A DNA stretch of 64,000 nucleotides from Pseudomonas sp. GM78 (GTDB taxonomy: Bacteria > Pseudomonadota > Gammaproteobacteria > Pseudomonadales > Pseudomonadaceae): positions 1 through 64,000 of the forward strand of contig NZ_AKJF01000094.1 in NCBI RefSeq assembly GCF_000282475.1, in the 5' to 3' direction. Positions 1 through 64,000 of the stretch are shown here, one piece after another; positions within the stretch are counted from its first letter, which is position 1, and each line of letters starts with the position of its first letter. Under the pieces are notes generated by a model that saw only the letters and a program-made list of their open reading frames with translations, was not told the DNA's origin and did not search any database. A program made the position numbers and the translations under genes.

Positions 1-361
1 GCTTTGGCTGTTGCTTTGGCTTTTGATTTTCTTGCCCCATCGAGAGGCCGAGTGGAGGTTCTGCGCAGTGGGTAAACCGGCATGGATGCCGGTTTAGCCG
101 CGCTGGGCCAAGGATGGCCCATCGCGGCGGGCCCACGGAGCAGGACCGGAGCGAGGGTATGCCGAGCCCTAGCGAGGCACCGAACGCCAGGGGCAAGAGC
201 CCTTGGTTACTTAGGGCCGGGCGGCGTTCCGTTTTTCCAAGTGACTCGCCGTAAGGGCGAAACCCTAAGTAGCCGTTACCGCAGGAATGGATATGTACAC
301 CTGAAAGACAATCATCGTCTGTCAGGACGCCTTCGCCGGCAAGCCGGGCTCCTACAGGGTT
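1..361. repeat. Dispersed Pseudomonas repeat with a REP end
   Basis: No convincing gene lies in the first 360 bases. The stretch reads through in one frame (82-375) as a product containing VTRRKGE and YRRNGY, a pattern I recognise from a non-coding repeat scattered through Pseudomonas genomes. The perfect small palindrome AAACCGGCATGGATGCCGGTTT lies near 73-94 in two arms, and a REP-type half (CGCCGGCAAGC...CTCCTACAGG) closes it at 331-358. A short piece of the same repeat recurs at 32132-32168. Identification of the family is from memory; the internal structure is seen directly. Confidence 0.6.
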
Positions 362-362
362 T

Positions 363-1268
363 TCACCCGTCGTGAGGAGGATTGGGGCCCAGCAGCAAAT
401 CCTGCTCACGCTCACACAACTCCACCACGTAATCCCACATCACCCGCAGCCGCACCGATTTGTGCAGCTCGCGGCGGGTGCTGATCCAGTAGCTGCGCTG
501 GATGCTCTCCTGGGGGAACAACGGCACCAGCGCAGGATCGGCACTGGCCATGTAACACGGCAGCACGGCAATACCCAGGCCCGCGCGCGCGGCCTGTTGC
601 TGGGCGATGACGCTGGTGCTGTGGAACACCACCTGCGGGTTGCGGCAGAAGCTGTTGAGGAACATCAGTTCCTGACTGAACAGCAAGTCGTCGACGTAGC
701 CGATCCAGGCATGCCGCCCCAGATCGTCACGATTGCGCAGCGCTGGCGCACGGTCGAGGTAGTCCTGGCTGGCGTAGAGCGCCAGGCGATAGTCCGTCAG
801 TTTGCGCGTGACCAGCATGTCGGCGGCCGGGCGTTCCAGGTGGATGCTGATTTCCGCCTCGCGGTTGAGAATGCTGACGAAGCGCGGCACCGCCACCAGC
901 TCCACTTCCAGCCCCGGGTAACGCTCGAACAGGCCAATCATGCGGCTGGCGAGGAACATGATGCCCAGCCCTTCCGTCACCCCCACCCGGATCTTGCCCA
1001 GCGGCGCCGTGGATTGGGTGATTTCTTCTTGCGCCAGCAGCGCGACGTTCTCCATCGCCTCGGCGTGCTTGAGCAAGGCTTCACCGGCCGGGGTCAGCTC
1101 GTACCCCTGTGCATGCTGCACGAACAGTGCGGTGCCCAGGCTCTTTTCAATGGCCTCGATGTGCCGTGCCACGGTGGCATGGGTGGTGTTCAATCGGCGC
1201 GCGGCGGTGAGCAAACGCCCGCTACGCTGTAGCTCGAGAAAGAACCGCAGGTCATTCCAGTCGAACAT
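363..1268 (-). CDS. LysR-family transcriptional regulator
   Basis: A 301-residue protein with the standard LysR layout: winged helix-turn-helix in residues 1-60 (FDWNDLRFFLELQRSGRLLTA, then a recognition helix THATVARHIEAIE), a linker helix, and a periplasmic-binding-protein-like effector domain from about 90. It is read away from the GMC dehydrogenase gene, with 120 bases between the two start codons, so it probably controls that gene and the transporter behind it; LysR proteins usually act on the divergent neighbour. The inducer cannot be told from sequence. The start ATG at 1268 fits the normal LysR N-terminus. Confidence 0.9.
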   Translation of the reverse strand: MFDWNDLRFFLELQRSGRLLTAARRLNTTHATVARHIEAIEKSLGTALFVQHAQGYELTPAGEALLKHAEAMENVALLAQEEITQSTAPLGKIRVGVTEGLGIMFLASRMIGLFERYPGLEVELVAVPRFVSILNREAEISIHLERPAADMLVTRKLTDYRLALYASQDYLDRAPALRNRDDLGRHAWIGYVDDLLFSQELMFLNSFCRNPQVVFHSTSVIAQQQAARAGLGIAVLPCYMASADPALVPLFPQESIQRSYWISTRRELHKSVRLRVMWDYVVELCEREQDLLLGPNPPHDG

Positions 1269-1388
1269 CGTCCATCCTTTGGTCAGCGTTGTTTAAAAAC
1301 GAACAGCAGCTGGGTAAAAACTAACATTCTTTTAACGAAAGCTAACAACTAGGATGAAGCCCAACAAGAACAACAAGCGAGGTCAGGG
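1269..1388. promoter_or_regulatory. Divergent promoter region, LysR / GMC dehydrogenase
   Basis: AT-rich 120-base gap between two divergent starts, with repeated GTTTAAAAACGAAC / TTTTAACGAAAGCTAAC-like segments. It must hold both promoters and probably the LysR site; I cannot assign -10/-35 boxes with certainty. Confidence 0.45.
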
Positions 1389-3035
1389 ATGCACGCTTCC
1401 CTTGATGAATACGACTACATCGTGGTCGGCGCCGGTCCGGCCGGTTGTTTGCTGGCCAATCGCCTGTCGGCCAACCCACAGCACCGCGTGCTGCTGCTCG
1501 AAGCCGGCGGTCGCGACAACTATGCGTGGATTCACATCCCCGTGGGTTACCTGTTCTGCATCGGCAACCCTCGCACCGACTGGTGCTTCAAGACCGAAGC
1601 GCAAGCGGGCCTGCAGGGGCGCACCCTGAGTTACCCACGCGGCAAGGTGCTGGGCGGCTGCTCCTCGATCAACGGCATGATCTACATGCGCGGCCAGGCC
1701 GGCGACTACGATGGCTGGGCGGCCGAGGGCAACCCCGGCTGGCGCTGGCAAGACGTGCTGCCGCTGTTCAAGAAAAGCGAAAACCACTTTGCCGGTGATT
1801 CCGAGTTTCATGGTGCCACCGGCCAATGGCGAGTTGAACGCCAGCGCCTGTCGTGGCCAATTCTCGATGCCTTCCGCAGTGCCGCCGAACAAAGCGGCAT
1901 CGCCAGCATCGACGACTTCAACCAGGGCGACAACGAAGGCTGTGGCTACTTCCAGGTCAACCAGAAGGCCGGCATCCGCTGGAATGCGGCCAAGGCGTTT
2001 CTCAAGCCAATACGCAATCGCCACAATCTAACTGTGCTGACCGGCGTCGAGGTCGATCGCGTGCTGCTGGAAAACGCCCGGGCCTCGGCGGTCAGCGCCC
2101 GTTGGCAGGGTCACGCCAAAACCTTCAGGGCGCGCAAGGAAATCATCCTGTGCGCCGGCTCCGTTGGCTCACCGAGCATTCTGCAGCGCTCCGGTATCGG
2201 CCCTCGCCCTCTGCTGAAGCGCCTGGGCATCGGCGTCGCCCATGAACTGGCCGGCGTCGGCGGCAACCTGCAGGACCACCTGCAACTGCGCCTGATCTAC
2301 AAGCTGGAAAACGCCCGCACCCTCAATCAGATCGCCGGCAGCCTGTGGGGCAAGATGGGCATGGGCCTGCGTTACCTGTATGACCGCAGTGGTCCGTTGT
2401 CGATGGCGCCGAGTCAGCTCGGGGCCTTTGCGCGTTCAGGCCCGGAGCAAACCTCGGCTAACCTTGAGTACCACGTTCAGCCACTCTCGCTGGAGCGTTT
2501 TGGTGAGCCGTTGCACGCCTTCCCGGCCTTCACCGCATCGGTTTGCGATCTGCGTCCGCAAAGCCGGGGCAAGGTGGAGATCCGCTCGGCCGATCCACAA
2601 CAAGCACCGTTGATCCAGCCCAATTACCTGAGCCACCCGGAAGATTTGCAGGTCGCCGCCGATGCCATTCGCCTGACCCGGCGCATCGTTGCCGCGCCGG
2701 CCTTGAAGGCATTCAAACCGGTCGAGTACCTGCCGGGTGACAGCCTGCAAAGCGAAGAACAGCTGCACGAAGCCGCGGCGCGGATCGGCACCACCATCTT
2801 CCATCCGGTCGGTACCTGCCGCATGGGTAACGACGCAGACGCGGTGGTCGATGCCGAACTGCGCGTGCACGGCATCCCCGGCCTGCGCATCGCCGACGCC
2901 TCGATCATGCCGCGCATCACCTCGGGCAACACTTGTTCGCCTACGCTGATGATCGCGGAGAAGGCTGCACAACTCATTCTTGACCCTGACACAAGGAGCA
3001 TCACCCAGCCAAAGGAACTGGTCACACATCCGTGA
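1389..3035 (+). CDS. GMC-family FAD-dependent oxidoreductase (choline/alcohol dehydrogenase type)
   Basis: A 548-residue enzyme of the glucose-methanol-choline family. The FAD dinucleotide-binding motif GAGPAG sits at 14-19, the GMC signature (PRGKVLGGCSSINGMIYMRG) near 80-105, and the C-terminal active-site pair is His472 (in TIFHPVGTCRMG) and Asn514 (in SGNTCSPT), the His/Asn arrangement of choline and aliphatic alcohol dehydrogenases. It should oxidise a primary alcohol to an aldehyde using FAD in the cytoplasm. The substrate is unknown; the divergent LysR and the downstream MHS carrier suggest an inducible uptake-and-oxidation module. The length is normal for the family. Confidence 0.9.
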   Translation: MHASLDEYDYIVVGAGPAGCLLANRLSANPQHRVLLLEAGGRDNYAWIHIPVGYLFCIGNPRTDWCFKTEAQAGLQGRTLSYPRGKVLGGCSSINGMIYMRGQAGDYDGWAAEGNPGWRWQDVLPLFKKSENHFAGDSEFHGATGQWRVERQRLSWPILDAFRSAAEQSGIASIDDFNQGDNEGCGYFQVNQKAGIRWNAAKAFLKPIRNRHNLTVLTGVEVDRVLLENARASAVSARWQGHAKTFRARKEIILCAGSVGSPSILQRSGIGPRPLLKRLGIGVAHELAGVGGNLQDHLQLRLIYKLENARTLNQIAGSLWGKMGMGLRYLYDRSGPLSMAPSQLGAFARSGPEQTSANLEYHVQPLSLERFGEPLHAFPAFTASVCDLRPQSRGKVEIRSADPQQAPLIQPNYLSHPEDLQVAADAIRLTRRIVAAPALKAFKPVEYLPGDSLQSEEQLHEAAARIGTTIFHPVGTCRMGNDADAVVDAELRVHGIPGLRIADASIMPRITSGNTCSPTLMIAEKAAQLILDPDTRSITQPKELVTHP

Positions 3036-3048
3036 ACCTGCACGGACA

Positions 3049-3151
3049 TTGTAGGAGCGAGCCTGCTCGCGATGAACCTGAGAGCAACGCGGGGTGTCAG
3101 GCTCCCCGCATTATCGTTGACCTCCATCGCGAGCAGGCTCGCTCCTACAGG
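3049..3151. repeat. REP doublet (BIME-like)
   Basis: Two REP copies in opposite orientation (about 3050-3073 and 3125-3150, GTAGGAGCGAGCCTGCTCGCGAT and its complement) flank a 50-base core. They can fold into a long hairpin. The doublet lies between the dehydrogenase and transporter genes, where it may attenuate or stabilise the transcript. Confidence 0.85.
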
Positions 3152-3249
3152 TAACGGGTACACCCGATTTATGGATAAACGCGGCACCCGCCCACAAGGC
3201 CAGTGCCGACAGTGGAACAACAAAAACAATCACTGTGAGGGATACCGAA

Positions 3250-4872
3250 ATGTCAGAACACGTTCAGCCCCTGGAAGCCGTGCGCAGCGCGGGCACCAGC
3301 CAGGAAACCCAGAAAGTCATCTTCGCCTCGTCGCTCGGGACGGTCTTCGAGTGGTATGACTTTTTCCTCTACGGCGCCCTCGCGGCGGTCATCAGCAAGC
3401 AGTTCTTCGCCGGGGTCAACGACACCACGGCGTTCATCTTTGCCTTGATGGCGTTTGCCGCCGGCTTCATTGTCAGGCCGTTCGGCGCCCTGGTGTTCGG
3501 CCGGTTGGGGGACATGATCGGGCGCAAATACACCTTCCTCGCCACCATCGTGCTCATGGGCCTGGCCACCTTCTGCGTCGGCTTGCTGCCCAATTACGCG
3601 AGCATCGGCATTGCCGCACCGATCATCCTCGTGGTGCTGCGCATGCTCCAGGGCCTGGCGCTGGGTGGGGAATACGGCGGCGCCGCGACCTACGTGGCCG
3701 AGCACGCGCCGATGGGCAAGCGTGGCTTCCACACCAGCTGGATTCAATCAACCGCCACCCTCGGCCTGCTGCTGTCGCTGCTGGTGGTGCTCGGCTGCCG
3801 CTACTTCACGGGCGATCAGTTCGAAGTCTGGGGCTGGCGCATTCCGTTCCTGTTCTCGATTATTCTGCTGGGCATCTCGACCTGGATTCGCCTGAGCCTG
3901 CACGAGTCGCCTGCGTTCGTGAAGATGAAAGAGGAAGGCAAACTCTGCAAGTCGCCGATCCGCGATTCCTTCGGCAAGTGGGAAAACCTCAAGGTGGTGC
4001 TGATCGCCCTGTTCAGCATCAACGCCGGGCAAGCGGTGACCTTCTACGCCGCGCAGTTCTATGTGCTGTTCTTCCTCACCCAGTTCCTGAAAATGGACCC
4101 CGCGGTGGCCAACGGCCTGCTGATCGTCAGTGTGACCATCGGTGCGCCCTTCTTCATTTTCTTCGGCTGGCTGTCGGACAAGGTCGGGCGCAAACCGGTG
4201 CTGATGCTTGGCCTGCTGCTCGCCACCGTGTTGTACTTCCCGATCTTCAAGACCCTGGCCCACTACGCCAACCCGGCCATCGACCTGGCCAGCCGTCAGG
4301 CGCCGATTACCGTGCTCGCGGACCCGGCCACTTGCACCTTCCAGTTTGACCCGGTGGGCAAGGCGAAATTCGACAGCCCATGCGACAAGGTCAAGACCTT
4401 CCTGGTCAAGCAGGGCCTGCCGTACCAGAGCGCAGCGGCCCCGGCCGGCAGCGCTGTGCAGGTCAGCGTCGGTGACGTGAAGATCGACGGTTTCGACGAA
4501 GCGGCCCTGCGTGGCGCGGTGACCCTGGCGGGTTACCCGCAACAGGCCGACATGCAGCAGATCAACAAACCGATGATCGTGGCCCTGATCGTCGCGCTGA
4601 TCATCATCTCCGCCATGTGCTACGGCCCGCTGGCGGCGCTGATGGTCGAGCTGTTCCCGACCCGCATCCGCTACACCTCGATGTCCCTGCCCTACCACAT
4701 CGGCAACGGCTGGTTCGGCGGCTTCCTGCCGACCGTGTCGTTCGCCCTGGTGGTCTACACCGGCGATATCTTCTACGGGCTGTGGTACCCGGTGCTGATC
4801 ACCGGGGTGAGCCTGGTGGTGGGGATGCTGTGTTTGCGTGAGACGCGTAACGTGGATCTAGACAAGAACTGA
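3250..4872 (+). CDS. MFS transporter, metabolite:H+ symporter (MHS) family
   Basis: A 540-residue inner-membrane carrier. The hallmark FEWYDFFLYG lies near residue 36-45 and the loop motif FGRLGDMIGRKY follows, as in ShiA/ProP-like MHS carriers. An unusually large hydrophilic loop of roughly 100 residues with two cysteines (DPATCTF, DSPCDKV) is inserted between transmembrane segments 8 and 9; related long MHS carriers share such a loop, probably periplasmic. The ATG at 3250 is preferred over the GTG at 3235 because GTGAGGG ahead of it serves as ribosome-binding site. It probably imports the substrate of the upstream dehydrogenase; the solute is not identifiable. Confidence 0.88.
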   Translation: MSEHVQPLEAVRSAGTSQETQKVIFASSLGTVFEWYDFFLYGALAAVISKQFFAGVNDTTAFIFALMAFAAGFIVRPFGALVFGRLGDMIGRKYTFLATIVLMGLATFCVGLLPNYASIGIAAPIILVVLRMLQGLALGGEYGGAATYVAEHAPMGKRGFHTSWIQSTATLGLLLSLLVVLGCRYFTGDQFEVWGWRIPFLFSIILLGISTWIRLSLHESPAFVKMKEEGKLCKSPIRDSFGKWENLKVVLIALFSINAGQAVTFYAAQFYVLFFLTQFLKMDPAVANGLLIVSVTIGAPFFIFFGWLSDKVGRKPVLMLGLLLATVLYFPIFKTLAHYANPAIDLASRQAPITVLADPATCTFQFDPVGKAKFDSPCDKVKTFLVKQGLPYQSAAAPAGSAVQVSVGDVKIDGFDEAALRGAVTLAGYPQQADMQQINKPMIVALIVALIIISAMCYGPLAALMVELFPTRIRYTSMSLPYHIGNGWFGGFLPTVSFALVVYTGDIFYGLWYPVLITGVSLVVGMLCLRETRNVDLDKN

Positions 4873-4885
4873 CGCAATGCCAATG

Positions 4886-4920
4886 AACATGCCCCGCACT
4901 GCGGGGCATGTTTGCGTTTT
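4886..4920 (+). terminator. Rho-independent terminator after the MHS transporter
   Basis: Perfect stem AACATGCCCCGC / GCGGGGCATGTT with a short loop at 4886-4912, followed by TTTGCGTTTT. It separates the transporter from the convergent DUF427 gene and could work in both directions. Confidence 0.85.
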
Positions 4921-4953
4921 GACAACGCAGAAGGCCCAGCACAAGCATCCCCA

Positions 4954-5322
4954 TCACTCATCGATATCGATCAATTCGAACGTCACCTGATCCGGATAGA
5001 ACGCCACGTAGTCTTGAATCTGCCTGACAGACACCTTGGGATTTTCGTAGCTCCAGACCGCATTGGCGCCTTCATGCCCCGGAACCTGCAGACTGAAATA
5101 ACTGGCATCGCCCTTGTAAGGGCAATAGCTGGTGTGGTCGGTACGGGCGTAATACTTTTCGTCGATGTCCTCGCGCGGCACGTAGTACACCGGAGGGTAA
5201 TTGGCCTCCAGCAACACCAGCGCACGAGCGGACGCTGCCACCTGAAATCCGTGAAACTTCACCAACAGGCAGCCGGGCTGCTCGGCGATGGTGATGACAG
5301 GGCTGGGACCGGAGCTTTTCAT
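4954..5322 (-). CDS. DUF427 domain protein
   Basis: A 122-residue protein that is almost wholly a DUF427 domain, seen in the run VYYVPREDIDEKYYARTDHTSYCPYKGDASYFSL and the later ENPKVSVRQIQDYVAFYPD. The family is a small beta-barrel of unknown biochemistry, common in bacteria. The ATG at 5322 (MKSSGPSP) has GAGGA about ten bases upstream; the in-frame TTG at 5331 would leave no spacing. It stands alone, convergent with the transporter. Confidence 0.85.
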   Translation of the reverse strand: MKSSGPSPVITIAEQPGCLLVKFHGFQVAASARALVLLEANYPPVYYVPREDIDEKYYARTDHTSYCPYKGDASYFSLQVPGHEGANAVWSYENPKVSVRQIQDYVAFYPDQVTFELIDIDE

Positions 5323-5351
5323 GGAAAACAATCCTCATGACAGAAATTGAT

Positions 5352-5394
5352 CTGTAGGAGCGTGGCTTGCCCGCGATGGGCTGCGCAGCGGCCC
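5352..5394. repeat. Single REP-like element
   Basis: TGTAGGAGCGTGGCTTGCCCGCGAT followed by GGCTGCGCAGCGGCCCC, a REP sequence of the variant found widely in Pseudomonas, between the DUF427 gene and topB. Confidence 0.7.
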
Positions 5395-5492
5395 CAAAAC
5401 CTGAGACCACGATTATCAGGTATAACCCAGATTCCCCAATAACGAGCGCCTCACAGCCAAACGGCCTGCGCAACCAAACGCAACTGAAAAAA

Positions 5493-5508
5493 CTGTACAT
5501 CCATACAG
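5493..5508. promoter_or_regulatory. LexA (SOS) box candidate upstream of topB
   Basis: CTGTACATCCATACAG matches the CTGTAT-N4-ATACAG consensus at all outer positions, with one deviation (C at position 6). It ends 70 bases before the topB start, where a promoter would be expected. Confidence 0.6.
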
Positions 5509-5578
5509 ATAAAGATTGCTCTCGCGCCCCACTCACGCCATCCTGTGCACTTGCGCACATTGATCGACGATGGTGGTT

Positions 5579-7528
5579 ATGCGGCTGTACCTCTGTGAAA
5601 AACCTTCCCAGGCCAAAGACATTGCGGCTGTGCTCGGCGCGCGGCGGCGCGGTGACGGCTGCTGGCTGGGAACGGACGTCACGGTGACCTGGTGCATCGG
5701 CCACCTGCTGGAAACCGCGCCCCCGGATGCCTATGACGCACGCTACAAGCGCTGGGTCCTGGCAGACCTGCCGATCATTCCCGATAAATGGAAAATGACC
5801 GTCAAGCCGCGCACGGCCAGCCAGTACAAGGTGGTCAAGCGCCTGCTCGGCGAAGCGCGCGACCTGGTCATTGCCACGGACGCCGACCGTGAAGGCGAAA
5901 TGATCGCCAGGGAACTGGTGGAGCATTGCCGCTATCGCGGTCCGATCCAGCGCTTGTGGCTGTCGGCGCTGGACGATGCCTCGATCCGCAAGGCCCTCGC
6001 CGCACTCAGGCCCGGCGCGCAAACCTTCAGCCTCTATCATTCGGCACTGGGGCGCTCCCGGGCCGACTGGCTGATCGGCATGAACATGAGCCGGCTGTTC
6101 ACCTTGCTGGGGCGCCAATCCGGTTATCAGGGGGTCTTGCCGGTCGGCCGGGTACAGACGCCGACCTTGCGCCTGGTGGTGGATCGCGACCGCAGCATCG
6201 CCGCCTTCGTACCCGTGCCCTACTGGGCTGTCGAGGTGCAGTTGCTGCATGACGGCACCACTTTCACGGCACAATGGCGGGCACCTTCCGAACTGTGCGA
6301 CGACCAGGATCGCTGCCTGAACCAGGCGCTGGCCCAACGCGCGGCGGCGGCCATGCTCGCCGCCGCCAGCGCCAGGGTCGTCAAGCTGCGCACCGAACGG
6401 ATGCGCGAAGTGGCGCCGCTGCCATTCGACCTCGGCACCTTGCAGGAAGTCTGCTCGAAAAAGCTCGGGCTTGGCGCCCAGGAAACCCTCGACATCGCCC
6501 AGGCGCTCTACGAAACCCACAAGGTCATCACCTACCCGCGTAGCGATTGCGGCTACCTGCCCCTCAGCCAGCACAGCGAAGCACCGGGCATTCTCGCGGC
6601 GCTACGCCAGGCCGACCCGGCACTGAACGCCTTGCACGACTACCTGGAGCCCCAGCGTCGCTCACGGGCCTGGAACGATGCCAAGGTCAGTGCGCACCAT
6701 GGCATCATCCCCACCGCCGCGGCGAAAAACCTCGATCGTCTGGTGGGCAAGCAGCGCGCGGTCTACACCTTGATCCGCGCCCGTTACCTGGCGCAGTTCC
6801 TGCCCAATCACGAGTTCGACCGCACCCAGGCCGACTTCGATTGCGCCGGCGAGGCCTTGCGTGCGGTCGGCAAGCAAATCGTCGAGCCCGGCTGGAAACG
6901 CGCCCTGCCCGAAGCCCTTGCGCCCGCCAAGGGCCGCGAAGCACCCGCCCCGCAAACCCTGCCCAACCTCAGGGAAGGCATTGATTGCGCGGTGGCCGAC
7001 GTGCAACTCAAGGACCTCTGGACGCAACCGCCCAAACCCTTCACCGAGGGCGACCTGATCAAGGCCATGAAGAACGTCGCCAAGCTGGTGGAAGATCCAT
7101 TGCTCAAGCAAAAGCTCAAGGACACCACCGGCATCGGCACCGAGGCGACCCGTGCCTCGATCATCCAGGGGCTGCTCGACCGTGGCTACCTGATCAAGAA
7201 CGGCAAGGCACTTGCCGCGACCCCGGCGGCTTTCAGCCTGATCGATGCGGTGCCGCGCGCCATTGCCGACCCGGGCACCACGGCCATCTGGGAGCAAGCC
7301 CTGGACATGGTGCAGAGTGGAGAAATGAGCCTGGACGAGTTCGTCACCAAGCAGGCGGCCTGGATGAGCAAGCAAGTCAGCCGCTGCGCCGGCCTGAGCC
7401 TGACCATCAGCGGGCCGGCCAGCCCTGCCGGGCGGGGCGCGACGCCGTGGAAAAACAAGCGCAAGCCGGCCAAGCGCAAGCCCGCGAGCACCAGCAAGCG
7501 TGGAGCAAAAGCAGCGAAGCCAACGTGA
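5579..7528 (+). CDS. topB: DNA topoisomerase III
   Basis: A 649-residue type IA topoisomerase that cuts and passes single strands, resolving replication and recombination intermediates. The Toprim domain is at the N-terminus (MRLYLCEKPSQA, with Glu7, and the metal-binding DADREGE at 101-107). The catalytic Tyr319 is in VITYPRSDCGY, and the decatenation-type TEATRASIIQGL motif is near 520. The basic tail (KNKRKPAKRKPASTSKRGAK) has no zinc finger. The length matches E. coli TopB (653). ATG 5579 fits the family N-terminus better than ATG 5570; neither has a strong ribosome-binding site. A LexA-like box lies upstream. Confidence 0.95.
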   Translation: MRLYLCEKPSQAKDIAAVLGARRRGDGCWLGTDVTVTWCIGHLLETAPPDAYDARYKRWVLADLPIIPDKWKMTVKPRTASQYKVVKRLLGEARDLVIATDADREGEMIARELVEHCRYRGPIQRLWLSALDDASIRKALAALRPGAQTFSLYHSALGRSRADWLIGMNMSRLFTLLGRQSGYQGVLPVGRVQTPTLRLVVDRDRSIAAFVPVPYWAVEVQLLHDGTTFTAQWRAPSELCDDQDRCLNQALAQRAAAAMLAAASARVVKLRTERMREVAPLPFDLGTLQEVCSKKLGLGAQETLDIAQALYETHKVITYPRSDCGYLPLSQHSEAPGILAALRQADPALNALHDYLEPQRRSRAWNDAKVSAHHGIIPTAAAKNLDRLVGKQRAVYTLIRARYLAQFLPNHEFDRTQADFDCAGEALRAVGKQIVEPGWKRALPEALAPAKGREAPAPQTLPNLREGIDCAVADVQLKDLWTQPPKPFTEGDLIKAMKNVAKLVEDPLLKQKLKDTTGIGTEATRASIIQGLLDRGYLIKNGKALAATPAAFSLIDAVPRAIADPGTTAIWEQALDMVQSGEMSLDEFVTKQAAWMSKQVSRCAGLSLTISGPASPAGRGATPWKNKRKPAKRKPASTSKRGAKAAKPT

Positions 7529-7731
7529 TAAGCCGCACGCTTGCACGTGGTTGAGTCAGGTTAAACATTGCCAGTTCGAGGTTTTCATTTCTGCGCCGCT
7601 TTTGCATTTCTGTGCGACAGATCCCACATCAGGGGCTCCCCACCCTACCCTCGCGATGTTAGTTTGCGGATGTTTCTGATTAAACGATCAGATATTTCCT
7701 ACGAACTACCTGCAAAGGAATGCCCCCAGCA

Positions 7732-9471
7732 ATGGACTTTTCACTCAAGCACCTGGCCGCAGCCACCCTGATGCTCGCCAGCCTGTCGTCGTTTACCAGC
7801 GCCGCACACGCCAATATCACCGCGCAACAGAGTGCGATCATCCTCAAGACGTTCAGCGATGCCTCGGTCACGGATTTCAGGCAGTTCCTGAAAAACCTGG
7901 GCAAGAGCGACGTGGCCAAGACCGACGAGCTCGGCCCGGCCATCAGTGCCTTCCTCGATAACAAGGCACTGCCCCCTGAGCAGCAAAACGAAATCCATCG
8001 CCTGCTCGGCCTCTACACACGGATCAAGTACGGCAGCGCGGCGACCGAAACCCTGCGGGAACTGGTAGCCATCCCGACTGTGCGCGTGGACGGCGTTGCC
8101 CAGCACGACAATCCCGAGTTCATCAAGATCGCCGAGAAGATCAAGAGCCTGGCCGAAGCTTTCAACCTGAGCTTTCGCAACATCGACAACCGCGTCTATG
8201 AAATCTCCCTGCAAGGCACTGGCGATGAAGTCGTGGGTATTCACGCCCATGCCGACGTGGTGCCGGTGACGCCAGAGAACTGGGTGCTGCAGGATGGCAC
8301 CCGGCTCGACCCGTTCAAGGTCACCCTGGTGGGCGATCGCATGTATGGCCGGGGCACCGAGGATGACAAGAACGGCATCGTGGTCGCGCTGTACGCCATG
8401 AAGGTCATCAAGGAAGAGAAACTTCCGCTGGCGAGGAATTTCAAGCTGCTGGTAGACACCACCGAGGAAACCACGGGCGACGCCATCCCTTACTATTTCG
8501 AGCGCAACCCGACGCCCAACTACAATCTGGCGCTGGATGGCGGCTACCCGGTGGTGATCGCCGAGAAAGGCTACGGCACCGTCATGGCCAGCTTCGCCAA
8601 GCGCAAGGCTCAAGGCAAGGGCGCCGAAATCACCTCGATGACCGGCGGCCTGGCCACCAACCAGATTCCGTCGACCTCGGTCGCCACTCTGGTGACAGAC
8701 AAACCCGCGGAACTGGCGGCCAGCCTGCAAAAGGCCGGTATCGAGTACGCCATGCGCAATGGCGGCAACTTCGACATCGCCACCAAAGTGGACGGCAAGG
8801 ACGTCAAACTGACCGTCACCGGTGTGTCCGCCCACTCCTCCGAACCCGAGTCCGGCGTCAATCCGGTGGCCAGGATGCTGGACTTCATCAACAGCCTCGA
8901 CGGCCAGGTCGCGCTCAAGCACAACCACATCACCGACGCCGCCCGCTATGCTGCGGACAACTGGGGCCTGGACTACCTGGGTGGCAAATTGGGGGTGGGT
9001 TTCGCCGATGAATTCATGGGCCCGCTGACCACGTCGCTGACCTATGTCGGCATGGATGACAAAGCCTTCAAGCTCGCGGTCAACCTGCGGGTGCCCAAGG
9101 GCAAGTCCCCGGAAGTGCTCAAGGCCGAAATCGCCACGAAACTGGATGCCTGGAGCAAGAACAGCAAAATCGCACCGGCCTTCGACTACTCCATCGCCAA
9201 ACCGATGTACCGCAACCCCGAGGGTGAATGGGTCAAGGCCCTGCTCGCCGTGGCCAGCGAAAACCTCGGCATGGAGCACAAGTTCGGCACCTCCGCCGGC
9301 GCCACCTCGGTGCACGAACTGCCCAACGGCGTGCAATTCGGCCTGGCCATGCCGAACGTCAAATACACCGGTCACAACGACAACGAGTTCAAGACCACCG
9401 AGCAGTTCCTGCTCGACCTGCAAATTGTGACCGAAATGATGGGGCGTATCGGGCAGTTGCCGAAGCTTTGA
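7732..9471 (+). CDS. Secreted M20-family metallopeptidase (dipeptidase)
   Basis: A 579-residue protein with a signal peptide (cleavage likely after ...TSAAHA, residue ~27), so it acts in the periplasm. The M20 di-zinc motifs are present: HAHADVVPV (His173, Asp175), the bridging aspartate in YGRGTEDDKNG, and the catalytic glutamates in DTTEETTGDA. The extra ~120 residues before the catalytic core and the insert after it resemble the PepV/Sapep dipeptidase branch. ATG 7732 is chosen over ATG 7720 because AAAGGA sits directly against the latter. An inverted repeat, TCTGAT-N6-ATCAGA, lies at 7675-7692 in the 200-base upstream gap and may be an operator. Confidence 0.88.
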   Translation: MDFSLKHLAAATLMLASLSSFTSAAHANITAQQSAIILKTFSDASVTDFRQFLKNLGKSDVAKTDELGPAISAFLDNKALPPEQQNEIHRLLGLYTRIKYGSAATETLRELVAIPTVRVDGVAQHDNPEFIKIAEKIKSLAEAFNLSFRNIDNRVYEISLQGTGDEVVGIHAHADVVPVTPENWVLQDGTRLDPFKVTLVGDRMYGRGTEDDKNGIVVALYAMKVIKEEKLPLARNFKLLVDTTEETTGDAIPYYFERNPTPNYNLALDGGYPVVIAEKGYGTVMASFAKRKAQGKGAEITSMTGGLATNQIPSTSVATLVTDKPAELAASLQKAGIEYAMRNGGNFDIATKVDGKDVKLTVTGVSAHSSEPESGVNPVARMLDFINSLDGQVALKHNHITDAARYAADNWGLDYLGGKLGVGFADEFMGPLTTSLTYVGMDDKAFKLAVNLRVPKGKSPEVLKAEIATKLDAWSKNSKIAPAFDYSIAKPMYRNPEGEWVKALLAVASENLGMEHKFGTSAGATSVHELPNGVQFGLAMPNVKYTGHNDNEFKTTEQFLLDLQIVTEMMGRIGQLPKL

Positions 9472-9494
9472 TTCTTCGGGTCACCGCTACCTTT

Positions 9495-9656
9495 GCAGGA
9501 GCCAGGCTTGCCGGCGAACCAGACGCTGGGGTGTATCTGTTGCACCGCGTTACCGTTCTTCGCCGGCAAGCCTGGCTCCTACAGGCGAACCAGGCGCCGC
9601 GGTGTATCTGTAACACCACGTCATCGTTCTTCGCCGGCAAGCCTGGCTCTACAGGG
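9495..9656. repeat. REP cluster, three copies
   Basis: Three copies of a CAGGAGCCAGGCTTGCCGGCG-type REP: one in one orientation (9496-9518) and two in the other (9558-9585 and 9626-9655). They are separated by a repeated spacer containing GGTGTATCTGT. The pattern is a short BIME, not a CRISPR. Confidence 0.85.
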
Positions 9657-9877
9657 GCACCATCGAACACTAACGCTGAACGCGCCCACCACTCAGTGGT
9701 CACAACAAATGATGGCATCGCAACTGATCACTGGCCTCAGGCCTGCTCCCTTCAGCCGCGACGCTTGCGATTCACACATTCCAGGGCGCGCCGGATAACC
9801 TTCAGTAAGTTCGGGTCCTGCCTGACACAGGCGCCGACTGCTGCTGCCATCCAATGCTCCCTTATCGGAGTACGCAA

Positions 9878-10438
9878 ATGACTCAATCAATACGGTTCTT
9901 CCTGACGGCCTTGCTCACGGTTGCAGCATTGGCATCGGCCAGTCTCCTGAACACGGCAGGCGCCGCCACCGCCGAGGACCTCAACACCGACTCCCGGCAA
10001 GCGTTGCAAACGCTCTACAAGACCAATCCTTTCTCAGAAACCATCTCGCAAAAAGCCAAGGCCGTGCTGGTCTTCCCGAAAATCATCAAGGCCGGCCTGG
10101 TATTCGGTGGCAGCTACGGCGAAGGCGTTTTGATGAAAGGCACGAAGGTTGAGGATTATTACAACTCCGTCAGCGGTTCCTGGGGATTGCAGGCTGGCGC
10201 GCAGTCATATGGCTATGTGGTTTTCCTGATGACCGACAAAGCGGTGAAATACATCACTGAAACCAAAGGCTGGGAAATCGGTGTAGGGCCAACGGTGGTT
10301 GTGGTAGACGAAGGGGTTGCCAAGAACCTGTCCAGCTCGACGCTCAAGGACGACGCCTACGCGTTCATTTTCGACCAGCAAGGACTGATGGCCGGGATCA
10401 GCATCGAAGGCACGAAGATTTCCCTGATCAAACGCTAA
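9878..10438 (+). CDS. SYLF (Ysc84-type) lipid-binding domain protein, exported
   Basis: A 186-residue protein with an N-terminal signal peptide (MTQSIRFFLTALLTVAALAS, cleavage near the AGAA motif). The rest is a SYLF domain: KAKAVLVFPKIIKAGLVFGG, then GSYGEGVLMKG, a SWGLQAGAQSYGYVVF strand and VVVVDEGVAKNLS. Bacterial members are periplasmic proteins of unclear role; the eukaryotic domain binds phosphoinositides. ATG 9878 with CGGAG upstream is preferred to the earlier in-frame ATG at 9854. It is transcribed alone, between REP elements and the convergent porin gene. Confidence 0.88.
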   Translation: MTQSIRFFLTALLTVAALASASLLNTAGAATAEDLNTDSRQALQTLYKTNPFSETISQKAKAVLVFPKIIKAGLVFGGSYGEGVLMKGTKVEDYYNSVSGSWGLQAGAQSYGYVVFLMTDKAVKYITETKGWEIGVGPTVVVVDEGVAKNLSSSTLKDDAYAFIFDQQGLMAGISIEGTKISLIKR

Positions 10439-10541
10439 AACCGGCAGTTCAGTTGATCGTCGGTCGAGCGATGGCAGCCTGTGTCAACGTGGGTTGATCT
10501 CCCAGCAGGCAAGGCTGCCACTCGATAACATCAAGGCCTGC

Positions 10542-11795
10542 TTACCAGAGCGCCATATCGTAGGTGAAATAAATCCGATTGCTGTCGCGCCCCCGTGCGA
10601 AGTCCGCGCGGTAGACATAGTTACGCAGCTTTACCCCCACGCCTTTGAACGCACCGCTCTGGACCACGTAAGCCAAGTCGGTATCGCGCTCGGACTCTTT
10701 GATCTGGGTGTCAGACTTGCCATCGCTGCCCTTCAGGTAACGCGTCATGAACGTCAGGCCTGGCACGCCCATTGGCGCAAAGTCATAACCGTAGCTGAGC
10801 ATCCAGGTTTTCTCGTCCTCCTCGATGAACTTGCCGATACCGGCGTTGCTGAACGAGTAAACCGTGGCACCGCTGATGTAAGGCAGCCCGGCATCGCCGC
10901 TGAGGGTTTGATAACCACCGCCCAATGTATGCCCTGCCACCGTGTAGGACACCAGGGCACTGAGCATGTCGTTATCGATCTTCGAGGCATAGGCGCGGCC
11001 CGCGTCATGGCTGTTGAAATAGCGCAGGTCGCCCGTCAGGGTCCCGCGGCCCAACGCTATATCGTGCTGGATGCCGGCGAAGTCCTGGCGATAGAAATTT
11101 TCCAGCTCGCCGTGGAAGTAGCTCAGGCGCGTGTTCTTGCCGAGCTTGTAGTCGGCGCCGGCATAGGTGAAATCCCCGCCCCTGTCGCCCGAATAGCCAT
11201 CAGGAATGATCGGGACGCTGTTGGTGGAATCACGCTGCTTGAACCGATCCAGACGGCCGCCGGCCAGGGTTAGATTGTCGATATCCAGGCTGGTGACCTG
11301 GCCACCCTCATAGGTCTGCGGTAACAAGCGTGCATCGTTGTAGATCAGTACTGGCGTCTTGGGTAGCAGTGTTCCGTACCTGAGGGTGGTCTTGGCCAGT
11401 TTGATCTTCGCCGTGGCGCCGGCACTGGAGAACTCATCGGCGGCGCGTCCATCGTCGTGCACCGGCAGCAGCCCGGTACCGCTGCGGCCACGCCCCGAGT
11501 CCAGCCTTACCCCCAGCAAGCCCAACGCATCAACACCCACCCCCAATGTCCCCGGGGTAAACCCCGACTGATAGTCCAGCAGGAAGCCTTGCGCCCACTC
11601 GGTACGCTCACTTTTAGCAGTGCTCGCCGCACGGGCACTCAATCCATGTTCATCACGAAAGTTTTCATTGAAGTACACATTGCGCAGCTGCAACTTCAGT
11701 TTGCTGTCGGCGATGAAACCGCTCGCATCGACAGCGGCAATCGGTAATACCCCCAGGAGAGGTAAAAGCGCCCTGCTGATCAGAGAATGGGGCAT
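10542..11795 (-). CDS. OprD-family outer-membrane porin
   Basis: A 417-residue porin of the OprD/OpdK family. It has a signal peptide (cleaved near AAVDAS), FIADSKLKLQLRNVYFNENFRDE, the QGFLLDYQSGFTPGTLGVGVDALGLLGVRLDSG signature and a terminal aromatic Trp (YDMALW) for outer-membrane assembly. It lies downstream of the CitMHS and PrpF genes on the same strand, so it probably admits the organic acid used by that module. OpdK-type members prefer aromatic or carboxylate substrates; the exact one is unknown. Confidence 0.9.
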   Translation of the reverse strand: MPHSLISRALLPLLGVLPIAAVDASGFIADSKLKLQLRNVYFNENFRDEHGLSARAASTAKSERTEWAQGFLLDYQSGFTPGTLGVGVDALGLLGVRLDSGRGRSGTGLLPVHDDGRAADEFSSAGATAKIKLAKTTLRYGTLLPKTPVLIYNDARLLPQTYEGGQVTSLDIDNLTLAGGRLDRFKQRDSTNSVPIIPDGYSGDRGGDFTYAGADYKLGKNTRLSYFHGELENFYRQDFAGIQHDIALGRGTLTGDLRYFNSHDAGRAYASKIDNDMLSALVSYTVAGHTLGGGYQTLSGDAGLPYISGATVYSFSNAGIGKFIEEDEKTWMLSYGYDFAPMGVPGLTFMTRYLKGSDGKSDTQIKESERDTDLAYVVQSGAFKGVGVKLRNYVYRADFARGRDSNRIYFTYDMALW

Positions 11796-11889
11796 GTCGA
11801 ACTACTCTTGTTGTTGTTTTTCAGGATGCAGGTATCCGCGCGCCGGCAGTCGGCGCGTGAAACGCGTCTAGAGGTGAGTCAGGGGTGAA

Positions 11890-13194
11890 TCAGGCGAACA
11901 GCGTCAAGGCACCGGTCAGCAGGGCTAAAGCTGTGATCACCAGGGAGGTGAGCACTGCCCATTTCACGGTGGCGCGCTGGAAGTCGCCAATGTCGCGATC
12001 GACCATCCCGACCAGCAACAGGGTCGAAGCCACCAACGGGCTCATCAAGTGCACCGGCTGCCCCAGGACCGATGCCCTGGCAATTTCCACCGGGTCAATA
12101 CCGTAGGCAGCAGCGGCGTTTGCGAGGATCGGCACCACGCCGAAGTAGTAAGCATCGTTGGACAGCACGAACGTCAGCGGCATGCTGGTAATCGCCACCA
12201 CCAGCGGAAACAGATGCCCCCAGGACGGTGGAATCCACTCCACCAATGTCTGTGCCAGTGCATCGACCATTTTCGTGCCGGAGAAAATGCCGGCGAAGAC
12301 ACCGGCTGCGAACACCAGCAGTACCACGGTCATGGCGTTGCCGGAATGGGCGAGGATGCGTTCCTTTTGAATGTCCAGCTGCGGGTAGTTGATCATCAGC
12401 GCCAGGACAAAACCGATCAGGAACAAAATCGCCGAATGGGCCAGCCCCATCACCAGCGCAATCATCACTCCGGTCACCAACAGCAGGTTCACATAGGCCA
12501 GCTTCGGACGCTTGTACGGTGTGTCTTCAAGAATGGCCTTGATGTAGCAATCACCACCGCCGCTCTGCAACTTCGTATTGCCGATTCGCTTGCGCTCGGC
12601 GCGCCCCAGCAAAAATGCCGTGAACACCACCCAGGCGGCACCGCCGATCATGGTCGGCAATAACGGGATGAAGTATTCCCCGGCATCCACCCCCAGCGCG
12701 GCAATCGCCCGGGTGGCCGGACCGCCCCACGGGCTCAAACCGCTCATGATGCTCAGCGACAGCATGGAAATCGTTGCCAGGATCATCGGGTTCATGCCGA
12801 TACGCTTGTACAACGGCAGCATCGCCGCACAGGTGATCATGTAGGTGGTCGTGCCATCGCCATCCAGCGCGACAGTCAACGACAGCAGTGCGGTGCCGAG
12901 GGCGATTTTCATCGGGTCGCCATTCACCCGCTTGAGGATTTTGCGGATCAGCGGGTCGAACAGTCCCGAGTCGATCATCAACCCGAAAAACAGGATCGCG
13001 AACAGCAGCAACGCGGCCGACGGCGCGACCATTTTCAGGCCGTCGAGCATCATTTTCCCGGTGGTCCCGCCAAAACCGCCGATCAGGGCAAAGACGATCG
13101 GCACAACGGTCAACGCAACGATTGGCGACAAACGCTTGGACATGATCAGGTAGGTGAACACTACCACCATGGCCAGGCCGAGTAAGGCGAGCAT
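11890..13194 (-). CDS. CitMHS-family citrate/tricarboxylate:H+ symporter
   Basis: A 434-residue inner-membrane protein with about 12 hydrophobic segments. It carries CitMHS features: TVALDGDGTTTYMITCAAMLPLYKR, the SPWGGPATRA motif and VLSNDAYYFGVVPIL near the C-terminus. Members carry citrate or related acids complexed to divalent metal, with protons. It stands between the PrpF gene and the OprD porin, a complete uptake route for a tricarboxylate or a close relative. Confidence 0.9.
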   Translation of the reverse strand: MLALLGLAMVVVFTYLIMSKRLSPIVALTVVPIVFALIGGFGGTTGKMMLDGLKMVAPSAALLLFAILFFGLMIDSGLFDPLIRKILKRVNGDPMKIALGTALLSLTVALDGDGTTTYMITCAAMLPLYKRIGMNPMILATISMLSLSIMSGLSPWGGPATRAIAALGVDAGEYFIPLLPTMIGGAAWVVFTAFLLGRAERKRIGNTKLQSGGGDCYIKAILEDTPYKRPKLAYVNLLLVTGVMIALVMGLAHSAILFLIGFVLALMINYPQLDIQKERILAHSGNAMTVVLLVFAAGVFAGIFSGTKMVDALAQTLVEWIPPSWGHLFPLVVAITSMPLTFVLSNDAYYFGVVPILANAAAAYGIDPVEIARASVLGQPVHLMSPLVASTLLLVGMVDRDIGDFQRATVKWAVLTSLVITALALLTGALTLFA

Positions 13195-13367
13195 AGGGCA
13201 TCTCTCTTGTTGTTATTAATGGCGAGGCCGGCGCACAGGCGAACGACCCCGAGACTACCAGACGTTGCTGTCCGCTATGTCCGGTGGTGGGTAATGACGA
13301 GCGCGTTTCATGGCATCACCCATTTTTACAATTGTGCTGATACAAAAACCCAGGCACCGTCAGATCA

Positions 13368-14450
13368 CTAGCCGGCGAGTCGCTGGGAAATCGGGGCATA
13401 GACGAAACCGGAGAACAATCGTCGTGCCGTACGCACCACCGAGGCGCGGATGGTCTGACCGTTATCGCCGACGTAGGACAACACGACATCGATGCCGCCA
13501 CTCGGGTGCTCGATACGCACCTGTTGCAAGCGCGGACCTGCGGTATTGCCAAGCATCCGGGCCACTACGCTGCCCTCGCTGACACAGGCAGTCGCCACGC
13601 CGATGGAGCCGGTAATGGCCAGCGCGCGATGGCAGTTGTGGGGCATGAAGTAGCGAACCTGCAACGTGCCACCCGCCTTGGCCGGTGAAACCAGCACCGG
13701 TTTGGGGATGACCTTGTCGCTGACATCGCCCAACCCCATCGCCCTGCCGGCCTGCAACCGCAAGGCTTCGAGCTGGCGCAGAAAATCCTTGTCCGCGTCC
13801 AGCTCGGCTGGGGTTTCATCGCCGCGCTTGGCCAGATGACGGGCCTCGATGATCAGCATCGGCATGGCCATGTCGATGCAGGTAACAGGCACCCCATCGA
13901 ACACATCCAGGGTATTGCCGGTCGGGAACAGTTTGCCGGTCTTGCTGCCGGCAGCGTCGAGGAAGGTCAATTGCACGGGTGCCGCACTGCCAGGCACGCC
14001 ATCGATGACCGTGTCGCCCTCGTAGCTGACTTTGCCGTTGGGCGTGTGCACGTCCGAAGTGACGAAGGTGCCGGTGTTGAGGTTGCGAATGCGCACCCGG
14101 GTCAATCCGTTGCCCGCCTTGACCAGGCCCTGCTCGATGGCGAACGGGCCAACCGCGCAGAGCATGTTGCCGCAATTGGGCGCGGTGTCGACACGGCGTT
14201 GGGAGACCATGACTTGAACGAACAGATAGTCGACATCCGCATCAGGATGCAGCGACGGGCTGACGATCGCCACCTTGCTGGTTTGCGGGCTGCCGCCACC
14301 GATGCCGTCAATTTCCAGCTCATGGCCAGAACCCATCAGGTTGAGCAGCAGTTCGTCACGTTCTGCGATCGCAACCGGTAGATCCCAGGCGAGAAACACC
14401 GGGCCCTTGGACGTACCGCCGCGCATAAGCACACAGGGAATTCGTTGCAT
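13368..14450 (-). CDS. PrpF-family isomerase (4-oxalomesaconate tautomerase / aconitate isomerase type)
   Basis: A 360-residue protein of the PrpF family, which has the diaminopimelate-epimerase fold. The N-terminus RIPCVLMRGGTSKGPVFLAWDLP, the IDGIGGGSPQTSKVAIV motif and the APNCGNML motif (its cysteine is one catalytic position) are typical. Family reactions shift double bonds in unsaturated tricarboxylates: 2-methylaconitate (PrpF), oxalomesaconate (GalD). It resembles GalD, but no gallate dioxygenase or hydratase is nearby, so a tricarboxylate such as trans-aconitate is as likely. ATG 14450 matches the family start. It is divergent from a LysR gene. Confidence 0.85.
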   Translation of the reverse strand: MQRIPCVLMRGGTSKGPVFLAWDLPVAIAERDELLLNLMGSGHELEIDGIGGGSPQTSKVAIVSPSLHPDADVDYLFVQVMVSQRRVDTAPNCGNMLCAVGPFAIEQGLVKAGNGLTRVRIRNLNTGTFVTSDVHTPNGKVSYEGDTVIDGVPGSAAPVQLTFLDAAGSKTGKLFPTGNTLDVFDGVPVTCIDMAMPMLIIEARHLAKRGDETPAELDADKDFLRQLEALRLQAGRAMGLGDVSDKVIPKPVLVSPAKAGGTLQVRYFMPHNCHRALAITGSIGVATACVSEGSVVARMLGNTAGPRLQQVRIEHPSGGIDVVLSYVGDNGQTIRASVVRTARRLFSGFVYAPISQRLAG

Positions 14451-14617
14451 GAATACTGACTCTTGTTGATCAATAGGGGTAATTGATGTCTTGGGAGCAA
14501 GAGTCGCAGGCTTTGAAAATTGTTTCCAATGCAAATATCAGCCTGATTATTGCGTTTTACGAATGATAAATTTAGGATGATTTCGCTGGTTCACCCTCGT
14601 CTGCTGAGATAAAACAA
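14451..14617. promoter_or_regulatory. Divergent promoter region, PrpF isomerase / LysR
   Basis: AT-rich 167-base gap. The segment ATTATTGCGTTTTACGAATGAT around 14547-14568 is a partly dyad-symmetric stretch of the sort LysR proteins bind (T-N11-A). Placement of promoters is inference. Confidence 0.4.
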
Positions 14618-15508
14618 TTGAATTATGAGCTCAATGACATCCGGTCTTTCGTGAAGATCGCAGAACTTGGGAGCTTCCATGAGGCTGCCGATGCCTTGCA
14701 TCTCTCTCAACCCGCGTTGAGTCGCAGAATGAAAAAGCTAGAAGAGGGGTTGGGAACAGCCCTTCTTGATCGCACGACAAGAAGGGTAAGCCTCACCAGC
14801 GTCGGGCGAGACTTCCTGCCCAAGGCACGACGTTTGCTGGATGACTTCGATGACTCGATACTTAACATCCGGGAGCTGGCGGAGCGCCAGAGCGGTCGTG
14901 TCACCCTTGCCTGCATCCCGACCGCCGCCTTCTACTTCCTCCCTTCGGTCATCCGCCTCTACAACGAACGCTATCCACAAATCCGCATTCGCTTGCTCGA
15001 CCTGAGTGCGAACGAAGGGCTGGAGGCTGTCCTGCGTGGCGAAGCCGACTTCGGCATCAACATGATGAGCGGCCAGCACCCGGACATCGAGTTCGTGCCG
15101 TTGGTCAACGAGCCTTTTGTTTTGGCGTGTCGACGCGATCACGAGTTGGCCGAACGCAGCTCGGTCACCTGGTCTGAACTCAGCAATTACCGGCTGATCG
15201 GGGTCGGTCGCCTGAGCGGCAACCGCATGTTGCTTGACCATGCCTTGTCAGGCTTGAGCTGGCGTCCACAGTGGTTCTATGAGGTGCAACACCTGTCTAC
15301 GTCGCTGGGGCTGGTGGAAGCCGGATTAGGCGTTTCGGCAATGCCGAGCCTTGCAATGCCGGCTGTGGATCATCCAACGTTGGTGAGCGTCCCCTTGATC
15401 GAGCCCATTGTGAACCGATCGTTGGGACTGGTTTACCGCCGAGGCGCCTCACTGTCTCCGGCAGCGGAAAAATTCGTCTCGATACTGCTGGAACAGTGGG
15501 AACAATGA
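14618..15508 (+). CDS. LysR-family regulator of the PrpF/CitMHS module
   Basis: A 296-residue LysR protein: N-terminal winged helix (YELNDIRSFVKIAELGSFHEA, HLSQPALSRRMKKLE), linker, then an effector domain starting at GRVTLACIPTAAFYFLP. The start is a TTG at 14618; no in-frame ATG is close and the LysR N-terminus begins there. It is divergent from the PrpF isomerase gene and likely switches on the isomerase, carrier and porin genes when the acid is present. Confidence 0.88.
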   Translation: MNYELNDIRSFVKIAELGSFHEAADALHLSQPALSRRMKKLEEGLGTALLDRTTRRVSLTSVGRDFLPKARRLLDDFDDSILNIRELAERQSGRVTLACIPTAAFYFLPSVIRLYNERYPQIRIRLLDLSANEGLEAVLRGEADFGINMMSGQHPDIEFVPLVNEPFVLACRRDHELAERSSVTWSELSNYRLIGVGRLSGNRMLLDHALSGLSWRPQWFYEVQHLSTSLGLVEAGLGVSAMPSLAMPAVDHPTLVSVPLIEPIVNRSLGLVYRRGASLSPAAEKFVSILLEQWEQ

Positions 15509-15560
15509 GCTCAATCAGCGATACCCATCCGGTGCGCATAGTCGACGTCCTGGTCGATGA

Positions 15561-15576
15561 AATTCGTATACCATAT
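15561..15576. promoter_or_regulatory. GntR operator candidate, autoregulatory copy
   Basis: AATTCGTATACCATAT keeps 13 of 16 positions of the perfect palindrome found at 26845. It lies just ahead of, or within the first codons of, the GntR gene, depending on the start used. That fits repression of its own gene. Confidence 0.6.
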
Positions 15577-15604
15577 CTCTAACTCAATCCGAACGACCGC
15601 CGCC

Positions 15605-16276
15605 GTGAACTCACCCAAATTCAACGCTCCCGACTTGGGCAATGCGCCTTCGACATCGGAAATAATCACCCGCCATCTGCGTGACGCCATCGTCGCCGGG
15701 CACTTCGCCGAAGACGAGCCTATTCGCCAGGACGACATCGCCCGGCAGTTCAACGTCAGCAAAATTCCGGTCCGCGAGGCCCTCAAGCGCCTGGAAGCCG
15801 AGGGCCTGGTGATGTTCCAGCGCAATCGCGGGGCAATGGTCACGCGGGTGTCCGATGCCGAACTGGCACAGATGTTCGAAGTGCGCATGTTGCTCGAAGA
15901 CAAGGTGCTGCGCCTGGCCATTCCCAACATGACCGAAGCCACCTTCGCCCGCGCCGAAAGCATTTGCCAGGAATTCGTCGGTGAAGATGACGTGGGCCGC
16001 TGGGCCGAGCTCAACTGGGAACTGCACGCCTGTCTCTACGAGCCGGCACAACGTCCATTCCTGGTGAGCCTGATCCGTTCGGTCAACGACAAACTGGAAC
16101 GTTACCTGCGGATGCAGATGAGCCTTTCCGCCGGTAAGGAGCGTGCCGACCACGAGCACCGGGAGATCGTCGAAGCCTGCCGCGCCGGTGACGTCGACCG
16201 GGCGGTGAAGCTGCTCGACGAACACATTGCAGGGGTCTGCAAGACCTTGTTCGAGCACCTGCCGCACCACCATTGA
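15605..16276 (+). CDS. GntR-family regulator (FadR/FCD subfamily) of the hydroxyproline cluster
   Basis: A 223-residue regulator when started at GTG 15605, or 239 from ATG 15557. The winged helix (HLRDAIVAGHFAEDEPIRQDDIARQF, SKIPVREALKRLEAEGLV) is followed by an all-helical FCD ligand-binding domain (RMLLEDKVLRLAIPN ... NWELHACLYEP ... DHEHREIVEACRAGD) with the usual metal-binding histidines. The later start is preferred because the candidate operator at 15561 would otherwise be coding; neither start has a clear ribosome-binding site. Placed first in the hydroxyproline cluster and sharing its operator with two other promoters there, it is probably the cluster repressor. Confidence 0.82.
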   Translation: MNSPKFNAPDLGNAPSTSEIITRHLRDAIVAGHFAEDEPIRQDDIARQFNVSKIPVREALKRLEAEGLVMFQRNRGAMVTRVSDAELAQMFEVRMLLEDKVLRLAIPNMTEATFARAESICQEFVGEDDVGRWAELNWELHACLYEPAQRPFLVSLIRSVNDKLERYLRMQMSLSAGKERADHEHREIVEACRAGDVDRAVKLLDEHIAGVCKTLFEHLPHHH

Positions 16277-16390
16277 CAGTCCGCTCTACTGTGCCGATTT
16301 CGTCATCGGCGCAAGATAAAACCATCAAGCCGGCATCCCCTCGCACGGGCCACTCTTGCGTTCACTCATCTGAACGGACGTGGCCCTGTC

Positions 16391-17323
16391 ATGAAACGCA
16401 TCACCGTGATCGACTCCCACACTGGCGGCGAACCCACTCGCCTGGTGACCGCCGGCTTTCCCGACCTGGGCACCGGCAGCATGGCCGAACGGCTTCGGCG
16501 GCTGGCTGCAGACCATGATCAATGGCGCGCCGCCTGCGTACTCGAACCACGGGGCAGCGACGTGCTGGTCGGCGCATTGCTGTGCGAACCGGTCGACCCC
16601 GCCGCCTGTGCCGGGGTGATTTTCTTCAATAACACCGGCTACCTGGGCATGTGCGGCCACGGCACCATTGGCCTGGTGGCCTCGCTGGCGCACCTGGGCA
16701 AGATCGGCCCGGGCGTGCACAGCATCGAAACGCCGGTCGGTACGGTGCAGGCCACCTTGCACGACGACCACTCGGTCAGCGTGCGCAACGTACCGGCCTA
16801 CCGTTATCGCAAAGCCGTGGCATTGCAGGTGCCGGGGATCGGCCAGGTGGTCGGTGATATCGCCTGGGGTGGCAACTGGTTTTTCCTGATCGCCGAACAT
16901 GGCCTGCGCATCGCCAATGACAACCTCGAGGCGTTGACCGCCTACACCTACGCCGTGCAGCAAGCACTGGAGGTTCAGGGGATACGCGGCGAAGACGGCG
17001 GGTTGATCGACCACGTCGAACTGTTCGCCGATGACGCCCGCGCCGACAGCCGCAACTTTGTACTCTGCCCCGGCAAAGCCTATGACCGTTCGCCCTGCGG
17101 CACCGGCACCAGTGCCAAGCTGGCGTGCCTGGCGGCCGACGACAAATTGCAACCGGGACAGATCTGGCGCCAGGCCAGCGTGATCGGCAGCGAGTTCGAA
17201 GGCTCCTACGAACGACAGGGCGAGCGCATCGTACCGACCATTCGCGGTCGCGCCTTCATCAGTGCCGAGGCCAGCCTGATCATTGAACAGGACGACCCGT
17301 TTGCCTGGGGCATTCGCCCATGA
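16391..17323 (+). CDS. lhpA: 4-hydroxyproline 2-epimerase
   Basis: A 310-residue proline-racemase-fold enzyme converting trans-4-hydroxy-L-proline to cis-4-hydroxy-D-proline, the first step of the pathway. Both catalytic cysteines are present: Cys88 in MCGHGTIG and Cys236 in [19 protein letters not shown]; these are the same residue numbers as in characterised Pseudomonas epimerases. The N-terminus [19 protein letters not shown] is typical. It overlaps the next gene by four bases (ATGA), so it is translated with the D-hydroxyproline dehydrogenase subunits. This is one of the firmest calls in the window. Confidence 0.95.
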
Positions 17324-18435
17324 ACCAGGGCCTGGTGGCCGATGTGATCGTGATCGGTGCCGGTATCATCGGCGCCGCCTGCGCCCAGGCGCTGGCCCGG
17401 CGCGGCCTGCGCGTGCTGGTGCTGGACGCGGGCCTGCACAACGCGACAGCCGCCGGCATGGGCCACTTGCTGGTGCTGGATGACAATGTGGCCGAACTGG
17501 CCCTCAGCCAATACTCGCTGCAACGCTGGCGCGAACAGGCACCGCAACTGCCCGACAACTGCGCCTACCGCTGCAACGGCACATTGTGGCTGGCGGCCAA
17601 TGCCGAAGAAATGGAAGTGGCCCGCAGCAAATACCTGAACCTGCAGGCCCAGGGCATTGCCTGCGAGTTGATCGCCCGCAACGCCCTGCGTACCCGAGAG
17701 CCCGAGCTACACGACGGCCTCGAAGGCGGTTTATTGATCAACGGCGACGGCATTCTCTACGCCCCGGCGACCGCCAACTGGATGCTCGACACCACAGGCA
17801 TCGAACAACGGCGGGCACGGGTCAGCGAGGTCGATGGCAACCGCGTGCGACTCGAGGATGGCCAGTGGTTGAATGCCGAAGCCGTCATATTGGCCAACGG
17901 CATCCAGGCCAATGACCTGTGCCCCGAGTTGCCGATCGAACCGAAAAAGGGCCACTTGCTGATCACAGACCGCTACCCCGGCAAGGTCACCCACACGCTG
18001 GTGGAACTGGGCTATGTCACCAGTGCCCACAACGCCACGGGACCTTCGACCGCCTGCAACATACAGCCTCGCCCCACCGGGCAACTGTTCATCGGCGCCT
18101 CGCGACAATTCGGCACCACCGACACGGAGGTCGAAAGCTGGATGCTGGCGAAAATGCTCAAGCGCGCCAGCGAATACATGCCGGGCCTGGCCCAGCTCAA
18201 TGGCATCCGCGCCTGGACCGGTTTTCGCGCCGCCAGCCCCGATGGCCTGCCGCTGGTTGGCCAGCATCCCAAACGCAAAGGCTTGTGGCTGGCGGTCGGG
18301 CACGAGGGACTCGGAGTCACCACGGCCCCCGGCACTGCCGATTTGCTGGTCGCGCAATTGTTCAACGAGACGCCGCCCCTGGCGGCACAACCCTATCTGC
18401 CGCAACGCTTTCTGGGAGAGCCCCTATATGCCTGA
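17320..18435 (+). CDS. lhpB: D-hydroxyproline dehydrogenase, FAD subunit (DAO family)
   Basis: A 371-residue D-amino-acid-oxidase-like flavoprotein. The FAD motif [19 protein letters not shown] lies at about 11-29 and a DAO C-terminal motif, [16 protein letters not shown], near 300. It would oxidise cis-4-hydroxy-D-proline to pyrroline-4-hydroxy-2-carboxylate, passing electrons to the two following subunits. It overlaps the epimerase by 4 bases and the small ferredoxin subunit by 8. The symbol follows the P. aeruginosa lhpABFE order as I remember it. Confidence 0.9.
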
Positions 18436-18664
18436 CTTGATCATGGACGGCCGCACCCTGAAGGTGGCCGAGGGCACGACGGTGGCCGCGGCCCTGGCAC
18501 TGGCCGGCGACGGTTGCAGTCGCACTTCGGTCAGCGGAGAGCGCCGCGCACCACTGTGCGGCATGGGCATCTGCCAGGAATGCCGGGTGACCATCGACGG
18601 TCGCCGCCGACTGGCCTGCCAGACGCTGTGCCAGCAGGGCATGCAAGTGCAGACCCGAGCATGA
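18428..18664 (+). CDS. lhpF: D-hydroxyproline dehydrogenase, small [2Fe-2S] subunit
   Basis: A 78-residue ferredoxin-like protein starting at ATG 18428. The plant-type [2Fe-2S] cysteines are in APLCGMGICQECRVTIDG, with the fourth in RRLACQTLC. Such subunits carry electrons between the flavin subunits of heteromeric D-Hyp dehydrogenases, like the gamma subunit of HcnABC-type enzymes. It overlaps the gene before it by 8 bases and the one after by 4. The symbol is by operon order. Confidence 0.88.
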   Translation: MPDLIMDGRTLKVAEGTTVAAALALAGDGCSRTSVSGERRAPLCGMGICQECRVTIDGRRRLACQTLCQQGMQVQTRA

Positions 18665-19917
18665 ACGAATACGCCGACCTGCTGATCATTGGCGCCGGCC
18701 CCGCCGGCATGAGTGCCGCCCTCGCCGCGGCACCCAGTGGCGCACGCATTGTGATGCTCGACGACAACCCGTCGCCGGGAGGCCAGATCTGGCGCGACGG
18801 GCCAAAGGCCTGCCTGCCGAATCAGGCCCGGCAGATGCGCGAGCGCCTGCACGCCCACAGCAATATCCGCCACCATGCCGGCACCCGGGTGATCGCCCTC
18901 GCCGGTGCCAGACAATTGCTGGTGGAAGACGCCGACCACGGCTGGTTGATCGGCTATGACCAACTGATTCTATGCACCGGCGCCCGTGAATTACTGCTGC
19001 CCTTCCCCGGCTGGACACTGCCAGGGGTGACCGGCGCGGGCGGACTCCAGGCGTTGATCAAGGGCGGCCTGCCGGTGCAGGACGAGCGTGTGGTGATCGC
19101 CGGCAGCGGGCCGTTGTTGCTGGTCAGCGCGGCCACCGCGAAACATAACGGTGCCCAGGTGCTGCGCATCGCCGAGCAGGCCTCTGCGGGCGCGGTCGCC
19201 GGGTTCGCCCTGCAACTGCCGCGCTGGCCGGGCAAGCTGGTGCAATCCTTCAGTCTGTTCGACCGCCAATACCGCACCGGCACCCACGTCGTGGCGGCCT
19301 TGGGCAACGAACGGCTGGAAGCTGTGCGATTGCGGCATCAGGGCAAAATCGTCGAATTGGCGTGTGATCGCCTGGCCTGCGGCTTCGGCCTGATTCCCAA
19401 CACCCAACTCGGCCAGGCCTTGGGCTGCGCGCTCGATGGCTCGGCGCTTGCAGTGGATGCCTGGCAAACCACGAGCCGCGTCGACCACTACGCCGCCGGC
19501 GAATGCAGCGGTTTCGGCGGCAGTGAACTGGCGCTGGTCGAAGGGGCAATCGCCGGTCATGTGGCCGTGGGCAACACCGCGGTGGCACGGGATTTGTGGC
19601 CACGCCGGGCGCGCTGGCAGGGTTTCGCCAAGGCGTTGAACAGCGCCTTCAGCCTCGACCCACAGCTCAAGTCGCTGGCGCAGCCCGACACGCTGGTCTG
19701 TCGTTGCGAAGACGTGCCCTACGCGGCACTGGCCGGACACACTGGCTGGCGTGAGGCCAAACTGGCCAGTCGCTGCGGCATGGGCGCCTGCCAGGGCCGG
19801 GTGTGTGGCGCTGCCTTGCAGTATCTGTTCGACTGGCAACCCTCGGCACCCCGGCCGCCGTTCAACCCTGCACGCATCGAAACCCTGATGTGCCTGGATG
19901 ACACCCCGCCGGCGTAA
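18661..19917 (+). CDS. lhpE: D-hydroxyproline dehydrogenase, NAD(P)/FAD-type subunit with C-terminal Fe-S domain
   Basis: A 418-residue flavoprotein started at ATG 18661, which overlaps the previous stop (ATGA). The N-terminal FAD motif is LLIIGAGPAGMSAALAAAPS and a second nucleotide-binding motif, ERVVIAGSGPLLLVSAA, is near 145. A C-terminal BFD-like iron-sulfur domain carries four cysteines (LVCRCEDVPYA and SRCGMGACQGRVCG). This matches the large subunit of heteromeric proline/D-Hyp dehydrogenases and HcnB. It closes the four-gene translationally coupled epimerase-dehydrogenase unit. Confidence 0.9.
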   Translation: MNEYADLLIIGAGPAGMSAALAAAPSGARIVMLDDNPSPGGQIWRDGPKACLPNQARQMRERLHAHSNIRHHAGTRVIALAGARQLLVEDADHGWLIGYDQLILCTGARELLLPFPGWTLPGVTGAGGLQALIKGGLPVQDERVVIAGSGPLLLVSAATAKHNGAQVLRIAEQASAGAVAGFALQLPRWPGKLVQSFSLFDRQYRTGTHVVAALGNERLEAVRLRHQGKIVELACDRLACGFGLIPNTQLGQALGCALDGSALAVDAWQTTSRVDHYAAGECSGFGGSELALVEGAIAGHVAVGNTAVARDLWPRRARWQGFAKALNSAFSLDPQLKSLAQPDTLVCRCEDVPYAALAGHTGWREAKLASRCGMGACQGRVCGAALQYLFDWQPSAPRPPFNPARIETLMCLDDTPPA

Positions 19918-19990
19918 ACGCTCGCGCCGGGGTTTCGGGGGCGCTGCCGAGTCTTTATAGTCCCGGTAGTCGCCACCAGGCCCCCTTGCC

Positions 19991-20740
19991 ATGTTCCCCT
20001 CACTCAATCACTTCAAACCCTGCGACCTGCCGACGTTGCTAAACAGTTTGCAGGCCATCGCGACGCTGCTCGATACCCTGACGGACGTAGTGTTTTTCAT
20101 CAAGGACAGCGAGGCCCGCTACGTTTTCGTCAACCAGACCCTGGTTAGACGCTGTAGCTTGAAGCACAGCGACCAACTGCTGGGGCTGACAGCGGACCGT
20201 GTGTTCCCGGAGCGCTTTGGCCCGATTTACACCGAGCAGGATCGGCGGGTGCTGGCCACCGGCCGCGAATTGGCCGATCAACTGGAACTGCACCTGTATT
20301 TCGGTAACCAGCCGGTCTGGTGCCTGACCCATAAACTCGCGCTGCGCGATGAACAAGGGCGGATCGTTGGCCTGGCCGGCATCTCCCGCGACCTGCAACT
20401 GCCCCAGTCCAACCACCCGGCATTCCAGAAACTGGCAGCGGTGGACGCACACATCCGTCGCCATTTTGCCCGACCTGTCAGCCTTGCCGAGCTGACGGCA
20501 ATCGCGGGCTTTTCGGTTGCGCAACTCGAACGCCATTGCAAACGGGTTTTCCAGCTCACCCCACGGCAGATGATCCACAAGTGCCGGCTCGAAGAAGGTA
20601 CGCGGTTGTTGCTGGATACCGAGCTGCCCATTACCGAAATCGCACTGCGCTGTGGCTACACCGACCACAGTGCATTCAGCCGCCAGTTCCGTGCCCTCAC
20701 CAGCCTTTCGCCCAGCCAGTTCCGCGATCGTGGTCGTTAG
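19991..20740 (+). CDS. lhpR: PAS-domain AraC-family regulator (LhpR-like)
   Basis: A 249-residue regulator joining an N-terminal PAS sensor (about 20-140; VVFFIKDSEARYVFVNQTLVRR, LAGISRDLQ) to a C-terminal AraC double helix-turn-helix (150-246; LTAIAGFSVAQLERHCKRVF and ITEIALRCGYTDHSAFSRQFR). P. aeruginosa controls its hydroxyproline operons with an AraC-type activator, LhpR, at this position next to the transport genes; the symbol is given on that basis. It may activate while the GntR protein represses. Confidence 0.85.
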   Translation: MFPSLNHFKPCDLPTLLNSLQAIATLLDTLTDVVFFIKDSEARYVFVNQTLVRRCSLKHSDQLLGLTADRVFPERFGPIYTEQDRRVLATGRELADQLELHLYFGNQPVWCLTHKLALRDEQGRIVGLAGISRDLQLPQSNHPAFQKLAAVDAHIRRHFARPVSLAELTAIAGFSVAQLERHCKRVFQLTPRQMIHKCRLEEGTRLLLDTELPITEIALRCGYTDHSAFSRQFRALTSLSPSQFRDRGR

Positions 20741-20910
20741 AATGTTCCTTTAAGGGGCGCCTTGCACACCGGTTGCTCCCTTCTGTAACACCTGCCTGCC
20801 TCGCGCCATGGTGCCGTTGCCCTGCTCCCGACGTCTGAACCGCCCTGACTCAAGGGCTGGAAAATATTTGCCTGGAAAAAGGCAAATCGGCACAACCGTT
20901 GCTATTGTTA

Positions 20911-20926
20911 ATATCGTATACGAAAT
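20911..20926. promoter_or_regulatory. GntR operator candidate at the transport operon
   Basis: ATATCGTATACGAAAT, 15 of 16 positions of the palindrome at 26845. It ends 44 bases before the start of the binding-protein gene, in the AT-rich promoter region (GCTATTGTTAATATCGTATAC), so bound regulator would overlap the polymerase site. Confidence 0.75.
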
Positions 20927-20970
20927 CCTCAATCCGATATCTAACAGCACTTTCCGATAACGAGGCCTCT

Positions 20971-21789
20971 ATGAAAAACCCCGCATTTGCCGTAGCCCTC
21001 AGCGCTGTTCTCAGTTCCACCTTCATCGCCACCGCGCACGCCGACAAGCTCGACGACATTATCGGTTCCGGCAAGCTGCGCTGTGCCGTCACCCTGGACT
21101 TCCCGCCCATGGGTTTTCGAGATGCCAGCAACGCGCCGGCCGGTTTCGACGTGGACTATTGCCACGACCTGGCGAAAATCCTCGGGGTCGAGGCCGAAGT
21201 GGTCGAAACACCGTTCCCGGACCGTATTCCGGCCCTGATCTCCGGGCGGGCCGACGTGATTGTCGCCTCGACCTCCGACACCCTCGAACGGGCCAAGACC
21301 GTCGGCCTCACCGTGCCGTACTTCGCCTTCCAGATGGTCGTGCTGACCCGCGACAACACCGGCATCAACAGCTTCGACGACATCAAGGGCAAGGCACTGG
21401 GCAATACCAGCGGCACCTTTGAAGCCATTGCCCTGGAGAACGATGTGAAGAAATGGGGCAGCGGCAGCTTCCGTGCCTACCAGTCGCAGAACGACACCCT
21501 GCTGGCAGTGGCCCAGGGGCACATCGACGCCACGGTGGTCACCAATACCGTGGCCGCCGCGACGATCAAGTCGGGCAAATACAAAAACCTGAAGATCGCC
21601 GGCAACGCGCCCTACACCATCGACTATGTCTCCCTGGGTGCCAAACGCAACGAGTACGGCCTGCTCAATTACCTCAACCTGTTCGTCAACCAGCAGGTAC
21701 GCAACGGTCGTTACAAAGAGTTGTACGCCAAATGGGTCGGCACCGAGATTGCGCCGACCGACCTGACCGTGCCCAAGGTCTACTACTGA
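20971..21789 (+). CDS. Amino-acid ABC transporter, periplasmic binding protein (hydroxyproline)
   Basis: A 272-residue family-3 solute-binding protein. It has a signal peptide (MKNPAFAVALSAVLSSTFIA, cleaved after TAHA), then the family signature region GKLRCAVTLDFPPMGFRDASNAPAGFDVDYCHDLAKILG. ATG 20971 has GAGG upstream. With the two permeases and ATPase downstream it forms a polar-amino-acid importer; the context makes hydroxyproline the likely ligand. The aconitase X frame follows after one base. Confidence 0.9.
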   Translation: MKNPAFAVALSAVLSSTFIATAHADKLDDIIGSGKLRCAVTLDFPPMGFRDASNAPAGFDVDYCHDLAKILGVEAEVVETPFPDRIPALISGRADVIVASTSDTLERAKTVGLTVPYFAFQMVVLTRDNTGINSFDDIKGKALGNTSGTFEAIALENDVKKWGSGSFRAYQSQNDTLLAVAQGHIDATVVTNTVAAATIKSGKYKNLKIAGNAPYTIDYVSLGAKRNEYGLLNYLNLFVNQQVRNGRYKELYAKWVGTEIAPTDLTVPKVYY

Positions 21790-21790
21790 G

Positions 21791-23578
21791 ATGCCCGGCA
21801 TGCCTGGGCCTACTTCTCTGACCGGTCGCAGCCTGGTCCCGGGCTCTGCCCAGGGCGCTCTGCTGTTTGCCGATGTCGGGCTGAGCTTATGGGGCGGAGT
21901 CGACCCCTTGCGGGGTGAAATCATCGACCGTCACCACCCGCTCAGCGGCGAATACCTGACCGGTCGTGTGCTCGCCATTCCCAGTGGCCGCGGTTCGTGT
22001 ACCGGCAGCAGTGTGCTGATGGAACTGATCAGCAACGGTCATGCGCCGGCCGCACTGGTACTGGCCGAGGCCGATGAGATCCTGACCTTGGGCGTGCTGG
22101 TGGCACAGATGATTTTCGAGCGTTCCCTGCCGGTGCTGTGCATCGGCCGGGAGGCCTTTGCCGCCTTGCGCGGCAAGGCGTTTGCCCGAATCGACGGTGC
22201 CGGGCTGGCCGTGTTCGATCACATACCCGTCGACAACTGGCAGCCCTGCGAAACGCCAATCCCGGCCCATGCAACCAGCGCGTCAATGGTACTGAGCGAA
22301 CTTGACCATGCGCTGCTCGACGGCGCTCATGGCAAAGCGGCGCAGATGGCCATGCAAGTTGTCCTGCGCATGGCCGAACTGCAAGGCGCGCTGTGCCTGA
22401 TGGATATCACCCAGGCACACATCGACGGTTGCATTTACACGGGACCGGCGAGCCTGCGTTTTGCCCGACAACTGGTGCAGTGGGGCGCGAAGGTTCGGGT
22501 GCCCACTACCCTCAATTCAATATCCGTAGACCAACGCCGCTGGCGCGAGTTGGGCATCGACCCACTGCTCGGCGAGCCGGCCAGTGCCTTGGGTGACGTC
22601 TACATGGCGATGGGCGCACAGCTCAGTTTCACCTGTGCGCCCTACTTGCTCGACAGCGCACCGAAAGCCGGCGAGCAGATCGTCTGGGCCGAATCCAACG
22701 CGGTGGTCTACGCCAACAGCGTGCTCGGCGCGCGCACCTTGAAATACCCGGACTACCTGGATATCTGCATCGCCCTGACCGGCCGCGCGCCCCTGATCGG
22801 CTGCCATCTGGACGCGCCACGCAAGGCCCGCCTGCGCGTTGAACTGCCAGAATTGGGTGAACTCGACGATGCGTTCTACCCCTTGCTCGGATACCACATC
22901 GGCGCCCTCGCAGGCAGTAGGATCCCGCTGGTATTCGGACTGGAACAACACCAACCAGACCTGAACGATCTGAAAGCCTTCGGCGCGGCGTTCGCCACCA
23001 CGTCCGCCGCGCCGCTGTTCCACATTGCCGGGGTCACGCTCGAAGCACACGACCCGGCACAGGTGCTGGAACCGGATACCCCGCTGCCCGTGGCAACCAT
23101 CCGCCTGGAGGACCTGCTCGTCAGCTGGCGTGAGCTCAACAGCGCCAGGGACAACCGCGTGGATGTGGTCTCGCTGGGTAACCCGCACTTCTCGCTCAGC
23201 GAGTTCGCCCGCTTGGCACAGCTGTGTCGCGGCCGGGTCAAACACCCCGGGGTGGTGCTCGCCATCACCTGCGGTCGTGCGGTGCTGGAGCAAGCCCGTG
23301 ACGCCGGGCATATCGCTGTGATTGAGACCTTCGGCGCCATCCTGGTGACCGATACCTGCTGGTGCATGCTCGGCGAACCGGTGATCCCACCGGCCGCCTC
23401 CACGTTGATGACCAATTCGGGCTAGTACGCCCATTACGCACCCGGTCTGGTGCGACGCAAAGTGCACTTCGCCAGCCTCGCAGAATGCGTCGATGCCGCC
23501 TGCACCGCCACCGCCAGCGGGCGTCTGCCGCGCTGGTTGCAACCCGCCTTGCCGAGGGAGAACCACTCGCATGTTTGA
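21791..23578 (+). pseudogene. acnX: Aconitase X (cis-3-hydroxy-L-proline dehydratase), interrupted by an in-frame TAG
   Basis: The frame encodes 544 residues to a TAG at 23423-23425, then continues open for 50 more codons to TGA at 23576. It is a fused small (DUF126, residues ~10-130, GSCTGSSVLMELI) and large (DUF521) aconitase X; bacterial members dehydrate cis-3-hydroxyproline to pyrroline-2-carboxylate. Just before the stop is LMTNSG; just after it, [23 protein letters not shown], the normal family C-terminus, where lysine is expected. One A-to-T change (AAG to TAG) explains this. The restored end overlaps the next start by 8 bases, as expected in this operon. It could be a mutation, a sequencing error or read-through; without the tail the enzyme may be inactive. 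Confidence 0.85.
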
Positions 23579-24236
23579 TTACACCTTCCAATGGCGCGCG
23601 GCTCTGCGCGCCCTGCCGGACATGCTCAGCGGCGCCTGGATCACGTTCGAGACGGCTGCGCTGTCGATGATTTTCGGTGTGCTGATTGCCCTGGCCCTGA
23701 CGGTCATGCGCGAAGCCAGGAACCCGCTGCTGCGCGGTATCGGCAACGGCTGGGTATCGATTGCCCGCAACACCCCGTCGCTGTTCCAGGTGTACATCCT
23801 GTACTTCGGCCTCGGCTCACTGGGCCTGCATGTCAGCTCCTGGCTCGCGCTGCTGGCCGGCATCACCTTCAATAACGCCGGTTACCTGGCGGAAAACTTC
23901 CGTGGCGGGCTCAAGGCGGTGCCCCACACCCAGGTGCGTGCCGCGCGCTCCCTGGGCATGAGTGCCTTCCAGACCTACCGCATGATCATCGTCCCGCAAC
24001 TGCTGCGGATCGTCTTCTATCCGCTCACCAATCAAATGGTGTGGGCGGTGCTGATGACCTCGCTGGGGGTCATCGTAGGCCTTAACAACGACCTGACCGG
24101 AGTGACTCAGGAATACAACGTCAAAACCTTCCGCACCTTCGAATACTTCGCCATCGCAGCCGTGCTGTATTACCTGATTGCCAAGGCGATCGTCGCGGCA
24201 GCCCGGCTGATGGCCTGGCGGTTGTTCCGTTACTGA
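23571..24236 (+). CDS. Amino-acid ABC transporter permease
   Basis: A 221-residue inner-membrane permease of the HisM/GlnP type. The HisQ/M-type segment [20 protein letters not shown] is at the N-terminus and the ATPase-contact EAA-like loop ([21 protein letters not shown]) is near 125-145. ATG 23571 lies inside the end of the extended aconitase X frame. It pairs with the next gene as the membrane channel of the hydroxyproline importer. Confidence 0.9.
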
Positions 24237-24246
24237 GGAGCTGTCC

Positions 24247-24897
24247 ATGTTTTCCACCGAGTTTTCCTCCAATGACCTGTTGTTCCTGCTCGACGGCGCC
24301 TGGGTCACGCTGCAATTGACGTTCTGGGCGATCATCCTCGGCTCCGTTGCCGGGCTGTTGTTCGGATTGCTGCGGGCCCTGTTCCCCCGGGTCAGCCTGC
24401 CGCTGGCCTGGGTGTTGGATGTGTTTCGCAGCGTGCCGTTGCTGATCCAGTTCGTCCTGTTCAACTCACTCAAAAGCATCGTCGGCCTGAACATCAGCGC
24501 CTTCAGCGTCGGTTGCATTGTGCTGGGGGTCTACACCGCTGCGTACTTCACCGAAATCGTGCGCGGCGGCGTGCTGTCGGTACCGTTCACGGTGCGCCGC
24601 GCCAGTCGCTCGCTGGGCCTGAGCTTCCTGCAGGACCTGCGCTGGATCGTCCTGCCGATGGCCACACGCGTGGCCTTTCCCGGCTGGCTGAACCTGGTGC
24701 TGGGCGTGATGAAAGACACCGCGCTGGTGATGTGGATCGGCATCGTCGAACTGTTGCGCGCTTCGCAAACCATTGTGACCCGCATCCAGGAACCGCTGGT
24801 GGTGTTGTGCATCGCGGGCCTTATCTACTACGTCATGAGCCTGGTGGTCGCACGCCTCGGCGCTCGTCTGGAAAGAAGGTGGCAAGAAAATGATTGA
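24247..24897 (+). CDS. Amino-acid ABC transporter permease
   Basis: A 216-residue second permease of the same importer: LLDGAWVTLQLTFWAIILGS at the N-terminus and an EAA loop, RRASRSLGLSFLQDLRWIVLP, in the middle. The strong GAGGAG upstream of ATG 24247 and an 8-base overlap with the ATPase gene show one transcript. Confidence 0.9.
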   Translation: MFSTEFSSNDLLFLLDGAWVTLQLTFWAIILGSVAGLLFGLLRALFPRVSLPLAWVLDVFRSVPLLIQFVLFNSLKSIVGLNISAFSVGCIVLGVYTAAYFTEIVRGGVLSVPFTVRRASRSLGLSFLQDLRWIVLPMATRVAFPGWLNLVLGVMKDTALVMWIGIVELLRASQTIVTRIQEPLVVLCIAGLIYYVMSLVVARLGARLERRWQEND

Positions 24898-25612
24898 GAT
24901 CGACAACGTACATAAATCCTTCGGCAATCTCGAAGTGGTCAAGGGCGTGAACCTCACGGTGAGCAAGGGCGAGGTGGTGTCCATCATCGGCGGCTCCGGC
25001 TCTGGCAAGTCGACCTTGTTGATGTGCATCAACGGCCTGGAGCCGATCCAGAAAGGCAACATCCGGGTCGACGGCGTCGAGGTCCATCACAACGCCACCG
25101 ACCTCAATCGCCTGCGGCAGAAGATCGGCATCGTGTTCCAACAATGGAACGCCTTTCCGCATTTGACGGTGCTGGAAAACGTCATGCTGGCGCCGCGCAA
25201 AGTGCTGGGTAAAAGCAAAGCCTGCGCCGAGGAACTGGCGGTACGGCAACTGACCCATGTGGGCCTGGGCGACAAACTCAAGACCTTCCCCGGCAAACTG
25301 TCCGGCGGTCAGCAGCAGCGCATGGCCATCGCCCGCGCCCTGGCCATGTCGCCGGACTACATGCTGTTCGACGAGGCCACCTCGGCGCTCGATCCGCAGT
25401 TGGTGGGCGAGGTGCTGGATACGATGCGCATGCTCGCCGAGGACGGCATGACCATGGTCCTGGTGACCCATGAAATACGCTTTGCCCGCGACGTCTCTGA
25501 TCGCGTGGCGTTCTTTCGCAACGGCCTGGTGCATGAGATCGGCTCGCCGGATCAGGTGATCGGCAACCCGGTGCATGCCGAGACCGCGGCGTTCCTGAAA
25601 TCGGTGAAATAG
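24890..25612 (+). CDS. Amino-acid ABC transporter ATPase
   Basis: A 240-residue ATP-binding subunit. Walker A GGSGSGKST is near 34-42, the signature LSGGQQQRMAIARAL near 140, Walker B YMLFDEATSALDP near 163 and the switch histidine in VLVTHEIRFA. It powers the permease pair encoded just upstream. The aconitase X gene within this transporter operon is a known arrangement in hydroxyproline loci. Confidence 0.93.
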   Translation: MIEIDNVHKSFGNLEVVKGVNLTVSKGEVVSIIGGSGSGKSTLLMCINGLEPIQKGNIRVDGVEVHHNATDLNRLRQKIGIVFQQWNAFPHLTVLENVMLAPRKVLGKSKACAEELAVRQLTHVGLGDKLKTFPGKLSGGQQQRMAIARALAMSPDYMLFDEATSALDPQLVGEVLDTMRMLAEDGMTMVLVTHEIRFARDVSDRVAFFRNGLVHEIGSPDQVIGNPVHAETAAFLKSVK

Positions 25613-25621
25613 CTGATGGAC

Positions 25622-25703
25622 CTATCGCGAGCAGGCTCACTCCTACACTGGGTCTGTGCCGCACAAAAAACCTCCTGTAGGAGCGAGCCTGCTCGCGATG
25701 AGG
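25622..25703. repeat. REP doublet
   Basis: Inverted REP pair: ATCGCGAGCAGGCTCACTCCTACA at about 25626-25649 and TGTAGGAGCGAGCCTGCTCGCGAT at about 25676-25699. It sits between the ABC ATPase gene and the proline-racemase-like gene and may lower downstream expression. Confidence 0.85.
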
Positions 25704-25731
25704 CCCTCACAAACAACACAAGGAGCAGAGA

Positions 25732-26760
25732 ATGCGTTCATCGAAAGTGATTCATGTGGTCAGTTGCCACGCCGAAGGCGAAGTCGGCGACGTCATTGTC
25801 GGCGGCGTCGCACCACCGCCCGGTGCCACGGTGTGGGAACAATCGCGCTGGATCGCCAAAGACGAAACCCTGCGCAACTTCGTACTCAACGAGCCGCGTG
25901 GCGGCGTGTTCCGGCACGTCAACCTGCTGGTGCCCGCCAAGGACCCGCGGGCGCAAATGGCCTGGATCATCATGGAGCCGGCGGACACGCCGCCGATGTC
26001 CGGCTCCAATTCATTGTGCGTGGCCACCGTGTTGCTCGACACCGGCATTTTGCCAATGACCGAACCGCAAACCCGGCTGGTGCTCGAAGCCCCCGGCGGC
26101 CTGATCGAAGCCGTAGCCGACTGCCGTGACGGCAAGGTCGAACGGGTGGAAATCAAAAACGTGCCGTCCTTCGCCGATCGCCTTGACGCGTGCATTGAAG
26201 TGGAAGGTGTCGGCACACTCAAGGTCGATACCGCCTATGGCGGCGACAGTTTTGTGATTGCCGATGCCCAGGGCCTGGGCTTTTCAGTGAGCCCCGATGA
26301 AGCCGCCGACCTGGTGGCGGTCGGGCTGAAGATCACTCGGGCAGCCAACGAGCAACTGGGCTTTGTGCATCCGCTGAACCCCGAGTGGTCGCACATTTCC
26401 TTTTGCCAGATCGCCGCGCCCATCGTTTATGAGCAGGGCATTGCCACGGGCGCCAATGCGGTGGTGATTCAACCGGGCAAGATCGACCGCTCACCTACCG
26501 GCACTGGCTGCTCCGCACGGATGGCGGTGTTGCATGCCAAAGGTTTGCTGGGCGTCGGAGAACGGTTTATCGGTCGCTCGATCATCGGCTCGCAGTTCCA
26601 CTGCCGTATTGACTCATTGACCGAAGTGGCCGGGCTTCCCGCCATCTACCCGTGCATTTCCGGGAGGGCCTGGATTACCGGCACCCATCAACTACTGCTC
26701 GATCCGAGCGATCCATGGCCACAGGGCTATCGACTTTCAGACACCTGGCCGGGTGCCTGA
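25732..26760 (+). CDS. Proline racemase superfamily enzyme, probably trans-3-hydroxy-L-proline dehydratase
   Basis: A 342-residue protein with the racemase fold ([20 protein letters not shown] at the N-terminus). The second catalytic cysteine is replaced by Thr256 ([12 protein letters not shown]), the mark of trans-3-hydroxyproline dehydratases. The first position, normally Cys, is Ser90 (PMSGSNSLC). The Ser/Thr pair is not one of the combinations I know to be characterised, so the activity is inferred: dehydration to pyrroline-2-carboxylate, which the reductase at 31031 would turn into proline. An AAGGAG site precedes the ATG. Confidence 0.82.
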
Positions 26761-26844
26761 AAGCTGAGCCCCTGCCCCCCGACCAACGGCCAGGAAAACC
26801 CCCGCAAACCTGAAAAAACCACTGGCTGATTTCTTTCACTTTTA

Positions 26845-26860
26845 ATATCGTATACGATAT
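26845..26860. promoter_or_regulatory. GntR operator candidate, perfect 16-bp palindrome
   Basis: ATATCGTATACGATAT is a perfect palindrome 25 bases before the deaminase gene. A -10-like TACAAT overlaps its end (26860-26865), so binding would block transcription. Two weaker copies lie at 15561 and 20911. Confidence 0.8.
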
Positions 26861-26885
26861 ACAATAAACAACCCCGGAGGCAACA

Positions 26886-27803
26886 ATGAGCAAGCGCATT
26901 AACTGGAGCGGCGTGTTCCCAGCAGTCACCACGCAGTTCAACGATGACTTCTCCATCAACCTGGAAAAAACCCATCAGGTGATTTCCAACGTGATCCGCG
27001 ACGGCGTTTCAGGCTTGGTGGTTTGCGGCTCGGTGGGTGAAAACACCTCGCTGAGCGCCGCCGAAAAAATCGCCGTGACCGAAGTCGCGGTCGCGGCCTC
27101 AGGCGGCCGTGTGCCGGTGATTTGCGGCGTCGCCGAGTTCACCAGTGTGGAAGCGGCCAAGGTCGCCAACGCGGTACGCCGGGTCGGCGTCGATGGCGTG
27201 ATGCTGATGCCGGCGCTGGTCTACGGTTCCAAGCCGTTCGAAACCGCCGAGCATTACCGTTACGTGGCGAAAAACGCCGACGTGCCACTGATGGTCTACA
27301 ACAACCCGCCGATCTACAAAAACGACGTGACCCCGGACATCCTGATTGCCCTGGCCGACTGCGACAACGTGGTGTGCTTCAAGGATTCCTCTGGCGACAC
27401 CCGTCGCTTCATCGACATTCGCAATGAAGTGGGTGACCGTTTCGTGTTGTTCGCCGGCCTCGACGACGTGGTCCTGGAAAGCCTCGCGGTAGGCGCGGAA
27501 GGCTGGGTGTCGGGCATGTCCAACGTGTTCCCCAAAGAAGGCGAAACCATCTTCCGCCTGGCCAAGGCCGGACGCTATGCCGAAGCCATGCCGATCTACG
27601 AATGGCTGATGCCGATCCTGCACCTCGACGCCCGTGCCGACCTGGTGCAGTGCATCAAGCTGTGCGAAGCCATCGCCGGTCGCGGCAGCGCCCTGACCCG
27701 TCCGCCACGCCTGGCCCTGCCGGAAGCCGATCGCGTCTTCGTCGAGCAGATCATGGCCAAGGCCCTGGCCAACCGTCCGCATTTGCCGGACGTCGGTCTC
27801 TGA
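26886..27803 (+). CDS. lhpC: Pyrroline-4-hydroxy-2-carboxylate deaminase (DapA/DHDPS family)
   Basis: A 305-residue TIM-barrel Schiff-base enzyme. Lys166 ([14 protein letters not shown]) is the Schiff-base residue, Tyr138 ([10 protein letters not shown]) the partner tyrosine, and GSVGENTSL near 43-51 the carboxylate-binding motif. In the hydroxyproline route this family removes ammonia from pyrroline-4-hydroxy-2-carboxylate to give 2-oxoglutarate semialdehyde, the substrate of the dehydrogenase encoded at 29418. It has its own promoter with a palindromic operator and a good GGAGG site. Confidence 0.92.
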
Positions 27804-27874
27804 GTGATTGCCGGGTGGGTCTTCGCGGGCCCGACCCGGCTGCCTGTTTTTGCGCCCCTACAGGAAACGCCAGC

Positions 27875-29269
27875 ATGCCCAACGCTCAACACACTCAAAG
27901 CGCAACCACACCCTCGGGACTCAAGCGTGTCGTGGCCGCCGCCATGGCCGGCACCGTTGCCGAATGGTATGAATTCTTCCTCTATGGCACCGCTTCGGCA
28001 CTGGTCTTCGGCCAGTTGTTCTTCCGCCAGACCGACAGCCCCATCGATGGCATCATCGCTGCCTTCGCCCTGTACGCCGTGGGCTTTCTCGCCCGTCCGC
28101 TGGGCGGGCTGGTGTTCGGTCACTACGGCGACAAGTACGGCCGCAAGCGCCTGCTGCAATTAAGCCTGGTGGTGGTCGGCATCACCACCTTCCTGATGGG
28201 CTGCCTGCCCGGTTTCAACCAGATCGGCTATGCCGCGCCGGTATTGCTGGTGCTGCTGCGGTTGATCCAGGGCTTCGCCTTTGGCGGCGAATGGGGCGGT
28301 GCGATTTTGCTGGTGTCCGAGCACTGCCCGGACAATCGGCGAGGCTTCTGGGCCAGTTGGCCGCAAGCCGGTGTACCGGCCGGCAACCTGGTGGCGACGG
28401 TTGCCCTGCTGCTGTTGTCGTCGAACCTGTCGGAGGAGCAATTCCTCGCCTGGGGCTGGCGCGTCGCATTCTGGTTCTCGGCCGTCGTGGTGTTGATCGG
28501 CTACTGGATTCGCACCAGCGTCGATGACGCGCCGATTTTCAAGGAGGCCCAGGCCCGCCAGGCGCAGACCCGGCACCAGCAACTGGGGGTGGTCGAAGTG
28601 CTGCGCCACCACTGGCGCTCGGTGCTGGTCGGTATCGGCGCGCGGTTTGCCGAGAACATCCTCTACTACACCGTCGTGACCTTCTCGATCACTTATCTGA
28701 AACTGGTGGTGCACAAGGACACGTCAGAGATTTTGCTGCTGATGTTCGGCGCTCACCTGCTGCACTTCTTCCTGATTCCGTTGATGGGTTACCTGTCGGA
28801 TCTGGTCGGGCGCAAACCGGTATACCTGGTCGGTGCGGTACTCACCGCTTTCTGGGGATTCGTCGGTTTCCCGATGATGGACACCGGCAACAACTGGCTG
28901 ATCATGGCGGCCATCACCCTGGGCCTGGCCATCGAGTCGATGACCTACGCCCCGTACTCGGCGTTGATGGCCGAGATGTTTCCGACCCATGTGCGCTACA
29001 CCGCACTCTCGCTGTGCTACCAGGTGGCGCCGATCTTCGCCGGCTCCCTGGCCCCACTGATCGCCATCACCCTGCTCAACAAGTACCACAGCTCGACACC
29101 GATCGCGCTCTATCTGGTCGGTGCTTCGCTGATCTCCATCGTGGCCGTCGGGCTGACCCGGGAAACCCGTGGCAAATCGTTGCACACGGTAGATGCCGAG
29201 TCTGCTGCGCGGATTGCAGCGCTGGACCCGACTGCGGCGACCCCACGTCGCGCCGATTCACTGGCGTAA
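27875..29269 (+). CDS. MFS transporter, MHS family, of the hydroxyproline cluster
   Basis: A 464-residue carrier with 12 predicted segments; the MHS hallmark [17 protein letters not shown] is near 30-46 and [12 protein letters not shown] follows segment 2. It begins at ATG 27875 after AGGAAA; an upstream extension in the same frame overlaps the deaminase gene and lacks support. It is 71 bases after lhpC, probably co-transcribed, and may be a second importer for hydroxyproline or a related compound. Confidence 0.88.
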
Positions 29270-29272
29270 ACC

Positions 29273-29381
29273 CTGTAGGAGCGAGCCCGCTCGCGATGGT
29301 CTCCAACGATAACGCGTGCATTCTGGATTCACGCGGTGCCCTTGAGTGCTTCGCGAGCAGGCTCGCTCCTACAGGGGAGTT
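29273..29381. repeat. REP doublet
   Basis: TGTAGGAGCGAGCCCGCTCGCGAT at 29275-29298 and its inverted partner TTCGCGAGCAGGCTCGCTCCTACAGG near 29350-29376, with a ~50-base core. It lies between the MFS carrier and aldehyde dehydrogenase genes, like the doublet at 3049. Confidence 0.85.
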
Positions 29382-29417
29382 GTATTACCCCCCCTTTTTT
29401 TTGACAGGAGCTTTTAG

Positions 29418-30998
29418 ATGCCTGAGATCCTCGGTCACAACTACATCGGCGGCACACGCAGCGCCGCCGGCAGCATCGCGCTGCAAAGCCATGACGCAAG
29501 TACTGGCCAAGCGCTGCCCTTCTCGTTCATGCAGGCGAGCGTCGAAGAAGTCGACGCCGCCGCCCAGGCCGCCGCAGCCGCCTACCCGACCTTTCGCAAC
29601 CTGCCGGCCAGCCGCCGTGCGGAATTTCTTGAGGCCATCGCCACGCAGTTGGAGGCGCTGGACGATGAATTCGTCGCTCTGGTGAACCGAGAGACGGCAC
29701 TGCCGACCGCTCGCCTTCAGGGTGAGCGCGCTCGCACCAGCGGCCAGATGCGCCTGTTTGCGCAAGTCCTGCGCCGTGGTGATTTCTACGGTGCGCGCAT
29801 CGACTGCGCCTTGCCCGAACGCCAACCACTGCCACGGGTTGATTTGCGCCAATACCGAATCGGCGTCGGTCCGGTCGCTGTATTCGGTGCGAGCAACTTC
29901 CCGTTGGCGTTTTCCACCGCCGGTGGCGATACCGCTGCCGCCCTGGCGGCCGGTTGCCCGGTGGTGTTCAAGGCCCACAGCGGACACATGGCGACGGCCG
30001 AGCTTGTGGCCGACGCGATCATCCGTGCTGCCGAGCAGACTGACATGCCCAAAGGTGTGTTCAACATGATCTACGGGGCTGGCGTGGGCGAAACCCTGGT
30101 CAAGCATCCGGCGATCCAGGCTGTCGGTTTCACCGGTTCACTCAAGGGAGGCCGTGCCCTGTGCGATATGGCCGCTGCACGAGCACAACCGATCCCGGTG
30201 TTCGCTGAAATGAGCAGCATCAACCCGGTCGTGGTGTTGCCCGAAGCCTTGCAAGTTCGTGGCGAGAAAATCGCCGGTGAGCTGGTGGCATCGGTGGTCC
30301 AGGGCTGCGGTCAGTTCTGTACCAATCCTGGCCTGGTCATCGGCATCTCGTCACCGCGATTCGACGCATTCACTGCGCTGCTCAGTGGTTTGATGAGCGA
30401 GCAACAGCCCCAGACCATGCTCAACGCCGCAACCCTCGTCAGCTATGAAAAAGGCGTGCAAGCGCTGCTCAGCCATCCTGGGGTGACCCACCTGGCCGGT
30501 CAGGAACAGCTGGGCAATCAGGCCCGACCACAACTGTTCAAGGCCGACGCCAGCCTGCTGCTCAATAGTGACGCGCTGCTACAGGAAGAAGTGTTCGGCC
30601 CGACAACCGTACTGGTGGAAGTCGCCGATGCAGGCGAACTGTTACGGGTATTGCAGAGCTTGCACGGCCAGCTCACCGCCACCTTGATTGCTGAAGCCAT
30701 CGACCTGCAAATCTGCGCGGGCGTCCTGCCTCTGCTGGAACAGAAGGTGGGTCGTGTACTGTTCAACGGCTACCCCACCGGCGTCGAAGTTTGCGATGCG
30801 ATGGTGCATGGCGGCCCCTACCCGGCCACTTCCGATGCCCGTGGCACCTCGGTCGGCACCCTGGCCCTGGAGCGTTTCCTGCGACCGGTGTGCTACCAGA
30901 ACTGCCCCGATGCCTTGCTGCCCGACGCGCTGCAAAATGCCAACCCATTAGGCATCAATCGCCTGGTCAACGGCGCCCTCCAGCGCCAACCGCTGTAA
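29418..30998 (+). CDS. lhpG: 2-oxoglutarate semialdehyde dehydrogenase (NADP-type ALDH)
   Basis: A 526-residue aldehyde dehydrogenase, the length of the ketoglutaric-semialdehyde subfamily. The catalytic Cys301 is in GCGQFCTNPGLV, the general base Glu264 in VFAEMSSINP, and the cofactor region in FGASNFPLAFSTAGGD. It oxidises the product of the DapA-like deaminase to 2-oxoglutarate, ending the 4-hydroxyproline route in the citric acid cycle. A T-rich stretch and GGAGC lie ahead of the ATG. It is convergent with the reductase gene across a hairpin. Confidence 0.93.
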   Translation: MPEILGHNYIGGTRSAAGSIALQSHDASTGQALPFSFMQASVEEVDAAAQAAAAAYPTFRNLPASRRAEFLEAIATQLEALDDEFVALVNRETALPTARLQGERARTSGQMRLFAQVLRRGDFYGARIDCALPERQPLPRVDLRQYRIGVGPVAVFGASNFPLAFSTAGGDTAAALAAGCPVVFKAHSGHMATAELVADAIIRAAEQTDMPKGVFNMIYGAGVGETLVKHPAIQAVGFTGSLKGGRALCDMAAARAQPIPVFAEMSSINPVVVLPEALQVRGEKIAGELVASVVQGCGQFCTNPGLVIGISSPRFDAFTALLSGLMSEQQPQTMLNAATLVSYEKGVQALLSHPGVTHLAGQEQLGNQARPQLFKADASLLLNSDALLQEEVFGPTTVLVEVADAGELLRVLQSLHGQLTATLIAEAIDLQICAGVLPLLEQKVGRVLFNGYPTGVEVCDAMVHGGPYPATSDARGTSVGTLALERFLRPVCYQNCPDALLPDALQNANPLGINRLVNGALQRQPL

Positions 30999-31005
30999 AC
31001 CACAC

Positions 31006-31029
31006 GGGCGCCATGGGCGCCCGCTTCCT
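31006..31029. terminator. Bidirectional terminator between lhpG and the reductase gene
   Basis: GGGCGCC-ATG-GGCGCCC stem-loop followed by GCTTCCTTT, placed exactly between two convergent stop codons. Confidence 0.65.
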
Positions 31030-31030
31030 T

Positions 31031-32038
31031 TCAATCCAGCAGCGCCTTCAAGTCCTCGTACAACGCCTCGGGAATCTGCACCCCTTCCACCAGGCTGCGC
31101 GCTCGCGCCTCGTAGCGTCGCTGCGACGGCAAGCGCGCGCCCTGCCCTTCGATTCCCTGGAACAACACTTCGGCCCTGGCCAGGTGCTCGTGGGTTGCAT
31201 CGCCCAAAAAGCGCCGGGGATCCAGGGCGATGATCAGTTCGCCATGATAAGGCGATGACTTGCTGCCCGCGTCGTAAGCCAGTGATTCAGCGCTGGTCAG
31301 GTCGCCAATCAGCGGCCCGGCAATCAACTCCACCATCGCCGCCAGTGCCGATCCCTTATGCCCGCCGAACGTCAGCATCGCGCCGCTGTCGAGCACCACA
31401 CTGGCATCGCTGCTCGAATGGCCTTGCGCATCCACGCCCCAACCTTCGGGAATCGCCTTGCCGGCACGTCGATGCAGCTCGATATCGCCGCGTGCGATGG
31501 CGCTGGTGGCAAAATCGAATACAAAAGGCTCTCGCCCTGCACGCGGCCAGCCAAAGGCAATGGGATTAGTGCCGAATAGTGGCAAGTGCCCCCCGGCCGG
31601 CGCCACCCAGGCATGGCTCGGATTACACGCCAACGCGACCAGGCCGGCCTGGGTCAGTTGCTCGATCTCCACCCATAACGCCGAAAAATGCACACAGTGA
31701 TTGATTGCCAGCGCGGCAATCCCGTTGGCACGGGTTTTCTGCGTCAACAACGCGAGCCCCGCCTGAAACGCCAACTGCGAAAAGCCACCCCCGGCATCCA
31801 CCCGCACAATCGACGGCGCCTGGTCGACGACCCTCGGCTCGGCACTGGCCGACACCTTGCACGCGCGCAGGGAATTGACACACCCAAGAATCCGGTACAA
31901 ACCGTGGGAGGCGCAGCCATCACGCTCACCCGCGATGACCGTCGCCGCCACCGCTTGCGCATGGGCCAGATTAAAACCGTTGTGCAATAGGATCGATTCG
32001 GCCAATTCACGGGCTTCGATCAGGGTCAGTCGGATCAT
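31031..32038 (-). CDS. Malate/L-lactate dehydrogenase family reductase, probably pyrroline-2-carboxylate reductase
   Basis: A 335-residue NAD(P)H enzyme of the Ldh_2 fold: VIAGERDGCASHGLYR near 37-52, AINHCVHFSALWVEIE, PAGGHLPLFGTNPIAFGWPR and GHKGSALAAMVELI. Relatives such as DpkA reduce pyrroline- or piperideine-2-carboxylate to L-proline or L-pipecolate. It would use the pyrroline-2-carboxylate made from 3-hydroxyprolines by aconitase X and the racemase-fold dehydratase. ATG 32038 is chosen because GGGAG lies five to six bases upstream. It is transcribed towards the rest of the cluster. Confidence 0.85.
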   Translation of the reverse strand: MIRLTLIEARELAESILLHNGFNLAHAQAVAATVIAGERDGCASHGLYRILGCVNSLRACKVSASAEPRVVDQAPSIVRVDAGGGFSQLAFQAGLALLTQKTRANGIAALAINHCVHFSALWVEIEQLTQAGLVALACNPSHAWVAPAGGHLPLFGTNPIAFGWPRAGREPFVFDFATSAIARGDIELHRRAGKAIPEGWGVDAQGHSSSDASVVLDSGAMLTFGGHKGSALAAMVELIAGPLIGDLTSAESLAYDAGSKSSPYHGELIIALDPRRFLGDATHEHLARAEVLFQGIEGQGARLPSQRRYEARARSLVEGVQIPEALYEDLKALLD

Positions 32039-32131
32039 ATTCATCTCCCAGGACAGACCGGTCAGGGTGATCCGGTCGAAGCCACCTGGCTTGATGCATT
32101 TTTGCCCCTGGTGTGACGAAATCGGCATAGC

Positions 32132-32169
32132 TCAGGAATGGATATGCACACCTGAAAGGCAATCATCAG
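32132..32169. repeat. Fragment of the left-edge repeat
   Basis: TCAGGAATGGATATGCACAC followed by CTGAAAGGCAATCATC matches 282-316 (GCAGGAATGGATATGTACAC / CTGAAAGACAATCATC) with three or four changes. It is a remnant of the dispersed Pseudomonas repeat. The rest of 32039-32343 holds the reductase promoter; I see no gene in it. Confidence 0.7.
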
Positions 32170-32343
32170 CAGAGATAACGCAAAATGGCGCGCACCCAAT
32201 GAGTTTTTTTATCATCTAAACGAGCGCAGAATGAGCTACCCGGCGTTCGAGTGACGTGTAGCGGTCAATTGGCGAATGCTCATCTCGAGCGCCATGGGCA
32301 ACGAGCTCGCTTGCTGTCGACTGTAGGGGCCGGAGGAGGCGTT

Positions 32344-33555
32344 TTGAAACCATTCCCGCTCAAACCCGGCACCTCGACCCTGGACGTATTTCTTCAAGCG
32401 TGCCTGCCCCGCCGTGACGCTGTTCCGCCCACCTTGACGGAAAAAGCGGTCATCCCGGGCATTCCCGATGCCCGCTACAGGCTGGACCACGACCTGACGC
32501 CGTTCATTCAGGATGCGGTTCAATCCAACAAACGTGAGAGCGAGCTTCTCGCCCAGGCCGGGAAGCCGAACGATATCCTGCCGCTGGCCAGTATGCTGGC
32601 CGTTTCCGGCGGTGGCGATGCAGGCGCTTTCGCAGCGGGACTGATTGCCGGATGGACCACCCATGGCACCCGGCCCATGTTCAAGGTCGTCACGGGCATC
32701 AGCGCGGGTGCCCTGGTCGCCCCGTTCGCTTACCTGGGGCCTGAGTACGACGGTGTGATCCGGCACGTCTGCAATGGCGTCGGCCCAAAAGACATTTTTC
32801 ATTCGCGCAACGTGCTGACCCGTCTTGCCAGCGACGGCATAGCGGACAGCAAGCCACTATCGCGGCTCATCACAAAACACATCACGGCGCAAATTCTGGC
32901 GGCGATCGCGGCGGAATACGCCAAAGGCAGAATCCTGCTGATCGGCACCACGGACCTAGATGCCGGGCGACCCGTCACCTGGAACATGGGCGCCATTGCG
33001 GCAAGCCAGGCACCGGGCGCGCTCGAGCTGTTTCGTAACATCATGATCGCGTCGATGAGCATTCCCGGGGCCGTCTCACCCGTCATGATCGATGTGGAGG
33101 TTGACGGCCAACAGTTTCAGGAAATGCACGTGGACGGCGGGGTCATCACTCAAGTGTTTCTTTACCCACCTGGCACGCTGATAGGGCTCAACCGAGCTGC
33201 CGGAGTTCCTTTGCGCCACGAACGTCATTTCTATGTCATTCGCAACGGGACACTGGAGCCGCAGTGGTCCGGGACCAAGCGCCGCACATTGAGCATCGGC
33301 GGTCGAGCCATCAGTGCATTGATTCAAACCCAGGGGATCAGCGACCTGGAGCGAATCTACCGCATGGCGCAGCAGGATGGAGCGCAATTCAACCTGGCGT
33401 ACATTGGCTCCGACTTCAATGTTGCACGCACCCGGAAATTCGATGGCGAGTACATGAAGCGGTTGTTCGATTACGCCTGGCAACTCAGCGCGAAGGGCTA
33501 TCCGTGGCATAAATCACCGCCCTCGCAAACCCCCAGGCTACGAACCCATCGCTGA
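32344..33555 (+). CDS. Patatin-like phospholipase family protein
   Basis: A 403-residue protein when started at TTG 32344. The patatin motifs are complete: oxyanion loop SGGGDAGAFAAG, nucleophile Ser120 in GISAG, and Asp264 in VDGGV, forming a Ser-Asp dyad for lipid acyl hydrolysis. TTG 32344 follows GGAGGAGG at 32332-32339, a very strong site; a GTG at 32251 would add 31 residues. There is no clear signal peptide from either start, though relatives are often lipoproteins. It stands alone, 39 bases ahead of the adenosine-kinase-like gene. The lipid substrate is unknown. Confidence 0.82.
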   Translation: MKPFPLKPGTSTLDVFLQACLPRRDAVPPTLTEKAVIPGIPDARYRLDHDLTPFIQDAVQSNKRESELLAQAGKPNDILPLASMLAVSGGGDAGAFAAGLIAGWTTHGTRPMFKVVTGISAGALVAPFAYLGPEYDGVIRHVCNGVGPKDIFHSRNVLTRLASDGIADSKPLSRLITKHITAQILAAIAAEYAKGRILLIGTTDLDAGRPVTWNMGAIAASQAPGALELFRNIMIASMSIPGAVSPVMIDVEVDGQQFQEMHVDGGVITQVFLYPPGTLIGLNRAAGVPLRHERHFYVIRNGTLEPQWSGTKRRTLSIGGRAISALIQTQGISDLERIYRMAQQDGAQFNLAYIGSDFNVARTRKFDGEYMKRLFDYAWQLSAKGYPWHKSPPSQTPRLRTHR

Positions 33556-33594
33556 AAAACACTGCCCGCAACATCGTGAAAGGAGGCGTTTAAA

Positions 33595-34080
33595 ATGCAA
33601 CTCATCACGTTGAAAATCGAAAAGCCGGAAGATACCAACTTCATCCTGGGGCAGACGCACTTCATCAAGTCCGTCGAAGACATCCACGAAGCCTTGGTCA
33701 ATGCCGTGCCGGGTATCCCGTTTGGCGTGGCCTTTTGCGAAGCTTCAGGCAAATGCCTGGTGCGATGGTCTGGCACCGATACCGCGATGATTGAACTGGC
33801 ACAAAAAAATGCCAAAAACATCGCCGCAGGCCATAGCTTCATCATTTTCCTGGGCGACGGCTTCTATCCGCTGAACGTGCTGAACACCCTCAAGATGGTG
33901 CCAGAGGTGTGCCGAATTTTTTGTGCAACCGCCAACCCGACTGAAGTGATTGTCGCCGAGACCGAACAAGGGCGAGCCATCCTTGGCGTCGTGGATGGTT
34001 TCTGCGCCCGTGACATTGAAGGCGACGACGACATCCTGTGGCGCAAGAACCTGTTGCGGCAGATTGGCTACAAGCAATGA
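33595..34080 (+). CDS. Adenosine-specific kinase family protein (DUF355)
   Basis: A 161-residue protein matching the small adenosine-specific kinase family first described from archaea. The conserved stretches VPGIPFGVAFCEASGKCLVRWSG, AAGHSFIIFLGDGFYPLNVLNTLK, RIFCATANPTEVIVAET and ILGVVDGF are all there. The biochemical role is weakly established. It has a strong AAAGGAGG site and follows the patatin-like gene; a tandem universal-stress gene is convergent. The grouping hints at a stress or energy role, which is inference. Confidence 0.85.
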   Translation: MQLITLKIEKPEDTNFILGQTHFIKSVEDIHEALVNAVPGIPFGVAFCEASGKCLVRWSGTDTAMIELAQKNAKNIAAGHSFIIFLGDGFYPLNVLNTLKMVPEVCRIFCATANPTEVIVAETEQGRAILGVVDGFCARDIEGDDDILWRKNLLRQIGYKQ

Positions 34081-34102
34081 ATGCCGCTGATAGCCAATCC
34101 AC

Positions 34103-35005
34103 TCACTGATCCGCAGCTCCCGTCACGGCGAAAACGTTGCAGGGCACCTGATACAGCACATGCTCCGTGGTACTGCCCACCCATTTGCCCAGCCCCTTGC
34201 GGTGGGCATTGCCCATGACGATCACGTCGGCCCGTTGATGCGCTGCACAATCGGCCAGCGCCTTGCCAGGTGACGCTTCAACGAAGTGTTGTCGCTCAGT
34301 GGGCACGCCATAGTGGTCGGCCAAGGCGATAAAGGTCTTTTGCAGCGACTTGCGCACATCGCTGCTGAAACCTGGCATCGTCACGGCACCCGCGCCGGCG
34401 TCGGACATATGCGTACGCGATGGATCGTAGGCATGCAGCAGATGCAATTCCGCACTGCATTGCATCGCCAAACCGTTCGCCGCCTGGATGATGCGCTCGT
34501 TGATGCCGGTGATCTGCGTCTCAGGGTGTGACGGATCGACTGCCGCCACGACCACCCGCGGCAGTGGACACCTGACCTCGCTGACCAGATGCACAGGCAC
34601 CGGACATTCGCGTAACAGGTGCCAATCCAGAGGTGTGATGAAAACGCGCTTGAGCGCTGACTCGTGTTGCACGTCCTTGATCAGCAGATCCGCCTGCATT
34701 TCTGCCACATGCAGCAGTATTTCTTGCAACGCGGTGCGCGTAACAAGCACTTCGGTACTCACCTTGATCCCGCGCTCGCGGATCAGGTCGGCCTCATCCT
34801 CCAACCATTTTTCGTTCTCTTGCTGGCAGGCTTCACGAAAACGCGCCCCAGCGCTCTTCAAGCCCAGGAGGTGGGAGTCTTCGATAAACACCGTGATGTG
34901 CAGCGCCGCGCGTGTAGCCTGGGCAATGGCGACTGCTCGCTCCAGCGCCGGGGTGTGACGCATGGCGGGACCGGCTACCAGAAAGAGTCGTTGATACTGG
35001 CTCAT
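34103..35005 (-). CDS. Tandem universal stress protein (UspA family, UspE-like)
   Basis: A 300-residue protein with two Usp domains in tandem (about 1-145 and 150-298). The second ends in the nucleotide-binding pattern DVIVMGNAHRKGLGKWVGSTTEHVLYQVPCNVFAV (G-2x-G-9x-G-S/T), so it probably binds ATP. In Pseudomonas such proteins are induced under low oxygen or stationary phase; no perfect ANR box is seen upstream. ATG 35005 follows GGAGGT. Confidence 0.9.
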   Translation of the reverse strand: MSQYQRLFLVAGPAMRHTPALERAVAIAQATRAALHITVFIEDSHLLGLKSAGARFREACQQENEKWLEDEADLIRERGIKVSTEVLVTRTALQEILLHVAEMQADLLIKDVQHESALKRVFITPLDWHLLRECPVPVHLVSEVRCPLPRVVVAAVDPSHPETQITGINERIIQAANGLAMQCSAELHLLHAYDPSRTHMSDAGAGAVTMPGFSSDVRKSLQKTFIALADHYGVPTERQHFVEASPGKALADCAAHQRADVIVMGNAHRKGLGKWVGSTTEHVLYQVPCNVFAVTGAADQ

Positions 35006-35140
35006 GCAACACCTCCAAAAGTTTCGGGGCGTTTCACAACACCGACGATTCACGATCGCCTCAACTATCAATATACGCCTGGATTCCATGACTGGAGTAG
35101 CGACCCCCCCTCGATGGTCGCTTCCCCTGCTTCAATTACA

Positions 35141-36040
35141 TCAAATACCCTTATGCGCCTTAACGGGCCCCTGGTAATAAGGCAGCCTGTCAATCCGTGG
35201 TTTATAGGCGCCCGAGGCGACGCTGCGCTGGACATGCGCGGCGATCTCATCCATCCGTGCAAACCAGACATCACCTTTGGCCATCATGTATTCGATCAAC
35301 TTCGACACTTCATGCCAGCGCGACAAGCGACCGGAAAGGAACGGATGCCAGACGGGCACGAAGAGCGCGCCATACTCCCAGGCCGCATCGAACTCGGCCT
35401 TGAACACTTCGACGGCACGTTGTGGTGACTGAATCGGCATCTGAAAATCGAGGTCGATGCTGTGCATGTACTGGGGCCAGTCATCCAGCGCCCAGCTGGA
35501 GGGAAGTTCCACCAGCTCTCCCGTCCCGGTGCGCAGCAGATAAGGCACGTCGTCGCCCATCAACGAAGCGTCATAGCTAAAGCCGCGTTCGATCAACAAG
35601 TCAGCCGAGTGCTCCGACATGTTGTAGAGCGGCGCCCGCCAGCCCCGTGGGGCCTGGCCGGTGAAGCGCTTGATGGTGTCGCAACCGCGGTCGAGCCAGT
35701 AAGCCTCTTCTTCGCGGGTCAGCTCGTTTGGATGCTCATGGATGTAGCCGTGATGGGCAATCTCGTGCCCGCCTTCGACGATCGCCTCGATGGCCTGGGG
35801 GTATTGTTCGATGCACCAGGCCGGAATGAAAAACGTCTGTTTGATCTCGAAGCGTCGATAAGTTTCCAGAATCCTTGGAATCGCCACCTTGGGTCCATAG
35901 TGCAGCATCGAAATACTGGCAACCCGTGGCGCGGAGTCCTTGGGGTGCGCTACATGCAGAATGCTGTCCGCATCCATATCAAAGGTAAAGGCTACGGCGC
36001 AGCGCGCACCGTTTGGCCAGACAATCGGATTTTCAATCAT
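35141..36040 (-). CDS. Polysaccharide deacetylase family protein (carbohydrate esterase 4 fold)
   Basis: A 299-residue NodB-fold hydrolase. It has FTFDMDAD (Asp21/Asp23) and the metal-binding GHEIAHHGYIHEHP (His92, His96, His97), then WRAPLYNMSEHSADLL for the substrate loop. It has no signal peptide, so it is cytoplasmic, and its sequence is closest in style to the Helicobacter PgdA / allantoinase-like PuuE branch, which acts on small amides or peptidoglycan. It is last in a four-gene operon with regular ~40-base gaps. Substrate unknown; amide hydrolysis of a small imported compound is my inference. Confidence 0.85.
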   Translation of the reverse strand: MIENPIVWPNGARCAVAFTFDMDADSILHVAHPKDSAPRVASISMLHYGPKVAIPRILETYRRFEIKQTFFIPAWCIEQYPQAIEAIVEGGHEIAHHGYIHEHPNELTREEEAYWLDRGCDTIKRFTGQAPRGWRAPLYNMSEHSADLLIERGFSYDASLMGDDVPYLLRTGTGELVELPSSWALDDWPQYMHSIDLDFQMPIQSPQRAVEVFKAEFDAAWEYGALFVPVWHPFLSGRLSRWHEVSKLIEYMMAKGDVWFARMDEIAAHVQRSVASGAYKPRIDRLPYYQGPVKAHKGI

Positions 36041-36081
36041 GCTTATTCACCGGTTGATTTTGAAAGTTTGCGAATGCCCTA

Positions 36082-36990
36082 TCAGTACTCGTGATCCATC
36101 AACCAGTTGGAATAATGCGTAAGTCCTCGTTCAAGTGACCATTGTGCTCGATAGCCCAGCTCGCGCTCGGCTGCACTCATGTCCCACTCCCCATGGCGAT
36201 CGAGATGCCAATAACCGTCGCCCACTTCGATGCGCGCACCCGGAATAATTTTGCCGATGATTTCAACGGCTTGGTGCAACGTCCAGGAGCGGTCACCGGC
36301 AATGTTGAATACACCGCCTTTAAGGTCTCGGGTTTCAGCCGCCAGCAGTACCGCACGCACCACGTCTTCCACGTGTATATAGTGGAATCGATGATCCCCG
36401 CCGGACGGCAAGCTGAATGCTTCACCACGATGAACGGTTTTAAGTATGTCCCTGAGCACTTGCGGCATCTTGTTTTCCGGTCCGTACACTTCCGCAATCC
36501 GCAGTGAGATCACCTCCATGCCATAAAGATCGTTGTAGACCCGGCCAAAGTGTTCGGTGGCAATTTTGGTTACACCATAGGGTGTCGTTGGGTAAGTCGG
36601 TGTCTGTTCATTAATCTCACCTTCGAAATGCCCGTACACCGTTTCGGAAGAAAAATTCACCAACTTCTTGATGCCCGCCAGGCGCATGGCTTCAAGCAAA
36701 TGAATGGTGCCATCGATGTTTGCCGCCACCGTGGTAATGGGCAGGTCTATGGACAAGTCGGGATGTGACATGGCCGCCGTGTGAATGACACGATCAACGC
36801 CATGTTCCTGGATAGTTCGAACAATTCTGGGTATATCGAATAGTTCCCCCTGCACAGGGGTCATGAACTCAGACCTGGCTTCGGAGTAGTCACGGTTGTA
36901 ACTAATCACCTTGACGCCTTGTTCGCTGAGCTTTTTCGTCAGGTATCTGCCGACATAACCCAAACCACCGGTAATCATTACAGCGCTCAT
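36082..36990 (-). CDS. NAD-dependent epimerase/dehydratase (extended SDR)
   Basis: A 302-residue nucleotide-sugar-epimerase-type protein. NAD motif TGGLGYVG at 7-14, Ser114/115 and the catalytic Tyr138-x3-Lys142 (YGVTK), with HYIHVEDVVRAVLLAAE and the FNIAGD motif downstream. It probably oxidises or epimerises a sugar or a polyol-like acid. The DNA here is slightly less GC-rich than its neighbours. It sits between the SDR and deacetylase genes. Confidence 0.88.
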   Translation of the reverse strand: MSAVMITGGLGYVGRYLTKKLSEQGVKVISYNRDYSEARSEFMTPVQGELFDIPRIVRTIQEHGVDRVIHTAAMSHPDLSIDLPITTVAANIDGTIHLLEAMRLAGIKKLVNFSSETVYGHFEGEINEQTPTYPTTPYGVTKIATEHFGRVYNDLYGMEVISLRIAEVYGPENKMPQVLRDILKTVHRGEAFSLPSGGDHRFHYIHVEDVVRAVLLAAETRDLKGGVFNIAGDRSWTLHQAVEIIGKIIPGARIEVGDGYWHLDRHGEWDMSAAERELGYRAQWSLERGLTHYSNWLMDHEY

Positions 36991-37029
36991 TTTGGATCCT
37001 TCTTGTTATCAGTAGAATAAGAGCTACAA

Positions 37030-37764
37030 CTAGATCGCAGCACCGCCATTGGGGCTGATGATCTGTCCAACCATGTAATCACCCGCGGGCCCGGCCAGGG
37101 CTTCGACCATCGCCGCGATTTCATCCGGTTTGCCGAAGCGCTTCAAAGGGAGGCTCGCGCGGGTCTCATCGTTGTATTCGATGGTGTCGTTGATCAGCAT
37201 GTCGGTTTCAATCGGCCCCGGCGCCACCGAATTGACCAGTACACCTTTGGGGGCCACTTCCTTGGCCACCGCTTTGGTCAGCGCGATCACCCCGCCCTTG
37301 GAAGCGCAGTACGCGGCGTAGGTAGGAAAGCCAATCAACCCCAGCTCCGAGCTGATGTTGATGATCCGCCCCTGCCCGCGTGCCAGCATCCCCGGCAACA
37401 CCGCCTGCATGCAGGCCCAGGTGCCTCCGAGATTGGTGCTGATCATCTGCTCCCACTGCGCCCAGGTCGTTTGCTCCACTGTCGCCGACACCAGTCTCCC
37501 GGCATTGTTGACGAGCACATCGACCCGTCCATAGCGACTCTGTGCCTCGCGGATGATGCCGGCCGCGGCGTCGGGATTGCTGATATCCGCTTGAACGGTG
37601 AACCCGTCGCCACCGTTGCCTTCGGCAATTCGCAGCACGTCGTCCAGTTGCTCCTTGCTGTCAAAGTAATTGAGGACCAGATGATCGCCACTTGCGGCAA
37701 AACGCTTGGCGATTGCCAGCCCGATGCCCTTTGCAGCGCCAGTGATAACGACAACTCGTTTCAT
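37030..37764 (-). CDS. Short-chain dehydrogenase/reductase
   Basis: A 244-residue classical SDR: TGAAKGIG at 8-15, NNAG near 86-89, the catalytic Ser138/139, Tyr152 and Lys156 (YCASK), and the PGPIETDM motif. Resembles 3-oxoacyl-reductase / glucose-dehydrogenase types. ATG 37764 has GGAG upstream; a longer frame from 37806 lacks support. It is the second gene of the operon. Confidence 0.9.
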   Translation of the reverse strand: MKRVVVITGAAKGIGLAIAKRFAASGDHLVLNYFDSKEQLDDVLRIAEGNGGDGFTVQADISNPDAAAGIIREAQSRYGRVDVLVNNAGRLVSATVEQTTWAQWEQMISTNLGGTWACMQAVLPGMLARGQGRIINISSELGLIGFPTYAAYCASKGGVIALTKAVAKEVAPKGVLVNSVAPGPIETDMLINDTIEYNDETRASLPLKRFGKPDEIAAMVEALAGPAGDYMVGQIISPNGGAAI

Positions 37765-37805
37765 AAGTTCTCCGTTGTTTTTTAAATGAACGCCGCGCGT
37801 GAGCA

Positions 37806-39233
37806 TCAGGACTGTTGAACTTTGGAAAGTACGGGCTTTCTGGAGACACGCGATTGCCAGACCAGAATCAGTGCGCCAGACAGAATCGTCAGCGCGCCGA
37901 GGTACCAGGCGGTGTATTTATCTTCTGGGGAAACCGGATTTGCTCCGGCGGTATAACCGATGTATCCCAACACCAGAATGGCCAGGGCCGCCGGGATCGA
38001 CAGGGCCAATGCGATGCCGAAGCGCTGGCGTCGGAAAGTCATGACAATGAAGGCTGCAATAGCGGCCATGTAAGACATCACCAGCGTGATGGTCACGACG
38101 TCGTAGTACCAGACGATCTTGTCCAGCGGTTTCCACCAGAGCAGGGAAATGGCGACGGCCGAGACAATCATGCTGGCGAGCCACGGCGACTTGGTTTTGT
38201 TGACGGCGCTGAACGCCAGCGGCAAATGCCCTTCTTCACTCATGCGATAGAGCGTACGCGCCGCCGCGCTGGAAGAGATTTGCATACCGGCACAGGCCGA
38301 AGTGATCACCACGAACAAGGCAATCCAGGCCATGGCCGGTGGCAAGTAGACGTTGGCGACAGCCGCGATTGGCCCGCCGTTGCCGTCCTCGATGATTGCC
38401 GCGAGTTTCTCCACAGGCACGGCATACTGCCAGCCGATCGCCGCGAGGGTGTAAATGACAAAGGCGCTGGTCAGGACGAGCAACATGGAGCGTTGCACGG
38501 TGCGAACAGGAATACGCGATTCCTCGATGTAGTTGATCGCCGAATCGAAGTTGGCGAGCATCCAGACACCGAACAGCACCCCCGGCCCTATGGCCGACCA
38601 GCCAGCCGCCCCCTGCGGCGTATACATGGACAGAACCGACAAGTCCGGAACCTGCGGGTCGATGATGCCCATCAAACCCAGCCCGGCGACCACGGCGATC
38701 TCGAAAATCAGGAAGATACTGGCGATTTTCGCCGTGGCATTGACGCCTTTACAGGAAATGGCCAGGAAGGTCAGCACCATGCCCGTGCCGATCAGCTTGG
38801 CGTTAAGCGCACCCGCCAGGGCCGGGAACAGCGCCTGGATGTATTCGGTGCCGATGATTGCGCACATGGCCATCACGGCCGTGCAGGCAACAGCGTACGC
38901 CCAGCCGAGAATGGTCCCGACGCTGGTATGGAGAAATCGCGAGGTAAAGGTAAAGACGCCGCCTGCCGAGGGTGCCTGGCGAGTCAGGGAGATCATGCAG
39001 AACGCCATGACCAGCATGGGAAAGAAGTACGCAATCAAGATGGCCAGTGGCGCATGGTGGCCGGATATTGAATAAAGAATCGACATCGAAGAGGCTGCAA
39101 TCCAGCCGGGTGCATTAAAGCCAAGTGCGGAAAACGTTACATCCCTTGTGGTAAGGGTCCCCTTGTTTAGTGCCGTATCAAGTTCACGAACAGTTCCGTC
39201 ACGGTCATAACCGATGATGTCATAGAAGTTCAT
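37806..39233 (-). CDS. APC-family amino acid/amine permease
   Basis: A 475-residue inner-membrane transporter of the amino acid-polyamine-organocation superfamily with 12-14 segments; FSALGFNAPGWIAASSMSILY and the QAPSAGGVFTFTSRFLHTSVGTILGW helix-1/3 motifs are typical. As first gene it presumably brings in the compound processed by the SDR, epimerase and deacetylase behind it. The ~285-base upstream gap to the repeat at 39520 holds the promoter. Confidence 0.88.
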   Translation of the reverse strand: MNFYDIIGYDRDGTVRELDTALNKGTLTTRDVTFSALGFNAPGWIAASSMSILYSISGHHAPLAILIAYFFPMLVMAFCMISLTRQAPSAGGVFTFTSRFLHTSVGTILGWAYAVACTAVMAMCAIIGTEYIQALFPALAGALNAKLIGTGMVLTFLAISCKGVNATAKIASIFLIFEIAVVAGLGLMGIIDPQVPDLSVLSMYTPQGAAGWSAIGPGVLFGVWMLANFDSAINYIEESRIPVRTVQRSMLLVLTSAFVIYTLAAIGWQYAVPVEKLAAIIEDGNGGPIAAVANVYLPPAMAWIALFVVITSACAGMQISSSAAARTLYRMSEEGHLPLAFSAVNKTKSPWLASMIVSAVAISLLWWKPLDKIVWYYDVVTITLVMSYMAAIAAFIVMTFRRQRFGIALALSIPAALAILVLGYIGYTAGANPVSPEDKYTAWYLGALTILSGALILVWQSRVSRKPVLSKVQQS

Positions 39234-39519
39234 TATTCAGGCTCTGATTGATAGCTATAGAAGATGTTTTAGCGCCAAATCGTCTGAATGGATTTGAGCG
39301 CCGCTTTTATTATTCAACTAAGCAAAATGCAGATACTTACAACTTCAACAAGCCGCACCCCGAAAGCCTATTCAGAATTGACTTGTAAATTTCTTGTTTT
39401 TATCGCCCTTCAGATAATCTCGGTACTGAACCTTGATTGGGCGCCAGTATAGAAACAGCAAAAAAAAACCTACCATCAGGAATATCCGATCTTTGCATCT
39501 GGATTCGCGAAGTATAGGG

Positions 39520-39741
39520 CAACCCCTGATACACCCCATACTTTTCTTACAACAAATCAAGAGGTTATAAATCAAAAAGACCTGCACGGGGCAGCTTGTA
39601 CTGCACCACACAAAAACAAAATCCTATCCTATGCAGGCCATCCGATTCGTACGCAGTGCGCTCGCTCAAGCACTTCCCACGGTCCTTTCCCAGCGTCTGA
39701 AAACGTTAATGTGTTGTGTCAGCGCATTATCCGATGCGAGG
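39520..39741. repeat. Direct repeat, left copy, flanking the Rhs gene
   Basis: Matches 41417-41637 over about 220 bases, at roughly 75-80% identity by eye. Shared blocks include AGACCTGCACGGG, CACACAAAAACAA, ATGCAGGCCATCCGATTC, GCACTTCCCACGGTCC and TGTGTTGTGTCAGCGCATTA. No gene is supported within it; small frames here differ between copies. From 39742 to 40118 I see only the inverted repeat at 39926 and the Rhs promoter region. Confidence 0.85.
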
Positions 39742-39925
39742 TTTCGTCTGCCTTGGATAAAAGCCGTTGAGCTACAAGGCGGGTATTACGTGGGGCGAGT
39801 GCGTACCCGGGCCCTCTACCGCAGCGACGCACAGACGTCGGCGGATGTTTTCCGCGGTCCCCTTTTCCGCTGCTGAAGTCGCGCATTGACCAAATTTCTA
39901 ACGTAGTAGTCGTATGGAAATTCCA

Positions 39926-40055
39926 ACTATCAGAACTGCTGGGTTGCCAGAGGTGATTTGTGGTGATACTGAGGAACATGCGGGCGGAACTCTTCCCCCT
40001 GTCCTTCTCCTCTTTTCCCGCTCAGGACGGGGCACGAAACTAGTAGTTCTGATAG
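39926..40055. repeat. Inverted repeat upstream of the Rhs gene
   Basis: CTATCAGAACT at 39926-39936 and its exact complement AGTTCTGATAG at 40045-40055, about 108 bases apart, ahead of the Rhs start. Could form a long hairpin or mark a recombination edge. Confidence 0.6.
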
Positions 40056-40118
40056 TAGCCACGCGTCGCATAACGAGCGACACTCCTTTCCAACATTGCG
40101 ACTGCTGGAGCTACCCTC

Positions 40119-41159
40119 ATGCAATCACTACCTCCTGCCCTGCTCTGCCGTTACGACTATGATCCACTAGATAGAATCACCCGTCACATCCTCCCGGATA
40201 ATCACCAACGCCAGCGCTTTTATTGCAAAAGCCGACTGGCCTCCGAGATACACGGTACGACCCATTACTCGATCATTCAGCATCACGATCAGTTACTTGC
40301 GCAGAAGCAGAGCGATGGTAACGAAGTCAACACAACGCTGCTGGTCACAGATCAACAGCGCTCGGTATTGCAGACGATCAAGGCCAATCATCCACGACAG
40401 CCCATAGCCTATTCGCCCTATGGCTATGGGCCCCCAGGCAACGGTTTACTTAGCCTGCTCGGTTTTAATGGCGAACGACCTGATCCGGTGACCGGGTGTT
40501 ATTTATTGGGAAATGGTTATCGGGCACTTAACCCGGCGTTAATGCGCTTTAACAGTCCAGATAGTTTGAGTCCATTTGAAAAGGGCGGACTCAACCCATA
40601 CACATACTGTTTAGGAGATCCGATCAATGCCATTGACCCAAACGGCCACACCCCTGTCGCCATGAAAGCAATGAGTTCAACATTGATATTCAAGAAAGTG
40701 CCTGGCACGCAACTTGTAAAAGTACGTGTTGAAAAAACCATAACCGAAGTCACCCTAGAAACGATAAACTATGATAAGCACGGACTTAAGTCGAATACCT
40801 TAGAGCTTTATTATGAGACAGGGATATCTACGCGAAATAAACCATTTACCATTTTTAATACCCACCCTTTCGAAGGGGAGCTTAAATACAATACAACACT
40901 CCCATCTAGCCTTGATAAAAACTCAAGATCTACCACAGCAAACCTCGTTCCAGGTTCAGTAGACGAGATGAATCTACGTAATCATGCATTCAAAATTGAA
41001 CACAACCTGACCCGGGCCGGTATGAAGGGCGAAAAATTTATGCCAACCGTTAAAAAAATGGTCCGGCGCGACCTCATAAACGACAATATAAGAGGTGTTT
41101 TCCGGGAAAAAATTTCGGATTCTTATGCCAACTATTACGGCATTAGGAAACAGCGTTAA
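40119..41159 (+). CDS. Short Rhs-core protein with a variable C-terminal (toxin-like) region
   Basis: A 346-residue orphan Rhs protein. Residues 10-95 are Rhs/YD-like; 96-177 are the Rhs core (IAYSPYGYGPPGNGLLSLLGFNGERPDP..GCYLLGNGYRALNP..MRFNSPDSLSPF..GGLNPYTYCLGDPINAIDPNGH). The 169 residues after NGH are AT-richer and unlike a housekeeping protein; in Rhs proteins this is where swapped toxin domains sit. I do not recognise the domain; it is rich in Lys/Thr. No signal, no T6SS gene and no evident immunity gene nearby. ~220-base direct repeats lie on both sides. Many pseudomonads carry such short Rhs genes. Confidence 0.85.
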   Translation: MQSLPPALLCRYDYDPLDRITRHILPDNHQRQRFYCKSRLASEIHGTTHYSIIQHHDQLLAQKQSDGNEVNTTLLVTDQQRSVLQTIKANHPRQPIAYSPYGYGPPGNGLLSLLGFNGERPDPVTGCYLLGNGYRALNPALMRFNSPDSLSPFEKGGLNPYTYCLGDPINAIDPNGHTPVAMKAMSSTLIFKKVPGTQLVKVRVEKTITEVTLETINYDKHGLKSNTLELYYETGISTRNKPFTIFNTHPFEGELKYNTTLPSSLDKNSRSTTANLVPGSVDEMNLRNHAFKIEHNLTRAGMKGEKFMPTVKKMVRRDLINDNIRGVFREKISDSYANYYGIRKQR

Positions 41160-41416
41160 ATAATTAAAATCAACCAACCGACAGCGAACAAACGCAAAAT
41201 TTTACGCCCGGGCTAAACCATCCTCGTCGATGCAGCAGGAGGAGGCTGTGCATGCCTAGAGCCGGGCGCGTTAAACTCAGCTCTGTACAAAAATAATATC
41301 TTTAACACCGTACCGCACAAGCCAGCGAGACCACCGCCGCATAAATTTTCGCAAGTTTGCCGAAGCGCGTAACTTTGCGACGACTCTCCTGCGAGTAAAA
41401 AAGAGAAAAAAGGAGA

Positions 41417-41637
41417 CAGAGTCTGATGAACCCCAAATTTTTCTTCGATAATTCAAGAGTTTATAAATTGAAGAGACCTGCACGGGCGGATTGTATTGCC
41501 CCACACAAAAACAAGATCCCGATCCCATGCAGGCCATCCGATTCTTGCTCAGCGCACTCGCCCAGCACTTCCCACGGTCCACTCCCTGCGTCTGAGAACG
41601 TTGATGTGTTGTGTCAGCGCATTACTCCGAGGACGTC
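41417..41637. repeat. Direct repeat, right copy, flanking the Rhs gene
   Basis: Partner of 39520-39741, same orientation, 1.9 kb away. The bases from 41160 to 41416 between the Rhs stop and this copy hold no clear gene; an antisense frame (41277-41582) crosses the repeat and is probably not real. From 41638 to 41820 nothing is recognisable. Confidence 0.85.
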
Positions 41638-41820
41638 GGCTTACTCTGACGGGGTTCAGCCGATACATGTCAGGCGAGCGCGCATTGCGAAACGAGTTAC
41701 ATCAACAGGCACAGGCGTTGGAGTAGATTTGTGGGAATCCCTAAGGGGCGGCCCCAAAAACCTGTGTGCTTACGGGTGAGCAGTTTGCGAGTTGCACAAA
41801 TGATCAGGTCATCACTCAGA

Positions 41821-42735
41821 TCAGGTAACCGCACAGTCCTTAATCCGCTCCCGCAACCATTTCAAACCAGGATCGGCGTCGAACCGGGCGTGCCAATAGG
41901 CAATCAATTGCGGTGCGGGGAAATCCACCGGTGGCTCATGGCAGCTAAGGCCGAACGTCTCTGCGAAAGCCTCGGCAATCGGCCCTGGCAAATTGCAGAT
42001 ATAGCCCGTTTGCGCGGCGATCACCGGCATCGCCATGAAGTTCTGCACCAGTACGCCAACCCGTCGGGCCAGCCCCTGGGCCTGTAGCGCGTCGTCGATG
42101 ATGTTGCCCTCCCGTTGGTGCACTTCGATCATCACTTGCGGCCGCTCCAGGTAGAGGTCCAGCGGAAAGCGCCCGGGCGGCAAGCCTTCGCGTTGCCAGA
42201 TCAGCGTCAGCAGTGAAACCGTGGTGATCGCCTCCTCCCGCAAACCCGAACCCAGCGCCATGGGCGTGCTGATGGCCAGGTCGATCTCGCCGTTTTCCAG
42301 CAGCGCTGGCAAGAGATTGTTCGGTGGCAGCGGCACCACCTCGATCATCACGCCGGGTGCTGCATCGGCGATGTGCTGGATCAACCGCGGCAAGATCAGG
42401 AACTCGACGAAATCGCCGGAGGCAATGCGGAACTTGCGCTGCGCCACTGCCGGCAAAAATAGCGTGGAGCCTTGCAGCACTTCGTCGAGGCGACCCAGTG
42501 CTTCGCGCACGGGGCCGATCAGTTCGCTCGCGCGCGCGGTCGGCACCAGGCCATGGCGGCCATTGACGAACAGTTCGTCGCCCAGGCGCTCGCGCAGGCG
42601 TCGTAGCGCATGACTGACCGCTGGCTGGCTGAGCGCCAGGCGTTCGCCGGCACGGGTGACGTTTTGCGTATCCCACAGGGTCGCGAAGACCACCAGCAGG
42701 TTCAGGTCGAGGGTACGTGTATTTACGTTATGCAT
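41821..42735 (-). CDS. LysR-family regulator of the flavin monooxygenase module
   Basis: A 304-residue LysR protein of the NodD/LinR/NahR-like branch: MHNVNTRTLDLNLLVVFATLW, LSQPAVSHALRRLRERLGDELFV, and the effector domain from FRIASGDFVEFL. It is divergent from the SsuD-like oxygenase gene, with 85 bases between starts, and so is its probable activator. The inducer is likely the compound the oxygenase attacks. Confidence 0.88.
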   Translation of the reverse strand: MHNVNTRTLDLNLLVVFATLWDTQNVTRAGERLALSQPAVSHALRRLRERLGDELFVNGRHGLVPTARASELIGPVREALGRLDEVLQGSTLFLPAVAQRKFRIASGDFVEFLILPRLIQHIADAAPGVMIEVVPLPPNNLLPALLENGEIDLAISTPMALGSGLREEAITTVSLLTLIWQREGLPPGRFPLDLYLERPQVMIEVHQREGNIIDDALQAQGLARRVGVLVQNFMAMPVIAAQTGYICNLPGPIAEAFAETFGLSCHEPPVDFPAPQLIAYWHARFDADPGLKWLRERIKDCAVT

Positions 42736-42820
42736 ACCTGAAATTCCAACTATTCATTTCCCTCACTGTACAGGCTTTGATGTAGTGGCTCCAACGTTCC
42801 CCCGGTACAAGAGCCCAAGC

Positions 42821-43882
42821 ATGAACAATAAAAAATCCCTGCAGATGGGTTGGTTCATTCCAACGATTGGCGACACCACTGCCTTCAGCGACCCGAGTAA
42901 AAGCATCCCGCAGTCCCTCGAACATTTCGAGCGGGTAGCCGTCGCCGCCGAACAGGCCGGATTCGACTACGTGCTGGTCCCCGTCACGCCCTTCTGCTGG
43001 GATGCCTGGGTCACCGCCTCCTTCGTCATCGCCCGCACTCAAAAGCTCAAGGCCCTGGTGGCGGTGAAGCCTGGCTTCATCCATCCGGTCGCCCAGGCCA
43101 AGATGTTCGCCACCTTCGACCAACTGTCCAAGGGGCGCATCTACATCAATCTGATCGCCGGCCTCAGCGAGAAAGACGCCCACGCCGAGGGCCAGATCGT
43201 CTCCAAGGAAGAACGCTACGAGCAGCTGGAAGAAGAAGTCGAACTGATGAAACGCCTGTGGACCGAGGAAGGTGTGGAATACGCAGGCAAGTACCACCAG
43301 GCACACGGCCCGAAAGTCATACCGGCGCCCTTCCAGCAACCCCACCCGCCGTTCTTCCTCGGCGGCGGCTCGGAGCAGGCGGCAGAGATTTCCGCCAGGC
43401 ACTCCGCCGTCCACCTGTTCTGGGGCGACTACCCGGAGCGCATCGCCGAACAGATCAAGGACATGCGTGAGCGGGCCGCCAAATATGGCCGCGGCGAAGC
43501 CATCGAGTTCGCCATGCGCCTGCAGATCATCTGCCGGGAAACCGAAGAAGAAGCCTGGGCTGCGGCAGATACCCTGGTCAACGGCGCCGATCCGGGCTGG
43601 ACCGAGCAGGTGAAAACCATGATGGCCGAGTCCGTTGCCAACCAACGGATGAAAGAGCTCTCCCACACCGTCGGCCGCAAGATGACCCCGCACCTGTGGA
43701 CCGGCATCACCGAAGTGCGCCCCGGTGCCGGTATTGCCGTGGTGGGCAACCCGCAACAGGTCGCCGACCAGTTGCTGGCTTTTGTCGATGCCGGTTGCAG
43801 CGGTTTCTGCCTGTCGGGCTACCCGCACCACGAAGAAGCCGAGCGCTTCGGCCGCCTGGTCATGCCGCTGCTCAACCGCTGA
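42821..43882 (+). CDS. FMNH2-dependent luciferase-like monooxygenase (SsuD family)
   Basis: A 353-residue TIM-barrel flavin oxygenase. The family landmarks of SsuD are kept in order: QMGWFIPTIGD at the N-terminus, the LKALVAVKPGFIHPVAQAKM strand-helix, FFLGGGSEQAAEI near 185, and CLSGYPHHEEAERFG near the end. It needs reduced FMN from the flavin reductase encoded next. SsuD itself cleaves alkanesulfonates; here there is no sulfonate transporter, so another substrate is likely. ATG 42821 fits the SsuD start; a longer frame runs into the regulator gene. Confidence 0.88.
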   Translation: MNNKKSLQMGWFIPTIGDTTAFSDPSKSIPQSLEHFERVAVAAEQAGFDYVLVPVTPFCWDAWVTASFVIARTQKLKALVAVKPGFIHPVAQAKMFATFDQLSKGRIYINLIAGLSEKDAHAEGQIVSKEERYEQLEEEVELMKRLWTEEGVEYAGKYHQAHGPKVIPAPFQQPHPPFFLGGGSEQAAEISARHSAVHLFWGDYPERIAEQIKDMRERAAKYGRGEAIEFAMRLQIICRETEEEAWAAADTLVNGADPGWTEQVKTMMAESVANQRMKELSHTVGRKMTPHLWTGITEVRPGAGIAVVGNPQQVADQLLAFVDAGCSGFCLSGYPHHEEAERFGRLVMPLLNR

Positions 43883-43947
43883 GCCATTGCACTCCTGTCC
43901 AATAACAATCAGCCGCTGGCACACCCGGCGGTAATGGAGTACCCCTC

Positions 43948-44487
43948 ATGAACACCCAGCATTTCGATCCCAAGCAGTTCCGCCAGGCGCTCGGCGCCTT
44001 CACCACCGGCGTGACCATCGTCACCACCCGCGGCGCGGATGGCCAGGACTACGGTTTGACCGCCAACAGCTTCAACTCGGTGTCGATCGACCCGCCGATG
44101 GTGCTGTGGAGCATCAACAAGGATTCCTCGTCGGCACCCGCCTTCACCGAAGGTTCGCACTTCGCCGTGCACATCCTGGCGACGGACCAGGAGCCGCTGT
44201 CAAACCGCTTCGCCAAAAGCGGCGCGGACAAGTTCAGCGGTCTCGACCTGCAACGCGGCACCCGCGACATACCGCTGCTGGACGGGTGCTCGGCGCGCTT
44301 CCAGTGCAAGACCACGTATCAGTACGAGGGTGGCGACCACATCATCCTGGTCGGTGAAGTGTTGGCCTTCGACCGCTTCGACAAGGCCCCGCTGGTGTTC
44401 CACAGCGGTGGCTACCGACGCCTGTTGCCTGTCGCCGCGGACAACCACCTCTGGCAGCAGCCCGATGCCGTCGTGTCGGCCCGCTAA
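43948..44487 (+). CDS. Flavin reductase (HpaC/SsuE-like partner of the monooxygenase)
   Basis: A 179-residue FMN-binding split-barrel reductase. FRQALGAFTTGVTIVTTRG, GLTANSFNSVSIDPPMVLWSI and FAVHILATDQEPLSNRFA are typical of HpaC-like NAD(P)H:flavin reductases. It lies 65 bases after the oxygenase gene and would supply it with FMNH2, forming a two-component system. Confidence 0.92.
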   Translation: MNTQHFDPKQFRQALGAFTTGVTIVTTRGADGQDYGLTANSFNSVSIDPPMVLWSINKDSSSAPAFTEGSHFAVHILATDQEPLSNRFAKSGADKFSGLDLQRGTRDIPLLDGCSARFQCKTTYQYEGGDHIILVGEVLAFDRFDKAPLVFHSGGYRRLLPVAADNHLWQQPDAVVSAR

Positions 44488-44559
44488 GGCAGTACCGCGC
44501 GGCGATGAGTGCGCCGCGTGGCCTCGACTACCAGAACAAGCCCAAGAGGTAAACTGTCG

Positions 44560-45951
44560 ATGACCAGCACAACGACCGTCCCGGCGTCGGCCACGCCTTG
44601 TGCCGCGCCGTTACTGCCCAATCAGGGCCGAGCCAGCTATGCCCTGGGTGTGCTGACGCTCGCCTATGTCTTTTCGATCATGGACCGGCAGGTCCTCAGC
44701 CTGCTGGTCGGACCGATCCAGCAATCGCTGCACGTCAACGATGCCTGGATGGGCCTGCTGCATGGCTTCACCTTTGCCGCCTTCTATTCCCTGGCCGGCC
44801 TGCCGATCGCGCGTGCGCTCGATCGTGGCAACCGGCGCCTGATCATCACGGTCGGTATTGGCTTGTGGTGCCTGGCCACCGCTGCCAGCGGCCTGGCCAG
44901 CGAGTTCTGGCACCTGTTGCTGGCTCGCGTCGGGGTGGCGGTCGGCGAAGCCGTGTTGCTACCGGGCGCCGTGTCGCTGATCAGCGACCTGTTCGTGCCG
45001 CACAAGCGCGGCCGCGCCCTCGGTGTGTTCGGTGCCGGTGGCCCGATCGGCGTTGGCGGTGGTCTGCTCGCCACCGGCCTGGTGCTCGGCTACTTCAGCG
45101 CCCATCCATTGACCCTGCCCTTGCTTGGCACCCTGGCGCCTTGGCAAACCACACTGATGTCGATCGGCCTGCCGGGGCTGATCGTTCTGCTGCTGATGTG
45201 CGGTGTGCCGGAGCCGCGACTCAATTGCAACCCACGGGCGACGTCGGCTTCGGTGGCGTCGGGCGTGCCACTGGGAGAAGTGCTGGCGTTCCTGCGCGCA
45301 AACCGGCGCACCTTCGTCGCCGTCGTGGTTGGCATGGGCTGCTATAACGCGGCGGTCTACGGCGGCGGCGCCTGGGTCCCCAGCTACCTGGTCCGCGAGT
45401 TTGGCTGGAGTTACGCCAAGGCCGGCACCGTGATGGGCCTGATCATGTGCGTCAGCTCGCCCCTGGGTGTGCTCGGTGCCAGTTGGCTGGGTGAATACTG
45501 GCGCCGCCGCGGCGTGGCCAATGGCAACCTGCGCGTGGCGATCTGCGCCAGCATCGTCCTGCCGCTGTGCGCCACACCGCTGCTGCTGGCGCCCAGTGCC
45601 ACGCTGGCACTGCCGTTCCTCGCGCTCAGCGCGGCCCTTTGGGTCAGCCTGTTCGGCATCGGCCCGGCCTTGATCGTCGAAATAGCGCCCGCGCCGATGC
45701 GTGGACAGTTCATCGCCCTGTTCACCGGCGTACTCAATCTGCTCGGGGTGGGCATCGGCCCGCTGGCGATCGGCGTGATCACCGACTACGTGCTGGTCGA
45801 CCCCGCCGCCATTCGCTACTCGATCCTGATCGTCACGCTGATCGCCTGCGTCCTCGCTTGCCCACTGCTGTCCTGCGCCCGCCACAGCTTCAAGCACACC
45901 GCCCGGCGAGCCCGTGAATGGCAGCCCGCTGAACTGACCCCAAACCGATGA
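44560..45951 (+). CDS. MFS transporter
   Basis: A 463-residue 12-segment carrier, of the SPINSTER/ACS-like type. VLTLAYVFSIMDRQVLSLLVGPIQ near 30-53 and ARALDRGNRRLIITVGIGLW after segment 2 are characteristic. ATG 44560 has AAGAGG upstream. Its stop overlaps the GFA gene start (ATGA). It probably imports the substrate of the monooxygenase. Confidence 0.88.
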   Translation: MTSTTTVPASATPCAAPLLPNQGRASYALGVLTLAYVFSIMDRQVLSLLVGPIQQSLHVNDAWMGLLHGFTFAAFYSLAGLPIARALDRGNRRLIITVGIGLWCLATAASGLASEFWHLLLARVGVAVGEAVLLPGAVSLISDLFVPHKRGRALGVFGAGGPIGVGGGLLATGLVLGYFSAHPLTLPLLGTLAPWQTTLMSIGLPGLIVLLLMCGVPEPRLNCNPRATSASVASGVPLGEVLAFLRANRRTFVAVVVGMGCYNAAVYGGGAWVPSYLVREFGWSYAKAGTVMGLIMCVSSPLGVLGASWLGEYWRRRGVANGNLRVAICASIVLPLCATPLLLAPSATLALPFLALSAALWVSLFGIGPALIVEIAPAPMRGQFIALFTGVLNLLGVGIGPLAIGVITDYVLVDPAAIRYSILIVTLIACVLACPLLSCARHSFKHTARRAREWQPAELTPNR

Positions 45952-46373
45952 GAACGCTCATGAACATGATCAAAGGCAGCTGCCTGTGCGGCGGCATCCA
46001 CTACTCCAGCCACCTCAGTGCGCTGTCCACCGCGGTCTGCCATTGCAGCGACTGCCAGAAGCAGACCGGCAGCGCCTTCTCGGTCAACCTGCTGGTGCAT
46101 GCCCAAGGCTTCATGGTCGAAGGCTCAAGCCTTGGCTGCTACTCCAAGGCCGGTGGCAGCGGCTTGCCGGTCAAGCGTTACTTCTGCACCCGATGCGGCT
46201 CGGCGCTGTACTCCGAAATCAGCGCAATGCCCGGCCTGCTGGCGGTCAAGGCCGGCACCCTGGTCCAGCCGGCCAACCCCACACCGGATATGCACCTGTG
46301 GTGCGCCTCGGCACGGCCGTGGGTGGTCATCGATCGCGCGCTGCCGTGCTTCGAACAGGCACCCACCGAGTGA
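45948..46373 (+). CDS. GFA-family (glutathione-dependent formaldehyde-activating-like) zinc protein
   Basis: A 141-residue protein with the GFA zinc-binding cysteines: GSCLCGGI, CHCSDCQKQTGSAF and RYFCTRCGSALYSE. The fold is that of Gfa, which helps form S-hydroxymethylglutathione, though most family members have no proven activity. An aldehyde released by the oxygenase could be its target; this is inference. ATG 45948 overlaps the MFS stop; ATG 45960 and 45966 are alternatives. Confidence 0.88.
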   Translation: MRTLMNMIKGSCLCGGIHYSSHLSALSTAVCHCSDCQKQTGSAFSVNLLVHAQGFMVEGSSLGCYSKAGGSGLPVKRYFCTRCGSALYSEISAMPGLLAVKAGTLVQPANPTPDMHLWCASARPWVVIDRALPCFEQAPTE

Positions 46374-46406
46374 AACATCACGGTTCCAACACTTGAGAGC
46401 GACTTC

Positions 46407-47780
46407 ATGAAAACAACAAGAATACTGGTGCAAACCGGCGCCCTGGCGCTATCGCTGCTGGCCACGGCCGTCATGGCCAAGGTCTCTCCCGAAGAGGCTG
46501 CACTGTTGGGCACGACGCTGACGCCAATGGGTGCCGTCAAAGCCGCGAACGCCGATGGCAGCATCCCTGCCTGGACCGCAGGCCTGCCAACAACGGCTGG
46601 TACGGTGAACAGCAAAGGCTTTTTGAGTGACCCGTTTGCCAACGAAAAACCCCTGTTCGTCATCACTGCATCTAACGCCGAGAAGTACAAGGACAAACTG
46701 TCTGCCGGTCAGTTGGCAATGCTCAAGCGTTACCCGGACAGCTACAAGATCCCCGTCTACCCCACTCACCGCAGCGCAGCGCTGCCAACAGGCATCTATT
46801 CGGTCATCAAGGCCAGCGCGGTCAAGACTGAAGAAGTGGATGGCGGCAACGGCCTGAGCGGTTTTGCCGATACCCGTTACTACGCTTTCCCGGTGCCCAA
46901 AAATGGCATCCAGGTGCTGTGGAACCACATGACTCGTTATCGGGGCGGCAACCTCCACCGCCTGGCAACCCGCGTCCAACCGCAGGTTGACGGGGCGTTC
47001 ACCATGATCCAACTGGAAGACGAGATCTCTTACCCCAGCGAGCTGCCTGACCTGGACAAGAGCAAGGCCGATAACATCCTGTTCTACTTCATCCAGCGCG
47101 TGACAGGACCCGCTCGCCTGGCCGGCAACGTGTTGCTGCTGCACGAAACCATCGACCAGGTGAAGGAACCGCGCGACGCCTGGCTGTACAGCGCCGGACA
47201 GCGCCGCGTGCGCCGTGCGCCACAGGTTGCCTACGATGGCCCGGCCACGGCCGCCGATGGCCTGGCCACCGCGGACAACTTCGACATGTTCAACGGTGCG
47301 CCGGATCGCTACACCTGGGAACTGGTCGGGAAAAAGGAGCTGTACATCCCTTACAACAGCTACAAGCTCGACTCACCCAACCTCAAGTACGCCGACATCC
47401 TCAAGGCCGGCCATATCAATCAGGACCTGACTCGCTACGAACTGCACCGGGTGTGGGAAGTGGTGGCCAAGGTCAAGCCCGGCCAACGTCACATCTATGC
47501 GACACGCCACATGTACTTCGATGAGGACACCTGGCAACTGGCCGAGGTAGACCATTACGACGGCCGTGGCCAACTGTGGCGCGTCGGCGAAGGGCATGCC
47601 CAGCAGTACTACCATAAGCAGGCGCCGGGCTATACCGCCGAAACCCTGTATGACCTGCAGTCCGGTCGCTACTCGGTACTGGGCCTGAAAAACGAAGAAA
47701 AGCGCAGCATTGAATTCGGCGCCGTCGCTTCGGCGAACAACTACACTCCGGCCGCATTGCGTCAGGCGGGTGTGCGCTGA
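46407..47780 (+). CDS. DUF1329 domain protein, exported
   Basis: A 457-residue protein with a signal peptide (MKTTRILVQTGALALSLLAT, cleaved near AVMA). The whole mature part is DUF1329 (LTPMGAVKAANADGSIPAWTAGL, YRGGNLHR, YSAGQRRVRRAPQVAYDGP, RHMYFDEDTWQLAEVDHYDGRG). The fold is LolA/LolB-like, so a periplasmic lipid- or hydrophobe-handling role is likely. In pseudomonads DUF1329 genes often accompany catabolic genes for hydrophobic compounds. Last gene of this module, followed by a strong terminator. Confidence 0.9.
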   Translation: MKTTRILVQTGALALSLLATAVMAKVSPEEAALLGTTLTPMGAVKAANADGSIPAWTAGLPTTAGTVNSKGFLSDPFANEKPLFVITASNAEKYKDKLSAGQLAMLKRYPDSYKIPVYPTHRSAALPTGIYSVIKASAVKTEEVDGGNGLSGFADTRYYAFPVPKNGIQVLWNHMTRYRGGNLHRLATRVQPQVDGAFTMIQLEDEISYPSELPDLDKSKADNILFYFIQRVTGPARLAGNVLLLHETIDQVKEPRDAWLYSAGQRRVRRAPQVAYDGPATAADGLATADNFDMFNGAPDRYTWELVGKKELYIPYNSYKLDSPNLKYADILKAGHINQDLTRYELHRVWEVVAKVKPGQRHIYATRHMYFDEDTWQLAEVDHYDGRGQLWRVGEGHAQQYYHKQAPGYTAETLYDLQSGRYSVLGLKNEEKRSIEFGAVASANNYTPAALRQAGVR

Positions 47781-47801
47781 TTGCGTCATCCACATGAATT
47801 T

Positions 47802-47824
47802 GGCGGCTATCCAGCCGCCTTTTT
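47802..47824 (+). terminator. Rho-independent terminator after the DUF1329 gene
   Basis: GGCGGCT-ATCC-AGCCGCC stem-loop followed directly by TTTTT. Confidence 0.93.
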
Positions 47825-47843
47825 CAAGCCCCTCAGACCTCGA

Positions 47844-49131
47844 CTAAAACGCCAACGTGTAGCCCACGATGAGGCGGTTTTCGTCCGCCGCATCAGCGAA
47901 ATTGGAGCGCATCGTTGCGTTGCGCCAGCGCAGCGAAACATTCCTCAAAGGTCCTGACTGGACGATATAGCTGAGGTCGGTCGTGCGCTCCCATTCTTCA
48001 CCCTCGCCGCCTGCGGCATCCAAGGCGCGACCTTTGACGCTGCTGATCCGTTGCGGATCGACCTGGTCGCCCTTCACGTAACGTAAATTGAACGTCAGCC
48101 CTGGCACACCGAGGGCCGCAAAATCGAAGTCATAGCGCATCATCCAGGCGCGCTCATTGGCCAGCGCAAAGGTGCTGATTTGTTGCTCGCTGAAGAGGTA
48201 GGTGTCCGTCCCGCCGACGTAAGCGTAAGCCGTATCGCCACTGACCTTCTGGTACCCGCCGCTGAACGTGTGCCCCTGGATCGAATAGCCGACGTTGGTG
48301 CTCAAGGTCCTGTTATCGACTTTGCCGAGCAACTCGCGCCCTGCTTCTCGCGCAGAGAAATAACGCCATTCGGTGAACGCTTCGCCCGGCCCCATCGCGG
48401 TCTTGTATTTGAAGCCGGCGAAGTTGCGCTGAAACAGGTCTTCAAGCTGACTGGTGTGAACACTCAGCGTCAGGTTTTTCAGCGGCTGGTAATCGACCCC
48501 CGCGTAGTACAACCGGTCACTGGTCACCGTTGCCGAATAAGCCCCCTGCTGCGCCATCGCCGTCAGGTCTTCGAAATCCGTGGAGTCACGCAGCTTGGTG
48601 GCGTCGACCTCAAGCAGCGTGAAGGTAAACCTGTCCAGGTCCTTGCTGACCAACTGGGCGCCGTTGAACCACTGTGGAAACAGCCGACTGTAGTTCGACG
48701 CCAGCAACGGCAGTTGTGGGCTGAGACCGCCCACACGCAATTCTGTCTCGGACAACCGGGCCTTGAACGCGCCGACAGCCTTTGAATAGTCATCCACGGC
48801 ACGCTTGTCCGAACCCCGAGGCAACAAATCCGGTACCGGAGCGATCCGGGCTGGAATCGAGCTTGATCCCCAACATGCCCACGGCGTCCAGGCCAAAACC
48901 CACGGGGCCGGGTGTGAAGCCGGACTGTAGCTTCAACATGAAACCCTGGGCCCATTCGGCGCGTCGGGACTGGGTGGCGGAATCACCGTGGAAATCACGA
49001 TCAAAATAGAAGTTACGCAGTTCCAGGCTGCCCTTTGCATCGTCGATGAAACTTGCGTAAACCGCCGAATGCGAAGCGCAGCAAAGCGTCGCGAGCATCA
49101 GCGATGCCCGCTGGGTGTTGAATGAGGTCAT
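47844..49131 (-). pseudogene. OprD-family porin split by a +1 frameshift
   Basis: Two frames together make one OprD-type porin of about 428 residues. The first (from ATG 49131) has a signal peptide and the signature QGFMLKLQSGFTPGPVGFGLDAVGMLGIKLDSS...DRSGTG; it goes out of frame near 48826. The second begins in the shifted frame at LLPRGSDKRAVDDYSKAV and continues to the usual end, VGYTLAF. Deleting one A from the AAA at 48826-48828 (T on the coding strand) restores the protein. It may be a true pseudogene or a sequencing error. It lies downstream of the MFS / CoA-transferase operon, so it would be its uptake porin. Confidence 0.87.
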
Positions 49132-49185
49132 GTTGGCGCCTGTCTTATTGTTGTTATCAGCAGTGAAGGATGCCGGGCAATCCGG

Positions 49186-50502
49186 TCAGACCTTGGGATT
49201 CCTGACGTAGCGCATCACCACAAAACAGGCGATCAGGATCATCGGTGCGATGGACAACATGCCCATGTAGCTGGTCCCGCTGACGTCGTTGATCTTGCCC
49301 ACCATCACCGGCGCGACCATGCCACTGAGCTGGCCGATGGAGTTGATGGCCGCCGTGCCGCTGGCGATCGCCAGCCCCGAGAAGGTCGATTGCGGAATCG
49401 TCCAGAAAATCGGGATCGCGATGAAGGTGCCTGCCGTGGCCAGCACCAACGCCGCCATCATGGCCCAGGATGAATCGGAGAACAGGCAGGCCAGCAGGTA
49501 CCCCAGGGCCGCCAGCAACAGGCACATCACCAGGTACTTCTTGCGCTCGCCGGTGCGGTCCGAGAGCCGGGTCAGCCAGATCATGCCGATGCACGCCACG
49601 ATGTAGGGCAGCGATGACAACATGCCGACCCAGAACACGCTTTGCACGCCGGACGATTTGATCAGGTGCGGCATCCAGAAATTCAGGCCGTAGGAAGCGG
49701 TCTTGATCACGAAGTAGATCAACGCCATGATCGCCACTTCCCGCGTCAGCAACACCCGCCACAATGACCCCAATACCGGCTTCTGGTTCTTCTTGTCATG
49801 CTCCAGGTTCGCCGCCAGCAGGTCCTTCTCGCCCCGGCTCAGCCACTTGGCCGATTCGATGTCCCGATCGAGCTTCCACAGCACCAACAGACCCAGCACC
49901 ACACAGGGCAAGCCGGACATCAGGAACAGCCAGTGCCAACCGGCCAGGCCGAGCACGCCGTCCATCGTACCCAACAGAATCCCGGCCGCCGGACCACCCA
50001 GTGCCCCCGCGAGCGGTACCGACAGGAACCACAGCCCGTTCATCTTCGCCAGGTGCTTTTTCGGGAACCAGCACGCCAGGTAGAACAGGATCGCCGGGCC
50101 AAAACCGGCTTCCATCACGCCAATCAGGAATCGCAAGAAGTACAGCGTGTATTGGGTGTAGGCGAACATCATCGCCGCCGTGGCCAGGCCCCAGGAGACC
50201 ATGATCCGGCAGATCCAGGCGGGTGCACCGTAGCGTTTCAGGCCCAGGCTGCTAGGGACTTCGAACAGGACGTAGCCAATGAAAAACATGCTCGCCGCCA
50301 GGCCATAGGCCGCGTCGGTCAAGCCCAGTTCCTGCTGCATCTGGGTTTTGGCGAAACTGATGTTGATCCGGTCAAAATAGGAAAACAGAAAGCAGATGAT
50401 GGCCAGCGGCATGATGCGCCAGGCCACTCGCCGATAGAGCAGAAGCTCGTTGATCGTTTCTTCGCTGCGCGCAACCGAGATTGCACCAGTCATGGCAACC
50501 AT
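49186..50502 (-). CDS. MFS transporter, anion:cation symporter (ACS) family
   Basis: A 438-residue carrier of the tartrate/phthalate-type ACS family: FLFSYFDRINISFAKTQMQQELGLTDAAYGLAASMFFIGYVLFEVPS is the classic N-terminal pattern. ATG 50502 follows GGAGAA. It belongs to the operon with the hexapeptide protein, CoA-transferase and lyase genes, and so probably takes up an organic acid. Confidence 0.9.
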   Translation of the reverse strand: MVAMTGAISVARSEETINELLLYRRVAWRIMPLAIICFLFSYFDRINISFAKTQMQQELGLTDAAYGLAASMFFIGYVLFEVPSSLGLKRYGAPAWICRIMVSWGLATAAMMFAYTQYTLYFLRFLIGVMEAGFGPAILFYLACWFPKKHLAKMNGLWFLSVPLAGALGGPAAGILLGTMDGVLGLAGWHWLFLMSGLPCVVLGLLVLWKLDRDIESAKWLSRGEKDLLAANLEHDKKNQKPVLGSLWRVLLTREVAIMALIYFVIKTASYGLNFWMPHLIKSSGVQSVFWVGMLSSLPYIVACIGMIWLTRLSDRTGERKKYLVMCLLLAALGYLLACLFSDSSWAMMAALVLATAGTFIAIPIFWTIPQSTFSGLAIASGTAAINSIGQLSGMVAPVMVGKINDVSGTSYMGMLSIAPMILIACFVVMRYVRNPKV

Positions 50503-50567
50503 GATGTTTCTCCATTGTTGTAATTATTGGAGAGAGGCACGTCCTCAAGGACGTTGCTCAAAGGGGT

Positions 50568-51092
50568 TTAGCGGATTCGTACCAGTTTGTCTTTGTAAAC
50601 CTGACCCTTGGTCACGTAGTCCCGGGCGTTACGGTGCATGCCGGCGATGGCTTCAGGTGTGAGCTCGCGCACGACCTTGGCCGGCGCACCCAGAATCAAC
50701 GAGTTGTCCGGGAACACCTTGCCCTCGGTGACAATCGCTCCGGCGCCAACCAGGCAGTTCCTGCCGATTACCGCCCCGTTGAGCACGACCGCCTGAATCC
50801 CGATCAGCGCGCCATCGCCGATGGTGCAACCATGCAACATGGCCTGGTGCCCGATGGTGACCCCCTCGCCTACCGTCAGCGCAAATCCGGGGTCGGCGTG
50901 CAGCACCGCACCTTCCTGCACATTGCTGTGTTGGCCGATGCGAATCGGTTCGTTGTCCCCGCGCAGCACGGCTTGGGGCCAGACGCTGACGCCCTGTTCG
51001 AGGGTGACATTGCCGATGACGGTGGCATCCTCGGCGACGAAGGTTTCAGCGTGAATGGCAGGAATGAGCGTGTCGAATTGATAGATAGCCAT
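50568..51092 (-). CDS. Gamma-carbonic-anhydrase-like hexapeptide-repeat protein (YrdA/CaiE type)
   Basis: A 174-residue left-handed beta-helix protein with repeated [LIV]-G-x4 hexapeptides. The three metal-binding histidines of gamma-carbonic anhydrases are kept (AVLHAD, TIGHQAMLHGC). Such proteins are often found beside CoA-transferases (as CaiE beside CaiB), possibly assisting CoA or cofactor chemistry; real carbonic anhydrase activity is not guaranteed. 12 bases downstream of the CoA-transferase gene. Confidence 0.88.
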   Translation of the reverse strand: MAIYQFDTLIPAIHAETFVAEDATVIGNVTLEQGVSVWPQAVLRGDNEPIRIGQHSNVQEGAVLHADPGFALTVGEGVTIGHQAMLHGCTIGDGALIGIQAVVLNGAVIGRNCLVGAGAIVTEGKVFPDNSLILGAPAKVVRELTPEAIAGMHRNARDYVTKGQVYKDKLVRIR

Positions 51093-51104
51093 GGCAGATT
51101 CCCC

Positions 51105-52295
51105 TCAAGCCGCAACGTCGGTTTTCAGGACGCCCGCCGCACACAGTTCGGCAATGTGTTCATCGCTGTAACCCAGCTCGCGCATGACCTTGTGGGTGTG
51201 TTCGCCGATGCGCGGAATCGATCGGCGCGCCTGCAGGCGTTCGCCATCCAGGGACAACGGCAGCAAGGGCATGGCGGTGAACGTTCCGTCTTCCAGCTCA
51301 AGATTGGCCAGGCCGCCGCTTTGCAGCAGATGCGGATCTTCGAACAACTCCTCCGGCCGACGGATCGGCGCAAACGGAATGCTGTTGGCCTCAAGCTCCA
51401 CAGCCAGTGCCTGGGCATCCATGCTGGCAAAGACTTCAGCCAGGTGAGCCAGCAATCGTGGCCGTTGGAGCACGCGATCGTTGTTGGTGGCAAGGCTCTG
51501 GTCGTCGAGCAATGCGGTCTGGCCCAGCACCTGGCACAAGGCGTTCCACTGCCCTTCGCCGGTGGCCGCCACGAACATCTGCTCACCGCCCGCGAACTCG
51601 AACACGTCGTAGATGGCCCACGCACTGATGCGGTTCGGCATCGGCGCAGCCGCCTGGCCGGTCACGGCGTACTGCTGCATATGTTGCGCCGCGAGCAATA
51701 CGCAGTTTTCGTAAAGCGCGCTTTGCACCTCGCGGCCAACGCCGCTGACGTTACGATCGTTGAGCGCGGCGAGCACGCCGATGGCCCCGAACATGCCGCC
51801 CATGATGTCGTTCACCGAGCTGCCGGCACGCAAAGGCCGGCCGACCGGGCCGGTCATGTAGGCCAGGCCAGCCATCATCTGCACCACTTCATCCAGGGCC
51901 AGGCGGTTGTCGTACGGGCCGTTGAGAAAGCCTTTGTGCGATGCATAGATGATGCGCGGATTACGCTCGCGAATCGCTGCGTAACCAAAGCCCAGTTCCT
52001 GCATGCGACCGGGTTTGAAGTTCTCGATGAACACGTCAGCCGTGTCGATGAGCTCCAGCACGGCTTCACGGCCTTGCGCGGTATTGACGTCGATGGCGAC
52101 GCATTGCTTGTTGCGGTTGAAGGTGCGGAAAAATCCGGCACCGGCGCCCAGCAGACGGCGTGTGCCATCGCCACGGGTCGGTTCGATCTTGATCACCTCG
52201 GCACCGAGGTCACCAAGGATCATCCCGCAGGTCGGCCCCATCACCATGTGAGAAATTTCGACGACACGAATGCCGTCCAAGGGAAGTCTGGACAT
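51105..52295 (-). CDS. Class III CoA-transferase (CaiB/BaiF family)
   Basis: A 396-residue CoA-transferase. LDGIRVVEISHMVMGPTCGMILGDLGAEVIKIEPTRGD is the N-terminal signature, and the catalytic Asp163 is in SSVNDIMGG. It would move CoA to a carboxylic acid, activating it for the lyase encoded just upstream on the same transcript. ATG 52295 has GGAGAA upstream; the frame before it is not supported. Confidence 0.92.
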   Translation of the reverse strand: MSRLPLDGIRVVEISHMVMGPTCGMILGDLGAEVIKIEPTRGDGTRRLLGAGAGFFRTFNRNKQCVAIDVNTAQGREAVLELIDTADVFIENFKPGRMQELGFGYAAIRERNPRIIYASHKGFLNGPYDNRLALDEVVQMMAGLAYMTGPVGRPLRAGSSVNDIMGGMFGAIGVLAALNDRNVSGVGREVQSALYENCVLLAAQHMQQYAVTGQAAAPMPNRISAWAIYDVFEFAGGEQMFVAATGEGQWNALCQVLGQTALLDDQSLATNNDRVLQRPRLLAHLAEVFASMDAQALAVELEANSIPFAPIRRPEELFEDPHLLQSGGLANLELEDGTFTAMPLLPLSLDGERLQARRSIPRIGEHTHKVMRELGYSDEHIAELCAAGVLKTDVAA

Positions 52296-52320
52296 TGTTG
52301 TTCTCCTCGATAGGGCAGGC

Positions 52321-53250
52321 TTAAACGCGGCTGGCAGCGGGCGCGTAATTGAGTGGCAGGCCGGCGCGGGCAATGCAGCCGTAGAGGCTCTCGCCTGGCA
52401 ACGCCTCACGCAGCACATCCCGTGAGGCGATCAGTGCGGCCAGGTCGATGCCGGTGTCGTAGCCCATGCCTTGCAGCATGAACACCAGGTCTTCGGTGAC
52501 GGTGTTGCCGGACGCACCCGGTGCGAACGGGCAACCGCCCAAACCGGCCAGTGACGAATCGAGCTCGGTAATCCCCTGCTGCACGGCCACCAGGCTATTG
52601 GCCAGTGCCAGGCCTCGGGTGTCATGGAAATGCGCGGCCCTGAGTTTGTCGCCAGCGATGGCCCGCACGGCCTGCAAGGTCGTCGCAACCTGGCCCGGAT
52701 TGGCGTAGCCCGTGGTGTCGCCAAGCGAAACCAGGTCACAACCGGCCTCCAGCACATGACCGGTCAACTCGCAGAGGTCGCTCAATGGCACATCACCCTG
52801 GCGGGTGCAGCCGAAGGCCACCGACATTCCGGCAATCACCTGCACGTTGTGCAAGCCCGACTCGGTGCGCAGCTGGCACATCCGCCCCAGCTCCTCGACC
52901 ATCTCCAGCGGCGTGCGGCGCACGTTGGCCAGGCTGTGGGCCGAGCTGACAGAAACCGGTGCAATGATGCGGTGGGCACCGGACTCAAGCGCATCACGGC
53001 AGCCGCGCAGGTTGGGTGCCAGTACGGTGACGACCAGATCCGGGTAGCTCAAGGCATGCGCCACGACCTCCTTGGCATCGGCCATCTGTGGCAGCAGTTT
53101 GGCGGGGACGAAGGAGGCGACTTCCATGTAACGCACGCCCGCCGCATAGGCGGCATCGATCCATTGGCGCTTGGCGGTGGTGGGCATGATGGCTTGAAGG
53201 CTTTGCAAGCCATCGCGCATACCGACTTCGTTGATTGTTATTGTTGTCAT
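52321..53250 (-). CDS. HMG-CoA-lyase family enzyme
   Basis: A 309-residue TIM-barrel lyase of the HMGL/DRE-TIM family: NEVGMRDGLQSL at the N-terminus with the metal-binding Asp, AAHFHDTRGLALANS with two metal histidines, and the lyase signature LAGLGGCPFAPGASGN with the catalytic Cys. It should split a 3-hydroxy-3-methyl-acyl-CoA (HMG-CoA to acetyl-CoA and acetoacetate, or citramalyl-CoA to acetyl-CoA and pyruvate). No enoyl-CoA hydratase is nearby, so the acid taken up may already carry the hydroxyl group. Confidence 0.9.
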   Translation of the reverse strand: MTTITINEVGMRDGLQSLQAIMPTTAKRQWIDAAYAAGVRYMEVASFVPAKLLPQMADAKEVVAHALSYPDLVVTVLAPNLRGCRDALESGAHRIIAPVSVSSAHSLANVRRTPLEMVEELGRMCQLRTESGLHNVQVIAGMSVAFGCTRQGDVPLSDLCELTGHVLEAGCDLVSLGDTTGYANPGQVATTLQAVRAIAGDKLRAAHFHDTRGLALANSLVAVQQGITELDSSLAGLGGCPFAPGASGNTVTEDLVFMLQGMGYDTGIDLAALIASRDVLREALPGESLYGCIARAGLPLNYAPAASRV

Positions 53251-53315
53251 CAAAAGGCTCTCACGGTCTGAAGCGTGGTTTCAGATTAGAGAGCCATCGG
53301 TACAGCGAAAAGACG

Positions 53316-54257
53316 TCATTTACGGGCCGATCCATCGTCAACCACGATGGATGATTGACGCGGTGGCGCGCGCAACAGCAAATGGTCCAGCAGCCTTCGC
53401 GCCGACAGCGATAGCGCATCCCGATCACGTACGCAGATCACGAACTCACCCAACGCCCACTCATCGGTCAGCGCAATGATGCTTAGGTCAAACAAGCGGG
53501 TGTATCGAGCCACCGCCTCCAGCGGAAACACCGCCAGCCCCAGACCGAACTGCGCCAGGCGAAACGCTGCATCGAACGACGACACATAGGAGCGAAAACG
53601 CAGCTCCTGGCCGTGTTGCGCGGCTTCTTCGCGCATGAAGTTGTTGAGCGTGGCGAACGCGGACAATCCCAGGTGATCGAACGCCAGCGTCTCGGCGAAC
53701 GCGATGCTGGAGCGACCCGCCAAAGGATGGTTGGCACCCACCACGACCGCCAGATGGTCTTGCCGATACGGCAGAAACTCCAGGTCCCCCACCGCCATCG
53801 AACGTCGACAAATGCCCAGGTCGGCATTGCCCTCAGCCACCCCTCGCACCACATCAGGACTGAAGCGCTCCTCGATGTCGACCTGGATCCTCGGATGCTC
53901 CAGCATGAAATCCGACAGTTCCTCCGGCAGGAACTCCATGATCGATGAGATGTTGGCCAATACCCGAACATGCCCGCGGGCGCCTTCGGCGTACTCGCTG
54001 AGTTCGCTGTCCAGCCGCTCCATCGCCCGCGTCAACGACCGCGCGTGCCGCAGCAGTGCGACACCCGCCGGTGTCGGTTCAACCCCGCGTTTGCTGCGCT
54101 TGAGCAACGGCGTACCGAAACGCGCCTCGATATCGGAAATCCGCTTGCTGACCGCCGACGGCGCGATAAACGCCCGCTCGCTGGCGCGTGCGATGGTGCC
54201 CTCATCGCAGACCAGGATGAACAGGCGCAAGGAAAAGTGATCCAGGTGTTGCATCAT
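53316..54257 (-). CDS. LysR-family regulator of the CoA-transferase/lyase operon
   Basis: A 313-residue LysR protein (MQHLDHFSLRLFILVCDEGTIA, FIAPSAVSKRISDIEARFG, effector domain from RGHVRVLANISSIMEFLP). It is just upstream and on the same strand as the lyase gene, a 65-base gap, so it may be first in the operon or have its own promoter in the 140-base gap before it. It likely responds to the acid consumed. Confidence 0.88.
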   Translation of the reverse strand: MMQHLDHFSLRLFILVCDEGTIARASERAFIAPSAVSKRISDIEARFGTPLLKRSKRGVEPTPAGVALLRHARSLTRAMERLDSELSEYAEGARGHVRVLANISSIMEFLPEELSDFMLEHPRIQVDIEERFSPDVVRGVAEGNADLGICRRSMAVGDLEFLPYRQDHLAVVVGANHPLAGRSSIAFAETLAFDHLGLSAFATLNNFMREEAAQHGQELRFRSYVSSFDAAFRLAQFGLGLAVFPLEAVARYTRLFDLSIIALTDEWALGEFVICVRDRDALSLSARRLLDHLLLRAPPRQSSIVVDDGSARK

Positions 54258-54397
54258 GCCCTGCCCTCAACTCGTCGCCTGGCACGGTCCAGGCGTTGCT
54301 CTTTCGATTTGCGTGAGGTTTTCGCAGATGCTCGGGATATGTGCAAGGGTCGCCTTGTGAGACTGATCGGCGCGGCCGGCGGTGGCGAAGGATTTGA

Positions 54398-55405
54398 CTA
54401 ATCCACCTGCGCTTTAAACGCGTCGTACGCCGATAACGGCAGGCTGATGCCCTCGCGGACCGCACGGGCATAGGCCTGCTCTTTGGCCTTGCCCGGCAGG
54501 TAAACGCCCAAGGCTTCAAGCCGCGTCATCTGCTCGCCCAGCCGTGAGGCAAAGCACTCGTCCAGCAACCTGGGAGCAATGCCGATCACCAGCATGCCAG
54601 CCCCTGGGGATTCGCTGCCGGCACGGAAATCTGCTGCATCCAACGACCAATTGGCCCCCGTCAAACCCGCCGCGAGCACCTCGACCATCAACGCGATGTT
54701 GGCGCCGCGACCGCCCCCGAATGCCAGCAACGTCCCGTGCAGTGCCTCCCGCGCGCTGCGCGTTTCATTGCCTTGTGCATCAACCGCCCAGCCTGCCGGT
54801 ATCGCCTCCCCCGCTTCAGCGGCCCGAAGGAGGTTTACGTAGGCCGTGGCGCTGCTGGCCTGGTCAATCGCCAGTAAACGACCCGCAGCACTGGCGGCGG
54901 CAAATGCGATGGGGTTGGTGGAGTACAGCGGCCGGCTCTGGCCCGCCACGGTGAGCAGCGGTGAGCCATTGGTGAACGCCAACGCGACCAGCCCCTCGCG
55001 CGCCAGGCGACGGGTGTAATAGCCCAACTCGCCACAGGTGAACGCGTTGAACTGCGCAAACAGGGCGATACCCAGTTGATGCGCATTGCTGCACAGCACT
55101 GGGAAAGCGCGATCGAACCCCAGTTGCGCGATGCCTTGGGCCGCGTCGCACCGGATCATGGCCGGCGCGACCTGGGTCACGATGGGCTCGGCAGCCGTGG
55201 CGATTCGGCCGGTGGCAAAGCCGCTGAGGTAGTCAGGCAAATGGCCGAAACCGACTTCGTGTTGGCCATGGGCCTGGGCTGATACCGTGGCGTTGGCAAG
55301 CGCCGAGGCCACGGCGTCGCTGGTGCCGTGGGCCAGGCAGAGCTGTTGTGCGAAGGTGGTGGCATCGGTCAGGGACAAGCGCTTGTCGGGTTTGTCGTCG
55401 TCCAT
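54398..55405 (-). CDS. Malate/L-lactate dehydrogenase family oxidoreductase
   Basis: A 335-residue Ldh_2-fold enzyme, a distant paralogue of the one at 31031: AQAHGQHEVGFGHLPDYL, FAQFNAFTCGELGYYTRRLAREG, NGSPLLTVAGQSRPLYSTNPIAFA and FGGGRGANIALMVEVLA. NAD(P)-dependent reduction of a 2-oxo or cyclic imino acid is expected. It follows the ABC transporter of the demethylase operon on the same strand after a 103-base gap holding a hairpin, so it may be its last gene. Confidence 0.85.
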   Translation of the reverse strand: MDDDKPDKRLSLTDATTFAQQLCLAHGTSDAVASALANATVSAQAHGQHEVGFGHLPDYLSGFATGRIATAAEPIVTQVAPAMIRCDAAQGIAQLGFDRAFPVLCSNAHQLGIALFAQFNAFTCGELGYYTRRLAREGLVALAFTNGSPLLTVAGQSRPLYSTNPIAFAAASAAGRLLAIDQASSATAYVNLLRAAEAGEAIPAGWAVDAQGNETRSAREALHGTLLAFGGGRGANIALMVEVLAAGLTGANWSLDAADFRAGSESPGAGMLVIGIAPRLLDECFASRLGEQMTRLEALGVYLPGKAKEQAYARAVREGISLPLSAYDAFKAQVD

Positions 55406-55451
55406 GGTGGCTTCAGTGTTCTCGGATTGTAGGTGTGCCGCAGCTTGAGAA

Positions 55452-55483
55452 CCTGCAGGAGCGGCTTTGGGCGCTCCTGCAGG
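55452..55483. repeat. REP-like hairpin between the reductase and binding-protein genes
   Basis: CCTGCAGGAGCG and its exact complement CGCTCCTGCAGG around an 8-base loop. It lacks a T-run, so processing or attenuation is more likely than full termination. Confidence 0.75.
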
Positions 55484-55508
55484 ATTTGTGTCGTTCAGTT
55501 GATTAACT

Positions 55509-56342
55509 TTACTGAATCATCCTCGGCTCACCCACCTGCGCAGCCTCGCGGTCCAGGCCAAACGAGGCGAGGATTTCAGCGATTTCGCCCGAGGCATGCA
55601 AGGCCTGGATGTTCTTGCCCAGCGCCTCGCCCAAGGCTGCGTTGGACTTGGTGTACGGGAAGGCGCTCTGCCCAGGCTCAAGCGTGGCCTTGACCCGTTG
55701 ATCGGGCTCGGACACCTTGATGCTCTTGCCGGGGTACGCGCCCTTCTGCTGCGATGAAACCCCCACCGCGAAGCTGTCCGCGCCGACCTGGATGCGCTTG
55801 GACGCCAGGTCCTGGGCCATGGCCACCGGGTTCGGGTAGAGCACCAGATTATCGCCAAAGGCCTTCTTCAAATCGTCCACCCACAGGTAGCCCTGCACGG
55901 TGCCGATGCGCTTACCGTCCAGTTCGGAAATCTTCGTGTAGCCCTCATCCGAAATAATGCCCATCACGTCCAGGTACAACGGTGCCGACAACCCCAACGC
56001 CTTGCTGCGCTCTGCCGTGCGGTACCAGTCACCGATGCCGACATCGGCGCGCTTTGACACCACCGCCTGCACCACAGCTGCGGTGTCCACCACCATGGTC
56101 TTGACCTTCAGGCATTCGCGCTCGGCGATGCGCTTGATGATCTCGCCATCCACGCCGCTCAACTGGTTGTTCGGCCCCGGTATCGAGTAAGGCGGGAACA
56201 CATACGCCGCCACGGTCAGCACACCCGGCGTAATGGTTTCAAACTGGTTCGCCGGGGTGCATTCGGCCAGGGCGTACGGCGCGCCGGCCAGGGTCGAGCA
56301 CAAGAACATCCAACGGGTAAAGTGTTTGAATGAGCGAGTCAT
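55509..56342 (-). CDS. ABC transporter, periplasmic binding protein (amino-acid/betaine type)
   Basis: A 277-residue family-3 solute-binding protein with a signal peptide (MTRSFKHFTRWMFLCSTLAG, cleaved after YALA) and the binding-protein pattern LTVAAYVFPPYSIPGPNNQLSGVDGEIIKRIAERE. ATG 56342 has AAAGG upstream. The mature protein begins ECTPAN. In this operon the ligand is probably a methylated proline or similar betaine. Confidence 0.88.
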   Translation of the reverse strand: MTRSFKHFTRWMFLCSTLAGAPYALAECTPANQFETITPGVLTVAAYVFPPYSIPGPNNQLSGVDGEIIKRIAERECLKVKTMVVDTAAVVQAVVSKRADVGIGDWYRTAERSKALGLSAPLYLDVMGIISDEGYTKISELDGKRIGTVQGYLWVDDLKKAFGDNLVLYPNPVAMAQDLASKRIQVGADSFAVGVSSQQKGAYPGKSIKVSEPDQRVKATLEPGQSAFPYTKSNAALGEALGKNIQALHASGEIAEILASFGLDREAAQVGEPRMIQ

Positions 56343-56400
56343 GAAATCACCTTTGCAATAAGAGAGCAGCAGCCGAAAACGGCGTGAGTGGCATTTGTTG

Positions 56401-57060
56401 TTATGGCTGGCTGGGTGCCAGTCTTTTTTCCAGCGCTGCCACGCCCAGGGTCGCCGGGGCACAGACAGCGGCATACATCAAACCGGCCAGGATCAGCACC
56501 GGCATGTACTCAAACGTGGAGGAACCTATGGAGGACGCCCGGCTGACGATTTCTGGTAGGGCGATGGTGAAACACAGCGACGAGGCCTGGAACATCATGA
56601 TCGAGAACCCCAGCAGCGACGGCAGCGCTACCCGCAAGGCCTGAGGCAGGATCACAAAACGCAGGGCGTCGAACCGGTTGAGGCCGATCACCTCAGCGGC
56701 CTCGGTTTGCCCTGGGGCCACCGCCTCGATGCCACCGCGAATGATTTCACTGGTGTAGGCCGCCGTGCAGTACGCCATGGCCAGCGCGGCAGCCCAGAAC
56801 GAGGTCAAGGTCAGGTTGACGCTGGGCAGGCCAAAGTAAAAATACTGCAGCAGGATCAACGCCGGCGCACCGCGCCCAAGCTCCACGATGACCAAAGACG
56901 GGTAACGCAACCAGCGGCTCGGGGCCGAGACACCGAGTGCCAGCACCAGCCCCAGTACAATACCCAGGCCCAGGCTCACCGCCGTGACCTGCATCGACAG
57001 CACAAAGCCCTTCCACAACTCCGGCAGCCATTGGGCCCACATCGTCAGCAGTTCGCTCAT
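56401..57060 (-). CDS. ABC transporter permease, amino-acid type
   Basis: A 219-residue HisM-type permease: LPELWKGFVLSMQVTAVSLGLGIVLGLVLALG and the EAA-like loop (EAAEVIGLNRFDALRFVILPQ). Its ATG (57060) overlaps the stop of the preceding permease gene by four bases. Confidence 0.9.
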   Translation of the reverse strand: MSELLTMWAQWLPELWKGFVLSMQVTAVSLGLGIVLGLVLALGVSAPSRWLRYPSLVIVELGRGAPALILLQYFYFGLPSVNLTLTSFWAAALAMAYCTAAYTSEIIRGGIEAVAPGQTEAAEVIGLNRFDALRFVILPQALRVALPSLLGFSIMMFQASSLCFTIALPEIVSRASSIGSSTFEYMPVLILAGLMYAAVCAPATLGVAALEKRLAPSQP

Positions 57061-57698
57061 CGGGCAATCCTCTGTTTCAACGTGGCCGAGAGCCAACGGG
57101 AGAACAAGGCCACCGGCACGCTGAGCACCAGGTAAACCACCGCCGCCGCGCTGTAGACGCTCAGGCCCTGAAAGGTTTGTTGTGAAACCTGATAGGCCTG
57201 GAAGCTGATATCGCCGACGCCAATGGTCGAGGCCACGGCCGAATCCTTGAGCAGGCCAATGGCGTAGGTGGCCGAGGTGGGAATGGCGATGCGCACCAAC
57301 TGCGGTAACACCACATCGAAAAACCGTTGCGATGCCGACAGGTTAAGCACATAGGCGGCTTCGAACTGCCCGCTGGGAATCGCCGCGAAAGCACCGCGGT
57401 ACACCTCGGACATGTGCGCCGCCGTAATCAGCCCCAGGCCGACCACTGCCGCGGTAAACGGCGACAGGCTGATATAGCCGCCACCGATGCCAAAGAAGAT
57501 GAAAAACAGCCAGACAATCGGCGGAATGGAGCGCAGGGTCAGCACCAGCATGGCCGCCAGAAAACGCAGGGGCTTGACCCTGGACAGGCGCAGGGCACAG
57601 ATCGGAAACCCCAGCACCACGCCGACGCAGAAGGCGAGCACGGTGACGGCAATGGTCCACGGCACACCGTTCAACAGCATCATCAGGATGTCTTGCAT
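57057..57698 (-). CDS. ABC transporter permease, amino-acid type
   Basis: A 213-residue permease of the same system (GVPWTIAVTVLAFCVGVVLGFP; EAAYVLNLSASQRFFDVVLPQ). It overlaps its neighbours on both sides, which shows one transcript with the ATPase. Confidence 0.9.
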   Translation of the reverse strand: MQDILMMLLNGVPWTIAVTVLAFCVGVVLGFPICALRLSRVKPLRFLAAMLVLTLRSIPPIVWLFFIFFGIGGGYISLSPFTAAVVGLGLITAAHMSEVYRGAFAAIPSGQFEAAYVLNLSASQRFFDVVLPQLVRIAIPTSATYAIGLLKDSAVASTIGVGDISFQAYQVSQQTFQGLSVYSAAAVVYLVLSVPVALFSRWLSATLKQRIAR

Positions 57699-58507
57699 CA
57701 GCGATTCCTCACGGCCTGGAGGAACTGGATCACCCGTTCATGCCCGGGCTGACGCATCACTTGCTGGCTCGGCCCCTGCTCGATGATTCGCCCCTCGGCC
57801 ATCACCACCACGCGGTCGGACACGGTTTCGGCGAAGTGCATTTCGTGGGTCACGACGATCATCGACATGCCTTCGCAGGCGAGCTCTTTCATCACCGCCA
57901 GCACCTCCAGGCCCAGCTCGGGGTCCAGCGCCGAGGTCGGCTCATCGAACAGCATCAATTCAGGGTCCAATGCCAGGGCGCGGGCGATGGCGATCCGTTG
58001 TTGCTGGCCACCGGAGCAGCGCGCCGGATAATGCTGGGCCTTGTCGGCCAACCCCACGCGTTCGAGCAGTTGCATGGAGCGGGCGTCGGCCTCCTTGGCG
58101 CTGCGGCCCAAGGTACGGATTTGCGCCAGGCTGACATTGCGCAGTACCGTCAGGTGCGGAAAAAGATTGAACGACTGGAACACCATGCCAATGCGCCGGC
58201 GCAGCTTGAGCAGCTCTGTACGGGGCAACGTCTTGCCAGCTTCGATGTGCACGCCATCCATACTGACCCGGCCCTGGGTCGGCGGCTCCAACTGATTGAT
58301 ACAGCGCAGCAAGGTACTTTTGCCCGAACCACTGGGCCCGATAATGGCCACCACCTCGCCCTTGCTCATTTCAAAACACACGTCGTGCAGGACGGGATAG
58401 GGGCCAAACTGTTTATGAATGCCCTCCAGGCGCAAGAACGGTTCGGCGCTGGCCACTGGGCGCGGCGCCAAGGAGGGTGCGGTTTCGATCACGGTCATAC
58501 TGCTCAT
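57698..58507 (-). CDS. ABC transporter ATPase, amino-acid type
   Basis: A 269-residue ATPase: Walker A GPSGSGKST near 55-63, signature CSGGQQQRIAIARAL (C in place of the usual L), Walker B LMLFDEPTSALDP and the switch His in VVTHEMHFA. It has about 20 extra residues at the N-terminus. It powers the permease pair encoded after it. Confidence 0.92.
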   Translation of the reverse strand: MSSMTVIETAPSLAPRPVASAEPFLRLEGIHKQFGPYPVLHDVCFEMSKGEVVAIIGPSGSGKSTLLRCINQLEPPTQGRVSMDGVHIEAGKTLPRTELLKLRRRIGMVFQSFNLFPHLTVLRNVSLAQIRTLGRSAKEADARSMQLLERVGLADKAQHYPARCSGGQQQRIAIARALALDPELMLFDEPTSALDPELGLEVLAVMKELACEGMSMIVVTHEMHFAETVSDRVVVMAEGRIIEQGPSQQVMRQPGHERVIQFLQAVRNR

Positions 58508-58520
58508 GGTTTTGCTCCAG

Positions 58521-59828
58521 CTATCGATCGCCGTCGACTAAGGGCGTGCGCGAAAGTTTTATCGGCCCGTTGGCGCTGATCAGCACCTGTTCTTCGAGCT
58601 TCACCCCTTCCCCACCGCCTTGTTCACCGATGTAACTTTCCACCGACACCACCATGTTTTCCTCGAACAGGCCGTCGTAACCCCACTCGGCGAAATCCAC
58701 GGCGTAGGCGACGCTGGGGTACTCGTCCACCAGGCCGACGCCGTGCAGCATCATCATGTAGCGGTTGTGCTCAAATCGCTTGGGCACAGGCCAACAGTGT
58801 TCGGCAAACTCGCGAAAGGACAGGCCCGGGCGCAGCAGTTCGACGTTGTGGTTGATCTGCTGCGAGGCGATTTCCAGCAAGTCGCGCTGGGTCGTTGTCG
58901 GCGCCTTGCCGGGGCAGACGAAGCTGCGAGAGATGTCCGAAAGGTAACCACCGGGCCCGACCATGTCGGTGTCAAAACAGACCATCTCACCGGCCTTGAT
59001 GACCTTGTCGGTGGCGTCCTGGAACCACGGGTTGGTGCGCGGCCCGGAGCTGAGCAAGCGGCTTTCGGCCCATTCCCCGCCGTGCGCGACATTAGTCCCG
59101 TGCATGATGCTCCACAGCTGATTTTCAGTGACCCCCGGCACCAGGCTTGTGCGCATCCGGGCAATGGCCAGATCGCACACGCCCATGGACACCCGGTGGC
59201 TGGCAACCTCTTCAGCCGATTTGATCAAGCGTGCCTGCTCCATCAACGGCTGCGCATCGAACAGTTCAATGCCCTTATGCGTCAGGCGCTGCGCGCCCCA
59301 AGGGTCACAACGGTCCACCGCCAGGCGGCGATTGCCGCCACCGTGGCGGGCCATCAGGTCCGCCACTTCCTGGGCCCAGCGCTCGGCTTTTTCCTGCACC
59401 CGGGGGCCAGCAAGAAAATACAGCCAGGGAATCGCCGGGCGAATTTCATCGATGGTTTCCACGTGCTCGCTGTTGTGCCGGCTGCTGGTGAACTCGAACA
59501 GCACCACCGGGCCGTCGGTGGCCACGAACACATAGCGGCTGGGCGAGTGCATCACCCACAAACCGAGGTTATTGGTGTCGGTGGCATAGCGAATATTGAT
59601 CGGATCGGCCAACAGAATGCCGGCGTAGTCCTGGGCGCGCAGTTGCTCGCGAATGCGCTCCAGGCGGTAATGACGCAGGGCTTTGCGGTCGATGGCGGTA
59701 TACGCATCGAGTAACGCCGTGTCGACCGGCGCCAGGGCATGTTCAGTGACCTTGGCATCGCTGCGAAAGCGCAGGTCGCGTTCGGTTAACGCTGTGAGCA
59801 GCTCAATGGAATCAGAACCCGTATGCAT
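58521..59828 (-). CDS. M24 (creatinase-fold) protein closely resembling DMSP lyase DddP
   Basis: A 435-residue pita-bread-fold protein. The N-terminal creatinase domain has NIRYATDTNNLGLWVMHSPSRY; the catalytic part has GGEWAESRLLSSGPRTNPWF, CFDTDMVGPGGYLSDISRSF (metal aspartates), His362 in MLHGVGLVDEYP, and KLEEQVLI. These blocks are very close to those of DddP, and the DddP tyrosine five residues before that His (Tyr357) and aspartate six after it (Asp368), implicated in catalysis, are kept. It lies 13 bases from the ABC ATPase gene and after the StcD-like gene, so a betaine-type substrate is likely rather than DMSP or a peptide. A perfect palindrome lies upstream. Confidence 0.85.
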   Translation of the reverse strand: MHTGSDSIELLTALTERDLRFRSDAKVTEHALAPVDTALLDAYTAIDRKALRHYRLERIREQLRAQDYAGILLADPINIRYATDTNNLGLWVMHSPSRYVFVATDGPVVLFEFTSSRHNSEHVETIDEIRPAIPWLYFLAGPRVQEKAERWAQEVADLMARHGGGNRRLAVDRCDPWGAQRLTHKGIELFDAQPLMEQARLIKSAEEVASHRVSMGVCDLAIARMRTSLVPGVTENQLWSIMHGTNVAHGGEWAESRLLSSGPRTNPWFQDATDKVIKAGEMVCFDTDMVGPGGYLSDISRSFVCPGKAPTTTQRDLLEIASQQINHNVELLRPGLSFREFAEHCWPVPKRFEHNRYMMMLHGVGLVDEYPSVAYAVDFAEWGYDGLFEENMVVSVESYIGEQGGGEGVKLEEQVLISANGPIKLSRTPLVDGDR

Positions 59829-59851
59829 GCAACAACCTCCGCTGGGAAGAG

Positions 59852-59867
59852 TTTGATGTTCATCAAA
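59852..59867. promoter_or_regulatory. Palindrome TTTGATGTTCATCAAA, FNR/ANR-type box
   Basis: A perfect 16-bp palindrome whose core TTGAT-GTTC-ATCAA equals the ANR/FNR consensus TTGAT-N4-ATCAA. It is centred 31 bases before the M24 start codon, close for a class II activation site, so a repressor operator is equally possible. Confidence 0.6.
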
Positions 59868-59954
59868 TCAATCAGACCAACTGTCGGGGCAGTAACTAAA
59901 GGCTTCTAAATCAGGTGATGGCTGTCTTTTATTGTTGTGGGTGACACACGACAG

Positions 59955-61991
59955 CTAGAGGTCCTTGACCAGCCGCAGGGCATCGTAGATGGCCGCATGG
60001 GTATTGCGCGACGCCACGGCATCACCAATGCGGAACAACTGGAAGCGCCCTTCGGGGTTGCTCGCAACGGTTTGCGGCTTGCCGACAATCAGGTCCATGT
60101 ACTCCACGGCGCCTTCGTTGCTGGCCAAGGGCTTGAGTTCGAAATACAGATCGTCCAGCGGCCGGGTGCCGTGGTTGACCACCACCTGATCCACCAGGCG
60201 TGTTTTAGTCAGGTCGCTGTAATCGGTGCCGATCGTAGCCAGCAATTGGTCGCCTTGTTTCTCCACAGCCTTGAGCCGGTAGGTGACGGTAAAGGTGGTG
60301 TCCAGTTGCTGCAACGAGCGCATATAGGGCACCAGGTTCATGCCCATGACTTCCGGCGCGAACGAGCGGTCGGGGGTCATGATTTCAGTCTTGGCGCCAC
60401 TGCGGGCGATGAATTCGGCAGCTTGCAGGCCGGCGTGGTCGCCCGCATCGTCGTACACCAGCACATTGCGCCCAGGCTTCACGTCGCCGGAAATAATGTC
60501 CCAGCTTGAAACCAGGAATTGATTGCCGTGTTCCAGCACTTCGGTGTGCGGCATGCCCCCGGTCGCCACGATCACCACGTCGGCATTTTCATCGAGAACA
60601 ATCGCGGTGTCGGCCCAGGTGTTGAAGTGAAACGTCACGCCAAGGCGCTCGCATTGCGCCATGCGCCAATCGATGATGCTGATCATTTCCTTGCGCCGCT
60701 CGGACTGCGCGGTCAGGCGAATCTGTCCGCCGGGTTTGTCCGCCAGCTCATACACCACCACCTCGTGGCCGCGCTCTCCCGCCACCCGTGCCGCTTCCAG
60801 GCCACCAGGGCCGGCGCCGACAATCACCACTTTGCGCTTGCGCGCAGCCTTGGGTATTTCATGAGGCATGGTGGTTTCACGCCCGGTCGCGGCGTTGTGG
60901 ATGCAGTAGGCAGCGCCAGCGTTGTAAATGCGGTCCAGGCAATAGTTGGCGCCCACGCAAGGGCGGATATCGTCTTCACGGCCTTCGATGATCTTGCGCA
61001 CGATATGCGGGTCGGTCATGTGCGCGCGGGTCATGCCGACCATGTCCACCAACCCCGAGGCAATGGCATGACGCGCCGTGGCCACGTCGGGAATTTTCGC
61101 TGCATGGAAGGTCGGGAAGCCGGTCAGCGCCTTGATTTCGCCGGCGAAGTCCAGGTGCGGGGCATTGCGCATGCCCTGGATCGGGATGATGTCGGTCAGC
61201 CCGGCATCGGTGGCGATGTTGCCGCGGATCACATTAAGGAAGTCGATCATGCCACTGTCTTTCAACAGTTGGGAGATCTGCAAGCCCTCCTCTTTTTGCA
61301 GGCCCCCGGCGAGGACTTCGTCCCCGGTGTAGCGAATGCCGACGATAAATTCCGGGCCCACGCGTTTGCGAATGGCCGTGAGCACATCGAAGGTAAAGCG
61401 CAGGCGGTTTTGCAGCGAGCCGCCGTACGGCCCTTCCAGTTCGTTGGTCAGTGGCGACCAGAACTGGTCCATCAAGTGGCCGTAGGCTTGCAGCTCGATG
61501 CCGTCCAGGCCGGCGGCTTTCATGCGTTCGGCGGCATCGGCGTAGTCGCCAATGATGCGGTCGATGTCCCACTGTTCAAGCTGCTTGGGGAAGGCGCGGT
61601 GTGCGGGTTCCTGATTGTGGGAGGGCGACACCACCGGTAGCCAGTCGCCTTTGTCCCAGCGGGTACGCCGGCCCAGGTGAGTGAGCTGGATCATCACCGC
61701 CGCACCATGTTCGTGGCACTCGTCGGTCAGGTCTTTCATCCAGCCGACCACTTCGTCCTTGTAGGCCAGAATGTTGTTGAACACGGGCGGGCTGTCACGG
61801 GAGATCGCGGCGGAGCCAGCGGTCATGGTCATGGCTACACCGGCTTTGGCACGTTCAACGTGGTAGGCCCGGTAGAGCTTTTTCGGCATCCCGTCTTCCG
61901 GGTAAGCCGGTTCGTGGGAGGTGGTTATGATGCGGTTACGCAGGGTCAAATGCTTGAGGCGATAAGGCTGAAGTAGCGGATCGTTTTTCAT
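59955..61991 (-). CDS. stcD: NADH:flavin oxidoreductase, StcD-like N-methylproline demethylase
   Basis: A 678-residue two-part flavoenzyme like trimethylamine dehydrogenase: an N-terminal FMN TIM-barrel (LKHLTLRNRIITTSHEPAYPEDG; HLGRRTRWDKGDWLPVV), a four-cysteine [4Fe-4S] region (CVGANYCLDRIYNAGAAYC, near 336-354), and a C-terminal nucleotide-binding half (VVIVGAGPGGLEAARVAGERG). The N-terminus and many internal blocks agree with rhizobial StcD, which removes the methyl group of N-methylproline in stachydrine (proline betaine) breakdown. No Rieske betaine demethylase is in view, so the entry substrate may be N-methylproline itself. It is first in its operon, divergent from a TetR gene. Confidence 0.88.
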   Translation of the reverse strand: MKNDPLLQPYRLKHLTLRNRIITTSHEPAYPEDGMPKKLYRAYHVERAKAGVAMTMTAGSAAISRDSPPVFNNILAYKDEVVGWMKDLTDECHEHGAAVMIQLTHLGRRTRWDKGDWLPVVSPSHNQEPAHRAFPKQLEQWDIDRIIGDYADAAERMKAAGLDGIELQAYGHLMDQFWSPLTNELEGPYGGSLQNRLRFTFDVLTAIRKRVGPEFIVGIRYTGDEVLAGGLQKEEGLQISQLLKDSGMIDFLNVIRGNIATDAGLTDIIPIQGMRNAPHLDFAGEIKALTGFPTFHAAKIPDVATARHAIASGLVDMVGMTRAHMTDPHIVRKIIEGREDDIRPCVGANYCLDRIYNAGAAYCIHNAATGRETTMPHEIPKAARKRKVVIVGAGPGGLEAARVAGERGHEVVVYELADKPGGQIRLTAQSERRKEMISIIDWRMAQCERLGVTFHFNTWADTAIVLDENADVVIVATGGMPHTEVLEHGNQFLVSSWDIISGDVKPGRNVLVYDDAGDHAGLQAAEFIARSGAKTEIMTPDRSFAPEVMGMNLVPYMRSLQQLDTTFTVTYRLKAVEKQGDQLLATIGTDYSDLTKTRLVDQVVVNHGTRPLDDLYFELKPLASNEGAVEYMDLIVGKPQTVASNPEGRFQLFRIGDAVASRNTHAAIYDALRLVKDL

Positions 61992-62038
61992 ATCGGTCTC
62001 GCAGACAGGTCATCAGGCACGCCGACAATATGCCCCTG

Positions 62039-62075
62039 TGTACACCAGTGTCAATACTCTTGACACTGGTGTACA
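62039..62075. promoter_or_regulatory. Operator: perfect 16+16 bp inverted repeat between stcD and the TetR gene
   Basis: TGTACACCAGTGTCAA, spacer TACTC, then TTGACACTGGTGTACA, exact complements. It sits 48 bases from the stcD start and 42 from the regulator start, so one bound TetR pair could shut both promoters. TTGACA in the right arm may double as a -35 box. Confidence 0.88.
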
Positions 62076-62116
62076 GTTGACCACGAAAAGCAAATTCAGA
62101 CAGGGAAGAAATGCCC

Positions 62117-62764
62117 ATGAAAGCAACCACCTCAACGGCGGAACAGGCAGGCCGAGGTTCACTGGAAGGCTGGCTTAATGCGGCCTACGAGAGTCTGACC
62201 GAGTCAGGCGTCGATGCCGTGCGAGTGATGCCGCTGGCGAAAAAACTGAATTTGTCGCGCACCAGCTTCTACTGGTTTTTCGAAGACCGCGATGCCTTGC
62301 TCGCAGCCTTGATCGAGCAATGGAAAAACAAGAACACCTTCAACCTGGTGAGCAAATCCCAGGCCTATGCCGAATCCATCACCGAGGCGATTCTCAACGT
62401 CTTCGACTGCTGGCTGAACAGCGAATTGTTCGACTCGCAGTTCGAGTTCGCCATGCGCAGTTGGGCGCTGCAATCACCGGAAGTGGCGCAGGAAATCGGC
62501 GAGGCTGACGCGCAGCGCGTCGAGGCATTGCGGCAGATGTTCGACCGTTTCGGCTTTGAACACGATGCTGCGATTACCCGCGCCCGTACGATCTACCTCA
62601 CGCAAATCGGCTACATCAGCATGAAAACCCGGGAACCCCTGGCCCAGCGCATGCGCTACATCCCCGAGTACCTGAAGATTTTCACCGGCAGGGAGCCGGA
62701 AGCCCGTGAGCTGGAGCGCTTTTATCAGCGCAACGGTTTTAGCGGTGCCGATTTGAACGTCTAA
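62117..62764 (+). CDS. TetR-family regulator of the demethylase operon
   Basis: A 215-residue TetR protein. The helix-turn-helix is at about 15-60 (LNAAYESLTESGVDAVRVMPLAKKLNLSRTSFYWFFEDRDALLAAL) and the rest is the helical ligand domain. ATG 62117 has GGAAG at good distance; ATG 62111 is two codons earlier and too close to it. Divergent from stcD across the long palindrome at 62039, its likely operator. Confidence 0.88.
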   Translation: MKATTSTAEQAGRGSLEGWLNAAYESLTESGVDAVRVMPLAKKLNLSRTSFYWFFEDRDALLAALIEQWKNKNTFNLVSKSQAYAESITEAILNVFDCWLNSELFDSQFEFAMRSWALQSPEVAQEIGEADAQRVEALRQMFDRFGFEHDAAITRARTIYLTQIGYISMKTREPLAQRMRYIPEYLKIFTGREPEARELERFYQRNGFSGADLNV

Positions 62765-63179
62765 AAGCATCGACTCACAAGCCGGTTTCTATGAACTTGC
62801 GCGCGGCCCACCTTGTTTTCGAGCCTGTCTCGGCCTTCCCAATACCTGACTGAATTGGCTGCATGAGGCAGTCCTGGAAGGACGCCAGGGCGATTCGCTC
62901 ATTTGCAGCGTGCTCTTTTGGCCGATTTCTGTTTGTCGTCACCGTCAGCTTTGGGTCTTTTTCTGCCGGCCACAAGCCTTAGATCGGCTTGAAAGCGGCT
63001 GTAGGTATGCGCTGTGGAAATGAAAGATTGAATCGAAATAACAATTTTCACATCGATTTCAAATACGTCACTGGAGGATTGGCATTCATACCTACGCTAG
63101 TTTCGGGGGGTTCCGTATTTCGGGAAGGCAGTTGGAGGGAATTTCTCGAAATACTCTCGAAAATGCAAAGGAGTTCGAA
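62765..63179. other. Intergenic region before the sulfatase gene
   Basis: A 415-base gap with a drop in GC from about 63000. Short frames here (62775-62975 minus, 62989-63183 plus) have no recognisable product. A strong AAAGGAG lies at the right end for the sulfatase start. Otherwise I see nothing certain. Confidence 0.5.
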
Positions 63180-64000
63180 ATGAACCACAACATTTTCTCT
63201 GCGGTGTTCGCAGCCACAGCGCTGCTGTCGGCGATCGCACTGCCTGGATTATCCCTGGCGGACGATAAAACGGTGCCAAACATACTGGTTATCATGGGCG
63301 ACGATATCGGCTGGTCGAACATCGGTGTCTACAACCAGGGCATGATGGCCGGCAGAACACCCAATCTGGACACCCTTGCCTCCGAAGGCATGCGCTTCAC
63401 CGACTACTATGCCGAAGCCAGTTGCACGGCAGGCCGTGCCAACTTCATTACCGGCGAACTACCGATCCGTACCGGCATGACTACGGTGGGCCAGGCCGGC
63501 TCACCCATCGGTATTCCCTCCCAGGCGGTGACGATTGCCACCGTGCTCAAGTCCATGGGTTATTCCACCGGTCAGTTCGGCAAGAACCACTTAGGCGACC
63601 TGAACGAGTTCCTGCCCACCGTGCATGGTTTCGACGAGTTTTTCGGCTACCTGTATCACCTCGACGCCATGGAGGATCCGGCCCACCCCAACTACCCGCA
63701 AGCGCTGCTGCCCAAGGTTGGCCCGCGCAACATGGTCCACAGTTGGGCGAGCACCACTGATGATGCAACCGTAATGCCGCGCTGGGGCAAAGTGGGCAAA
63801 CAGAAGATCGAAGACGCGGGCACCCTCTACCCTGACCGAATGAAAACTGTCGACGACGAAATCCGTGACAAGGCATTCAATTTCATCGACAAGGCCAAGC
63901 AGGACAACAAACCCTTCTTTGTCTGGCTCAATCCGACACGCATGCACATCGTCACCCACCTCTCCGACAAGTACCAGGCCATGCGCAATGCAGAAAATGG
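63180..64000 (+). CDS. Arylsulfatase, exported (partial, cut by the window edge)
   Basis: The first 273 residues of a sulfatase. There is a signal peptide (MNHNIFSAVFAATALLSAIA, cleaved near LSLA), the metal-binding VIMGDDIGWSNIG, and the active-site motif CTAGR with Cys82, the residue converted to formylglycine. CxAxR rather than CxPxR is an accepted variant. FGKNHLGD (Lys/His) and the KPFFVWLNPTRMH region follow. ATG 63180 has AAGGAG upstream. It should release sulfate from sulfate esters in the periplasm. The C-terminus and any sulfatase-maturing gene lie outside the window. Confidence 0.92.
   Translation, partial: MNHNIFSAVFAATALLSAIALPGLSLADDKTVPNILVIMGDDIGWSNIGVYNQGMMAGRTPNLDTLASEGMRFTDYYAEASCTAGRANFITGELPIRTGMTTVGQAGSPIGIPSQAVTIATVLKSMGYSTGQFGKNHLGDLNEFLPTVHGFDEFFGYLYHLDAMEDPAHPNYPQALLPKVGPRNMVHSWASTTDDATVMPRWGKVGKQKIEDAGTLYPDRMKTVDDEIRDKAFNFIDKAKQDNKPFFVWLNPTRMHIVTHLSDKYQAMRNAEN

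Follow-up and report, generated by a model that had tools for sequence, protein, structure and literature searches.

What does a DddP-like metalloenzyme of the M24 family do beside an N-methylproline demethylase and a dedicated ABC importer? This question is raised by positions 54398..62764 of the window, which is the whole stretch of 64,000 nucleotides analysed here. The M24 gene is fixed in an StcD/TetR operon, and ketimine-type reductase genes lie by its close relatives, so that the neighbours point to a concrete and testable function. In addition, the operon setting hints at a role on land of the large and unexplained DddP-like family.

Organization of the gene cluster

All eight genes named in the initial annotation were found where it had placed them. 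Seven are arranged head to tail on the minus strand, and the TetR gene is divergent. The minus-strand genes encode, in this order, an StcD/HpbA-type N-methylproline demethylase, which is an oxidoreductase with FMN and FAD domains (59955..61991), a DddP-like M24 metalloenzyme (58521..59828), the ATPase (57698..58507), permease 1 (57057..57698) and permease 2 (56401..57060) of the ABC importer, a periplasmic solute-binding protein of family 3 (55509..56342), and an Ldh_2-fold reductase (54398..55405). The likely starts of permease 2 (57060) and of the solute-binding protein (56342, within an ORF of 55509-56474) were set by the homologue L034. Using these starts, the intergenic gaps were 126, 13, -1, -4, 58 and 103 nt, which would suit a single transcript. 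A hairpin, which we take to be REP-like, lies between the genes of the solute-binding protein and the Ldh_2 reductase (55452..55483, no strand assigned), and because of it the co-transcription of the Ldh_2 gene with the rest of the operon is only likely. The earlier claim of one transcript agrees with these gaps, but for the Ldh_2 gene behind the hairpin it is a prediction. Judged from the sequence, the eight genes are real and are predicted to function as a unit.

The demethylase and its regulator

The assignment of the demethylase to the StcD type was borne out, since the protein is 77-78% identical to rhizobial StcD over 678/678 residues, and the matching Paracoccus DNA is annotated as hpbA, N-methyl-L-proline N-demethylase. 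At the sequence level, the window StcD is an orthologue-level match to the N-methylproline demethylase, and StcD is described with this activity in stachydrine catabolism (PMC12239276). A paralogue in the same genome is 42% identical. The Fe-S motif of the window StcD is without its second cysteine; this was rejected as an oddity, because the same was observed in the paralogue and in StcD relatives. Of the 40 relatives listed, 14 did not match the motif pattern. The cluster of the paralogue is presumably dgcAB, and the paralogue itself DgcA; no curated model passed for DgcA/DgcB-labelled proteins.

The TetR-type regulator (62111..62764, plus strand; PF00440) shares 62% identity with the TetR protein encoded next to stcD in R. 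etli. The TetR-stcD intergenic region contains a perfect 16-bp inverted repeat, TGTACACCAGTGTCAA / TTGACACTGGTGTACA, with a 5-nt spacer. Its half-sites, TTGACACTGGTGTACA, are located at 62039..62054 on the stcD side (minus strand), where a -35-like hexamer is overlapped, and at 62060..62075 on the TetR side (plus strand). The motif TTGACAYNNNTGTACA, with at most one mismatch, was present in 32/32 distinct divergent TetR-StcD intergenic regions, which were drawn from 34 loci, with Pseudomonas, Burkholderia-type and rhizobial loci among them; three loci with non-divergent genes were left out of this count. The motif was read off these same regions, and 0.06% of mononucleotide shuffles reached this level of match. 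An inverted second copy was found within 40 nt in 21 of the 32 regions. A wider TetR regulon was rejected: operator-like matches with up to two mismatches numbered 27 in the same genome versus 11 in the reversed control, and exact copies occurred at this locus only. TetR, operator and demethylase seem to have been inherited together as a module. This points to a common inducer, and a stachydrine- or N-methylproline-type compound would be the candidate inducer of the operon. The claim that the genes stand under one TetR protein is therefore in line with the divergent regulator and with a predicted operator of rhizobial kinship.

The M24 protein is DddP-like but lies outside the DddP clade

The M24 protein matched PF00557 with 100 bits (cut-off 23). 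The metal ligands of RdDddP are Asp295, 297 and 307, His371, and Glu406 and 421 (PMC4108388), and all six are kept, as Asp286, 288 and 298, His362, and Glu397 and 412. The DddP residues pointed out in the initial annotation, Tyr357, His362 and Asp368, align with Tyr366, His371 and Asp377 of RdDddP. However, in an alignment of 34 DddP-like proteins, the six ligands and the Tyr were present in 34/34, so that they mark the superfamily and do not single out DddP, and the Asp was present in 29/34. The curated DddP model NF043017 was failed with 353.5 bits against a cut-off of 600. In the tree, RdDddP, RlDddP and L149 (annotated as dddP) formed a group with 100/100 support that excludes the window protein, which belongs to a clade of its own, also with 100/100 support. 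Identification as plain DddP was rejected from the cut-off and the clade. On the other hand, the protein is nearer to DddP than to the hydrolases, and with the residues kept, the presence of a DddP-like M24 enzyme in the operon stands. We know of no substrate or activity on record for any M24 protein of this clade.

M24B enzymes have a peptidase histidine that precedes the first of the metal-binding aspartates. The corresponding region reads PW[FMYL] in 34/34 DddP-like proteins, whereas the M24 paralogue of the same genome (L141) has His at this position. A plain Xaa-Pro peptidase was rejected, because the peptidase histidine is replaced and the protein is closer to DddP than to hydrolases; a function only as Xaa-Pro dipeptidase, which would have told against the pathway first suggested, is disfavoured on the same grounds. 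DddP-like M24 proteins are often named Xaa-Pro peptidases.

A hydrolase of another kind is a serious rival, although we consider it unlikely. An enzyme like creatinase or ectoine hydrolase would act on an amide, peptide or guanidino conjugate to release N-methylproline, which StcD would then demethylate. Most solved M24 relatives among the matches listed are hydrolases, including creatinase and DoeA, and DddP-like genes occur with a peptide/nickel-type ABC importer in L046 (L043-L045 are similar), with an isochorismatase gene in L147 and with hydantoinase-type genes in L149 and L153. The PW[FMYL] region and the closeness to DddP are contrary to hydrolysis, which also leaves the link to Ldh_2 and OCD reductases, given below, without explanation.

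Conservation of the gene block

The order TetR-StcD-M24-ATPase-two permeases-solute-binding protein was identical in 10 of 398 same-genus genomes (own included), whose M24 matches were 81-100% identical. The block was kept in 9/9 of the other same-genus genomes with an M24 at 81-99%, and is therefore more than a chance arrangement. The Ldh_2 gene follows the block in 7 of the 10; L084 and L086 are without it, and L085 stops at a contig edge. TetR, StcD, M24 and the ABC importer genes are also present in P. capeferrum WCS358 (L154). DddP-like M24 matches at E 1e-50 or better were found in 75/398 of these genomes, but G264, which is labelled as the same species, had no M24 match in this search, and the operon therefore looks accessory. 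In the named collection, among the best 80 of 562 matches, the StcD and M24 pair was found in Pseudomonas, Burkholderia, Paraburkholderia and one Acetobacteraceae bin.

The survey of gene neighbourhoods proposed at the outset found the pair again, together with its importer. Of 161 loci, 158 were classed, and StcD (55% or more) and M24 were both present in 21 of them. At least three of the four importer genes were found in 20/21 StcD+M24 loci, versus 2/98 M24-only loci, 21 of which are shorter than 15 kb so that absence may mean lack of coverage, and 0/39 StcD-only loci. Gene orders and locus classes were counted by tblastn; greedy ORF calls sometimes picked antisense frames at some loci. The loci are related by descent and the counts are not independent events, and the locus-class and next-gene counts include repeat strains (L156=L085, L158=L086, L203=L037, L200=L088, L219=L040). 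Among the open-access papers listed, we recognised none in which StcD is paired with an M24 or DddP-like gene; the passages of PMC11306105 that mention 'stachydrine' and 'dddP' do not link them.

Among the 64 loci whose StcD is at least 55% identical, StcD was directly followed by M24 in 19 and by a cupin of the DMSP_lyase family in 6; a gene of another query family took this place in 2, and in 37 the next gene matched no query. Minus the repeat strains, M24 occupied 17 of 62. The cupin of L051 matched PF16867 (Pfam DMSP_lyase) with 184 bits, and its five solved matches, all weak, were all DMSP lyases. In the Paracoccus hpbA/hpbD cluster, the DMSP_lyase cupin is accompanied by a P5CR-like gene, ETF beta, a Rieske gene and a betaine importer. 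Cupin and M24 were found together in 0/21 StcD+M24 and 0/98 M24-only loci. Thus two unrelated DMSP-lyase-type families share the slot behind StcD. This sharing, with the DddP active-site residues kept in M24, would suit a lyase of DMSP or another sulfonium compound in an operon that handles mixed onium compounds. We regard such a function as decidedly improbable: besides the low DddP score (353 bits vs 600) and the separate clade, no acrylate-family model passed its cut-off in a scan of 28 window proteins, the TetR scored only 21.9 bits with the AcuR model (cut-off 247), and the reductase would be left unexplained.

Link between M24 and reductase genes

To describe the reductase link, loci were grouped by M24 identity after removal of five repeat strains. 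An Ldh_2 gene within 9 kb or an OCD gene within 7 kb of M24 was found in 11/17 loci whose M24 is at least 75% identical and in 6/15 at 57-75%, which gives 17/32 for the clade, while any reductase type was found in only 2/82 loci below 57%. OCD stands behind M24 in eight loci, and the stop and start codons of the two genes overlap in four of them (L161, L162, L168 and L169). In L168, M24-OCD is followed by a PutA gene and next by a gene that resembles D-amino acid dehydrogenase, whose product could supply the imine itself. In the Actinomycetota locus of Quadrisphaera (L173), the identities are 45-67% for the importer genes, 40% for a Rieske gene, 59% for M24 and 41% for Ldh_2; its StcD-like gene is distant (29%). 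In the window, M24 adjoins StcD, and Ldh_2 is five genes further on.

The initial annotation had called the Ldh_2 protein an imino-acid reductase. The fold holds: PF02615 was matched with 229.7 bits (cut-off 38.8), the best solved relative is 1wtj (173 bits), and the glycine-rich and TNP motifs are kept. The SHG and HF-type motifs have a catalytic role in Ldh_2 enzymes. They are present in DpkA and sulfolactate dehydrogenase and in the two other full-length Ldh_2 proteins of the same genome, but are absent from the operon protein and from 8/8 cluster relatives compared, so that the claim stands for the fold of imino-acid type and not for the DpkA motifs. An Ldh_2 protein with the canonical motifs is encoded at 31031-32128. 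The loss of the motifs from the operon protein could mean a lost or changed activity. An N-methyl iminium would already be charged, and its reductase may not need a proton donor. We infer that the operon protein is an N-methyl-iminium or ketimine reductase. The OCD and MLD2 (Ldh_2) superfamilies contain the Pyr2C reductases that serve 3-hydroxyproline dehydratases (PMC4113996), and DpkA is reported to be able to make N-methyl amino acids (PMC6110843).

The reductase link is equally left unexplained if M24 acts on N-methylproline as a 2-epimerase or racemase, working through Asp368 and Tyr357 at the metal-bound carboxylate. The residue layout would permit such two-base chemistry, and the enolase superfamily is known to include a proline betaine racemase (PMC5144071); however, enolase-family genes are already present in the M24 clusters L037, L088, L147 and L152, and we consider this function highly improbable.

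Importer and likely substrate

The family models assigned the importer to the polar amino-acid type. The genome has one full-length match to GbcA/Stc2-type Rieske proteins (43%), and its gene and that of the StcD paralogue are about 8 kb apart; the six other matches are partial (28-33%). From this importer type and single Rieske, a tertiary N-methyl amino acid is predicted to be the likelier import than a quaternary betaine. A stachydrine route with a dedicated Rieske enzyme as its first step was rejected because of the position of the sole full-length Rieske gene. The methylated cyclic amino acid suggested earlier was a fair guess, but its form as an imported quaternary betaine is weakened.

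In a specific form of the earlier suggestion, a quaternary betaine of 4-hydroxyproline would be cleaved or hydrolysed by M24, and the product would pass first to the demethylase and afterwards to the imino-acid reductase. DddP-like genes do recur in hydroxyproline/betaine clusters (L042, L052, L055, L056 and L088), some of which have HpbD-like genes and betaine importers. Against this are the importer type and Rieske count of the window genome, the fact that 4-hydroxyproline offers no leaving group in the position beta to its carboxylate, and the overlap of M24 with the reductase gene in OCD-bearing relatives, and we judge it improbable. A sequence of steps in which the reductase works between M24 and StcD is likelier than one in which it comes last, because the known substrate of StcD is N-methylproline and, in OCD-bearing relatives, the reductase frame and not that of StcD is overlapped by M24. 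Overall, the initial proposal has partial support.

Proposed pathway

As the best explanation, to which we give a probability of about 40%, the TetR-controlled operon would catabolise an N-methylated proline-like compound to L-proline, with M24 as a beta-eliminating lyase and the reductase providing N-methylproline for StcD. The substrate, the lyase chemistry and the direction of the reductase are all conjectural parts of it. The ABC system would import an N-methyl 3-substituted proline such as N-methyl-3-hydroxyproline, a conceivable product of 3-hydroxystachydrine. 3-Hydroxystachydrine and stachydrine are described as characteristic of Capparidaceae (PMC6464171), so that a suitable natural compound exists. 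M24 would hold the substrate carboxylate on its two metals, Asp368 would take the alpha proton, and the beta substituent would leave to give an N-methyl pyrroline or iminium. The Ldh_2-type reductase, or OCD in the Burkholderia-type relatives, would convert this imine to N-methyl-L-proline, from which StcD would strip the methyl group as formaldehyde to yield L-proline.

Several points stand against the lyase-reductase route. Six of the 17 close relatives (75% or more) are without a nearby reductase. Dehydration by M24 is an extrapolation, since DMSP lysis is the sole tested DddP reaction, and the proposed base chemistry is not general to the DddP-like family, as the Asp is missing in 5/34. 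Among the 98 M24-only loci, a Rieske, MttB or 2OG gene was found in 56 and a reductase in only 10, so that the M24 step may be one that all these settings share.

A broader proposal is possible but doubtful: the land-dwelling DddP-like enzymes of this clade may act as beta-eliminating lyases on N-methylated compounds of the 3-hydroxyproline type and would make up a fourth dehydratase fold; the DMSP_lyase cupins of rhizobial stcD operons may be their equivalents; and two of the DMSP lyase families found in the ocean may have derived from components of N-methylproline and betaine catabolism. If true, it would tie N-methylproline compounds to the origin of the enzymes of marine dimethyl sulfide and would add a fold to the dehydratases.

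Comparison with known systems

The closest known system is the stcD-hpbA operon of rhizobia and Paracoccus for stachydrine and hydroxyproline betaine. The demethylase (77-78%), the TetR (62%) and the operator motif are common to both, an ABC importer is likewise present, and several stcD-hpbA clusters have a reductase-type gene (P5CR-like), whereas the window reductase is Ldh_2. A DMSP_lyase-family cupin follows the demethylase there and M24 here, and a glycine-betaine-type importer there contrasts with one of the amino-acid type here. A Rieske gene lies near the stcD-hpbA operon in L246, but in the window genome only one full-length Rieske protein of this type was found. With the DMSP lyase DddP (RdDddP, 4b28; RlDddP, 4rzy), M24 shares 32-37% identity, below the model cut-off and in a separate supported clade, and no DMSP genes were recognised near M24 in the scan of window proteins. 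DpkA/LhpH, the NADPH-dependent piperideine/pyrroline-2-carboxylate reductase of Ldh_2/MLD2, has the fold and the glycine-rich and TNP motifs in common with the operon reductase, but its SHG and HF-type motifs are lacking in the operon protein and its eight cluster relatives.

Three folds have been described for 3-hydroxyproline dehydratases (PMC5144071), namely LhpG (proline racemase fold), LhpI (aconitase X) and LhpJ (enolase fold). The window separately encodes dehydratases of the proline-racemase and aconitase-X types. The three folds are unrelated to M24, but their chemistry and their partner reductase superfamilies, as described in PMC5144071 and PMC4113996, are those proposed here for M24.

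Genes flanking the operon

The gene set at 49186-54257 (-) of the window, in which the gene labels were assigned by eye, encodes an MFS carrier, a gamma-carbonic-anhydrase-like protein, a CoA-transferase, an HMG-CoA-lyase-like protein and a LysR regulator, and is apparently a separate, acid-catabolic operon. The start of a sulfatase gene (PF00884) was found at 63132-63998, and this gene continues beyond the window edge.

DddP-like M24 proteins in other genomes

In other Pseudomonas loci, represented by L041, a DddP-like M24 gene recurs in a cluster with a BCCT carrier, a Rieske protein, an aldehyde dehydrogenase, a rubredoxin-reductase fusion, a pipecolate-oxidase-like FAD protein and a small EutQ-like cupin. 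The S. meliloti pSymA cluster (positions 9251-19714 of locus L147) contains an MttB-type methyltransferase, a DddP-like M24 protein, an isochorismatase, a betaine importer, an enolase-family gene and an Ldh_2 protein without the SHG motif. In a large group of loci from Mesorhizobium and its kin, the DddP-like M24 protein is accompanied by MttB and a dimethylglycine-oxidase-like FAD protein.

Three further Pseudomonas loci (L042, L090 and L091) encode M24 proteins in Rieske, betaine-importer and hydroxyproline clusters. In the tree, these proteins formed one group with the solved DddP enzymes (support 100/100), and this grouping suggests that DddP itself arose from betaine catabolism.
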